From Selaginella tamariscina (Eukaryota > Streptophyta > Lycopodiopsida > Selaginellales > Selaginellaceae), in assembly GCA_003024785.1 (NCBI GenBank), contig PUQB01000948.1, positions 1 through 64,000 on the forward strand: a stretch of 64,000 bases of DNA, read 5' to 3'. Positions within the stretch are counted from its first letter, which is position 1. Every line of letters begins with the position of its first letter. A program made the position numbers and the translations under genes. This document shows, piece by piece, positions 1 through 64,000 of the stretch. The notes beneath the pieces were generated by a model, which worked only from the letters and a program-made list of their open reading frames with translations, ran no database searches and was not told the DNA's origin.

Positions 1-46
1 TACCGATAATTAATTTGCTTAAGTTCTGTGTGTTGTTTCTGCTTAG

Positions 47-319
47 GTTGCCTGTTGAACAGCTTACCGTCTGATGTGATGATTACCAATAGCTCTGGAA
101 TAACATTTACTTGCGATCTCAATGATAATATAGCTGCTCCATGGATGCCCATGTCCTCGAGCTCCCTCTGTTCTGGAAACAGTAAGCATCCACACACTCT
201 GCCTTTATGAACAATATATATTTGTATATGGTTTATTACATCTATCGTTTGACACTTCACATGTATCCATCAAATGTGCTGCATATCCATAAACTCGTGT
301 TGTACACACGTATATGCTT

Positions 320-353
<34 letters not shown>

Positions 354-582
354 TGTATGTATGACAACCGTTATATTAATATTGATATTATATAAGCAGG
401 ACCAATGTTTCTTTTCCAAAAATCCCACAATCTGCAGCTCCTCTCACGTCCGGTAAGTGTTGTGTGCGCACACAGATTATATATATATAATAATATATTA
501 TATTATAATGTAAGATTGTATAGTACAGTTCACTGATATATTTGATATTTGGCAGGAATTGAGCTCGATGGTCAATACGTAA
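47..582 (+). CDS. 3' end of an unidentified protein-coding gene (three last exons)
   Basis: Three exons can be joined by GT-AG introns with one continuous frame: 47-181, 400-452 and 556-582, ending in TAA at 580-582. Introns begin GTAAGC and GTAAGT and end in AG. The first visible exon encodes a segment with the motif SGITFTCDLNDNIAAPW; the last residues read LSRPELSSMVNT. I do not recognise the family. The gene starts upstream of the window, so only about 70 C-terminal residues are visible. The first intron contains a TC/CA microsatellite. The joined frame staying open across two introns is the main support; a different reading through the middle exon is possible. Confidence 0.45.
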
Positions 583-905
583 TCTCACTGAAGGCTGTGA
601 TTTTCCAGATTATAACAGTAATATTGTTAACGATTCAGGTGTGATTATATTGACAATTTTTGAGGAGCTTCAGGTAGCTAATTAATCTTTTATATTGTAG
701 GTAAGTATATTAGTTTTGTACTACAGTCGTAGCTTTGGTAATGTAATTCATTTATTCTTGATTTATTCTACCAAGATGTATTTAGCATGATTTGCCACGC
801 AATACACACATACACATATATGTGCATATACGTGACGTACGCTGTATACAAAGATGCATCTGTATTTATTTAATATACGTAACTGCTCTATACATGACTG
901 TGAAG

Positions 906-939
<34 letters not shown>

Positions 940-1122
940 CTCATTCATAGGTGCATAAGTTATACACACACACACCTGTGCATATCTGCTGTGCGTATAC
1001 ATTACATTCTTGAGGCGATGACTGGGACAACACGTCAGCACCAAGCGTTGGCATCTGAGGTGGCGCGTTCGGCCGGCATTAGAACCCGCTGAAGAAAACC
1101 CTAGAACACGAACAAGAAGAAG
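583..1122. other. Intergenic spacer with TC/CA microsatellite
   Basis: No gene seen. It holds the 3' flank of the upstream gene, a TC tract followed by CA near 907-940, and the presumed promoter and 5' UTR of the CFAP144-like gene. The stretch just before 1123 is GAAGAAAACCC and AACAAGAAGAAG, a typical purine-rich plant leader. Confidence 0.5.
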
Positions 1123-1577
1123 ATGTCCGCAGAAGGAGCAGTGGTTGTGGAGAGGCCCAAGTCGTCAGCATCATCAAAAGGCAAGAAGAAGAAGAAAGAG
1201 CATGTGTTCCAGAGGTTCCCCACAAATAAAGACGAGGTTGCACAGAATGCCGTCTGGAGAGAATTCTGTGAGAAGTTGGATGCCAATGAAGTCGCCGTCA
1301 CAGATTTCACCATCAATCCCCTCACAAGTAAGCGTGTGTGCGTGTGCGTGTGGCTGTAATAATCAATACACACATACTTTGTTGCACACAAGAACATATG
1401 TAGACTATATTGAGTATATATTACAAACACACATTTATACGCAGGGATGATGTCTTATGTACTTGCTTCTTTTCACACACACACGTAAGATGTTACAGAG
1501 ATGTAACATATACAATGGTTTTATGCATATACCATGGATGTAAAACTGACGAAGTTAATTGGACATTGTATTTACTA

Positions 1578-1635
<58 letters not shown>

Positions 1636-2266
1636 TGTTTGTAATATATATGCATTTATACGGGTCTGTGTACATGTGTCACAATTGTGTGTTTTTTGAT
1701 GTGTGTATGCAGCGGTACCGATAACGGAGAAGCCCACTCGAGTTGTACCATCTGTGAGAGGTACTTCCTGGGTTGCGTTGTTTGGAATATGCTCTTTGAC
1801 TGGCTAGTTACAGCTTAATGTTGTGATCAGTGTCCAAAGATGAGTTTAAGGAAGCAAAGCAACTCCTCGAAGACCTCTACCCAATCAAGAACCTGGACGT
1901 TGTACCTCCTGACAAATACCAAGTCCCACTCACAGCTGCACAAGAATATGGCTGGGCCAGTAAATCACTGGTACTCTCTCTCTCTCTCTCTCTCTCTCTT
2001 CTTACAGGGTTATGTGCACACAACAGGTGAAGCCTCTTAAGATGTTTCAGTTTCCGAGACACAGTTGTGAGATCACTCAGTTTGCAGCTGCATATCTGGA
2101 GGCCATGCACACCACGCCGTTTTCTAAGAAAGGCTTTGTGCCCCGTTATATTCTTAAACAGCAGGCTGCACTTGAGGCCCAGAAACAAGCCGAGGCTGCC
2201 GCCTCCTCCTCCTCTGCTCCTCCTACCGATGCCACATCCCCACCTGCACCACCGCCTGCTTCGTAA
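1123..2266 (+). CDS. CFAP144: CFAP144/FAM183-like ciliary protein
   Basis: Four exons (1123-1327, 1713-1760, 1831-1970, 2027-2266) join in frame to about 210 residues. After a lysine-rich N-terminus come WREFCEKLDANE, INPLT followed by TEKP, then KYQVPLTAAQEYGW, and ITQFAAAYLEAMHTTPF. The order NPL...KP, K(Y)..P.T..QE.GW and a C-terminal F/Y-rich helix matches the FAM183 family, a microtubule inner protein of motile cilia. The C-terminus is an Ala/Ser/Pro tail. The third intron is only 56 bp and is almost entirely a TC tract. In a plant, expression would be expected in spermatogenous cells. The match is from memory of the family pattern, so an unrelated protein with a similar core is possible. 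Confidence 0.7.
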
Positions 2267-2288
2267 ACATAACAAGGTACTGTGTGTC

Positions 2289-2326
<38 letters not shown>

Positions 2327-2765
2327 GACGGGTTATATATATATATATATATTATATATATCACTGTCAAACACGGGTGGTTATTTGGTCCTGGTAAATT
2401 CAAAAAATGCCACGTTATCAATAAACATTACTATTGTGGCTTTTCATTGGAATGGTTAATTGAATTAAAAATTAAATTATCAGTGATTAATTTTATTTAA
2501 CCGTGGTTAATGGGTTTTTTCACGCATGTGTTATTTGATGTTTCTGAATAAGTTAATAATAAGTTTAAGATTGTAATTAACTTATGAATATATAATATTT
2601 ATTTGTTTTTGGTATTTCTAGGTGGTTGAGCTTATTGAGAAGCAGCTTGTGCTACGGCTATTGAAGATAAATTGCAAGGTGTGCGGACGTGCATTGGAAT
2701 ACTCATTAGAGCCGGCATAGAAATATGGCGATTTCGCTTGAATAAAGGTTAAGTTGCACGAAAAT
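2267..2765 (+). other. CFAP144-like 3' UTR with an intron and poly(A) signal
   Basis: A donor (AACAAG then GTACTG) lies 10 bases after the TAA stop, at 2277. An acceptor (TATTTCTAG) ends at 2621. The UTR exon 2622 onward carries AATAAA at 2741-2746. The intron starts with a GT/GA compound microsatellite. The exon junction is too close to the stop to trigger nonsense-mediated decay under the usual 50-55 nt rule. Confidence 0.45.
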
Positions 2766-3185
2766 CTAAGTACTAACACACACACATTTTATTTATTGTA
2801 AGTCTTTGTGTGTACACTAATTTAAACTTGTATATAAACGTACATAGCACATCACACCTTTATATACAAAACAAAACGTATATATATTTTCCAAAGTATC
2901 TCCAATTGAGATCCATGGTGCACTTGATATATAGCTTTAAATACATTCACATTTACATGAATACCTCATCATATCTTATACTTTTTGTATTACACACGTG
3001 CACACACACACACACGTTACCAAAAGTGTAACGTTATCATAGCTAAGAATTATCGATGTCTCATTAAGTTACCAGTTAAGTGTACTTTCTATGGTGTGTT
3101 ATCGCTTATATTTGTAACTTCCTTGTCCTTTGAATGTTCCATACACTCTTGTAATATCTGCACATCTGCATACATAAAACATATC

Positions 3186-3248
<63 letters not shown>

Positions 3249-3696
3249 GAAACAAGAAAAAACCTAATAATAATCAATAAGTTAAATATATATTTGTTAC
3301 CATTTTATGCATAGCAGCAGTATAACCGGTTGTTTGGCTACCACTGTAAATGCCATGCAGGCGCCACATAAGTGTCATATAAATATTAAATTTTAAATAT
3401 AATTAACAAGTGAAAAGCCAAACTGTTAATACAATAAATAATTTATTAAAATTTAATTAGTTAAGATAATTAACCGGGCCGCTAGTGAAAAGTGGGCCTA
3501 ATAATCAAATTGTATAACTTAACCAAGTATACGGTTTGATTATGTTTACATACTTATATATTCAGCTGTATGTATATGGCACATAGACGTATACATATCG
3601 TCACTTGATCTTATCTAGATAACCACGAGAAAGTTGTTATTAAGAACAACACACGCAATAAGAAATGAATTATTGAGTTCTGGTTATGGTTTAAAA
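2766..3696. repeat. AT-rich spacer with CA and TA microsatellites
   Basis: No gene seen between the two convergent genes. The clearest elements are a pure CA run near 3187-3217 continuing into TA to about 3240. The rest is AT-rich sequence without codon structure. Confidence 0.6.
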
Positions 3697-5778
<2,082 letters not shown>

Positions 5779-7548
5779 TATCACTTAACCTAGAAACCCT
5801 AATTCCAATTATATTAAGCACCACATCATTTTATAATAATTATCACTGTAGTTTTTTACTTACTGATTAATTGAATTTTTTAAACATAGTATATTATATG
5901 AAAAACATAAAATATCACACCAGTGATTGATTATAATGCATAGTATACACGTATATGTTCATGTGTATATACACAGAGACGTATATTCTTATAGACGAGG
6001 ATATAAATGATTTTAAATAATACCTTTGTGCGGAAAACATCTTACACCGTGGTAAAGTTATAGAGATCGTGGCCACCATGTTATTCCTGAAATATTCCAT
6101 TTTATAAAGTAAAATATATTATATTTGACATTATAAAATATGCAGATATATCACACACACAAATTTATATAGATTTTGTATGGGCTCACATGTATACTAT
6201 ACACACATATATATATATGGAAAACATCTTACACCGTTATAGAGACGTGGCCACCATGTTATTCCTGAAATATTCCATCTTATAATGTAAAATATATTAT
6301 ATTTGACATTTGCAAATATATCACACACACAAGCCTATATAGATTTTGTATGGACTCACATGTATAATATAAATATAAATATATAATATATATAATTACG
6401 GGTCAAATATGGCGGTGCCCTAAGATGAAATATGCATAATATACACGTGGGCAGGACAATATATGTGCATGTGATATATATATACACACACATGCAATAA
6501 ACGTGGGCAGGACAATACGTGTGTGCATGTGATATACACACACATTAGAGATTAATTATGAATTTTTAATTTAAAAAAATTGATTATACACACACATACA
6601 CAGAATTAGGGAACCGCCATATTTGGGCGGCGCCCCAAATTAACGAATAATTAGAGGGGCGGGATTATGCATTCTAGCCATAATTATTTTCATTCAAATA
6701 ATATTTATAAATTAAAAACCCTACATAGATATACATATCTTATTTAAGAGTGTATATACAATGTATATAAATTTGTAAGAGATCTATGAAATTTCATAAA
6801 TCTCTTGCGAATTTATAAACATAAATTTATGAATTTTATATTATTTACATACTTGAAATGTGTGTACGCGTGAGAGGACTCCATAGATTCTTACTCCTTC
6901 GTAAATATAGATTTAAACTTTTCTAACCTAATTTATCCCCGACGCCTGGTTCTTTGGGTGCCACGTAGGTGCAAGGTAAATGCCACGTAAATTATAAATT
7001 TTAAATAACTAATAAATAGGAAAATCAATTATTAATAATTTATTACAATTTAATTAGATAACGACCGCTACTGGAAGGTGGTTGTAAGGTGATTGTTTTT
7101 TTTTTTTTCTTTTTTTGAAAAAAATCTTAGCCACGTGGCGTGCAAAATAAAGCAATGGTCAGGAAGTTATTTGCTTGGCATATGCCATTATTCCGCTCGT
7201 GCCTGACGCCGTCAAGCCCTTTTATTTGACGGTCACGCGATTGAATACAGGGTTAGGTCTCTTCGATGTTTGTTGAATTGATCCTCGTGCGGCTGCTCCC
7301 GCACACCGAGTAGCAAGGCGCTGGCGGATTCTGCAGGTCTGTGTGCCCTAGGTTTATATGCTGAATTTCAAGGCGCCCAGGTTTGTATGCTGAATTTCAA
7401 GACGCTGGTCGATTCTAGAAGTTTTTAGGCAGAATTTGATCTAGATTAGTGAAGGCGCCATTCGATTCTACGTAGATTGGTGTGTTAAGTGTTGTAACGT
7501 GAGCTCTGTAGGCACATTCATGTTCATAGGCTGATTCTTTAGTTATTT
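5779..7548. repeat. Spacer with direct duplications upstream of agmatine deiminase
   Basis: A roughly 180-bp segment is tandemly duplicated: about 6027-6205 and 6218-6365 share AAAACATCTTACACCG, TGGCCACCATGTTATTCCTG and ATATAGATTTTGTATGG. A second short tandem duplication near 6448-6545 repeats CGTGGGCAGGACAATA. The rest is AT-rich, with a poly(T) run near 7100. From about 7200 GC rises into the 5' UTR of the next gene. No gene recognised. Confidence 0.6.
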
Positions 7549-7648
7549 AATGCTGAATTTCTCATCTTGGGCTGTTGATCGAGCAGCCCTAATCCGGGTT
7601 TTGGGGAGTTCTTGCTCCTTGCAGTCTTTTTGGCTGGTTTTTTGCTCA

Positions 7649-9773
7649 ATGGCCGGGATTTCAACACGGTTATACGGGCCTCTGGCGGCAGTAGCTGCTG
7701 CGTTAGCCACTGCAGTCTCTTCAGCCGACATTTCATCACCATCTTATGAGAAAATGCACTTGGGTTCTGCTCCGTATCTATTATATGCGGCTCACCCTTC
7801 AATGCCTGTACCACCTTTGGAAGACATGACGAATGTGAAGAGTTCTAGTTCGAACTGTTCACCTTCTGGTTCTTCTCAGAAGCAAGTAGTATGGACAGTG
7901 AACAGCTTTCTCTCGGAGTCTCTCAGGTCCCATGTCCCCCGACCGGATCACTTACTGTATGTTCCAACGTTGTCGGACTGTCCCTCTGCAAACTTGTCCG
8001 AGAGCTTATTTTGTCGTGTATACAATCCCAACTTCGGACTCTTACCGATTCCATCTCGGTGTCAGTCGATATTCTCATCATCTTTTCCGGCATCCGAGTA
8101 CGGTAGAAGTCCGTCTAAAACACACAAGCCGCCGGAGAACAACAGAGAAGTTACCGTGGTTTTGCTTGGGTGGTTAGGGGCAAAACAGAATCATTTGAAG
8201 AAATATGCAGACTGGTACACGGAGCGTGGGATAAATGCCGTTACCTTTGTGATTCCCATGAGAGATATGATCAGTTTCAAGGCAGGTAAGGTAAATTGTC
8301 AATATTGTTCTATATATCTAGCGTGGGTGTGGGTATGTGTGAGAGAGTGAGAGAGGGAGGGGGGAGGGGGAGTGTAGGAGTGTACATAGTATATGTTCAT
8401 TACTTATTTGATAATATATAGGTGATAAAGCGGAGCAGCAGATAGATCAGTTAGCGAGTCATCTATTGGCATGGATGAATGACCAGGAAGATGGCAAGGA
8501 AAAGCATCTTTTCTTTCATACATTTAGCAACACTGGATGGCTAACGTAATATCTTGTGTTTTTTTTGGTGATTTGATTAATGACATTTTTATATGTTGCA
8601 GATATGGTGTGCTGCTGGAGAGGTTGCTTTACAAGGATAATAAACTGCTTGACAAAGTTAAAGGGTGTGTTGTGGATTCTGCTCCAGTTGCTGAATCCGA
8701 TCCTCAAGTAAGACTTTGTGTGTGTGTGCGTGTGTTTGTGTGTGAGAGAGAGAGAGAGAAAGAGTCAAGTAGTGCTATATACTAATGTATCCAATTTGTC
8801 ATAAGTTTAGACATACTTGTAGTAGAGTTGTAGAGTTACACGTCTATATGTATACTATATGAATGTAATTTGTGTACCATATAGGTTTGGGCATCCGGAT
8901 TTTCAGCAGCATTCTTGAAAAAGAAGAGTGTTGCTACACGCAAGGTTGAGATGTCGGATATTTTCAAGGATAGTAACGCAGACGAGTTGATAGAGACGCA
9001 GTTGCAGGCAGATGTCACCGAGCAGGCACTCCTTACCATGCTAGAGAAATTCTTTGCTGTCTTCCTACGGCTTCCTTACGTACAAAAGTAAGTTCTCACT
9101 TGTGTGTGTGCCTCTTATATATATACAGTATATACCAACTGAAAGGCATATATTTTAAAGATTAATTTGTATTCGTAAATATGGATTATACATGCATCAT
9201 AATGCAGTCATTCATTATACATGTAATATATAATACTGTATGAACAGGCATTCTGTATGTGTCTATATATATCTGTATCCAGGTTATAGTGTAGCATGTG
9301 TACAGGACCACTGTCACGTCATATCATATTCGTGCTGGACATTCACGTGCTATTATATTGCATTCCATTCACATGGAAAGAGAGATGTTGATATTGTATG
9401 TTTCACAGGTTGTGTGTATGATATATATACAAACTTATTACGTATATACGATATGTATAAGTACGTAGTGTATGCATAAGTTAATGACGTGTTTAACAGG
9501 AGGTTATCGGATATAGTTAGCATTCTTTCAAGCGAGCAGCCAAAATGTCCGCAGTTGTACATCTACAGTAGCGCAGACAAGGTGATACCAGCCAAGTCTG
9601 TGGAGTCATTCATAGAAGAGCAAAGGAAATTAGGGCGGACAGTGAAATCGGTCAACCTCCTGTGGTCGCCCCACGTGGACCACTTCAGGAGCTTCCCGGA
9701 CGTTTATGGTTCTCAGGTTAACAATTTTATTCACGAGTGCCTCACGCAGTTGTCACCACGTAAGTGTGCGTGA
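7649..9773 (+). CDS. TMEM53/DUF829-like alpha/beta hydrolase
   Basis: Five exons (7649-8285, 8422-about 8545, about 8602-8708, about 8885-9087, 9501-9773) join in frame to about 450 residues. Key motifs are [28 protein letters not shown] around the presumed nucleophile serine, [15 protein letters not shown] with the acid, and [11 protein letters not shown] with the histidine. This matches the DUF829 (TMEM53-like) fold; the plant substrate is unknown. An in-frame ATG at 7550 would add 33 residues. The Ala-rich N-terminus ([15 protein letters not shown]) could be an organelle-targeting peptide or a membrane segment. The stop TGA is at 9771-9773. Introns carry TG/GA repeats near their 5' ends. 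It looks intact. Confidence 0.9.
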
Positions 9774-10430
9774 GTGTGTATACATTTCATACAATTTTGT
9801 TCAATAAAAGAATATAGGATTAATTTGTATTTATGATTATGGAAAATCTCAAAATTATATTTTCCCGGGTTAAAACTCTCTCCCAATATAACTGTTATGT
9901 GTATATACATATGCATGACTTCTGCATGTTGTAAATATTTAAGTATTATTAAATAAGTAATAATATATGCTCAAACAAAATAAAAAGTGAAAAAATAAAT
10001 CTTTTATTAATTTGTTTTTAAATTTATTATTAAAATTCTTAATTTTTTATTATTAAACTCTTCAATTTTTAATTTGTAAAATCTATATTTAAATTTTGAG
10101 TGTGTAAGTACGGGCATTTTGATAATCGTCAGATTAATTTCAATTTGGTATATGTATATTATTATGGTTAGAAAATGAGAACGATATGAAAGACTCATTA
10201 AATACAGCTTCAGGTGAATCTCTTGTGATATTAATGGTCTGACACTGGGGATAATATTGCATCTCAGAATACTCAATTCCTACGTTGTAAATCCTTGAGA
10301 ATCACATCTTAGAGTACTCTTGATTCCTACTTTGTATAAATTCTTGAGAATGGCATCTCAAAGTACTTAATTCTTGAGAATCACATTGGACATAGTTGTA
10401 ATCAGTGATGCCGGTAAAGTGTGGATCTCT
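9774..10430. other. AT-rich spacer and probable copia LTR remnant
   Basis: No gene. From about 10230 the sequence contains repeated GAGAATCACAT/AGAGTACT units just beyond a purine run (on the minus strand, TTGAGGGGGG at about 10446-10455). That fits a polypurine tract followed by a decayed 3' LTR of the minus-strand copia element to its right. Confidence 0.4.
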
Positions 10431-13400
10431 TGAGCGAACCACCCCCCTCAAGTTGAAATTCCTAACAAGGATCTCAGCTTGAAGAAAACACTTTTCTACA
10501 GTGGTTTGATGAAAATATCAGCCAATTGTGCCTTATCTGCCATTTTTATTGCAAATGAAGTGGTGGTGGATCTCTATATGCTTGCTGCATGAGTGAAGAA
10601 CCGGGTTCTTTGTCATGGTAATCATGCTATTGTTGTTGCAGCTCAGGGTGGTGGGATCGTGTTGCTGATGTCAAAGTTCAACTAACATATGCCTTAGCCA
10701 GACCATTTCTTTTGAGGCTGTTGATGTGGCTACATACTCTGCTTTGGTGCTAGAGAGTGCCACCAAGGTTTGTTTCTAGCTCAACCATGAGACAGGGGCT
10801 CCTCTTAGTAAGCAACATACTCCAGTGGTAGAGACTCTTGAATCGGCCTAGTTGGCATCGATGAACACTTGAAGTACCATGGAACCTTTGTTGTTCTTGG
10901 TGTAAAGCAAACCAAAATGAAGAGTCCCCTGTAAATACCTAAGCACTCTCTTGGCACCGTGCCAATGGTCTTGGAGAGGACCTAAGTTGAAGCGATTGAG
11001 GACTCCAATAACAAATGTAATGTCAGGTTGAGTGGTATTTGCTAGGTGGAGAAGCCTGCCAACCAGGGACCGATATAGACTTGGATTTTCAAATGCAAGC
11101 ACACCTTCAAGTACCAATTTCCTACTTGTGATCATGACGTCGGAGCAGGCTGGCAATTGGTCATATTGAAGTGTTCAAGCAGCTCCTTGATGTATTCTGG
11201 TTGGCTAAGCTTGACCACTTCTAGCAACTTCATCTTGTTCTACCTTGACATCGACAATCTTTTCCATTAGTCCCAGGTCTGAGAGTTTATACCGCTAACT
11301 CATGAGCTCCTTGAAACATTGGAGAAGGTTTTGACTGCTACCAACGAGTAAACAGTTGTCTACATGTGTTGCAACAACTAAGAAGCCTTTGGAGCTCTCC
11401 TTTTGATAGAGGTTATCGTCGGAGTTGAGCTTGGTGAAGCCGTGCTTGCAGAGAAAGTTGTCGAGACACATGTACAATTCTCTCGATGCCTACTTGAGGT
11501 CGTACACTACTTGTTGTAGCTCACATACCAATTTCTCCCCATTAGCTCCTATCTGCTCAAATCCTTTTGGTTGTGTTATGAAGATCTTCTCTTTCAGGGG
11601 AGCGTTCAAAAAGGTCGTTTTCATGTTGAGGTGGTGTATTGTGAGTCCAAACTGTGAAGCAAAGGCCATGAGAATTCGAACACTGGCAACTTTGATAGTT
11701 GGAGAAAAGGTTTCATCAAAGTGTTGTATCGACACTTGAGAGAATCTTTTGGCAACAAAGCAAGACTTGAAGCGCTTGATGCTGTTGTCTGTTCAACACC
11801 TTTTTGAAAACCCAACGACCTTCAATGACCTACTGATGTGGCTCCTCCAACAAGAGTGTGAAGGTTTGGTTGACTCGATGAGAATCACCTCGACTTCAGG
11901 TGAGCTTTGCGCCTTGTAGAAGTTGTTGGGAGTGGAAACCTTCGGCTGGGTGACCAGCAATGCCTTGGGTTTGGAACTCGAGTTGGTTTACCTGACTGAT
12001 CACGTCCGAGAAACTAAGGATCGAAAGGAAGTCCTCGTGCCATGTGATCAGCTTTTGGAGCTTGTCATATCACTAGTTATGTGTTTAGCTCTAGTGGTGC
12101 AAGGTGAGCTAGTTGTTTTAGTGCGAACGTATCAAGTTGAGCTTGTTCTTCCCTTGTGAACTCAAGATCAACTGCTGGTTTGTTTGTTGTGTACTTAGAA
12201 TTAGCGGTAGGCCTTCCTCCTTGACAAACTCATCCTCCAAGAGCCAACCAAGAATGTTAGCTTACTATGAGGTGCCAACTTACCTTCGATGTTAGGATTT
12301 TGAGGTATGAAGGCGAGGCATCTGAAGCGCCTCAGCTTGGTCACCTTCTGCCTTTCACCAATCCAAGTCTCCTCTGGAATGTGATTAGGTCAAGCAGAAT
12401 GAGGGAGAAGGTTTTGAACTTGGACTGCAGTCCGAACCGCTGTGGACTAGAGATGAAGAGGAAGACCTGATGAGTGCAAGAAGTAGTGGGCCGTGTTTAT
12501 GATGGTCTGGTGCTTACACTCTACTACATTTTGTTGCAACGTGCTCAGGCATGTGCATTGGTGGATGATCCACTCCTGAGAGCAAAAGCTCTCAAAGGCT
12601 AGCGAGGTGTACTCCCTAAATTATTGTGCAGAACCTTGAGCCTTCTCCCAGTTTGATTATGAGCTGTGCACAAATAATCCCTAAAAGCATCTAGGGCTTA
12701 ATCCTTGGAGCGAAGGAAATAGACATGGCTTTGCCGGTTATAATCGTCCATGAACATTATGAAATATCTTTTGTCGGAGTGGCTCTCGACTCTCATGGGA
12801 CCGCAAAGATCAAAGTGGATTAGCTGTAGCAGATTAAGGAGTAGGATGTGGAAGTTGGGTATTGAGAGTAGGTTTGTTTGCCAAGAAGGTAGCCATGGTA
12901 AAGTTCAAAGTCACGGAGAGGCTTTGAAGAAAAGCTATCCAGTAGTTGTAGCTTTTGTACCTTCTATAGAAGAGGAAAATGATCGTGGCCCATGCGCTCA
13001 TTCCAAAGTGCAAACAAACGCCAACCATCATGCAGTTAGCGTGTTACTCAAGGATCTCATACAAGTTCCAGTTTATGGAGATTTGTAGGACACTCTTGGT
13101 TCCATTGAGCAAGTCACATTGCCTTTGGGAGAAGAGAACGTTGAAGTCGTCGTCTGCCAATCTTGCAATTGAGAAAAGATTTTTGACAAGTCGTGGAACA
13201 TGTCATGCATTTGGAAGCTTAAAAGATTTCCATTCCCAACTTGAATAGATACATTACCTTTTTTGGCCACGTTGCCATCTTCTACTCTCACAACTCTCCC
13301 TCTTCCTAGTTCAAGCTCTTGAAATGCTCAATCTCGAATTAGGTGTTCCTCACATCTTGAATCAAGAGTTAATGGTGAACAGAAGTAAGACCAAGATTTA

Positions 13401-13450
13401 CCCCATCCAACTGCATTTGCAGTCATTCCATTTGAGATGAAGAATTTGCT
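10430..13450 (-). mobile_element. Decayed Ty1/copia retrotransposon, left copy
   Basis: Read on the minus strand, the order is protease/pre-integrase region (about 13430-13070), integrase (about 13000-12250), reverse transcriptase (about 11735-11295) and a later RT/RNase H part (about 11156-10480). Recognisable segments are QHFDETFSPTIKVASVR, LNMKTTFLNAPLKEKIF, THVDNCLLVGSS and ENPSLYRSLVGRLLHL. Many stops and frameshifts break it, so it is inactive. The polypurine tract near 10446 marks the 3' end. The same family occurs in opposite orientation at 18237-20070. Confidence 0.85.
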
Positions 13451-16400
13451 TGAAACTAATCAAATGGTTATCAAAATTCCATTATGCTAATAATAGTATA
13501 TGACATTGTAATCGTATAATTTGACCTTACATCCTCTCATTTTGGAAGGATGGAAGGTGGTTAGGATTCTAGTAAATGGACTCGGATCTAGAGAAACATG
13601 AAAAGGAGGCACATGTGGATCTGTAGGTGGCATAACTTGTTCTTGACCCTGTTGCACGAAACGCTTCAAGTGTTGCACAATCTCTGGAGAATTGGGTTGA
13701 ATATCATGTCAAACCTCATAAACTTGTGGCCCTACTTGCCGCAACACTCAATATGGTCCCTTTTATTAAGTAAGGAGACTTTTAACCAAGCCACTTATCG
13801 TAAGCTTGGGAAAATAAATCAACAATAGCTCATTCAGCTTGTACTTCACATGGATAATGATGAGAATTGTAGCACTATTGTTGTCCCACTTGTACGCGGC
13901 CCAAGTGTTTTACGGACTTCATTTGGACCAATGAAAGATTACTTGTCAAATACCGATCCCAAGACCTAGCATCAACAGCTCATGACAAGCACAAAGGTAG
14001 ACCCAACTCCTTTAATAACATCGAGTCATGACCATATAAGAGCTTATATGATGAAATACTAATAGAAATCTATACTCTGATGATAAAGCATATTGGAGAG
14101 ATGGCAGATAACCAATGTTGAAAGTTTACGTACTTCACAATTGTCTTAATGAGCCATTCCACTAAACCATCTGCTGAGGATAATAAATACTCATGAAAAT
14201 GTGGTGTATCCCTAGTTGAGACGTCAAGATATGAAATGCTTCAGCCATAAATGCAAGACCATTGTCCAAGAGAATCTGCTCTGGGCAAGAATGTTGGAAC
14301 ATTACTCAATTAAGGAGAAAGTGGCCAATAACAAAAGCAATTGCACTAGCAAGAGCATCAACTTTCAAGCAATGTCAGGTAGTCAGAAGCAATAATAACA
14401 TACTTGTTGCCAATAATTGACCATGGAAAAGGCCTCATCAAATTAAATGTCACCAATTCAAATGGACGAGAAATTGCAATTGACTCCAATCGTTCTTCTG
14501 AAGTACAGAGGGAATATTGCAAACTTGACACCACACACAATTACGCACATATTGGATCACATCTCATTACAACTCTAGCCAATAGAAAGATATGTGCAGT
14601 TTCTCAATCACACAACAATGTCTCGTGTGCCTGACGACAACATGAGAGTCATGGTAAGCATGAAGGAAAGGTGGAATGAAGACCGAAGGCACCATCAACC
14701 ACAAATAATCATCCAAATCAGTCTCAACAAAAAAAGAAGGTTGTCCTGAAGGCATATTGAGAATGTAAGTGCATCAATGACAAGTCATCAGTAAGTGATA
14801 CAGGATTTTCAAACTCATTATGAAACACGACTCAACCTTTTGAACTTCACAAACCTCATACAAAGAAGGCAAATCCAACTTTGTACAACAACTACTGATA
14901 ACACTAAATTTTTATCTAGAAAATCCATTGATGTTGGAACTCCTTGGGCAATGAACAACCTCGAAGTCATATATTTAAAACTTTAAGACCCACCAAGTAA
15001 TACAACCAACTAAGTTTTTATTTTAACAACAAAGTGACTACAGCATGCTCGCCTTTCAACATCATCCGAGAATCATGCAAGTAGGCATGGAGCTTCTCAA
15101 AACCCCAAATTGTTGCTAAACACTCATTTATTATGGAGTAGTTCACCTTTGTTGGCTACAACATACGTGATGTGTGCAATGGGATGACATTGACAAGGCA
15201 CATTGTACTCTTCTGCATCAACACACCCCCGAGATTAATGTCAGAAACATTCACATGCAAGATGAAGGGGTGAGTGTAATTAGGGTATGCAAAAACTAAA
15301 GAAGTCGTCAACAGCTCTTTAAGATTTGTAAATGCATGCTCGCAATTTTTAGATCAAACAAGAGATGACGTTATGATTTTAACAACACTCGCAACAGTAG
15401 TACAATCTAAATATGATTAACAAAATAATCAAGATATTATACCTTGTCAAGAAAGCATTGCACATTGTTCACACATTTTGACATAGGAAACTTTAAAATT
15501 GTGACAAGTTTGTTAAGATTGTCTTGCAAACTTTCACGAAGATAACCAAGATAAATGGTGTCTTTGGATCCAAACACACTTAGATCACTTTAACTTCAAA
15601 CTAACTTTTCGCAACTGATCCAAAACTTTGCATATATTACAGATATGCTTTTTCATGTTCTCTCTGAGTGGATTAAAACATCATTTGATAAAGTCGATAG
15701 TCACCTCCAACATATTGTAAAGAACTTTATTCATTATATGTTAGAAAGTCATTGGAGCATTGTTAAACTAAAAGGCATAACCAAGAACTCATATAAGCCA
15801 AATGGTGTTTGGAAAGCAGTCTTGAGAATGTATATATCAACTATTAAAACTTGTTAATATTCAAAGGTGAGATTTAACTTGGTGAACCAATGACTCCGCC
15901 CTAGTCAATCCAGAAGATTTGCGATATGAGGAAGTGGATAAACATTCAAAATAGTCACATCATTCAATGAGTAATAATCGATATAAAACCAAATGCTCCC
16001 ATCTGGCTTTATCACAAGACGAAGTTTACATGCCCAAGAACTCTAGATAACACCCTTCTCTAATATTTTTTTAACATTAGCTCACAAAATCTTGAGCTTC
16101 TTTGATGACCAACGCCGAATAGGTATTTTGATAATTTAGCATCCCCAATTGGAATAAATATGTTGCAATCTTGGCCCCAGACAACAAGTCAAAATCAAAT
16201 AAATCAGCATATTCTTTCTTAAGTTGATTAATGGTTGCATTATAATAATCATATGACGAATTTAAAAAGGGAATGAAAGAGCAAGAAAAGATGGCAAGAA
16301 GTAAAAGTAAGACAAAAGTGATTAAAGCAAAAGTAAAAATAAATAAATAAAGTGAAATAAAAGTAAAATGAATGAAAGAAAGATGAAGAACAATCAAATA

Positions 16401-18075
16401 AGGAGGGGATTTTTCAAAGGCACACTTGGCATCATTGTGAGTCAACCAATCCACACTAAGAATATAATTAAAAGCTTGACTTGGCACCACCTCATAAAAA
16501 TTGAAGCTCAAGTTCATGACCCTCCACACAAATGGCTATGTCAACCTCATCCTATGAATAAACATGAGTGTGTCAGTTGTTATAAAGAATAAAAGCTGGC
16601 TCTATCATGATGCAAATGAAAACGGCAATATGTAGTAATAGATTGAGGAAGAAAAGACAAATTTGAGCTTGTATTCACCAACACTAAAAGGAAAATATCA
16701 TGTGTTGTGTTATAAATTAAGTTTTAAAGGATGAACTGGTGCCGAGTGAATCCCTTGATGATATTCCTAAAAGAAAGATAAAGGGGTTACCAACTTCTTG
16801 TGCGACTCTTCATTTTCTAAATGATTTGCTGCATCAAGACCTCCCACTACAGTGGCATTAATTGGACGTTCTTGATGCTAAGGCCTCCACTTAAAAAATG
16901 GAGGACACCAATTGGAAACATTGATAACACTGATATGTATGTCCAACCTCATGACATGCCTAACAACGAATTACACATCCATGGCCCAACTTGTCTTGAT
17001 GCACATGCAACAATAACATCAACCTCCATCAGAGCAAAACCATCTCTAACTAAAGTGAAACTAGAGCATGCAAAGCTACAAGTGGGCAAGGCAATGTCTC
17101 ATATTGTTGTGCTAGTCGCATAGCATAGTCAAGGGTCACGGGAGCAAGTGCATGTACAAGCCCCACAAGGTCTTGACAAAGTGCTAGCCACAACATGCCT
17201 AACTTGATTTGTTCTAATATATTAGGTTCTAGATGAAGCAAAAGGCTTTGAAAGGTAACACTAAATTGCATCATAGACTCAGATGGCTCCTAATAAATAA
17301 GATATAATTGCTAAAAAACATCATCATAGTTGTTAACATACCTAAATGCGCATTTGAAAATCGCTGGAAGAGTACTCCAATCCCCACAAGTTGTTGCATC
17401 TAAACATTGTACCACTGTAATGCCATCCCTTGAAGACAAGTAGGAAACTCGCACAATCACCGAGCATCGTCCCAAGAATGATATGTGGTGACCACTATGA
17501 AGTGATCAAACTAATAATATACATCATCCCCAAGACTTCCATGAAAGAAATTTGGTCAAACTTAAGGATTTACAACATGAACATAAGAAGTAACATCATG
17601 TGTTGTGAATGTCACCATCAATTGTGTTGAATTGTTTAGTTGCACCCACATAACATTTAGTAATTACATGAGTAACTATACAAAAGATTTGTTTGTTACA
17701 CAACCATGAATAAAAAGAAGAGAGTATAAATCTACAAAAATAAAATAGATCTAGATAATGAAAAAGCTAAATCCAAAAGATAAAAAATTTACACAAAAAA
17801 GACACAAATCCAAGCACTCCTTAAGGACCTCTCACCTCCCCATTATACAAGCTCGAATAAGAAAATGTGCATCAAAACCCTAACTTTAACCCTAACGTAA
17901 ATACAAAAGTGAGTAATTCAAATTAAAACTAACTTGACAATTATCAAAATGTGAAAACTTGAAATACAAAAATGTGCATATTGTATTATCCCAAATCCCT
18001 AACTTAAATATAGGAGTGAGTAGTTCGAATTAAAACTAATTTAATGATTATTAAAATGTCGTTATGTTAATAATT
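13450..18075 (-). mobile_element. Decayed Ty3/gypsy retrotransposon
   Basis: Minus-strand fragments in gypsy order: a gag-like piece (17274-17050, with LEPNILEQIKLGMLW), a protease-like piece near 16529-16400 (NYILSVDWLTHNDAKCAF), an RT and RNase H zone about 16080-15100 with scattered similarity, and an integrase piece (14540-14358, with RPFELVTFNLMRPFPW and SIIGNKYVIIASDYLTL). About 50-bp similar sequences near 13455-13500 and 18045-18075 may be remnants of its ends. No long reading frame survives. It differs from the chromodomain family at 46.8-52.9 kb. Confidence 0.7.
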
Positions 18076-18236
18076 GTTAAGAATCGAGTACTCTGAGATG
18101 CTTTTAGGGATTATCTATGCACACCTCAGAATCAGCATTTGTTTTGGATCTTATATTTGAATACAAAAAATATAAGGCTTCAAAAAATACAAAAAATATA
18201 AGGCCTAAAAAATGCTCAAAGGAACTCGCTCCATTC

Positions 18237-20070
18237 AATCGTGCTTTTAGGGATTATCTGTGCATGGCTTAGAATCAAACCAGGAGAAGGCTCAAGGTTC
18301 TGCGAAACCATTCAGGAGGGGAGTACACCTCGCTAGCCTTTGTAAGCTTATGCTCTCATAAGGGGATCATCCACCAATGCACATGCCCGAGCACATCACA
18401 GTAGAACGTAGTAGCAGAGTGCAAGCATCGAAACATCATGAACATGGTCTGTTGCTTCTTGCACTCATCAGGTCTTGCTCTGCATCTCTAGTCCACAATA
18501 GGTTAGATTACAGTCCAAGTTAAAAACCCTCTCCCTCATTCTACTTGACCTGATCACATTCCAAAGGAGACTTGGATTGGTAAAAGGCAGAAGGTGGCCA
18601 AGCTGAGGCGCTCTAGATGCCTCGCCTTCATACGTCAAAATCCCGATGTTGAAGGTAAGTTGGCACCTCGCAATAAGCCAACATTCTTGGCTGGATACGA
18701 GGACCACATCAAGGGGTACCACCTCTACGATCCCTCTACTAGTAGAATACAGGTCAGTAACAACGTGGTCTTCAACGAGAGGATAGTCTATCATGACTAT
18801 CAAACCAACTCGCCAACACAATCGGCCAAAGTTTCACGTGCATGGGAGCCAAATGCCTGGCTCTAGGAGGATGAGTCCACCTATGAGGGAAGGCCTATTG
18901 CCGACTCTGAGTACACAACAAACAAACTCGTAGTTAAGCTTGAGTTCACATGGGAAGAATAGGCTTAGCTTGATAGTCCGCACTAGAACAACTAGCTCAC
19001 CTTGCACCATTGGAGTTGAACACACGACCAGTGATATGACAACCTCTAAAAGTTGATTGCCTAGCGCAAGGACTTCCTTTTGATCTTTAGTTTCTTGGAT
19101 GTGATCAATTAGGTAAACTGACTCGGGTTCCCAAACCCAAGGCATTGCTTGTCACTCAACCAAAGGTTTCAACTCCCAACAACTTCTATGAGGCATAGAG
19201 CTCACCTGAAGTCAAGGAGTGGATGAAAGCCATGCAAGACAAGCTTGACACTCACCAAGTCAACTACTCGTGCTAGAGGAGCCACAACATGTCTGGGTTT
19301 TCAAAAGGATGTTGAACCTGGACAACATCATCAAGCGCTTCAAGACTTGCTTTGTTGCCAAAGGATTCTCTCAGGTGCCAGGACTACACTTTGATGAAAC
19401 CTTTTCTTCAACTGTCAAAGCTGCTAGTGTTCAAGTTCACATGGCCTCTTCTTCACAATTTAGACTCACGGCACACCACCTCAATGTAAAAATGGCCTTT
19501 TTTAATGCTCCCCTATCTTCACGACATAACCAGAAGGATTCGAGTAGACAGGAGCTAACATGGAGAAACTGGTATATGAGCTGCAACGAGTAGTGTACAA
19601 CCTCAAGCAAGTGTTGAGAGAATGGTACATGTGTCTCAATAACTTTCTCTGCAAGCACAACTTCACCAAGCTCAACTTCAATGGTAACCTCTAGCAGAAG
19701 GAGACCTCTGAGGGCTTCTTAGTTATTGTAGTGTATCACTCAGACCAGAGGAAAAGATCGTCAATATCAAGGTAGAACAAGATGAAGCTACTGGAAGGGT
19801 CAAGCTTACCACAATACATCAAGGAGCTGCTCGAACACTTCAACATGACCAACTATCGGCATGTTCCAACGTCGATGATCCTAGGTAGAAAACTGGTACG
19901 TGAAGGTGTGCCTGCATTTGAAAATCCGAGTCTATATGGGTCCCTAGTTGGCGAGCTTCTCCACCTAGAAAATACCACATGACTTAACATTGCATTTGCT
20001 TTGGAGAGGCCATTGGCATGTCGGCAAGAGAGTGCTCATGAATTTACAAGGGACTCTTCACTTTAGTTTA
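18237..20070 (+). mobile_element. Decayed Ty1/copia pol fragment, right inverted copy
   Basis: Plus-strand copia pol: end of integrase (18594-18780, with NKPTFLAGYEDHIKGYHLYD), RT (19270-19600, with FKTCFVAKGFSQVPGLHFDE and LNVKMAFFNAPL) and a later part (19782-19982, with ENPSLYGSLVGELLHLENTT). It is the same family as the left copy at 10430-13450 but in the opposite orientation. It starts abruptly at TGCTTTTAGGGATTATC (also at about 12690 in the left copy) and is cut near 20070. Frameshifts and stops make it inactive. Confidence 0.8.
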
Positions 20071-20104
20071 CTTTATAGAACATTCAAGTTCTCATTTTCT
20101 CACT

Positions 20105-20116
20105 TGGTATCAGAGC
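20105..20116 (+). other. Retrotransposon primer-binding site (initiator Met tRNA type)
   Basis: TGGTATCAGAGC is the classic plant primer-binding sequence complementary to the 3' end of initiator methionine tRNA. It follows the end of a probable 5' LTR and precedes a copia gag. Confidence 0.85.
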
Positions 20117-21000
20117 TTTGGCTCACACCGTTTCTTTTTTAATCGTTTCTCTTGTTTCTCTTCTCTAATGCGAGCATCAGCAAGGTCATGCTCCAAGGCA
20201 TCTCCGACTTGGAAGGAGCAGATGAATATGTTCCCTAGGTCAAGAAGATGACCATGGAAGGAGCAGATGAATATGTTCCCTAGGTCAAGAAGATAACCAT
20301 GGAAGGAGTCTGGTCTGTGCTTTTCCATGGAAGAGTTGCTTCAAACAGTTGAGTTACTCTCCTTGCAGATGACAACGCTGATGTTAAAGAAAATCATGAC
20401 CTCATGATTCTTTGGTTCAAATTGGGGGACACACTATTCTTGTGGGTTGATGGCATAAGTGCCCATGAGATCTAGGAGTTCTTGCACTGCCGCTTTAGGA
20501 ATCCTTATGTTGCTCGACTCAAGGCTTTGGAAACTCGCATCCAGCCCATACACTTCAGATGACTTCATTGCTCTCGTCAAGAATCTACAAAGCTGCTCCA
20601 CAAAGCTCCAAAACACCTCTCAAAGTTACAATGAAAGTCGCAAGATCATTGCTCTTTGTATCCCACGAATGAGACCACACCACCATGATCTTCAACACGG
20701 CTCGCACGTTCACTCAATCTAAGGAAACGCTAGAAGTGCATCTCACCAAGTTGGACCTGATTAAGAACCGTCCTCCCTTATAGTTGTTGTCAAAGTCAAT
20801 TTTGCAGTGGGCTCCTCAGATGGCTACAAGAACTCCAACAATATTGGAGCGAGTTCATCCAAGAACTCAAGGGTGCTCCTAAGAATCAATCAGGACGACA
20901 CCCTCGAAACTCACCAACAGAATTCTCACTGCCATGCTTGTAGCCAGGAGGGCCACTTCAAGCGAGATTGTCCTCTCCTCAAACACCTCACATGGACCAC
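20117..21000 (+). pseudogene. Copia gag remnant with zinc knuckle
   Basis: Downstream of the primer-binding site are gag-like pieces in changing frames. One carries SPYTSDDFIALVKNLQS (20459-20722). Another carries the CCHC knuckle CHACSQEGHFKRDCP (about 20930-20975). Frameshifts and stops break it. It lies downstream of a pol fragment in the same orientation, so it cannot be the 5' part of that copy and must come from another copy or a rearrangement. Confidence 0.7.
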
Positions 21001-21398
21001 TACTCTGAATATAAGTTACGAGTTTGAACTAATACAACATATACATTTTTATATTTCAAACTCTCGTAGTCTCAAACTTTTTGAAGCAAATTAAGATTTT
21101 TTTTAAGTGACCTAATTCAAAATACTGCACTCAAACTAAATCAGTCGATGCATTGGGGGTACGAGTGAACGGGTGAGCATGTGCATGAGATGTAATATGT
21201 TGGTTTATCAACCAGTATCTATAGATGTGATACTCATTCTATTTATAATAAAATAATATAATTTATTATAATTTATTCGGGTAACTTATGCCATCTCACT
21301 CATCTCTCTCTCACACACACACGCAAGATGACTAATGAGTAAAAGGAATATATTACACACATATATATATACTATACGGTTGATATTTCCTCCCTTAT
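21001..21398. other. AT-rich spacer
   Basis: No gene seen. It contains short TC/CA and TA microsatellites (21300-21370) and the region 3' of the oxidase gene. Confidence 0.5.
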
Positions 21399-21767
21399 CT
21401 AGCCATCAAGATTTAAAGCAGCAAACACTTGCACAGGATCGAAGCCTTTCGGATTTCCAAACTTGTTCCTTTTAAACCTGTCACATATATCAGCATTACA
21501 TAAAAGAAGCGTGCGCGCGTGTGTGTGAGTGTACACATAGAGAGCTCATGGAGTGTCCTGCTTATGATCTATAAATATATATCTACCGCATCTTTGTTTT
21601 TACCTCAACACGTTTCAAAAAGCAAGTCTGGCAACGGCTCCACACACACAAGATGCATACACATGCATACAATAAACACCATAAACAGCTAAAGCTAAAC
21701 TGATTCTCCTGATGGAGGCACTGTTAGCGATCTTAGACAACAGGTGTATAATAAAACGAGATTTACA

Positions 21768-21808
<41 letters not shown>

Positions 21809-22727
21809 GCGGGAGAGGGGAGACGGAGGAGAAAACCTGTCAATTGTAAAGTACTGGAGCGGGATTCCCTCAGAGTCCCTATCCAAAGCCAAATCTGCCA
21901 TGATTTTCCCAACTAACGGAGCCATCTTGAAACCGTGCCCAGAGAATCCCCCTGTCACTAGAACTTGTTTGTTCGTGTTGGAAACGAAATCAAGGATGAA
22001 ATCCTCGTCAGGAGTCATCGAGTACATGCACACCGAGGACTTCACAGGACCGTCCGATTTGACCTTCTTCATGAACGTGGAGCTTATCCAAGGGCTCATA
22101 ATCCTTCGTAGTTACATTTAGTACTTTAAACTATCATTAGATTATATATATACACAAATACAAAGGACATCTATATACTGTTGATATCGTTATATCAACA
22201 TGCATACATGTATTTATACAAAATTATACTGACATCAACATCTGTATATATATATGTAATGTATATGTATAAATACACGTCTCTGTGTGTAAACATATGG
22301 ATATATATGCCCACACACGACAATAGAACACAGCTAGTACAATTTGTGTGTGCGTGCGTGTGTGTGTGTGAGAGAGAGAGAGGACTTACTTGCTGAGCTT
22401 CACTACGTCTGGGGAAAGATCACGATTATCAGCGTCACACGGAGTTCCACCGAATAGATGCCTTCAGAAGTCCGGAATATTCCAGAGATGGCGTCCCATA
22501 GAAGTGCTTAGCACTGTAATATGCAAACGTTGGGAAGCCATTGCTAGCATGAAAGTCCTCTTCGTGCCCCTTTTCAACTTCCCAATACGCAATGTGCGTG
22601 TGTAGGGGTTGAATGGGAAGATCAACTCCAAAGTTTTCCTTTACAATCTTTGGAGTCCATGCACCACAAGAAATTATGCATGTCTTTGCGAGTATAGAAC
22701 CTGGCATATAACCATGCGTGAGTGTGA

Positions 22728-22764
<37 letters not shown>

Positions 22765-24038
22765 TAGTAGTGTTTACATTTAAGCTCAATGTACTGAATA
22801 TACATAGGTATTTTGTCCAAAGAACCCGCGCACGCGCACGCACACACACACACAACCTCCACTTGTTGCAACCAGCACGGCATCTTCGCCTTGGGGTGTG
22901 TTCCAACCAGTAGAAATCTTCGTAACCCTTGAGTTGTCCTGAAGAACGACACCATGCTTTGAAGCCAGGGAGAGAAACATCTCACGCGCCTTATTGGCAC
23001 GCAACACACCTGCATCGTGTGTGTACACTCCAATATGGTCCTCCGGAATCTGGACAACCTTAAATTTCTCATTTACTTCTTCTGGTGTAAGAACTTGGTA
23101 AGCTATTCCCTTCTTGCACGACTCTACGACCTGCAGGATGTAGGTGTGTGTGAGTGAAATATAAAACTCATATAGTCAATAATCCCAATAAGAAGAACGA
23201 AGTATATGAGACTGATAATATACATATTCGTATACAGACAGTCAAAGATGTGCGCGTGTGGCTTTGATGTGTATCCTTGTTATAAAATGATGTCAGATGT
23301 GTGTCACTATATAATACTGATGACTACGCGGCTTTGATGATCCTTCTTAGTAAATATATACAACGACGCAATCTCTGTACCTCTCTCTATGTATCCTGAG
23401 CTAAATTTAGTTAAACTGTATACAAGCCTTACTATATGTGATAAAATATTATTTTTGAGTTGGTTAATTCAAGTAGATAGAAATATTATCTAAACATTAC
23501 CTGTAGATAGACCTGTACCTATATAATATTAAACACATTTTAAGTATCTTTTTCATGCATGTACATCGGTCGTCGATAGTTAGTTGTATTCATATACATA
23601 CATATATACATATAATATGTAGGTTGGGAATCATCTTTACTGGACAACATTACAAATGCGTGCAGAATATATGTCAGTTGTATATATTATATGAATATGC
23701 ATTGTTATATACATGTACAGTGTCCACACACACCTGTTGGAGATCATGGTGCTCTTTGTGGCCGAAATCAAGCTGCCCCGTTGGGAAATATACCTTGTCC
23801 GAGGCCTCAATTTGAGCTTTTTCCCATAGATGCAGCGACATTCTGGCCATGAGAGCGTAGTAATGCTCCGGATAGGTGAGCCTCAGGGTTCTAGATTCGC
23901 CGTGTGACGATCCTCTCTGGTGCAGGAATCGAACTGCTCGATGAGGATGACGGACCTGCCCCTGCGTGCGAGCTCCACCGCCGTACACAGCCCCATGATC
24001 CCGCCCCCCACAACTGCTGCATCGTACACTCCCTCCAT
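21399..24038 (-). pseudogene. Sarcosine/pipecolate oxidase-like FAD oxidoreductase with two frameshifts
   Basis: Five minus-strand exons (24038-23734, 23130-22857, 22700-22390, 22103-21837, 21477-21399) match the monomeric sarcosine oxidase family, which oxidises N-methyl or cyclic amino acids such as L-pipecolate. Motifs: VVGGGIMGLCTAVELARRG for FAD binding, SSHGESRTLRLTYPEHYY, GVYTHDAGVLRANKAREMF, CGAWTPKIV, SVCMYSMTPDEDFILD with the cysteine that anchors FAD in this family, and GGFSGHGFKMAPLVGK. The frame breaks near 23925 (one base short) and near 22460 (two bases short or one extra). Apart from these, all exons and splice sites are preserved. It is either a very recent pseudogene or a functional gene with sequence errors. 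The C-terminus LNLDG lacks an SKL-type peroxisomal signal. Confidence 0.85.
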
Positions 24039-25500
24039 GGCCACACCTTTTAAAATTCAAAACCACTGCATTTAGGGTTCTGTTTATTTGGCATTAACCA
24101 TTATGAGCATATCTTAATGAGGTCAATTTTATATTACATAGATTAGTTTACATCACGCGCATAAAAGGACACGTGTTATCTTCTTTATAGCTAATATCAA
24201 CCCTAGAAATAGTTTTGCAGCTGCAATACAGGTGTACTAGTTAAAAGTCATACTACCGTCAAAATAGCATACGCTTGGAAACACACACGCATCAATCCCA
24301 TGCCCTTACTCTGTGTGTGTGACAAACATAAGTTAGTATTTTAATTGATAATAAGAGAATTATATCTGTAGATCCTCATGAAGTCCCATCAATTCTCTGG
24401 CATTGCTCCTTGCATGAGGTAAACCATCCCTTAAGAGATTCTTTTGCCTTGTTTATCACCGCTGAACACGTCCCGGATGTCTCTGCATATATACATATGT
24501 CCATGACATACGTCTATGTGTGTGGGTGTGTATTTTACTATACACGACAAAATATAATTTTTATTTAGAAAATCGCCTTCAGATTCCTTGAGTAAGTAGA
24601 ATGATTGTATAGCTTGTTGGGTTTGCAACGGAGGCTGATACTGCAACAGATTTTGACGATTCTGTTTAATAAAATCAAATTAATTCTAGAATTTTATAAT
24701 TCACTTACTTCAATAATCAGTGATTAGTTTATTTATAAGGTTTCTCAGGGTACTGACTAGCACAAATAGTCCATCCGATATTTGTTGCACTTTCAAACTA
24801 AAATGGGAATATTTATAGTTTCAACTTATAATAATTAATAATTTTAATTAGTTAATTAATATTTAATAATTAATTAATCTTTATTACATGATTATTCTTT
24901 AGAGTATTTATATTTCAACAAAGAATGAAATATACTTGATGTCAACCTCAAAGTACATGCAAGTCTTTTGCAACTTTGGTGCTGATTGTAATGTCTTTAA
25001 TGTTTTTTTTGTTATTCACCCGTATTGAATGGATTTAATGTTATAGTTTTTACTACAACTTTATTTTACTTTGGACATATGTTTAGTGCACTTAAATGTT
25101 TAGGGGTAATTTGGTTGGTTGTCATTCGAAAAACTTGAAGTGAATGTAACATTTACCTTATAAGAAACTCTTGCCCTCGTTTTTTGTCTCAATTGAGTTA
25201 CTAATTAATTTTAGTGAGTTCGGCATGTTAAATATGGTTAGAAACACCCTTAGGGTTGACCAAACCCTCCACGCTCATACATGAAAGGCTCATTATGTAA
25301 TAGGTTAAGGTTTAAAAATTAGGGTAAACTCACCAAGTATATTCCTATTCAAAATGATATTCCATGCTAGCCCACTTTATAAAATAGGAAAATAGGTGAG
25401 GGGTTCTTAATTATATATATTAAATAAGATATGTAATGAGAGTTCCTGGGTTCATAATTGAATTTGTTATTCTTATATTAATGCAAGCTTTAACTTGTGT
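24039..25500. other. AT-rich spacer
   Basis: No supported gene. A short minus-strand open stretch at 24646-24431 (QYQPPLQTQQAIQSFYLL) has no recognisable family. A repeat around 24880-25080 resembles sequence near 34305-34800, including CACCCGTATTGAATGGATTT against CACCCATATCGAATGAATTT. Confidence 0.4.
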
Positions 25501-27731
25501 CACAACCCTGTATTATATCACCTAACAATAGGGGTAATATTAGCAAATTCATGATTGGAAGGTCTTGTCGGAGTGAATTTTGAAAAGGTTAAAGGTTAAG
25601 GCATGTCTCTAGGCCTCCTCTCCTCCATATTAAGCTAAGAGTAGTGTCAGAGTTTTAACCCAAATGGCCAACATGTGGTTGCTAAGTGGCCATTCAGCGT
25701 CATCACCTTGTGTGAGCAACACTAAGTCTTTCAAGATAACCCTAAAAGTCTGACTCAAGGGCCCAATTAAGCAAAAGACATAGAGTTCTACCCTAAGTCC
25801 CCTAGAATGACCATCCCTTGAACCCTAAGGATAACCCGAGTAAACTTTAAGATCATATCCCAGTAGACCTAGATTGGCTCATGCCCTAACCACAAAGGAG
25901 ATGTGTTTCACACATACCCCGTGATAGAGCTAAGGCATCGTCACTTACCCCTTGAGGAATCACCCTCATTCGGAGTACAACCCCTTTAGGGCGACAAGGG
26001 GTACCCTAACCACGACTAACCCCTAAGGGTTTGGGTGGCCAAGTCATACCCTAGACCTAGGGTTAATACTTAGTGAGGACAGAGTGTGCACCGTAGGCAG
26101 ACACAAGTGTTTTACTAAACAAACTCCCTAAGGCTAGGTTTGGATAACCCTAAGTACATGACCTTGCGAGTGTTTCACGAAAAGGCTCATGCTAACAAGC
26201 TTAGGTTGTTCAACCCTTGGATTCCAAGGAGAACACCCCTAGCCAAGTGTGCCTAAGCACACCTAGTTACGAGACCTAACCTCCCTTGAGCAAATGCCCA
26301 AGGCTTAGCACCCTAGTGCGAGCACAAGCATGTGTTTTAAGTATCCAACCCCTTGGCGACAAGCCCATGACACAACCCCAAAGGGCGTGCCTCAGCGTTG
26401 TATCGTGTGACATCTAGCCCAGTGTCACATCTCCATGTGATACTGCCTTCCACGATGTTGCCATAGCCCTTAGATTCGAGAGTTGCACCAAGTGCCACAA
26501 ACGTGGCTCCTAAATGCCAACTCTAGAACTCCTTAGTGAACCCTTAGGCACTAGGTAATGTGAACATGTTAAACAAGATCCCACTTCCACAATTGGACAA
26601 GGACACGGATGTGCCTTACTTGGCCGTGAGTGCTACACCTAGCTTGACGTGGAGGAGGAGGCTGGAGACAAGTCTCAACCTCAGCCTCTTGGAACATGCA
26701 TTCCGACAAGACCTCCCAGGCATGGATTCGCCAACGTTAAGGGTGTGCTACCCTGAAGGTGGGACATACCCCTGTCATTTGGAAGTTAGGGCGGCACAAT
26801 AGAGGGTTGTGCCTTAATGACACAAGCTAAAGCTTGCATCGGTAGAAGAGAAACGAACTCAGTCATGAACCTAGGAGCTCTCCTACTCATACTCTATCTT
26901 ATTTATGTGACAGATCCCCCTTTTTTCCTAAATGTGTATGTGGGCTGGCATGAATTTAGCTAGCCCTTTATTAAGTTAATGAGAGATAACTCTAACCCTA
27001 AAACCCTACCCAATTTTTAGGGCATGGGTTAGAGCAACCCTAGGGGTGTTCCTAACCCTACTAAACATGTCGAACTCATCTACATTAACCAATCAGCCTA
27101 ATTGGGACGTCAAAACTGGGGGTGGGTTTCTATAAGGTAAGTTTTAGATTCGCTTAGAATTTCCTACAAATACCTAATGACACTCAGCCGGACCATCACT
27201 AGATACCCAAGTGCACTAGGTGGGCCTGTTTCATACTACATCTAGGGTCCATCAACATAGTACAGTAGGTAACAATAGTTAACGTCCAAAATAAAGGGTC
27301 AAGTCATAGTAAGAACTATGACAAGTAGAATTCACAATTAAGTAGGGCACATATGTGTTCTTATCCCATTGTGGACATGAGATCTTTGATTACAGGTATT
27401 CTTTACCATATTATTTTTAAGGGTTCACAAAGGGGCTTTAGAGTTGACGTCTGCGAGTCATGTTTGTGGCACCTAAGTGTAACTTTTGAGTTAGGGACTA
27501 TGACGAGATAGCCCACATTTTGAAACAATGTCACATAAACATGTGACACTAGGTTAGATGACAAATGGAGCATTCTAAGACGATTGTTGAGGTTGTAGAC
27601 TATTTTTTAACTCATTTTATAAAGGATGAACTTTAAGTTTAGAGACTTATGTGAGTTTGATCTAGCTTGATAGTTCTCTAAAGCATGGTGAGAGACTTGG
27701 TTGAGTTGAACCATGCCAAGTCAAAGGTCAG
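25500..27731. repeat. Decayed dispersed repeat with a divergent inverted repeat
   Basis: Non-coding repeat rich in CCCTAAG/CCCTAACC words. About 26405-26545 and, in reverse complement, about 27435-27575 can be aligned along roughly 140 bp; shared blocks include CAGTGTCACAT/TAGTGTCACAT, GTGCCACAAAC and GTGAACCC. These are two inverted copies of one old element. The open frame at 26560-26802 lies between them and shows no family signal. Confidence 0.5.
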
Positions 27732-28618
27732 TGTCAAGCCACAATCCAAGAACAAGGAAGCTTGACTCAGGAGTAGGACAAGGGAGCTTGACTCAAAAAG
27801 CAGGACAAAGAGCAGGACAAGGAGCATGACAGGAACTAGGAACTTAGGAGCAAGATAAGGAGCAGGACAGGAACTAAGAACTCAGGAGTAGGACAAGGAA
27901 CTAGGAACTTAGGAGCAGGACAAGAACTAGGAACTCAAGAGCACGACAGGAACTAGGAACTCAGGAGTAGGACAAGGAACTAGGAACGCAGGAGCAAGAC
28001 AAGGCATAAGATAGGAATTAGAAACTCAAGAGCAGGACAAGACGCAGGACATTAACTAGGAACTCAGGAGTCAGGAGTAGGATAAAAGGGAGCTTGACTC
28101 AGGAACAGGACAAGGAGCAGGACATGAACTAGGAACTCAAGAGCAGGACAAGGCGCAGGACAGGAACTAGGAACTCAGGAGTCAAGAGTAGGACAAGGGA
28201 GCTTGACTCATGAGCAGGATAGGAAGTAGGACATGAACTGGAGCAGGACAGGAACTAAGAACCAAAAGCAGGATGAGAACCAGGAATAAGATAAGAGCAG
28301 GAGGCAAGGAGCAAGACAAGAATAAGACAAGAACAAGGAACAAGAATGATCGTAGAATGACTGGTGTTGATAGTAATTGATTGTACAACAATTAGGCCGG
28401 AGCTTTTATGCTCACAACTCTAAGAGCTAATCTGGTCATGAGCCTAATCTAGTCATGAGCTAAAAATGGTGACCCTTATCCTGAAGGTATATCCTATAGG
28501 CATATCCTATAGGTATATTCTATAGGAATATCCTATAGTCATATCTTGTAGGTATATCCTGTATCCTATATTCTGTATCCTATATTCGAAATTCTGCATT
28601 CTATATCGGGTTGTGACA
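27732..28618 (-). repeat. 3' LTR of gypsy copy 2, minisatellite-expanded
   Basis: Begins TGTCAAGCCACAATCC and ends GGGTTGTGACA, the same ends as the LTRs of the 46.8-52.9 kb element. The first two-thirds is a minisatellite built from variants of AGGAACTAGGAACTCAGGAG and CAGGACAAGG. It is about 890 bp long, against about 510-540 bp in the intact element. Confidence 0.8.
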
Positions 28619-31600
28619 GCACCTCCTTTTTAAAAGACGGGTTTCGTGATTCTTAGGACCTGGTTTAGCAGGATAATGCCGATGGAAGGCAGCAACCTTG
28701 AAAGAAGCAAAAAGTAAATTGGATGCAGGTTCCCAAGTGCGATCGGTAGGCAAATAACCTTTCCAATCCACCAGGTATTGAAGTTGGCGACGATGAAGAC
28801 GAGAATCCAAGGATGGCTACAACTTCATACTCAGGTTCATCGTTAATGACCATATGAGGGGGAAGAGAAGAAGCACAACTAGGAAGAGAAGAAGGATGAT
28901 ATGGCTCCAACAAAGAGGTGTGAAACACATAATGAAGTTTCACCGTAGATGGTAACTCGAGCCGGAAAGCTACAGGATTGACCTTAGCCGCAATCCTGTA
29001 AGGGCCCAATCGTTGAAAATCCAACTTAGAAGAAGGCCTGTTGGTGCGAATATGCCGACAAAGAAGCCACACAAGATCACCAATCTTGTATGCAGGTGCC
29101 GATTGACGGTGAGCATTAGCATGATGTTTGTACCGTTCCTGTACCTGTTGAAGATGAACCTGGAGATCATCATGTACCTGATGAAGATGTTGGAGACGAT
29201 CCTGTACTATAGGAGTGAAAGAAGGAGAAGCAGGAGGAGCAAAGTCAAAACGTGGATGATAGCCTATAAGAGAGAAAAAAAGGTGTTTGGCCTGTAAATG
29301 TGTGAACGGAGTTGTTGTAGGCAAACTCTGCCATAAGAAGAAGGTCCAACTAGTTGTCATGTTGGTAATTGATAAAGTAACGAAGATATTGCTCCAAGCT
29401 TTGAATCGTACGTTTTGACTGCCCATCAGTTTGTGGATGATATCCTGAAGAAAGATCCGCTTTAACTTATAAACTTCAGAGAAGCTCTCTCCAAAATTTA
29501 GATATGAATTGTGGGCTTTTATTAAAAATAATGTTCTTAGGAAGACTATGATGTTGAAAAACTTCGCGGATCACCAACTCAATAGTTGTCTGACATGTAG
29601 CTGTCTTGTTACATGGTAGGAAATGAGCTTGTTTGGTAAAATAGTCAACCACCACAAGAACTGCATCAAATCCACGAGGAGGAAGATCTGTGAGGAAATC
29701 CATAGAAATGGACCTCCAAGGAGCAGAAGGAACAAGAACAGGTCGAAGAAGACCAGAGGGTGCGTGACGAGGCATCTTCGACCTGTTGTAGGTGTCACAA
29801 CTCCGTACAAACTTTTCTACAAAACCTCGCAACCCAGGTCACCAATAGTTGTGAGTCACCAACTCAACTGTCTTGGCCACACCAAAATATCATGTAGCCG
29901 GGGTATCATAACAATCATGTACCACGCGAGTCCTGTAAACACCAACATGAATGTACAGGAGACCTCTTGGTACAGGAGTCCGTCCTATATGGCGAACAAC
30001 TTGTAGTCTGAACGGGAACTGGAAGAAGAGGAACTTGCAATGTCAGGATTAATGTGTGAGAACACATTCTTTGCCAAGTCGTCTGTAGCCAATTACAAAT
30101 GGATGTTCTGTACAAGAGTTGAATCTGCTGGAGCCTGATGAACCTGTAGTGCTAATGAACTGACAGGAGGTGAATCAGGAGTGGAAAGAGCCTGCGGATG
30201 TGCTGAGGAACTAACATAAGATGAATCTTATCGAGGAGGAATCTTCAACACTGATATAGGATTGGAAGAACCCTGTACAAGAATCCGGGAATTTACAGGA
30301 GTGGAGAGAACCTGCGGATGTGCTAAGGAACTGACATGAGGTGAATCCTGTCGAGGAGGAATCTTCAACACTGATACAGGAGTGGAAGAACCCTATACAG
30401 GAATTCGTGAACTTGCAAGAGTGGAGAGAGCTTGCGGATGTGCTGAAGAACTAACATGAGGTGAATCCTGTCGAGGAGGAGTCTTCAACACTGATACAGG
30501 AATAGGCACAGTCAATCCTGTAGCTTGTACTGGGACGTATCCTACACGCAAGAAGGTACAAAATTGATCTTGGCTGCCAGAAAGGAAAACGTGAGCGTCC
30601 TAGACCTCCAATCGATTTGAAAATTTGCAACCACGAACCATGGCATGCCCAAAAAGATGAGAGTCGACCGAGTCTTGATCAAGTTGAAGAAAATCAAATA
30701 GTTGAATGCGCCATGACTGCAAAAGAGAGGTGTGGTAGCATGAATAACTGCGCCTGAAGTAATCAGACGACCATCGGCCACCTCTACAGGAACTGCACAC
30801 TTCAACTTCACCACCAGAATGCCATGTTGAGTTGCAAAAGTGTCATCCATGAAGCATGCATTTGCACCAGTGTCTAACAGGGCAAACTCTTGAGCTCTCG
30901 ATTTTGAGGCGAATGTGTACAGGAAACTTGAGTGATGGAATGGTATGAGCAACACTAATGGAGCATGCACCTATGTCCAACTTTGCGGCTCCTAGACATA
31001 GTGGACATTGAATTTCAGCTTCAACTTCACGCGTTTTGAACTTCCTGGCTTTAGCAGGACATTCTGCCACCTTGTGTCCTGCTTCACCACAATACAAGCA
31101 TAAGTTCTCACCACGATGATGGTTCTTCTCCGCAGCTGAAAGTGGACCACGCTTGTATTTCTCAACTTCCATAGGGACTATTCCAAAAGGTGTCGCAGGA
31201 ACATGTGCTACAGCTGCAAGATTGGCTTGCAAGAACTACTGACGGGATTTTTCTTGAAGATGCTCGAACAAACGATTGTCGCAGCGAACGGCTTGTTGCA
31301 TGATCTCTGCTAATGTTTGGGCATCCAATAACGTATGGAGAAGTCCGTCACGTCATCCCTCAACCCAAAATAGAAGTGTTCAATCAATGTAGTCTCGTCC
31401 CATGGAATGTTCTTGCTGAAATTCGGAAGCATAGATGGAAGTTGGTCGGAATCCTTGTGTGAGCTTCCTTAACTTTGTGCATGCGGAATGGTACTTATTG
31501 GGATCTCCAAAGTAGGTTTTAAAGGCAGTCACGAAACCTTCAAAGTTTTTCATCAATGGGTCATCACGCTCCAGAAAAGGGGCAACCTAAGCCCGTGGAG

Positions 31601-32036
31601 ATCCAACTAGTAAGGATGTCAAAAGGCTAATCTTTTGTGCATCAGTTGAGTAGCAGCGTGGTTGCATGCGGATCAAAAGCCTGATCTGATTCAGGAAATC
31701 TTGAAAATCAACGTGATTGCCATTGAACTTCTTTAGCATGCTGATATTTGGTTCTAAAGAAGAATTCAATGAAGAGGAAATCATGGATGTTTGAGAGAGA
31801 GCCTGCGCAGCAGCCTTGGAGGATGCATCAGCAGCTGCATGCACCACGTTGGTGGAACCTTGCAGATCTGTGGCCATTTGGCGCAAAGTGGCCAGCTCAT
31901 GAAGCAACATTTGATGCTCACGTTGAAATTGCTCAAAATCTGCCATGATCATGAAAGAAAGAAAAAGGAGAAAAACGAGGAGGGAAAAAAAAAGTAACTG
32001 AAAATTGGAGAGCTATAAAAGCAATTACTATTAAAC
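28619..32036 (-). mobile_element. Gypsy copy 2 interior lacking reverse transcriptase and RNase H
   Basis: Minus-strand gag (31952-31590, starting MIMADFEQFQREHQMLL), zinc knuckle CLYCGEAGHKVAECP (about 31130-31080), protease ALLDTGANACFMDD (about 30890), integrase (about 29832-28900, with FVRSCDTYNRSKMPRHAPSG) and chromodomain (about 28860-28640, with [18 protein letters not shown]). The RT/RNase H block of the intact relative, roughly 48810-50590, is missing: the spacer joins directly to pre-integrase sequence near 30157. A roughly 120-bp spacer unit is present about three times (30157-30500). Frameshifts are numerous. It is non-autonomous. Confidence 0.85.
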
Positions 32037-32670
32037 TGTCAAGCCACGATCCAAGAACAAGGGAGCTTAACTCAGGTGTCAAGCCACGATCCAGGAACCA
32101 GGAAGAGAGCAGGATCCCAAGAACAGGAAGGCTTGACTCAGGAACAGGACCGAGAGTAGGACGGAACTAGGAACAGGAACAGGACGGATCCAAGAGCAAG
32201 ACAGGATCAGGATAGGATTCGGGAGCAAGACAGGATCCAGAAATAAAACAGAAATAGGACAGGATCCGAGAACAAGACAGGAGCAGGACAGGATCCAGGA
32301 GCAGGACAAGAAACAAGAGCGAGACAGGAGCAGGACAGGAAACAAAACAAGAACAAGACAAGACGAGATTGATCGTAGTAAGACTGGTGTTGATAGTAAT
32401 TGATTGTACAACAATTAGGTCGGAGCTTTTATGCTCACAACTCCAAGAGCTAATCTAGGCATGAGTGCTAAAAGTGGTTGCATGCATGCAAAGTGACTGC
32501 AAGATGAGTCCACATGTCCCTTATCCTCTAGGCATATCTTGTGGCATATCCTGTAGGAATATCCTGCAACCGTATCCTGTGTCCGGAATCCTGGTAGGAA
32601 TATCCTATAGGAAAGTCTTGCAACTCATATCCTGTATCCGGAATCTTGTATCCTGCATCGGGTCATGACA
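32037..32670 (-). repeat. 5' LTR of gypsy copy 2
   Basis: TGTCAAGCCACGATCCA occurs at 32037 and again at 32077, a small tandem duplication at the LTR edge. The end is GGGTCATGACA at 32670. The interior has the same CAGGATCC/CAGGAACAGG minisatellite and the TATCCTGTAGGAATATCC block as the other LTRs. Confidence 0.75.
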
Positions 32671-33490
32671 TCAGGAGTAGAACAAGGGAGCTTGACTCAG
32701 GAGCAAGACAAGGAGCAGGATAAGAACTAAGAACTCATGACCAGGACAAGGAGCATGACAAAAATTAGGAACTCAGGAGCAGGACAAGGAGTAGAACAGG
32801 AACTAGGAACTCAAGAGCAGGACAAGGAACTAGGAACTCAGGAGCAGGACAATGAACTAGGAACTCAGGAGCAGGACAAGGAACTAGGAACTCAGGAGCA
32901 TGACAGGAACTAGGAACTCAGGTGTAGGACAAGGAGTAGAATAGGAATTAGGAACGCAGGAGTAGACAAGGCACATGACAGGAACTAGGAACTCAGGAGC
33001 AGGACAAGGCGCAGGACATGAACTAGGAACTCAGGAGTTAGGAGTAGGACAAGGGAGCTTGACTCAGGAGCAAGATAAGGAGCAGGACAGGAACTAGGAA
33101 CTCAGGAGCAGAACAAGGTGCAGGATAGGAACTAGGAACTCAGGAGCAGAACAAGGTGCAGGATAGGAACTAGGAACTCAAGAGTCAAGAGTAGGACAAG
33201 GGAGCTTTTGACTCAGGAGCAGAATAGGAAATAGGACAGGAACTAGAGCAGGACAGGAACTAAGAACCAGGAGCAGGATGAGAACTAGGAACAAGACAAG
33301 AGCATGAGGCAAGGAGTAAGACAAGAACAAGACAAGAAGAAGGAACAAGAATGATCGTAGAATAAATGGTGTTGATAGTAATTGATTGTACAACAATTAG
33401 GCCGGAGCTTTTATGCTCACAACTCCAAGAGCTAATCTAGTCATGAGTCTAATATAGTCATGAGCTAAAAATGGAGACCCTTATCCTATG
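32671..33490 (-). repeat. Extra partial LTR of the same gypsy family
   Basis: A further minisatellite block (AGGAACTAGGAACTCAGGAG variants) and the conserved tail with GTTGATAGTAATTGATTGTACA closely follow the organisation of the long LTR at 27732-28618, but it stops before the terminal TATCC block. It has no interior of its own and is probably a remnant of another insertion or of a recombination. Confidence 0.65.
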
Positions 33491-34980
33491 GACCCTAGGA
33501 CTTGGAGTTGAAACAAAGTGCATTTAGTTCCCCACACTAAGATAGAAAGTGAGTCCTATCACCCAAGGGTGGAATCGAAATAAATGTTTACGAGCCCCTT
33601 TGGATATCCAATGAGAAAGATGAGGAGTACTTGCTTAAACAAATGAAACATGTGATGGAAAGGAGGGATGCCTCCACTAGTCAAGAGGGACACCTCTATT
33701 AATAAATAAGGGAAACCTTAATGCAAAGAAGTTGAAAAGGGGGGATGACCTATAGGTGGAATAAGGGCCTCGCGAACCCTTGTTACATTCGATATGGAAA
33801 TTCCCCCAAGTTGGTGAAGACACCAACTTGAGTGGAAACGTGATGTATGTTACACCCTTTGGACCTCAAACTAACCATTAGGATTTATGAACTAACACTT
33901 GGCCTTAAGAAGTTGGGTTAGAAATTTGGGTTAGTGGATTGACCCTTGGAAAAAGACAACATGGGTTGGAAATGCAAGGTACCATGTGGGAAAACACGAG
34001 AGACAAAGTCCTAGCAGAAGAGGAAAGATAACCCAAGTTAGGGTTTTTGCAACCTTAACCCGAAAATGAGAAAAGTGGTTATGAAGGTGGATTACTACAT
34101 GGGAAACATGCTCCCTTGAATGACGCTTGTGTGCTCAAATAGGGCTTAGGGTCAACCCCAACCCATAGGCCAAAAAAAGTATAAACATGTTTATTTTGTC
34201 ATGAGAACCATGGATGCAAGTTGTAATTAAAATGGGCATGGCTATAGTCCCATTTCCTAATAATTAGCAATTTTAGCTATTTAATTAGCATTTTTTAATA
34301 TTAAAGGAATATTCTTTAGAATATATGTTTGAAAACAGAATATTCTTTAGAATATTCTATTTTGTATTCAACCCTTTAATAAATTATAGCATTCATTGAA
34401 CAAAAATTAATATTAAATTATATAATATATTGCCTAATATAACAATTAAGGAAGAGCATAAGAGGTACATTATATAAATATTAATGTTGTTATTAAAATA
34501 TTAATATTTAAATATAACATTATTAATTAAAAATTTGTAATAGTAATAATATATATATAATATACAAAATCCTATAATAATATAGTTAAGTAAACAATTT
34601 GGTACTATTATTAAAGAGTTTATAATAATTATGAATATTAAATATATGATATTTTATAATTTTGTAATTGCTTTAAGCTTCAGAAAACATACATTCCTTT
34701 GTAGTTTTGTTAATTGTGACTTTATCAATGCTTCTTAACATCCACCCATATCGAATGAATTTAACATTTATAAAACATGCTAGGTCTTTTTGATTGGGAA
34801 ACCATGTTTTCTCTAGGCATCCATTATATCTTTTGCTCTCCTTCTCATGTCGCCTTTTTTGTGGTTTGAACTATGCAACTTTAACAATACTATTTTTTGT
34901 GATTACTTCAGGTATGTCGATAATTTGACCCATCCAAATAGGTTGATTATATGACGCATTTGGAATAATGAAAACCATCA
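33491..34980. other. Non-coding spacer, strongly AT-rich after 34250
   Basis: No gene seen. 33491-34200 resembles old repeat sequence; 34300-34420 has ATTCTTTAGAATAT direct repeats; the remainder is AT-rich. Confidence 0.4.
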
Positions 34981-37787
34981 TTAGTTTTTGAAGATCCTGG
35001 CAGCAATAAAGTATGCTTTAGGTTTTTGGTTCCTTTGTCCAACAAAGTGTGGGGTTTGCACTTCCACATCACTACTGGCTTCTATGTCGTCTGTGCTCAG
35101 TGATGTCATTTCAATCTCCTCTCGCCACCTTGTTTTAGGCCAAAAAGGGTGTTGCAATTCTGTACTTGTGACAGTAGGCCCTTCCAACTCTCGAACAACA
35201 GTCTCCCAATAGTCGACCACATGCTTATATAGTTCTGAGTAACCAGTTGCCTTATCAGAATTCTTTGGCATCGATTTTTGAACCCATGCCACATATTTTT
35301 TGATGCCATCAATAATAACCTCTTGTTCCTTGAGCTGGGCACTCAATGGAATAGGGTCTGGTTGTCCTTCTGGGAGAAGTGGCTTTCCATTCTCTCCACT
35401 TTTGAAGAGCATTAACCCTCTTTCGGTAACCACTCCTGCTCTGATGGCCGTAACTTGTACTGCATAATAGGTATACCATCTCGTATGGAGAAAAAGAATT
35501 GTAGCGGCACAAGGTGACCAACTAAAGAATCACTCCCTCTTTTATATACTCCTTGAGAAATTTTTTGAAGTCTGGCACCTCAGTCACAAGCAAAGCACAA
35601 CTTTTTTTGGAGATGCAATTTTCAAAAAGATTCATCATATGCGGTAAGGTAAGTGCACTTGTCCTTTTTGTAGAGTTGGAGACCTTGCTGAAGAACGCAT
35701 CAATATCTTCATGAGTGTGACCAACCATAAGAAAACTGAGCGTGATTGTTTCAAACACACCTTTGGCAACAAGCATTGACAAGTATGCTAGCACATATCT
35801 AGAAAATAAAAGTAAGTATGAGCTTGAGAAACCCTTAAGTAAAATGATTTACCTATTTTTGTTCTCGCCTGCACAATTATCCATCTGTAAAAGCAAATGA
35901 CGAGGAAGCTTATTTGATGTTGAGGACACATGTACACTATTTGAGCTAGATCCCTCCACTGAACCTGAACTCTCAACAGGGCCATCTGTTTTTTGTGCAG
36001 GCTGCTGACAATGCCTCTCATATTCCCAAGTAGCCTCAAGTGCAGACGTGTTCATGAGAGCATTATGTAAAGGTTGAAGGTGTTGTTTCTTCACTTTGAG
36101 ATCACTGATAGGACTTGTCTGTGAGTGGGCTTCAAGGTTTCTGAAACACATGGCCAACGACCCAATAGTGAAATTGGAGTCGCTAGACCAATGTGGAAGT
36201 GAAAAGTGTCCATATGACTCACAACCGTGTCCATGTGTTAGCACACCTGTCAATGAAATCGGAAGTTTCATGACATTTCCAAGGCACTTTGGTGTTGCAA
36301 CGAGCTTTGGAATGCTGGTCTTTGAATGATCCATCTTGTCATGGATCAAGCACAGGTACTCTGATGGGCGTGACACAGAAAGCATGCGGTGTGCATAGTA
36401 CTGAGACCGGCAAGTTTGTTGTGCAATCATGTGGGCCTCCATCTTCTTTTGAATGGCAGTGATCTCCACCAAGGTTTTTGCACAAGCCTCTGCAGCCTTC
36501 AATGATGTACAAGTGTCACACTTGGAAAAGCTAGAGTGTTTTGCAATCTCCACATCCTTAAAATGAGTATTCCATATGTTGTTGAAGGTACCAGTGCAGA
36601 TTGCTTCCCATCAACTGAGGCACTTGTTCACATGTTCACACAGCTTCAATTGAGTGTAGATGAAGGCAAAACCTTGAGATTTTCCCTGACCCCTGCATTT
36701 GTGGTTCGGCATTTGTGAGGCATCCTGTCTGCATTTGCTTCCACAAAAGCCTTGAGTATCTCTATGGCTGCCATAATGTGAGAGCGGGTTTTGACCAAGC
36801 AGTGTTCCCATGTACTGAGGTTCGCGCTCCATCTAGCCACTCATCCCTCCGACGGTAGAACGTGGTCTTTGGGATCCCGTATATACTGTACCAAGCTTTG
36901 AAGCAGATGGCCACCTTATTAAATACCATGGATGTACTCTGATAACCTGTGTCCGAGGCCATTCCATCAATACACCCAGTTAGTGCAGCATATACAAACT
37001 CATGCCTTTGCTTTTGGGTGAGCGTACGAAAGACATGTCTACATTGGGTAATTTCATTCCGGTCTGCCATCTGACAACACTTCTTCTTGCAGCAGTCAAT
37101 CGTGGAAATGCTCGTAACACTTTCGGAAGATGTAGGATCCATCTTACCCTCTTGCTGAAACTTGCAGGGGAAGATCTGCAACCCATGAATCGCCTTTTTC
37201 TTACAATAGGACCAATGCAAGGAACCTCTTCAAATATGAGTTGTTCTTCCGGGTTGTTATTATTGAAATCCAACCCAGAATATGTTGAACCATCTTGCCG
37301 TCTTAATTCAGATGTTCGCCACCTCACGAGGGATCCAGGATGCAAAGTGCCATTAGGTGAAACTCTGTCACAACTACACCCACGAAGTCGGACCCTAGTT
37401 TCTCTTCTGACACTGCTTCCATTGGATTTATAGCTGTGATGATGCCTCTCCCAACCTCAATCTCATGAAGAAAGAGAATCACCTCATCCATCACAGCAGG
37501 CAAGCCATCATCTGGAAAACTCGTGCTACTGTTTGTTTGTGACTCTGTATATTCTGTGTCAGCCTTGACTTCATCCAAATTCCACAATACAGGAGAACCC
37601 TCCTCAAATTCCATTCCAGGAACCTCAACATGCTTGAAAATGGTGTTCACCCATACGTACACACAAGATCCTTGGGCAATATTGTGACATGATGCATTAT
37701 CATCTCGAACTTCCACAGTTCCAGTGCCAACTATCTCGTTGTTCCGAAGAAGACATACTTTATCTCCAGTATTATACATATTGTCCT
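34981..37787 (-). pseudogene. DUF7869-type protein with DUF8039-like N-terminus, decayed
   Basis: The first visible exon starts after an acceptor at 37787 and encodes GDKVCLLRNNEIVGTGTVEV and SCVYVWVNTIF, resembling the DUF8039 domain of plant transposon-associated proteins. Next come CCKKKCC, HVFRTLTQKQRHEFVYAALT, IYGIPKTTFYRRRDEW, FVEANADRMPHKCRT, KHSSFSKCDTCTSLKAA, CLIHDKMDHSKTSIPKL, LLQMDNCAGENKNR, an intron, then LSFLMVGHTHEDIDAFFS. The three acidic motifs (HDKMD, QMDN, HEDID) look like an RNase H-type nuclease arrangement; that is my inference. At least three frame changes (near 37200, 36800 and 36650) break it, and frame changes recur after 35525. The first coding exon begins at an acceptor, so a 5' exon lies further right. 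Confidence 0.75.
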
Positions 37788-37927
37788 GCACATAAATAAT
37801 TGTGTTATTTATGATATCTGTTTATGCAATATTTTAAGAAATCATAACTGCGTTGCTTAATAATATGCATGTGCAATAATACATAATTATATAAAATAAT
37901 ATCTCATGCTTTATTAATACAACTGAT

Positions 37928-38956
37928 GGGCGGGATTAATCCCGCCCACGACTCCCTGAGAGGAACGTCGGCGGGATTAATCCCGCCGAGACTCTACCCC
38001 TTCGGAAGGAGTCGGCGGGATTAATCCCGCCGGACTCTACCCCTCGGAGAGAGTCCGGGATTAATCCCGCCGTCGACTCTACCCCATCGGAAAGAGTCGG
38101 CGGGATTAATCCCGCCGTCGACTCTACCCGGAAAGAGTCGGCGGGATTAATCCCGCCGCTTCCTCCGCGAGGAAGATCGGCGGGATTAATCCCGCGCCGA
38201 CTCTCCCATCGGAGAGAGTCGACGGGATTAATCCCCGTCGATTCTCCTCCCGTGAGAGTCGGCGGGATTAATCCCGCCGTCGGTACTTCCCTCGTCGGAG
38301 AGAGGGGGATTAATCCCGCGCCGGTACTTCCTCGTCGGAGAGAGGCGGCGGGATTAATCCCGCTGCGGACTCCCTCCAATGAGGAAGTACCTGCGGGATT
38401 AATCCCACTGCCGGATCTTCCTCGTCGGTGAGAGTCAGCGGGATTAATCCCGTTGCAAATCCCTCCACGAGGAAGAGGGGCGGGATTAATCCCACCCACA
38501 ACATTGATGACCGAGAATAGGCGGCGGGATTAATCCCGCCCACAACACTGACGACGGAGAATAGGCGGCGGGATTATCCCGCCCACAACTCTGACGACGG
38601 GGAATGCGGCGGGATTAATCCCGCTCACAACTCTCTCCGAAGTTATGATTTCAAAGAGATTCATGATGAATTCTGTCCATAAATATATTAAAAAAGAAAG
38701 TGGTGGCAAGATTAATCCCACCACCCCTTCTCTGCCTCCTAAATGGTTGGTGAGATTAATCCCGTATATACTCTTTCTATAAATTCAAGTAACTCTTTAT
38801 CAATTGAGAGAGTTATTGGTGGGATTAATCCCGCCGCTCTTTTTAAGAGGCGGAGAAGCATTGCCTGGACTAATTCTGCCATAGCTATCAAAGAGATGGT
38901 GGCGGGATTAATCCGCAAAGAGGCGAAAAAAAATGACCGGATTAATTTCGCCGCCC
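37928..38956. repeat. Palindrome array 1: about 22 units of GGCGGGATTAATCCCGCC
   Basis: I count about 22 copies of the 18-bp palindrome or close variants (GGCGGGATTAATCCCGCC), spaced mostly 40-60 bp. The left part is nearly perfect; the right part (38640-38956) is degraded. Spacers are partly symmetrical too: GACTC...GAGTC pairs flank many units, so each unit could form nested hairpins. The array is 140 bp upstream of the first visible exon of the DUF7869-type gene. Long open frames here (GINPA/GLIPP repeats on the minus strand) are by-products of the repeat. Confidence 0.95.
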
Positions 38957-41400
38957 CGGCTAACTGAGAATATTAAGTTAAAAGTATATTTAAATGGGAT
39001 AAATCCCTAACAGCATATATTGTAATCCTAATGCATTCCTAAATCCCTAAATTCTAAAATTTAAAGAGAGAATGTAAGAGAGTGAATCTTTATAAATATA
39101 TCTAAATTTGTTTATAATACTTGTAAAAAGCACTGAAAGTGCCGTGCTTTCCTATAACAATAGCGCACCCATTTAATATCGCTCCTGAGCTGATCATTAA
39201 GAAGAAAAAAAGAAAATCTGAAGAGTGAAAAATAAAGAAATGAAGAAACCCTTGCCGGAGAAAGAACCAGATCTGAATTTGAGTGGGAAATTAAATACAT
39301 TTTCAAATTTACATGTCAGACTGATAATACTTATGTCAGAAATTCAAAATTTTTGAAAACAAAAAAGAAAATTTAAAATGAGTTGAAACAAATAACCGAC
39401 AGTCTGACATATATACTCTCCAATTCTAATGAGTGTTTTAAAATTGCATTTAATGTCATTCAAGTGCTTCAAGCTATTTAATATTACGAAATTTTTGTAA
39501 TTATTTTACATTCTTAATATTCAAGTATATATTAAGTTTATATTATATATATATTAATATATATATATATATAATATATATATATACACTAATACAATTA
39601 AATAAATTGATATATTATTATATATCATTTAAAATATATTCATAGTTCTGTTTTATTATATTATTTTCTTAATATTCCAATATTAAACCTAATTATCATA
39701 ATTAATTAGTCTTATTCTTAATTATCTCAAGAATTATTTTACATTTGTATATATATGGCATTTTCTCAATTAATTTCTTATTATTTCAAGAATATTCCTA
39801 TAAACCTTATTATCAATATTTAAATTAATATATATTTATTAAAACTATATATGATATATATTAGATAAAATGATGTATTATTATGTATAATTTAAAAATA
39901 TATTCATAGTGTTATATTAATATCATTTTCTTAATTACTTGAGTAATTAATCTTCTTTATATTAATGCGATATTCTTTATTATTTTCTTATTATTCCAAG
40001 AATATTTCAATATTAAACATGATTATCATAATTAATTTAGTTAATTATCAGTACTTGATCTACATTTGTATATATTAATGGGATTTTCTCAATTAATTTC
40101 TTATTATTTCAAGAAATATTTTAATGTTAAACCTATTATCAATATTAAATTAAATTATATATTATTAAAACTATATATGGATAATATTAGAAATAAAATC
40201 ATATATTATGTATAATTTAAAATATGTTCATAGTGTGTTTATTAATTATATTATTTTCTTAATTATTCGATGTTTGTTTTGCACACATATATAAAACACA
40301 ATCATAAATTTATATATACACGTGCACACGCATTAGAAGCACTTACAGAGACACATATGCACACACATGCCACATTGCCCTAAACCAAACTTGAGAAATT
40401 ATATTATTGCTTATTTATTGAAAAACATCATGTTCAACGCATGTATGATCTATATGTACTCAGTTTGTGTGTACGTAACACATTGAATTTACACATGTAA
40501 TATATATGTATGTTGTGTGTATACACGTGTGTATGTATATGTGTACTAATATATGCAATGTGTACGATTTTCATTTGTTAACACTCTATCTCTTCTGTCA
40601 TACATACACAGTGTCACCATGCATAATCCCTTCTCTCATACATACACACCATGCATGATCATGATCATAATATGTAGCCTGTCTCTTCTTTCATACATAC
40701 ACAGCCGCATGATCCATAATATGTACTGATGTTACAATATTATGTAATATGTATAATGTATATCTGTGTATAACATTCACTCATCTCATACATAAAACAC
40801 CATGCATGATCCATCCTAACCCTAAACCCTAAACCCTATGTAACACATTAAATTTACACATTAATATGTATGTATGTTTATGTGTATACACGTGTGTATG
40901 TATATGTGTGTACTAATATATGCAATGTGTATGAATTTAATTTGTTAACACTCTTTCTCTTTTCTCATACATACACACCATGCTATGCATGCATATGATT
41001 ACCTCAAACATACACACCATGTGCCATAATATGATGCACTCATCTCTCATACATACACACCATGCATGATCCTGTACTCTGTTTCTTTAATATTAATATG
41101 TACTAATATGTATGTATGTCTATGTATATAATACTATGTGTGTATATATGTATCACTGCACGTAAAACTTTAACACTCTCATGGACACACACGTGTTAAA
41201 CCCTTGCATGATTTTTATTTTTGGGGTGTATGTGATACACCCACGCACACGCACACGTTGATAATATAATGAAAGAATATTCATTTAGGGCGAATCTATA
41301 GTTTATTCTTTTTAGGGTTTAAGTATATTCTTAAAAGGAATATTCAATTAGGGTTAATATATATTCTATTCCTTTTAGGATTTTGGTATATTCCTAGGGT
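38957..41400. other. AT-rich region between the two palindrome arrays
   Basis: No gene recognised. 39500-40280 is very AT-rich with TA runs and repeated TTATTTTCTTAATTAT-like words. 40300-41150 has repeated CTCATACATACACACCATGCATGATC units. A possible shared promoter region for the two divergent genes lies here (inference). Confidence 0.45.
40817..40838. repeat. Short interstitial plant telomere repeat
   Basis: TAACCCTAAACCCTAAACCC holds about three units of the plant telomere repeat CCCTAAA. It is too short to be a telomere. Telo-box motifs of this type also occur in plant promoters. Confidence 0.8.
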
Positions 41401-41461
41401 TTCAAGAAGTAAGGTGGCAAAGGCGACGGCTGTGAAATCTCCTTTTCTCTTTCACACATAG
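41401..41461 (+). promoter_or_regulatory. Possible 5' UTR exon of the ParB/methyltransferase-like gene
   Basis: After two AGGGTTTA/AGGGTTAA boxes and ATTCCTTTTAGG repeats, the sequence becomes exon-like, with a donor CATAG/GTGAGA at 41461. The next good acceptor in that direction is at 43434, directly before the coding exon. If real, the first intron would contain palindrome array 2. No transcript evidence. Confidence 0.3.
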
Positions 41462-41598
41462 GTGAGATCTCTCTCTCTCTCACACGCACACTCTTGAGTT
41501 TATTTATTTATTTTTATTCACATATATATTTATATGTGTGTGTATCTTAATAATATAATTTAGATCTCTATCTCTCACACACACACGCACACTCGTAT

Positions 41599-41633
<35 letters not shown>

Positions 41634-41786
41634 ACACATATATATATATATATATCTGTGTGTGTTTGTGTTTGTGTATCTGTATAATTATATTAATTTA
41701 TTAATTTTATCTTTGCACACGCACGCACACTCCTGTATAATTCTATTTCTCGCACACCTCTATAGTACATACACACACACACACAC

Positions 41787-41818
<32 letters not shown>

Positions 41819-42193
41819 ATTTATATAATTTTATTGATTTGTTAATTGTATCTCTCGCACACACACGCACACTCCTGTATATTATATATGTGTGTGTGTG
41901 TGTTTGTTTATCTGTATGATTTTATTTGTTTCACACGCATACACACGATATACATATACACATATATATATATACCTATGTACATATATACATACATATA
42001 TTATATGTATCAGTATCTGTATAATTTTATTTATTTATCTATCTCTCGCACACACCCGCACACTCCTGTATATACATAGACATATACATATGTGTGTGTG
42101 TATTAGTATAATTTTATCTAATTTGTCTATCTCTGGCACACACATGCACTCTCCTACACACACATATACATATATATATATATGTGTGTGTGT

Positions 42194-42228
<35 letters not shown>
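41462..42228. repeat. Dense CA/TG/TA microsatellites
   Basis: Repeated blocks of ACACACAC, TATATA and GTGTGTGT, together with four or more copies of a TCTCGCACACACACGCACACTCCTGTAT-like phrase, here split by variants. Open frames in this stretch are microsatellite artefacts. Confidence 0.85.
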
Positions 42229-43133
42229 TGGCGGGATTAATCCTGCTGCTATATGGTTATCCCCTCGACAACAGGATTAATCTTGCGTTATATGGTTAGA
42301 CCCTCGGCGGCGGGATTAATCCCGCCGCCCTTCAAGCAGGCTATTCGGTTAGCCTCATGAGCGGCGGGATTAATCTCGCCGCCATTTCAGGCAGGTTATT
42401 TGGTTAGCCTCATGAGCAGCGGGATTAATCCAACCGTCCATAAGGCTAATCGAAGAGCGGCAGGATTAATCCCGCCACCTACGCATGCCTTTGCAGAATC
42501 CGGCTGGATTTATCTCATTGCCATTGGCCTGTCTGAAGGCCTAGGCGGCGGGATTAATCCCGCCGGATTTCGCACAGGGCATTGGCGTCCGGCTGATTAA
42601 TCCCGCCGCATAGCATGCCCTGTGCGGAATCGGGCGGGATTTATCCCGCCCAAAGGCCTGCCTGAAGGGCCTAGGCGGTGGATTAATCCCGCCCGATTTC
42701 GCACAGGGCATTGGCGTCCGGCGGGATTAATCCCGCCGCATAGACCCGAGTGAAGGCCTGGGGGGGATTAATCCCGCCGAGCCTTCAATGCCTGTTGGAG
42801 GATGAATCCCGCCACCCTTCCTTTTTTCTCCATTGGTGAGTCGGACCAATCCCAAACGTTTCTGTCTGAGACGTAGAAGGTTTACAACATACCAATGGAG
42901 AGACTGGGAAGGGTGGCGAGATTCATTTCAACATCCCTTACATGGTAATCCCGCCGCCTTTCTGGAGTCACTGAAGGGGTGTGCCAAATAAATCCTGCCA
43001 AGTTCTCTCTGAGACCGAGAAGGGTGGCAGATTAATTCCGCACTCCCGTTCAAGGCCTCCAGAAAGGTGGCGAGATTAATCCCGCCCACTCTTTCAGGAG
43101 GCATTGAAGGGGTGGCGAGATTAATCCCGCCGC
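42229..43133. repeat. Palindrome array 2: about 20 units of GGCGGGATTAATCCCGCC
   Basis: About 20 copies of the same palindrome, more divergent than array 1 (for example GGCGAGATTAATCCCGCC). Spacers are 25-50 bp and also contain inverted pairs such as TTCGCACAGGGCATT and GCATGCCCTGTGCGGAAT. The array ends 302 bp before the first coding exon of the ParB/methyltransferase-like gene. Confidence 0.95.
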
Positions 43134-43245
43134 ACCTTCCATGTGAATATATATGTGTATTAGTATATATAAGTTGCATATCTCATTTTATTTACTTTTA
43201 TCATCTTATCATAATATTTCGAGTAAAAGCTAGGAATCTATGTAA

Positions 43246-43332
43246 AACTGTCCAGAGCTCACATTTGTGGTGGTTCTAAAACGAAATGTTATCTTTCTTT
43301 TGCACTAGCACAAATGTGAGCTTTGGACAGTT
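43246..43332. repeat. Inverted repeat with 24-bp arms
   Basis: Left arm 43246-43269 and right arm 43309-43332 are reverse complements except for one position. Core of the arms: AGCTCACATTTGTG and CACAAATGTGAGCT. The loop is 39 nt. As RNA it would form an almost perfect hairpin. It sits between array 2 and the coding exon at 43435. Confidence 0.85.
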
Positions 43333-43434
43333 AATTCCGTCCACTTCTCTCTGTGTATTATTTTTGTATATTCGGGTTTATACAAGTGTGTGTGCGTTTT
43401 TATATGATTTTATTCATAGTGTATTATTTTGCAG

Positions 43435-46400
43435 AAGGACGATTTATTAAACAAGGAGATCGAGTCATTAGTATGGAGTCGTCGTCAAATTCTGGGTAAG
43501 AATTAAAATAAAATCTGTTATACTCGGATATGTGTTTGAACTAATCATTTTTGTATTCAGATGTGGAATTGAGGTGACATTAAGAGAGAGCAGGAGAAGA
43601 GATGGGCAGGGGGATTCTGGAATCAACTTGGCCATATTTCAAACTAAACGGGAAGCGCATTGGAACAACCATGGTTGCTGTCAAACTAACCTCTGTCACA
43701 TCGCATGGACAAGCAAAACAATGGAAAGTGGGTGTGCTAGTCAAGCATCCGAAAGCATGCTGTGAACCCAGATTGAACGATGCTCGACACATATGCCTTG
43801 TTCCATCCAATGTCACGTTCTCGGATCCAGAGGTCGCCAGTTACAACATTAATTTCGGGTGGTTTGTCGACTTGTGGATAATGACGTTCACGTGTTCACT
43901 AATGATGTTGACCGTGGAGTTCTTCTTCAACTCAACGAAAGCCCATCTATGGAGGGGATCCAACTGGATGTCTACTTCGAAGATCTTCAGACTCATCGAG
44001 TAGGTGTATTCTCAGCAGAGATTGCTTCACAATACAGAAAATCACAAGTGGAGCAATCGTCCCTCTTCACATTGAAGAAGAACACAGCGACATCATAAGG
44101 GAGATTGAGAGGGTGGCTTGGTCTCAGGTTCTTTACAGATCACGTTCAATTTGCTTAGAAAATTTCGGGAGCTGGAAGAGTGTGCCGAGAACATTAGAAC
44201 AGCATCAATCGGGGATCACACATGTTGATTCGGATCGTAGAAGAAAATCATCGATCGTTTTGTCAGCTGCACCTGTGGCATCCATGCTGCAATAAGCCAA
44301 GGAAATGATGTTGGATGATAGGATTTACGAGTGTAGGGTTAAGTATTGCAGCGTCAACCCAAACTTCAATTACAGGCCACTCAACAGGAACGTGTAGCTG
44401 AGCTCATGGAGAAGATGAAGGACGACAATTCTTACACCGTTCCACATAATGCTGTTTTGTGTCATACTACGAGAAGAAACAAAGGCGCTGACAAAGTGTG
44501 GATCACAACACCGAACAAATGAGGAAGGTTCAGACGGAGAATAGAAAATCAAAGTACTACATCATTAGTGGCCAGCACACAATAACGGCAGCCCAACGAC
44601 TTCTCGACGAACACAACAAAGGAACGATGGCAACAAAACTTTCCGAGCATACCCGTGAGAAGCTGACGAAAAGATCGGCGTTTTTAGCAAGGAATCTCAC
44701 AATCGAGCAGTACCATAAGTTATCGCGGAATGGGACGCTGCAGACACCAACCACTACAACAGCAAAATATGGGAGAAGTTCAAACACACGCGAGCCGTGT
44801 GGGAATCTCTTCAGCGACCACAAAGAGCTACCGCAGGGAATACACAATCTGCGGACTACCGGGTAAGCAAATTGTTTGGGCGGGATTTATCTCGCCGGTA
44901 TATTAATCTGTCTTTTTTCAGAGAGTTGAAGAAATTGTAGCAGTTGATTTTGCCCAGGTGGGCGGGAAGGAAACATCCTTTTTGATGATGTTGATTTCTT
45001 GTCCCGAGGATAGGATCTTTGCCAAATGGTTGGGGATTATGGAATCCTTTGCAAAAGGAACACTGAAAAGAAGCAGACAAGTGAAGAGAAGTCTGCAAAG
45101 AAACCCAGTAAGACGCCGAAGGCTAAGTCTGTTCAATCTATAAAGGATGTAGACAACGATTTCAAGCTCACATGGTTGAAGCCTTTAAATGGAACAACGA
45201 TGGAGGAGATGGAAGTCTTGGCTGATTTGGTGATTGATGGCAAATTACAGATTAACAACAGCAGCCCACCTCTCCTTTTCATCTCAAGGCAATGGAGTTG
45301 AAGACGGTCAGGCACTTCAAGGAGTGGTTGGGAATACACTGCCACAAACTGGGTTGGACCTCGGCTTCAACATACGAAGAGGTCAGCAAATATTTGCATG
45401 TGACAAACGATGATATGCTTGTCGAATGGGTGAATCAATCGGAAGATCTGGGCAAGAATCTATTGCACGCCAACGCCAAAAGGAGAACATTGCGATGACG
45501 CCTTCTCTTATGGCAGTCCTTCAGCAGCGGAGAACCGAGTTGAACCTTATAAAGGAGGATGCTACGAATCACGACAAGCCCTACAGATGTTTGTTGTTGG
45601 ATTCGGAGACTTTATGGGGTACCATCACTGCTTGTAGGAAACCGTTTCAATTGTTCGTGATGGATCGGCGGGTGTCAAAAAATCCTTCGACAGACAGGAC
45701 ATAGAGGATTTGGTGGAGAAACTTAGCCGTGCAAGCATGTACAAAGAAGGTATTTATTATTGAATTCATACTTGCACTCTTGACTGATATCTACGTTTTC
45801 AGGTATTTATTTCTTGATTCTTGCTCATGTCACCGATACCTTTGCCTTCCCTTCCAAGAGGAATAAACATCGTTGGACAGGATTTTATATGAATGATGCT
45901 GATCCGAAGTGCATTGATGTTGTTCACTTGGTTGTTAGGAATGCGCCAAACAATTTCAAACTTCCAAATGACTGGCCAGGCATCTGTTTGCACTCCAACG
46001 GCCCTGAACCTCCATCCGATACACCGATAGCTGAGAGTGACGTATTCGGCAATGTACGTTATCCAAACATTACAAGTCAAGCGGCACGGAGCATCGTCAA
46101 CTTGATCAGGGGTCCTCACAGTGATGCGTGGGTTTTTGACTACTGCACTAGGGGGTCCGTCTTGAAGGAGTGTTACCTTCGGGATACATGTGTGTTTGCC
46201 GTTGAAAAGGATAAGACCATGGTTGAGGACCTGAACAAGTGGATAGAGAGGTTCTCAACTGATACCCCAACAAACCATAAGGAGTATTTGAGAAAGTTCC
46301 CTCCGATAAGTGCGATAGCTCTGAAGACGAATCTGGTTCAATGTCGGAGTCTGAGGACGAACTTCAATCAGATATTAGACCGGAAGTTATCTCGAGGAGT

Positions 46401-46443
46401 ACAGAACATTCACACACTCCATTACCCATGGAAACATCAATAG
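43435..46443 (+). pseudogene. ParB-like and methyltransferase-like protein, decayed
   Basis: Follows an acceptor at 43434; introns at about 43496-43560, 44863-44921 and 45751-45802. Recognisable parts in order: an N-terminal domain with CCEPRLNDARHICLVPSN; a ParB-like region (about 44340-44620) with NFNYRPLNRN, AELMEKMKDDNSYTVPHNA and YYIISGQHTITAAQRLL; a middle region with HFKEWLGIHCHKLGWTSAST; and a C-terminal part (45803-46443) with DAWVFDYCTRGSVLKECYL and TCVFAVEKDKTMVEDLNKW, resembling SAM-binding motif I and the following acidic strand of DNA methyltransferases. Several stops and frameshifts (near 43860, 44240-44400 and 45100-45500) inactivate it, but the last 209-residue frame is open. 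AATAAA follows at 46609. ParB and methyltransferase assignments are inference from motif shape. Confidence 0.55.
44879..44899. repeat. Single palindrome unit inside an intron
   Basis: GGCGGGATTTATCTCGCCGG is a variant of the array unit, within the intron after a GGTAAGC donor of the ParB/methyltransferase-like gene and away from either array. Confidence 0.7.
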
Positions 46444-46765
46444 AAGATAGAAGATCTTGAACCATCTCACAAGCGGCTTAGACCTTCTTCGCCTCACTCA
46501 GAAGGTAATAGCGAAGAAGAATTGTTAATGAGTTCTTAGAGTGACGAATAGTTGTAAATGAGTGTAACATAAGGCATTTTTGTATATTTCGTTTATATTT
46601 GTACAGAAAATAAATTCTCAAGGATTAATGAAGCTTTTAGTTCAAACATGGGTCACACATTAACAAGGTAAATAATATACCTTGATAATTTTAAGGTCAG
46701 CTAATTATCATTTTGCAGATGTAATGAAAACAGTTGAGAACATGGATTTTCACATTGCCATGAGG

Positions 46766-47278
46766 TTTCAAGCCACAATCCAGGAAATATGAAGTGAGCA
46801 GGATTCCAAAGTAGGAAGGCTGACTCAGGAGCAGGATAGGAAACAAGACAGGAACTAGGAATCAGGAGCAAGACAAGCGCAGGACAGGATCCAGGAATAG
46901 GACAGGAACAGGATGGATCTAGGAGCAGATAGGAACAGACAGGATCCAGAGCAGATAGACAGGACAGAGGAGGAGACAAGAGCAAGACAAGAACAAGACA
47001 AGAAAGAACAAGAATGATCGTAGAATGACTGGTGTTGATAGTAACTGATTGTACAACAATTAGGTCGGAGCTTTTATGCTCACAACTCCAAGCTAATCTA
47101 GTCATGAGTCTAATCTAGTCATGAGCTAAGAATAGTGTCCCTTATCCTCTAGGCATATCCTGTAGCATATCCTATAGGTATATCCTGTAGGAATATCCTG
47201 TAACCCGTATCCTGTATCCGAAATCCTGCATCCTGTATCCTGTATCCGGAATCCTGTATCCTGTATCGGGTTGTGACA
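46766..47278 (-). repeat. 3' LTR of the gypsy element
   Basis: Starts TTTCAAGCCACAATCCAGG (first bases diverged from TGTCAAG) and ends GGGTTGTGACA. Contains the CAGGA-type minisatellite, GTTGATAGTAACTGATTGTA and repeated TATCCTGTAGG/CCTGTATCC units. Confidence 0.9.
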
Positions 47279-47280
47279 GC

Positions 47281-48850
47281 ACCTCCTCCCTAAGGACGAG
47301 TTCCACGAGTCTTAGGACCTGGTTTAGCAGGATAATGCCGATGGAAGGCAGCAACTTTGGAAGAAGCATGGAGTAAGTTGGATGCAGGTTCCCAAGTGCG
47401 ATCGGTAGGCAAATAACCTTTCCAATCCACCAAGTATTGAAGTTGGCGGCGATGAAGACGAGAATCAAGGATGGCTGCAACTTCGTACTCAGGTTCACCA
47501 GCAATGACCACAGGAGGGGAGGAGAAGAAGCACGACCAGGAAGAGAAGAAGGATGATACGGCTCCAACAAGGAGGTGTGAAACACAGGATGAAGTTTCAC
47601 CGTGGATGGTAACTCGAGTCGGAAAGCTACAGGATTTACCTCCGCCACGATCCTGTAAGGGCCCAATCGTTGAAAATCCAACTTAGAAGAAGGCCTGTTG
47701 GTGCGAATGTGTCGACGAAGAAGCCACACGAGATCACCAACTTGTATGCAGGTGCCGGCTGACGGTGGCATCAGCATGATGCTTGTACCGTTCCTGTGCC
47801 TGCTGAAGATGAACCCGGAGATCATCCTGTACCTGACGAATGCTGGAGACGATCCTGTACTGCAGGAGCGGAAGAAGGAGAAGCAGGAGAGCAAAGAAGC
47901 AAAAACGTGGATGGTGGCCTGTAAGAGCAAAGAAAGGTGTCTGGCCTGTAGATGCGTGAATGGAGTTGTTGTAGGCAAACTCCGCCATAGGAAGAAGGTC
48001 CAACCAATTATCCTGTTGGTAACTGATGAAGCAGCGAAGATATTGCTCCAAGGTCTGAATTGTGCGTTCTGACTGCCCATCAGTTTGCGGGTGATATCCT
48101 GAAGAAAGATCCGCTTTAACCTGTAGACTCCGAAGAAGCTCTCGCCAAAACTTGGACATGAATTGTGGACCTCGATCGGAAACAATGCTCTCAGGAAGAC
48201 CATGATGTCGGAACACCTCACGGATCACCAACTCGCAGTTGTCTGACCTGTAGCTGTCTTGTTGCAGGGTAGGAAATGAGCCTGCTTGGTGAAACGGTCA
48301 AACCACAAGAACTGCATCGAATCCACGAGAAGGAGGAAGATCTGTGAGGAAATCCATAGAAATGGATCTCCAAGGAGCAGAAGGAACAGGAAGAGGACGA
48401 AGAAGACCAGAGGGTGCATGACGAGGCATCTTCGACCTGTTGCAGGTGTCACAACTCCGTACAAACCTTTCCACAAAACCTCGCAACCCAGGCCACCAAT
48501 AGTTGCGAGTCACCAACTCAACTGTCTTGGCCACACCAAAATGTCCTGTAGCCGGGGTATCATGACAATCCTGTACCACACGAGTCCTGCAAACACCAAC
48601 AGGAACGTACAGGAGACCTTCCCGGTACAGGAGTCCATCCTGTATGGTGAACAGGTTGTAGTCTGGACGGGAACTGGAGGAAGAGGAACTTGCAACGTCA
48701 GGATGAATGTGTGAGAACACATTCTTTGCCAAGTCGTCTGTAGCCAACTGCGAACGGACGTCCTGTAGGAGTGTTGAATTTGCTGGAGCCTGATGAACCT
48801 GCAGTGCCGCAAGCCGGAATCGATCAGGACCCAACAACACTTGCCTTTGA
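47281..48850 (-). pseudogene. Gypsy integrase and chromodomain region
   Basis: Minus-strand integrase with the HHCC-type start ([19 protein letters not shown], then CDTCNRSKMPRHAPSG), catalytic core with DFLTDLPP, VSDRGPQFMSKFWREL and HPQTDGQSERTIQTLEQYLR, and a GPF/Y-like part (QRLGPYRIVAEVNPVAFRLE). It ends in a chromodomain, 47511-47300, with [20 protein letters not shown] and [20 protein letters not shown], a module that targets insertion to modified histones. The core is split over two frames near 48230 and again near 47860. Confidence 0.9.
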
Positions 48851-50392
48851 CAGTCAATGCAGGATCGCCCGGGCTTGGTGCAAGGTAAGAGCGCCTAGAC
48901 AATGCGTCCGCCTTGCCATTCCGAAAACCGGGCCTGTAGACGATGACGAAGTCAAAACGTGATAGGAACTCCGCCCACCTAGCCTGTCGCCGACTGAGAA
49001 CTCGAGCCGTTTGAAAGTACTCCAGGTTCTTGTGATCCGTAAGAACTTGTACAGGATGTGCAGCACCTTCCAGGAAATGCCGCCACTCCTCAAAATCCAC
49101 AATGGCCTTGAGTTCCTTGTCATGAATCTCGTAATTGATCTCCGCCGAAGGAACTTACGAGAGTGAAAAGCTACAGGATGAAGCAACTTGTCTTCTCCAA
49201 CTTGTGATAGGACGGATCCTACTGCAAAATCCGAGGCATCTGCTTCAACGAAGAAAGGGAGAAGGATCAGGATGTGCTAAAATCGGAGCTGTCGTGAAGG
49301 TGTCCTTGAGTGTTGTGAATGCATGTTCCGCCTTGTCGGACCAAGAGAAAACCTCTGTGCGCTTGGTGAGTTCCGTGAGTGGAAGTACACGCTTGGAGAA
49401 GTCCTGTATGAACGCCTGTAGAAGTTTGCAAAGCCAAGGAAACATTGTACATCTCGTACAGACTTGGGCCTCTCCCACTCCACGATGGTCTTCACCTTGT
49501 GCATGTCCATGGAAACGCCAGCAGGAGAGACGATGTAGCCCAAGAACTCCACAGAATCCCTATCGAAAAAACACTTCTCCAACTTCGCATACAGGCCATG
49601 CTCGAAGCCGCTGTAGAACCAATCGTACATGCTTGTCATGTGCCGCCTGGTCCTTGGAGAAAATCAAAATGTCGTCGAGGTAGATCACCACAAACTGGTC
49701 CAAGAAGTCACGAAAGATGTCGTTCACCATGTGTTGGAACACGGCTGGGGCATTGGTAAGGCCGAAAGGCATCACCGTGTACTCGAAGTGTCCATACCTT
49801 GTACGAAAGGCAGTCTTCCACTCATCGCCTGGACGAATCCGTACAAGGTTGTAGGCCCCTCGTAAGTCGATCTTCGTGAACACCTTTGCTCCTCGCAGCC
49901 GATCGAGAAGTTCCGGGATCAATGGCAACGGGTACCGATTCCGAATGGTACTTGATTCAAACCCCTGTAGTCCACAACCAAACGTAAGCTCCCATCCTTC
50001 TTCTTGACAAAGAAGATAGGCGCTCCTGCAGGGGACTTTGAGTGACGAATGAAGCCGGATGCCAAGTTGTCCTCGATGTACTGGCGAAGAACCTCCAACT
50101 CTGTGGGTGACAATGCGTAAATCGGTCCGAACGGTGGAGTCTTTCCTTCTGCAAGATCAATAGGACAGTCGTAGGACCTGTGAACAGGAAGAACTGTAGC
50201 CTTGTGCTTGTCAAAAACGTCCTTAAAGTCGTGGTACTTGGATGGTAGAGAAGAAGGAGGAGAAGGAGAAGGAGTAGGCGAAGGAGATTGAAAAACAGGA
50301 GAGTCAGACACAGGAAAGGTAGAAGAGGACGTAGGAGTTACTTGAAAGGCAAAAAGGTGGAAAGGAGCAGGATCAGTGGTAAGTTCATGCAT
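48851..50392 (-). pseudogene. Gypsy reverse transcriptase and RNase H region
   Basis: RT begins near 50250 (FKDVFDKHKATVLPVHRSYD) with [20 protein letters not shown], then [20 protein letters not shown] and the catalytic YLDDILIFS box (about 49680). RNase H-like sequence follows to about 48900 ([20 protein letters not shown] and [20 protein letters not shown]). Frame changes occur near 49925, 49600 and 49270. Confidence 0.9.
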
Positions 50393-51270
50393 GGTAGTGG
50401 TAAGAACTCGGAGAGGAGCAGGAGGGAGTTGTGACTGAAAAAGAGGAAGGATCTTGGGGGGTGGAACAGAGGAAGAGTAACAAAAGGAGGCAGGATTGGA
50501 GAAACCTGTGTGGATGTTGACGAGTGTACAGGATTGGAAGAATCCTGTACAGAAGTCCGTGGTTGCACAGGAGTGAGGGAAGCCTGTGAGTGTGCTGACG
50601 AACCAACAGGAGGTGGATCCTGTTGAGGAGGAACCTTCGACACTGATACAGGATTGGAAGAACCCTGTACAGGAATCCGCAAACTTACAGGAGTGGAGAG
50701 AACCTGCGGATGTGCTGAGGAACTGACATGAGGTGAATCCTGTCGAGGAAGAGTCTTCAACACTGGTACAGGAACAGGCACGGTCAATCCTGTAGCTTGT
50801 ACTGCCTCAGACACCAAGGATGTATCCTGCACGCAGGAAGGTACAGGATTGATCCTGGCTGCTGGAGAGGAAAACGTGAGCGTCCTAGACCTCCAGTCGA
50901 TCTGCGGATTTGCAACAACGAACCATGGCATGCCAAAAATGATGGGAGTCGACCGAGTCTTGATCAAGTTGAAGGAAATCGAACAGTTGAATGCACCATG
51001 ACTGCAAGAGAGAGGTGTGGTAGCATGGGTAACTGCGCCAGAAGCAATCAAACGACCATCGGCCACCTCTACAGGAACTGCACGCTTCAACTTCACCACC
51101 GGAATGCCATGCTGAGCTGCAAAAGTGTCATCCATGAAACATGCATTTGCACCAGTGTCTAACAGGGCAAACTCCTTGAGCTCTCGATTATTGAGGCGAA
51201 TGTGTACAGGAAACTTGAGTGATGGAATGGTATGAGCAGCACCAATGGAGCCTGCACCTACGTCCAACTT
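50393..51270 (-). pseudogene. Gypsy aspartic protease and Pro-rich linker
   Basis: LLDTGANACFMDDTFAAQHG carries the DTGA active site (about 51160). It is followed by the FGMPWFVVANPQIDWRSRTL motif and a long Ser/Pro/Val-rich linker up to the RT. The linker contains a repeated unit of about 120-190 bp (50520-50800). Confidence 0.85.
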
Positions 51271-52251
51271 CGCGGCTCCTAGACGAAGTGGACATTGAAG
51301 TTTTCCGACTGAACTTCAGCTTCGGCTTCACGCGTCTTGAACTTCTGGCTTTATTAGGACATTCCGCCACCTTGTGTCCTGCTGCACCACAATACAAGCA
51401 TAGGTTCTCACCCACGACGTTGCTTCTCAGCAGTTGAAAGTGGGCCACGCTTGGATTTGTTAACCTCCATAGGAACTGCTCCAGAAGGTGTCGTAGGAAC
51501 ATGTGCTACGGCTACAGGATTGTTGGCAGGAACTGCTGACGGAATTTTTCCTGACGGCGCTCGAACAAACGGTTGTCGCAGCGAACGGCCTGTTGCATGA
51601 TCTCCGCTAACGTTTGAGCATCCGGTAATGTAAGGAGAAGGTCCTTCACATCATCCCTCAGCCCAAAACGAAAGTGTTCGATCAATGCAGTCTCGTCCCA
51701 TGGAATGTTCGTGCACAATTGCTGGAATTCGGATGCATAAACGGAAGCTGGTCTGGATCCTTGTGTGAGCCTCCGTAACTTGTGCATGCAGAACGGTACT
51801 TATCAGGATCTCCAAAACAGGCTTCAAAGGCAGCCACGAAACCTTCAAAGTCTTCCATCAATGGGTCGTCACGCTCCAGCAAGGGAGCAACCCAAGCTCG
51901 TGGAGATCCACTTAGTAAGGATGCCAAAAGGCCAACCTTTTGTGCATCCGTCGAGTAGCGGCGTGGTTGCATGCGGATCAAGAGCCGGATCTGATTCAGG
52001 AAACCTTGGAAATCGGCACGGTTGCCACTGAACTTCTCTGGCATGCTGATCTTCGGCTCCGGAGAAAAGTTCGATGAAGAAGGAACCACCGATGCCTGAG
52101 AGAGAGCCTGCGCAGCAGCCTTGGAGGATGCATCAGCAGCTGCATGTGCCGCATGGGTGGAGCCTTGCAGATCGGTGACCACTTGGCGCAAAGTGGCCAG
52201 CTCATGAAGCAACATTTGGTGCTCGCGTTGAAAGTGCTCAAAATCAGCCAT
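51271..52251 (-). pseudogene. Gypsy gag
   Basis: Starts MADFEHFQREHQMLLHELAT at 52251. The retrotransposon gag core includes LIRMQPRRYSTDAQKVGLLA, SGSPRAWVAPLL and EQ-rich RFGLRDDVKDLLLTLPDAQT. A CCHC knuckle CLYCGAAGHKVAECP lies near 51400-51355. A frame break lies near 51780-51790. Confidence 0.85.
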
Positions 52252-52347
52252 GATCTTATGAAAGAAAGAAAGGAGAAAAACGAAGGAAAAGAATCAAGGA
52301 AAAAAAGTAGCTGGAAACGAGAGCTATGAAAGCAGTTACTATCAAAC

Positions 52348-52887
52348 TGTCAAGCCACGATCCAGGAACCAGGAAGAGCAGGATTCCAAAGGAAGGCTTG
52401 ACTCAGGAACAGGACAGGACAGACAGGAACTAGGAACTCAGGAGCAAGACAAGACGCAGGACAGGATCCAGGAGTAGGACAGGAACAGGATGGATCCAGG
52501 AGCAGATAGGAAAGGACAGGATCCAGGAGCAAGATAGAACAGGACAGGATCCAGGAGCAGACAAGAGCAGGAGGCAAAGAACAAGACAAGACAAGAACAA
52601 GAATGATCGTAGAAGACTGGTGTTGATAGTAACTGATTGTACAACAATTAGGTCGGAGCTTTTATGCTCACAACTCCAAGCTAATCTAGTCATGAGTCTA
52701 ATCTAGTCATGAGCTAAGAATAGTGTCCCTTATCCTCTAGGCATATCCTGTAGCATATCCTATAGGCATATCCTATAGGTATATCCTGTAGGAATATCCT
52801 GTAACCCGTATCCTGTATCCGAAATCCTGTCATCCTGTATCCTGTATCCGGAATCCTGTATCCTGTATCCTGCATCGGGTTGTGACA
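52348..52887 (-). repeat. 5' LTR of the gypsy element
   Basis: TGTCAAGCCACGATCCAGG at 52348 to GGGTTGTGACA at 52887, with the same internal blocks as the 3' LTR. Visible differences between the LTRs (minisatellite length, scattered substitutions) indicate the insertion is not brand new. Confidence 0.9.
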
Positions 52888-53099
52888 GAGGTAAGAGAGG
52901 GGTTTGGCAAAAATTTCTTGTGCCACATGTCAGAATGACAGAGTTCATGCAGGAAATGGATAATAATGCAGCTCAAAACATCGTTACCATGGGGACCACT
53001 TCAGTTTTTTCATCATCATTTTTATTGGCTTCAGTTCCGAAAACAATTTTTTCCGCACCTGCAATATCTGAATCTTGTAAGGATGATGTACAATTAAAT

Positions 53100-54012
53100 G
53101 ATAAAGGGATACGCAACGAGATAGTGTCAATAGATAAATGTGAAAGGGAGCAAATAAGTGATTTGCAAAGTATTCAAGAGGCAACGCTATCCCATGTTTC
53201 ATGGCCATATTGTGTTGTTGGATGTCAATGGTGTTCTACTTCATCAATAAAGGCCCAAGGATAGGAAAAAAGAAATCAAATAAGGAAATTTCATTCCTTG
53301 TTATGGTAAATTTCGATATGATATTATTTTTCGTCCAGGGTTGGATCGTCTCTTTCAAAAGTTTAAGGAGATGGGTGCGCTTGTGGGGATTTGGTCATGC
53401 ATGCAGATTCACAACTTAACACCGCTATTAAATTTGCTTAAGAAACATTGTAGTATTGCAAAAGAGGTGATTCGTAAAGATTGGATTTTTGACCAGCGAA
53501 TATATTATAAACCTCTCGAATTTCACAATATAAGAAAGGAAAGCAAGCCATACTTTTTCAAAAATGAAAGATTAATTGGGCTTCATGGGGAGATCAGTCA
53601 CTTAAGGATAATGAAAATGCACATATCTTAGTGGTAGACGACTCTGCTCAACCAAAACATTGCTTGTATTCATCCAATCACTTTGGATCCATATTCTGAT
53701 ACTGATATTATGGATGAGCTAGTGAATTACTTAGATACGTGTCTCAGAAAGAAGAATCTCGAAAACTTTTATGAGCAGTATCCACCGTATCAAACATTTC
53801 CTAAAGCTTTTCTTTCTCGTGATTTTGAGTTTTATAAAATGAAGGATAGCAACCGGGCACTTTATAATATTATTCTTAAGGAACGTCATTCTTTAGACGA
53901 GCCTTTATGCAGACCTGGTCTTATTACATCTTATGTATTAACAAGGTTGGCAACTTCCAATTGCATTTGTGAGAGTGTAAAGTGGTGGCAACAACATCAA
54001 GATATTGACTAA
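53100..54012 (+). pseudogene. FCP1/NIF-like HAD phosphatase pseudogene
   Basis: In the plus strand, changing frames encode LLDVNGVLLHQ (about 53214, resembling the DxDG-type catalytic motif of NIF phosphatases in the plant LDVNG form), then RPGLDRLFQKFKEMGALVGI and WSCMQIHNLTPLLNLL, ILVVDDSAQPKH (about 53615-53650), and DIMDELVNYLDTCLRKKNLE. This order matches the FCP1-homology (NLI-interacting-factor-like) domain. Frameshifts near 53210, 53600 and 53660 and a stop after LLHQ inactivate it. The upstream frame from 52920 may encode its N-terminal part. The gypsy element ends at 52887, just upstream. No intron is evident, so it may be a retrocopy or part of a dispersed family. Confidence 0.6.
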
Positions 54013-56280
54013 AATGATTCGATTAATCCGGAGAGTGATGATTTAAACAAAATGAGGAGATTTCTCTGTATGGTTAGGAAGAAAGTATTTATAAATAAAT
54101 TAACATGTTGATAAGGAAATAATTTCATTTGTAATTATGTTTAATAATATTTCTTAATTATTGTAAACTATTTTTAGAATAATATGAATATTCTAAGATA
54201 TTTTAGGAATATTTCTTACTAAGTAAGGTTATTGAAGGATTAATTAATTAACTAATTAATATTTAAGACTTAATTACATATTAATTAAATGATTAATTAA
54301 TAATTAAAACTTAAGTATTAATTAGTAATTTATTTTATATTCCCATTTTCACGTATCATGCCCACTTTAGTTACAACGTGTATATGGACAAACATTTGGA
54401 TCAAAAAAGGACCACCATGTGAAGAATTACAACAATGAGGTGCTTAGTACATTGAAAATGAGGAGCAAAATTTGACCAAGTATAAATCTTTTTAGAAAGC
54501 CATTTGTGCCAGCCCAATTTTTAAAAATGATATATTCCTTTGTTAATTCTATTAAAAAGTAAGGTACCCCATGAAAGTGTATTGAAGGAAGTGATGGCTT
54601 TACTAGTTCAATGATAAGTTTTCTCCTTCCACCTCTAGTAGCGAACATTTAGGCTTAATTCAAGTGCTCTTGGGCTCCTAGTTGGCCACACCACTCTAGA
54701 GGCCTCATTGTGTGTGGGTGGACCAAGACTTGAGTAGCCACCAACAAGTTTGCACATGGGCCATGCTAAGCATGAAGACAAGGATGGGCCTTGTCACAAA
54801 CTCATGTATCTTCCTTGGATACGAATTGCCCACCTAAGCAAGCTCCACAAACTGAGCTAGGTTCAAGAAACTACCTACCCATGACATGTGATTTGGCCAT
54901 GTCAAGCATGGGACAAGACTAGGCCTCATTAAAAACCTTCCTTGAATAAGATATTCGCATAACTCCTCGGCTAAACGAGGCTCCGGATGAGAAACACCCA
55001 GGAGTGAGTGGGGGAACATCATATGTAGTCAAAGGTTGTTCCCACACTAAGTGGGAGACTTGGGCCACACTCAAGAGGGACAATGCAAGCATTCGCTTGG
55101 GCCACTAGGCCTTGTGTGAGCTAAGCTCGCAGGTGATTGGTAAATTCATTAACATGTTTTATAAGTTCATCCCTTGTATAACTTCTTATAAGGAAGCATG
55201 ATAAACCTCATACCATATGAGTAACATTAGTAAAAAATAATGCTTATCATTTATGAACTAACTTGGCTATCTTGTTCACATGTTGGCGTTGATATATTGC
55301 TATTTGGAAGCGAAAGGTAGTGACATAATGAATAAGAAAAAAGCCAGAAGTCTAATTTGTGGTTGTGAGAGAGGGACCCATTAACCCAAGGTGAGAAAAG
55401 TTTTGAGTTTATGGTAATTGCATAGAGTCAATAAAGTGTGAGTGTAACATACGTTATCGAAGCTAGCTCCTAGTTTGGGCTAAGTATGTGATGTCTTAGT
55501 CGGGTGATCATGGGTCATGCATGTAACATGCTTGAGAGATGTACTTCAATTAGGCCTGGCCAAAAGATGAGAAGTACTTTGATGGGGCTTGAGTCCAACG
55601 GGCATAAAAGCCCTTTTACTTGTTTGCAAGGACATGGAAAGTGTTGTAAATGTTATACAATATGGGTTCTAATGGAACAAGGGTCTGAATAAATAATTAC
55701 CCCTTTGTTGAGTTGATTTAAGGTTTAAAGATAAAATCTTAAGAATTGTGAGGTATTAGGTTTAAGTTTTATCCTTGTAAGGTCATGAATTCAAGTTTTA
55801 TCCTTATAACCAATAAAGTTTAGGGCTTTGAAATAACACTTCCAATTTTAGGGGTGGCCTTCTAGTGGTAGATGTGGTGGCTTACCATGAAAAATTACTA
55901 ATATTTGGGTATGTCTTGAAATAAGACCCTAATGGTTATTAATCTTAGGAACCTAAAATATAACTTTAGGATATATCATGGGATAAGATACTAAAGTCTG
56001 CTTGGGTTATCGTAAGTTTCATGCTTACTAACTAGCATCCCAATGAATTATCAAATACAACATTATTCCAAGTTATAGTAATGTTGCAAGTTACAAAGAT
56101 AACAACATTTTCACAATATTTGATTGGATAGGATTCTAAAGTCTACTTGAGTTATCTTCTAAGGTTTGAAAGGTAGACACTCTAAGGAACTTAGGGTGGG
56201 ACCCTAATTTTCATGCCTACTAACTAGCATTCTAATGAATTATCAAATGCAACATTATTTCAAGTTATTGTAATGTTGCA
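54013..56280. repeat. Non-coding repeat region with a tandem duplication
   Basis: No gene. 54100-54350 is very AT-rich. 54660-55140 is old repeat-like sequence. About 55985-56130 and 56130-56325 form a tandem duplication of about 195 bp, sharing ACTAACTAGCAT, AATGAATTATCAAAT and AATGTTGCAAGTTACAAAGA. Confidence 0.6.
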
Positions 56281-56399
56281 AGTTACAAAGACAATTACAT
56301 TTGCACAATATTTGACTACATATAATAATATAAATCAGAAAAAAATATTTGTATTATGTGACACAACAATATATATGGTGATGTATACCATACTAAGAG

Positions 56400-56880
56400 G
56401 TTTCATTACTACTACACATGATGGTCACTTTGTAAAAAAATTGATAACACAGAAAATATTATAAGGTGGATTATGGTGGCGCACATTGTTTAAAGATATG
56501 GTGGATTATTGTAAACAATGTGAAATTTATTCAATACGCACCAAGTGCAAACTTTGCATCCGACAAAGCTATTAGGACCATTCATAAAATGGGGTGTGGA
56601 TTTTATGGGACCGATTGATCCAAAAAGTATCAATATATTCTTGTGGTTACGGATTATGTCACCAAATGGGCAAAGAAGTCACATTACAAGACTATCACAC
56701 ATAAGAGTTGCTAAGTTTTTATATGAAAATATTGTAGTGCGTTATAGTGCACCCTTAGAATTAATAAGTGATTAATGAATGCATTTTATTAACAAGGTCA
56801 TGCATATATTTTAGGTTCCAAATAAAGGCATATTATTCCTAAAGAAATAAGCAAGTTGAATTTACAAATAAGGTACTTAA
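56400..56880 (+). pseudogene. Gypsy integrase remnant
   Basis: Plus-strand pieces read WWRTLFKDMVDYCKQCE (zinc-finger end, about 56475-56525), then GPFIKWGVDFMGPIDPKS (core start, 56575-56625) and AKFLYENIVVRYSAPLELIS (56710-56770). This is the HHCC and first-Asp part of a gypsy integrase, broken by stops and frameshifts. It is from a different family than the chromodomain element. Confidence 0.75.
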
Positions 56881-57290
56881 ATGATATTGAATAACATTGT
56901 CAACGATTACAAGCACATTCATGATTATGGCAAGCAAATGGGTAGTGCAAACTACTTTGAGTTAACATCAAATGAGATAGAGGACCTTGGATTTCCATAT
57001 ATGTACCAAGAACTATATGACAATTTTATAAGTGCCCAAGCTGCTTCATTCTCGAGAATTGCAACTGATACAAAAGATCATACATAGGACATCATTAAAC
57101 AAGGTGTTGGAGTAAAGCTTTAGAGATGTCAAGTGAGGATCTATTAAAAGAGAGGACCAAGGTCTCTAATATTAGAGATCAATGTAAGAAAGCATCTCCA
57201 TCACTAGTCTCTACTTTACGAGAGAGCAACATATTGTTGGCACAACGTAATGCAGAGCTAAGACAGCAGCATGAGTGGCAGAGTTAACAA
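56881..57290 (+). pseudogene. Harbinger-type Myb/SANT-like ORF remnant
   Basis: The 68-residue frame with GSANYFELTSNEIEDLGFP and YMYQELYDNFISAQ resembles the end of the Myb/SANT-like DNA-binding protein that PIF/Harbinger elements encode beside the transposase. It is followed, across stops, by a Gln/Leu-rich segment with LLAQRNAELRQQHEWQS. It is immediately upstream of the transposase remnant. Confidence 0.5.
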
Positions 57291-57729
57291 GCTGAAAGGA
57301 GACTTGCAATTGGACAATAGAGAGCTAATGCAACAAGCTTGTTTGCATCTATATTTGATCATTTAGTGACTGCACTGTGTAGTGATGCAACACATGAGTA
57401 AAAGCATTCTCATTTTTTCGGTATTATAAATTTTAATTGAAAAACTTTTTTTGCTTGATTATAGAGTCGACATTCAAATGAATTAAATGTTGAGAGCAAT
57501 AGTGATTCACATAAATCAAAATTGAAAAAGACAGTGTTATAATGACAATTAATGGAGCAGCTTTTGTTGTAATAAAATAGATGATAAATCCAATAATATC
57601 ATGGTGGTAAAGCCTCGAAGTTATACTTTGTGAGATATATTCATGAAAGATGTGTACAACAACGAACAGTGGATAAGGAAGTTACACATGTCTAAATAAA
57701 AGTTCTTTTGAATACATAGTGCGTTGGAG

Positions 57730-58620
57730 CTTAATATTACAAAAAAAGATACATGGTTTCAAAAAGCTATTTCAGTTGACATTAGAGTGGGTGTAACTTT
57801 GTAAAAGTTGATGAAGAATTTAGACTATGATGACTGGTAGAAAAATTTGTTATAAGGGAGTCAACTGAGACTATTCAAATAATTATTCATTGATTTTCTT
57901 ATAAAATTACTTTTACAACAATTGAGAATTAGGTATTTAATGTTTCTAACGAGTTTGAAGAGATAACTCATATTGCACTACCAAATGTAATGGGAGTGAT
58001 TGATTGCATACACATTGAAATTATTTAATTAAACACTCTAAATTATAAAAATTATTTTGATCAAAAGTAATGATATAACATTATCTTACATGTTGTTATT
58101 GATGCAAAAAAACGATTTCAAAATATAAATGTTGGTTGGCTAGTATATAAATTTTAAGTTTAAAATACTATCTTATTTTTCTAATAATGTAAGCCGCATA
58201 CATGATATGTATTGGAGAAATTCAAAGTTAAAGCATAAGATAAATGAAAGTATTTATCTTTAGAGTCCAGTAATACTATTACTAGCTTTTGTTTGAAAAT
58301 GTAAAACCTTATTTAATAGGGGACAAAGCTTACCAATCACATTTGATAACACTGCATATAGGTATGTTATTTTTAAATCTTGATATTATTTAATATTTAC
58401 ATTTATATATATGCATCTCTCTGTTAGATAAAAGTGTTCAACAAACATCATACATGTGAATTATTAGTTGTGGAGCAATTTTTTAGACTTTTGAAACAAA
58501 AGTTTTAGTGTTGGATATGAAATTAAAGATTGTAGCTAAACATTAAGCACATGTTGTTAAAGCATGTTGTATACTTCACAACCTTTGAATCGATGAAGGT
58601 CAAATAGATTTAAAAAAAGA
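57730..58620 (+). pseudogene. PIF/Harbinger transposase remnant
   Basis: Recognisable DDE-type segments: ALPNVMGVIDCIHIE (about 57975-58019, first catalytic Asp), HVVIDAKKRFQNINVGW (about 58090-58140), VVEQFFRLLKQKF (about 58467-58506) and VVKACCILHNL (about 58554-58587). Many stops and frameshifts; inactive. The order and spacing fit a Harbinger transposase. Confidence 0.75.
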
Positions 58621-59100
58621 ATTACAAATATGATACGAAGAAATAAAAAAAAAAGACATTAGTATGGTGGAATTCAAACCGATTACAAAGATATAAATAA
58701 GATTGAAATCACAAGAACCTACAAATATTATGAGAGAGGCAGACATGCTTTGGAGCACTATTTGTATTTTAATACTTAAAAGCTATATTAGATTTTTATT
58801 AATGTTTGGCTATGGTTGAATTATTAATTATTACTATTAATAAAAGTTAATCAATATTAAAGAAATATTATGAAAAGAATAATTCATCTAAAAACTACTT
58901 GTAAATTGCTTAATATGTTTAAGCGGTAAATAAGCCCTACTTAAATTATGCAACATGTGGAAATGAATTACTCTTAAAATAGTTAAAGAAATTACAAATG
59001 AGATCGTTCACCCTTTAAGTTGTAATAATTAAGTAAATATAATGATATGTAAACTCAAATGAGAAAGGATGTTCTTCAATATTTTTCTTAAATGCATTTA

Positions 59101-60959
59101 GGGTCGTTTCGCACCACACTTAACTTAATTTAGCACGCATAAGTTAAGTAAGGGTTAAGGGTGCATTTGATTCGCACCAACTCTCCATTAAAAAGAGTAG
59201 TTAAGGGTTTTGTTTTTGCAACCCTTAACTTAAATTAAGGAATTGTGTTAAGGGCAATTGATTCGTTTAACTTTTTTACTTAAATTAAGAAATTGTGTTA
59301 AGGCCAATGGATTACAATAAAAATATTAAGGGCAATGAATTCGAATATTATCCTTAATATAGTATACTTTTATATTTACATTTAAATTAAGATTATTAAC
59401 TTAATTATTTTAATAAACTTAACATATCTACATTTAATTTAACATTATTATGTCAAGTTATAATAAATATTTTTAAATAATATTCAATTTGTAATAAATA
59501 TTTATTTTCATTGTAATAAATATTTTTAACCACTTTAAAATATATTTATAGTATTTATGATTTAAATAATATGTGCATCCTTAATTTTTTATAACATTTA
59601 AAGTGATTTTACTTATTATAAAATATAAAATATGATGAGATGAAATTATATACTTATTATAATATTGACATTCTATAAATAATTAAATTTTATATATTTT
59701 GGATATGTTTAAACAAGTAAAAACTTCATGAAAAATATTATATATACATATGTATGTGCGTATACATGTATTTGCATTTCATATTTTTATTTATTTAATA
59801 AAAAAATGTAAAATATATTCTATTTTTAGTATACATCCTTTTTCATATTCACCCTCATTTTCACCAATGTCAATTGGTTCGCCCACCACCTTGAAAATTG
59901 TTGTTGTTTCCTTGATCAGACATACCTAGTTGACCTAGCTTGAGTTCTTTCAATTGCCTCTTGATATGAATTCAAACTAATTTGGCTAGGGATTGCAGAA
60001 AGCCCAACAACAAGTCGCTATCGAGCTCCGTGGGTGGCTAGGGGTGGCTAAAAGCTTGGCAATAGTTGCTGCCGGGGCTTTAGGCTGTCTCATGAGCTCG
60101 GCCAATGCTAGCCGAGCTCAAGCCAACCCAACCAGGGTGGGCAGAAAGCGCAGCAGCAGTTGCTGCCGGGCTTTTTCATGAGCTCAGCCAGTATTGACCG
60201 AGCTAAAGCCAACCCAACCAAGGCCGGTCGAAAGCCTATGAGGCTGGCCGAGCTCATGCCATCCCAGCTCAGGGCGGCTAAAAGCTCATAGTCGGGCTTT
60301 GGGCCACCCTTTGAGCTCGAATAGAGTTGGTGAACCTAGTAGTCGCTATGGGGCTTTGGGCCGCCTCCTGGATGCAAATGAATGCAAGAAAAGAAGAAGA
60401 AAGGAAATAAGATTACCTGGTTTGCTTGTTCTTCTGCCATTCTCTCCCGATTTCTTCTTATTTCTCTTTATTTCTTCTCTCCCCATGGCACAAAAACTTA
60501 TAGAAATTAAAGCAAAATGAGAATATACTTAGAATATACTAAGAATAATGAGAATACTTTAAGAAATGCATTTGTATTATTTTTTTAATTTTAATTATAT
60601 ATGTTAAAATAAAATATAAAAATATAAAAATAAATATATAATTTTTACATATAAAAATACACATTACACATGAAATTTTATTTTATTTTTTTATTTTAAA
60701 AAGGTGGCGGCTTTATTTTATTCCCCACGTCCCTTAAATTTTCTTTGCAATTTTTCACTGTTCCCTTAAATTAAGTTAAGGGGAAGGTTGCGAAAGCACT
60801 GCCCTTAGTAGTCAAACCTTTAAAAAGGGTTAATGCAAATTCAATGTCCTTACCAGTCGAACCCTTAAAAAAAGTTAAGTAAGTGTTAAGGGTGAGTATG
60901 AATCCATTTTCCCTTACTTAAGCCCACTTAAGTAAGTTAAGTGTGCTGCGAAATGACCC
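59101..60959. mobile_element. 1.86-kb TIR element with TTA target duplication
   Basis: Left end GGGTCGTTTCGCACCACACT; right end in reverse complement GGGTCATTTCGCAGCACACT, continuing with TTAACTTA on both sides. The element is flanked by TTA at 59098-59100 and 60960-60962. A 3-bp TTA/TAA duplication and GGG start fit the PIF/Harbinger superfamily. The interior encodes no transposase. Both ends have subterminal TTAAGGG/AAGTTAAG repeats. 60000-60310 holds a GC-rich imperfect tandem repeat with GAGCTCGGCC, GCTGCCGGGCTTT and CCAACCCAACC. Confidence 0.85.
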
Positions 60960-60962
60960 TTA

Positions 60963-62100
60963 TTACACTTATGGTAAGCACATGAAATTTCCTGGCATTG
61001 TTAAGAATTTACATAGTTTATACTATGTTAAGGGTAAGTGCGAAACGCTCTCAGTCTCATAAATAATAAATATACATGGCACACACATATGGATGTTTCA
61101 TAATTGCACTTTGAAATTCCTATTAATGTTATAACAATGCGCAGTCAGCAGCAGCCAAGTGGATGTCATACATCTTATCAAAATATATGATTATACCATC
61201 TGACGTTGTACGTGTCATGTAACGTCCTTTTCCATCAGATTTTATGTCACCTGTCATACAAAAAGCCAAAGAATAAATGACACATCCTAGATATATATAT
61301 GTGTGTGTGTGTACTATGGTTAAATCGATGTATTAAATCGATTACATTGTTTAAGGGCCTAAGTAAGATCAACTCAATCTTTTAAAAGATATATAATTCA
61401 ATAGCAAACATTATATATAAATTATGTGTGTGTGTGCGCGCGCGCGTGGAGAGAGAGGGAGAGATTATCATATTTCTGCCTGTACCTACCCACACACACA
61501 CGCACGCAGTTTTGATGTTGGATAGGCTGCATTAATTGGTGTCTTCTGGTGTGTGTGTCTATATATAAAATAATTGAGTTTGTATACAGGTCCGAGGACA
61601 AAACATATGACACTATCTTTATACGTCATAGACAAAAACATTAATCCACTAGTGATATTTTTAAATATGATTTACATACACATGTATAAAAAGCTGGAAT
61701 AGTGCATTTAAATTTTTTTATGATTATTACTTTTAAATAAAATCTAATATTAAAACATATAAACACAAAGATACTACTATTTCTTTTAACAAAATTTAGT
61801 TATCCGGATAAAATATTTGTACTATAACATCAATTTTCAATTAGTATGTTTTTAAATTTTATATTATTACTAATCATTAAATTAAATTTTAAATCATTCA
61901 ATTAAGATATATTCTTACGTGTAACTTATGGAAGTCAATCAATAAAATTAAATATTAAACATATATATATCATTTGAATTCCCTGCACAAATGTATATTT
62001 AAACATTCAACAGAGCTCTGACCATGTGGTTGTTAAAGAACTAGAGGTTACCATTGTATAAATTCAATAAGCGTGCATATTTAACAATTAATACACGTTA
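60963..62100. other. AT-rich spacer with a possible small exon on the minus strand
   Basis: Mostly AT-rich sequence with TG/GA microsatellites near 61420-61460. On the minus strand, about 61259-61151 after a CAG-type acceptor, reads GDIKSDGKGRYMTRTTSDGI and then IYFDKMYDIHLAAADC before a stop. It looks like a terminal exon, but I do not recognise the family and found no partner exon. Confidence 0.3.
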
Positions 62101-62118
62101 CACATTAGAGATAATAAG

Positions 62119-62817
62119 CACGTGGGCAGCTGATCACATTCCCAACGAAACACACATTGCCGCCCTCATTTTGTCGATTAGTGGGGAGACCAAAGAACAT
62201 CCTCCGAATATTCTCCAATCTTCACGCCTTCCAGAACAAAACATGCTCGGTGGGGACGCCCAAAAGAAAACAAAACAGGGGCGGGATATCCGGGGAATAT
62301 TCCTGGATTAAGGGTAAATAAAGGGCGTCGTGTCCAGCGACAAAGTATACAAACCATGTAGTTTTGTCACAGTCATCACTACCCTCGAAAGGCTCTGTAT
62401 CACAGAATGCCCTTAGCTTGTTTTGTCCTCATACAGCACGCCCTTAATAAGACAAACCGAAAAAAATAAAAAATTAAAAAATTAAAAAAGGTTGGTTAAG
62501 CTTCAAACCGAACAAATGACTTAATAGTGTGAAAATGACTACCCATCTGCACATCAGGTGATGAATCACTGTGCACTGCCAGAATATTCAGAGCCACGCG
62601 CGGATATTCTCCTTGTCCGAAAGGCAACCGGCATATGCCGGTGACCGGAATCGTCACCAGGGTGACGTCATCGGAATATGTCGGATATTCTACTGTTCGG
62701 AACCTTCCTCAGCGGCTTCCCCGCTGGCTTTTCGACAATTCTTCCCCACACGTGGGCCGCCCCTTCAAAAGGGGCTGCTATTGTAACATTGTGGTTTGAA
62801 TGCTCAGTAACACGTGG
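62119..62817 (+). promoter_or_regulatory. Three CACGTGG boxes upstream of the NAC gene
   Basis: CACGTGG occurs at 62119-62125, 62749-62755 and 62811-62817, the last 68 bp before the ATG. G-box/ABRE cores of this type bind bZIP factors in abscisic-acid and stress responses. A perfect TGACGTCA at 62663-62670 is a further bZIP-type palindrome. Confidence 0.6.
62206..62690 (+). promoter_or_regulatory. Cluster of six GNATATNC (P1BS-type) palindromes
   Basis: GAATATTC at 62206-62213, 62295-62302 and 62582-62589; GGATATCC at 62284-62291; GGATATTC at 62602-62609 and 62683-62690. All fit the binding site of PHR1-type GARP factors that control phosphate-starvation genes in land plants. Confidence 0.6.
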
Positions 62818-62884
62818 GGATACTCACGAATACACAAGCAGGTATCTATTGAGCTCGTTCCCGCTTGCTTTCTTTATTTTTAAT

Positions 62885-64000
62885 ATGGAAAAGCCGAGGA
62901 CAGGTCCGTCGGAGCAGGTGTGTCTCCCGGCGGGATTCAGGTTTCACCCGACCGACGAGGAGCTCGTCGTCAGTTATCTGATCCACAAGGCAGAAGGCCG
63001 TCCGTTTCCCATTCCAATCATAGCCGAGGTCGATCTATACAAGTTCGATCCGTGGGAGCTCCCGGAGAAGGCGCTGTTCGGTGAGCGAGAGTGGTATTTC
63101 TTCAGCCCGCGGGACCGGAAGTATCCGAATGGAGCTCGGCCCAACCGAGCTGCTGCTTCCGGCTACTGGAAGGCTACTGGTACGGACAAGCCGATACAGA
63201 GCAAGAACCGGAAAGTCGGCGTCAAGAAGGCGCTTGTGTTCTATAAGGGCAAGGCTCCAAAGGGTTTAAAGACCAACTGGATTATGCATGAATACCGCCT
63301 CGCCGAGAGCAGGACACCGCTTCTCCCTGCTCGTAAAAAGGGCTCATTGAGGGTAAGCTCTCCATTTCTCCCTCTGCCCCGATGTCGGTTAACAGTTTTG
63401 ATGTCGGTGAAAATAATAATTAGTATAAGTCAAACTGATAATGTACACGATCAAGTCTAGATACATAAACGTTTAGTGATTAATTATGTTTAATTAAATT
63501 GCAGCTGGACGACTGGGTTCTGTGCCGGATATACAAGAAGAGCACCGGAGCTTACAAAGTGATGATGTCATCGACACCCAAGGGAAATGCAGCAAAGCCC
63601 GAGCCAGAGGAGGAGCTCGACGAGGTACTGGCGTCGCTACCGGACATAGACACGGACAACAACCACCACAAGTTCAAGATGCCACCGCAGTTTGCCGGAC
63701 CAACCGTTGGAGGAGGAGCGGGGAACGGAAACATGAACAGCTTCTTCCCGGGGATGGACCAGATGTTCACCGACGAGGAGCACGAGAACTCGGAAAACAC
63801 CACGCAGCAGCAGGCGATGAGCCTGAGCTACCACCACCCTTCCTCCTCTCTCACTAATGCGAGCTACGAGGATTACTACAACAGTTCCATCTACAACAAC
63901 AGTAACGGACCTATGGTAATGATGAACAAGGTAAACTCCTGGGCGTACGACGGGCAGACTGGAACCACGGGGCAACAGCACTACCAGAACGATGTCTCCA
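62885..64000 (+). CDS. NAC-domain transcription factor, 3' end outside window
   Basis: The start [11 protein letters not shown] at 62885 precedes a full NAC domain: [19 protein letters not shown] (A), [20 protein letters not shown] (B), [17 protein letters not shown] with [13 protein letters not shown] (C), [20 protein letters not shown] and WIMHEYRL (D), then [11 protein letters not shown] (E). Exon 1 is 62885-63352 and exon 2 starts at 63505 with LDDWVLC. The frequent first intron of NAC genes, between subdomains B and C, is absent. The C-terminal activation region is acidic, then Asn/Gln/Tyr-rich, and runs off the end. The domain resembles the ATAF/NAM group. An upstream in-frame ATG at 62678 lies in the promoter-like region and is not needed. 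Nuclear DNA-binding regulator, probably stress-related. Confidence 0.95.

Follow-up and report, generated by a model that had tools for sequence, protein, structure and literature searches.

The transposase of VANDAL elements is of the MULE type. Among transposons known to address their own copies by way of short-motif arrays, the VANDALs of Arabidopsis have been studied best (PMC5735166, PMC10398659). PMC5735166 places arrays of VANC motifs upstream of VANA21 as well as within introns of VANB21 and VANC21, and presents the VANC21 motif, YAGTATTAY, as arrayed in one orientation and not as a palindrome. A second point of comparison is provided by the CACTA (En/Spm) elements, whose subterminal motifs are described as bound by TNPA, partly palindromic and family-specific (PMC2613891). 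Here, we analysed a 64-kb stretch of Selaginella tamariscina DNA, called the window, in which two genes point away from each other and each has an array of one palindrome ahead of it. We favour, with moderate confidence, the reading that this interval is a single DNA transposon, now decayed, belonging to a DUF7869 class, and that the palindromes are operators keeping its genes active.

A DUF7869 gene and its divergent companion

Gene A, on the minus strand at positions 34703–37779, is frameshifted and contains at least one intron. Its read-through protein matched Pfam PF25273 (E = 2.9e-46, 157.9 bits; cut-off 26), bearing out the DUF7869 identity that an earlier note on this DNA had given to the leftward gene. 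The DUF7869 core occupies two exons with a short intron between them (35540–35923, minus strand) and carries the QMDN and VGHTHEDID motifs. The gene is nearly colinear with relatives of about 1050–1180 amino acids and was traced by tblastn from 37773 with P0005 to 34703 with P0010; its presence thus stands, but not the extent first assigned to it, since homology carries it on to about the latter position. At E up to 10, gene A had no Pfam match besides DUF7869, neither to TNP1/EN/SPM nor to TNP2.

PF25273 has no annotation beyond that of a domain of unknown function, and our literature search found no paper naming DUF7869 or GHTHEDID. All 23 family members scanned matched PF25273, and 2 of the 23 also matched the TNP1/EN/SPM transposase model PF03017 (best E = 6.6e-4). 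In an alignment of 15 rows, composed of two window exons and 13 relatives (from metagenomes, a liverwort, molluscs, an anemone, a sea cucumber and the loci L002–L004 described below), D192, D353 and D395 (numbering of P0001) were at least 90% conserved, with D353 and D395 lying 42 residues apart. The family keeps a transposase-like D-D-D pattern, which would fit a catalytic role, and gene A is the candidate transposase of the element, a putative RNase-H-like D-D-D enzyme. It is this conserved motif through which gene A lends support to the DNA-transposon reading of the earlier note, and the interval would have been mobile. The DUF7869 family profile found no relative among PDB sequences at E up to 1, plasmids contained no DUF7869 at E 1e-5, and viral contigs yielded no relative with either the DUF7869 or the companion-gene profiles. 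One exact palindrome on a viral contig (L001) stands alone and was treated as a chance occurrence.

Gene B, the divergent companion, lies on the plus strand at positions 43433–46540 and is frameshifted; inspection by eye suggests three short GT..AG introns. Its eight longest frames sum to 978 amino acids, a total that none of 300 shuffles reached (highest, 874), and its longest single frame (219 amino acids) was matched by 2 of the 300; the open frames of gene B exceed chance. Both genes had been described as decayed, and frameshifts or stops are indeed seen in them, their cause being either decay or assembly error. Gene B would encode a companion DNA-binding or regulatory protein.

The earlier note had read gene B as a ParB/methyltransferase gene. 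Searched whole and in pieces against Pfam, gene B matched no family, and no ParB or methyltransferase model; its pieces found neither model in PHROGs or NCBIfam and no relevant match among PDB sequences, tblastn of two pieces against phages returned no ParB and no methyltransferase, and a large protein collection gave no relevant match. Across the databases searched, gene B has no recognised DNA-binding domain and no detectable homolog. Its nearest ParB-like match was DUF6551 (E = 0.092, 12.7 bits, below the cut-off of 26.8), falling exactly at KYYIISGQHTITAAQRL, a stretch that we take, by eye, to resemble a ParB box. This far-sub-threshold match at a box-like stretch, together with palindrome arrays beside a gene as in ParB-parS systems, is what speaks for a ParB-like protein that acts on parS-like palindromes, within an integrated replicon whose methyltransferase marks the sites. 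We find this account barely credible, given the failure of every ParB and methyltransferase search, and no replication gene was found among the window proteins scanned. The number and placement of the sites also differ from those of ParB-parS systems: to our knowledge, dozens of sites beside each of two gene starts are more than ParB normally needs. Because the ParB/methyltransferase identity of gene B is unsupported, so are the partition logic and the marking of sites by methylation that had been built on it, and the literature search found nothing relevant on ParB in connection with a transposon or palindrome.

Arrays of one palindrome ahead of both genes

Array 1 (37929–38951) holds 22 palindromes and array 2 (42230–43132) holds 16, both counted by allowing at most 4 mismatches in 16 positions and both spaced mostly 39–45 bp apart. 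Between them lies a central AT-rich spacer (38952–42229; GC 0.27) with CA/TA microsatellites. At the same threshold, GCGGGATTAATCCCGC had 40 matches in the 64 kb, the only two outside the arrays being at 44880 and at 8226, the latter a poor copy. The word GGGATTAATCCC, with at most 1 mismatch, occurred 32 times in the window, whereas 100 dinucleotide-preserving shuffles gave 0.18 occurrences on average and never more than 2. In 10 pieces of 4.5 kb taken from elsewhere in the window, a palindrome family of at least two members was never found. The twin arrays of one palindrome that the earlier note had reported ahead of the two divergent genes are thus real, and the distances of 140 and 302 bp given there are roughly right: measured to the first in-frame ATG, the nearest palindrome is about 150 bp away for gene A (ATG at 37779) and about 343 bp away for gene B (ATG at 43473). 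The stray intronic copy was also recovered, at 44880–44895, within a 59-bp GT..AG stretch (44863–44921) inferred to be an intron of gene B. It has 2 mismatches and is the sole match at that level outside the arrays, and none of 2000 simulated sequences of the length of gene B contained such a copy.

Core and spacer differ sharply in conservation. Identity at core offsets 1–9 was 79% within array 1, 76% within array 2 and 77% between the arrays, compared to 36%, 26% and 26%, respectively, at spacer offsets 13–20, chance identity being 25%. The spacers of array 2 are unlike those of array 1, and the period of about 43 bp persists in the arrays despite this divergence. A core that is kept while the spacers are at chance between the arrays would give the palindromes the look of selected binding sites. 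CpG observed/expected ratios of the spacers (0.98 in array 1, 0.51 in array 2) gave no clear signal of a loss of DNA methylation directed by the motif, as in the VANDAL/VANC system.

Could the arrays act instead as DNA or RNA structure, as hairpins or cruciforms that serve small-RNA production, insulation or replication stalling with no protein reader from the element? Segment 37925–38640 of array 1 folds with −255.9 kcal/mol, far more stably than its 20 shuffles, which average −140.7 kcal/mol (z −20), and the array 1 spacers are dyadic too. However, the palindromes by themselves account for the strong fold score, and the spacers of array 2 keep no sequence. A function in pairing only would predict covariation of symmetric changes, but those inside the core (offsets 1–8) showed none (P = 0.75 and 0.87; together 0.82), and those at offsets 6–12 covaried only weakly (P = 0.014, both arrays together), a result that also counts against the operator reading. 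We regard a purely structural role as very unlikely.

Palindrome families at other DUF7869 loci

Three other distinct DUF7869 loci were found (L002, L003 and L004), L005 being counted as L004 from its identical contig number, length and match position rather than from an alignment of the sequences. Two of the three, L002 and L004, have a palindrome family of their own, with nearly all copies non-coding and some shortly ahead of genes, in words that differ from that of the window. In strict counts, made with a blind palindrome detector, L002 showed 3 palindromes, all of one family (100 randomised copies never gave a family larger than 1), and L004 showed 8, of which 4 are alike (randomised maximum, 2), one of these four being coding and only loosely alike. 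Strict counts are a fairer test than looser ones based on consensus words, whose comparison with random sequence is optimistic because the words came from the loci themselves. By the looser count, L002 has 10 copies, none of them in its gene (66% of the locus) and five on either side of it (at 34–509 and 3573–4222), and L004 has 12, one of them in its genes (74% of the locus); the DUF7869 gene of L004 is itself preceded by a different palindrome. At L003, no strict family was found, only imperfect repeats, 4 of 9 lying within its open frames; the word of this locus, drawn from those repeats (7 of 10 pairs symmetric), is the weakest. In six genes, namely genes A and B, the DUF7869 gene of L002 and three genes in L004, the nearest palindrome ends about 86–343 bp before the first in-frame ATG, which favours operators; the lack of a strict family at L003 and the different palindrome before the DUF7869 gene of L004 speak against them.

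L003 and L004 share a second gene beside DUF7869 that is not detectably related to gene B. A methyltransferase-like C terminus, seen by eye in both this companion and gene B, was dropped because no relationship was found by BLASTP (E = 2.5, C-terminal part only), hmmsearch (negative bits) or hhalign (probability 0.2%, no better than the reversed sequence).

The occurrence of the same palindrome ahead of both window genes and inside gene B, and of palindrome families at L002 and L004, two of the three further DUF7869 loci, indirectly suggests that the parts form one unit, as the earlier note had proposed. Alternatively, a dead DUF7869 gene and an unrelated gene B could be chance neighbours with a dispersed minisatellite family between them, as might be expected in a repeat-rich window and from a gene B that has no relative. 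A drifting minisatellite, however, would not keep its core in both arrays while its spacers become saturated between the arrays and within array 2, and the intron copy, the mirror placement and the families at the two other loci also argue against mere neighbourhood, which we consider unlikely.

A possible self-recognition system

If the interval is one transposon, its organisation may resemble that of VANDAL elements, which comprise several genes and carry dense arrays of one short, family-specific motif outside coding sequence, both ahead of the transposase gene and within companion-gene introns (PMC5735166, PMC10398659); in the window, motif arrays do lie in the non-coding DNA of the putative element. 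The window motif is palindromic, unlike the VANC21 motif in its one-orientation arrays as given in PMC5735166. Gene B has no match in Pfam, VANC family included. Gene A is a DUF7869 gene and not a MULE.

In the operator reading, a dimer encoded by the element would bind the dense arrays before both genes, with a period of about 43 bp, or about four helical turns, and the bound protein would keep both genes transcribed. The most likely route would be displacement of host silencing, by analogy with what VANC proteins do on VANDAL elements. More tentatively, DUF7869 proteins may serve as the D-D-D transposases of DNA transposons with two to four genes, an undescribed class that would be present in plants, algae or protists, and animals. 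Each family would carry a private palindromic address word before its genes, and this word would change with a fast-evolving companion reader, forming a self-recognition code that would let an element switch on itself alone and evade silencing by the host. If this is true, sequence-specific self-recognition arose more than once, in a second and unrelated transposon class, and DUF7869, still a domain of unknown function, gains a concrete, testable one. The palindrome words ahead of genes hint that transposons may label their own genes in a manner not yet described, and the proteins that read them might be a source of new sequence-specific chromatin-opening proteins.

Flanks and ends of the interval

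Neither terminal inverted repeats, in agreement with the earlier note, nor a target duplication was found for the element when 33.5–35.0 kb was compared with 46.4–46.8 and 52.9–57 kb, and 20–27.8 kb with 52.9–64 kb. Only short matches were obtained, the longest in simple repeats; the best inverted ones were 11 bases (inner right flank) and a score of 12 (outer right flank), figures that carry no shuffle comparison. Inspection by eye of the CACTA/TAGTG words in the flanks (2 on the left, 14 on the right) showed no further pairing for any of them, and the true ends may lie outside.

These comparisons bear on the possibility that the element is the same but its palindromes are sites of transposase assembly, like the subterminal repeats bound by TNPA in CACTA (En/Spm) elements. 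In that case the arrays would be close to the true ends, and what the window contains would be two back-to-back elements or a rearranged one. A short repeated motif, two element proteins and the weak TNP1/EN/SPM match in 2 of 23 DUF7869 proteins are consistent with this, and CACTA subterminal motifs are likewise described as forming stem-loops and differing between families (PMC2613891). With half of its ten copies after the gene, L002 fits ends as well as promoters. In contrast, the arrays of the window and the palindromes of L004 lie between genes and near start codons, one window copy is in an intron, gene A matches only DUF7869, and the flanks compared have no pairing CACTA ends and no long terminal inverted repeat. 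Assembly sites are in our judgement a rather doubtful alternative to operators.

The right flank of the gene A/gene B interval is limited by a Gypsy LTR retrotransposon inserted just beyond gene B (46770–52888, minus strand), which is not part of the element and cuts the flank searched for terminal repeats. The window is rich in repeats. The LTRs of this Gypsy element are 89.6% identical, and a target duplication, GAGGT, was read by eye.

Gene A and the DUF7869 family

Two genes in the window point away from each other across a middle region of some 5.7 kb, of which the segment 39000-42230 is very AT-rich, with GC as low as 0.14 in 400-bp steps. The middle segment also holds internal duplications and CA/TG microsatellites, and the plant-type telomere word CCCTAAACCCTAAA occurs once in the window, at 40820. 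The window DNA is that of a land plant: at 62.7-63.5 kb it includes a NAC gene (Pfam NAM), and a further gene at 4.2-4.8 kb matches PAD_porph, which has the agmatine-deiminase fold.

The minus-strand gene (gene A) gave a read-through protein of 928 residues matching DUF7869 (Pfam, E 2.9e-46). Using relatives as tblastn queries, we traced it from 37773 to 34703, slightly further out than the end proposed in an earlier note. At least 49 relatives were found in a very large protein collection among the best 8000 candidates scored, the top five being 40-49% identical, and 48 of the 49 carried DUF7869 in a precomputed annotation column. The named relatives come from Riccia (a liverwort), Mytilus, Saccostrea, Mya, Exaiptasia and Holothuria. 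All 23 alignment members scanned matched PF25273, and two of them also matched the TNP1/EN/SPM transposase model (best E 6.6e-4). An alignment of 15 rows (13 relatives and two window exons) showed at least 90% conservation of each of D192, D353 and D395, numbered on the reference relative P0001, and the motifs DKMD, QMDN and GHTHEDID are all kept in gene A. An RNase-H-like transposase would be expected to show such a D-D-D triad, in which the second gap is short. DUF7869 was named in no paper in our literature search.

Gene B, the divergent companion

On the plus strand, gene B is a string of open frames from 43433 to about 46540. Its eight longest frames total 978 aa, a value reached in none of 300 shuffles (maximum 874), and its longest single frame of 219 aa was equalled in 2 of 300. 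Three of its breaks resemble short GT..AG introns and the others are frameshifts. CpG observed/expected was strongly depleted in gene A (0.39) and less so in gene B (0.80). The earlier reading of gene B as a ParB/methyltransferase gene found no relevant match when the whole and pieces were compared with Pfam, and pieces with PHROGs, NCBIfam, PDB sequences and phage genomes; DUF6551 matched far below threshold (12.7 bits) over a stretch resembling a ParB box by eye. No relatives of gene B were found in the large protein collection. Between gene B and the array preceding it lies a near-perfect inverted repeat (43246-43332; arms of about 24 bp; -48.9 kcal/mol as RNA), none of whose exact 15-mers was found again in the window and which may be a miRNA-like hairpin or a tiny MITE.

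Palindrome arrays precede both genes

Allowing up to 4 mismatches, a palindromic 16-mer occurred 22 times in array 1 (37929..38951, before gene A), 16 times in array 2 (42230..43132, before gene B), once in a gene B intron and once, as a poor match, elsewhere; a looser cut gave 23-24 and 18 units in the two arrays. At one mismatch or fewer, the 12-bp core occurred 32 times, compared to 0.18 expected. Median spacing, excluding gaps of 60 bp or more, was 42 bp in array 1 and 43 bp in array 2, and the nearest palindromes lie about 150 bp (gene A) and 343 bp (gene B) from the first in-frame ATG. Comparison of one array with the other gave 77% identity over the central 18 bp, whereas the spacers (offsets 13-20) reached 26%, against 25% by chance; within arrays, spacer identity was 36% (array 1) and 26% (array 2). 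Spacer CpG observed/expected was 0.98 in array 1 (not depleted) and 0.51 in array 2 (depleted). Palindrome and period are retained between arrays while spacer likeness is wholly lost, which in our view points to past selection on the palindrome itself. Symmetric substitutions within the core showed no co-variation, which argues against a purely structural role; further out, at offsets 6-12, there was a weak signal (P 0.014).

The closest studied case is the Arabidopsis transposon VANDAL21. Its YAGTATTAY arrays occupy non-coding positions, upstream of VANA21 as well as within introns of VANB21 and VANC21; the VANC21 protein binds them, leading to loss of DNA methylation, and motif density matters (PMC5735166, PMC10398659). 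The layout is the same in the window, with the motif before both genes and in the companion's intron, although the word arrayed in the window is palindromic. Because of this match, we consider it most likely that the element encodes a protein, probably dimeric, which binds the arrays and holds the element's genes in an open state.

Palindrome families at other DUF7869 loci

A DUF7869 profile scan of prokaryote genome contigs gave 65 pattern matches, 4 of them encoding relatives (L002-L005). Because L004 and L005 agree in contig number, length and match position, we counted them as one, leaving three distinct loci. The host bins of L002-L005 are cyanobacterial, Shimia, Planctomycetia and Flavobacteriaceae MAGs; given the family's distribution, these are probably mis-binned eukaryotic contigs.

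We applied a blind detector of 18-bp palindromes to each locus and to randomised copies. The window gave 34 palindromes, and 22 of these belong to the array family; its 10 randomised copies averaged 7.3 palindromes and contained no family. As a control, none of ten 4.5-kb pieces from elsewhere in the window held a family. L002 gave three palindromes of one family (100 randomised copies: no family above 1). L004 gave eight, four of which form a group of similar palindromes (at most 2 in randomised copies); one of these four is coding and resembles the others only loosely. L003 gave two unrelated palindromes, no family and no more than random. The words are wholly different by locus (GGCGGGATTAATCCCGCC in the window, TTTAGCTCGAnTCGAGCTAAA in L002, GCGATCAnTGATCGC in L004). 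Looser counts gave 10 copies in L002 (none coding), 12 in L004 (one coding) and 9 imperfect copies in L003 (four within its open frames). In L004, three successive genes are each preceded by a palindrome cluster, and the DUF7869 gene has a different palindrome upstream, in two copies at 24 and 144. The nearest palindrome lies about 86 bp from the first in-frame ATG in L002 and 214, 136 and 106 bp in L004. The earlier note had proposed that genes and palindromes form one unit, for which these families would be independent evidence, in a comparison of three loci, which are few and of which L003 fits poorly.

The ten L002 copies lie five before and five after the gene, and such flanking on both sides would suit the main rival explanation, a role in transposition like that of the TNPA-bound repeats of CACTA elements. 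An array-bound protein that keeps the genes open is still the reading we hold most likely.

Companion genes in L003 and L004

In both L003 and L004 the DUF7869 strand also encodes a companion protein, and the two companions share 26% identity over 480 residues (E 5e-42, single comparison; the L004 copy is cut by the contig end). Since direct sequence and profile comparisons detected no relationship between this protein and gene B, companions would either vary from lineage to lineage or diverge rapidly. The latter option resembles the TNPA-type proteins of CACTA elements, which are reported to diverge fast (PMC2613891). By eye, the DUF7869 proteins of L003 (3655-7404) and L004 (259-3465) start with OTU protease-like motifs (DGNC, NDxHFW); Pfam OTU was sub-threshold in the L004 protein (E 0.034; 15.1 bits, cut-off 23.3) and gave no match in the L003 protein at E up to 1. 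Between its DUF7869 and companion genes, L004 carries a tandem related pair (4293-5096 and 5498-6253) matching no known family, 72% identical over a 116-nt stretch and each preceded by a palindrome cluster.

Flanks of the proposed element

A Gypsy element at 46770-52888, with target duplication GAGGT as read by eye, cuts the right flank and by eye appears to split a plus-strand exon (46700-46770 and 52889-54080). On the left, 27732-33487 holds another Gypsy-type element, whose LTR-like repeats have diverged. Past the right-hand Gypsy element, broken frames match an NLI-interacting-factor (FCP1-like) phosphatase (PF03031, E 1.7e-5), which may be a host gene, a captured gene or a third element gene.
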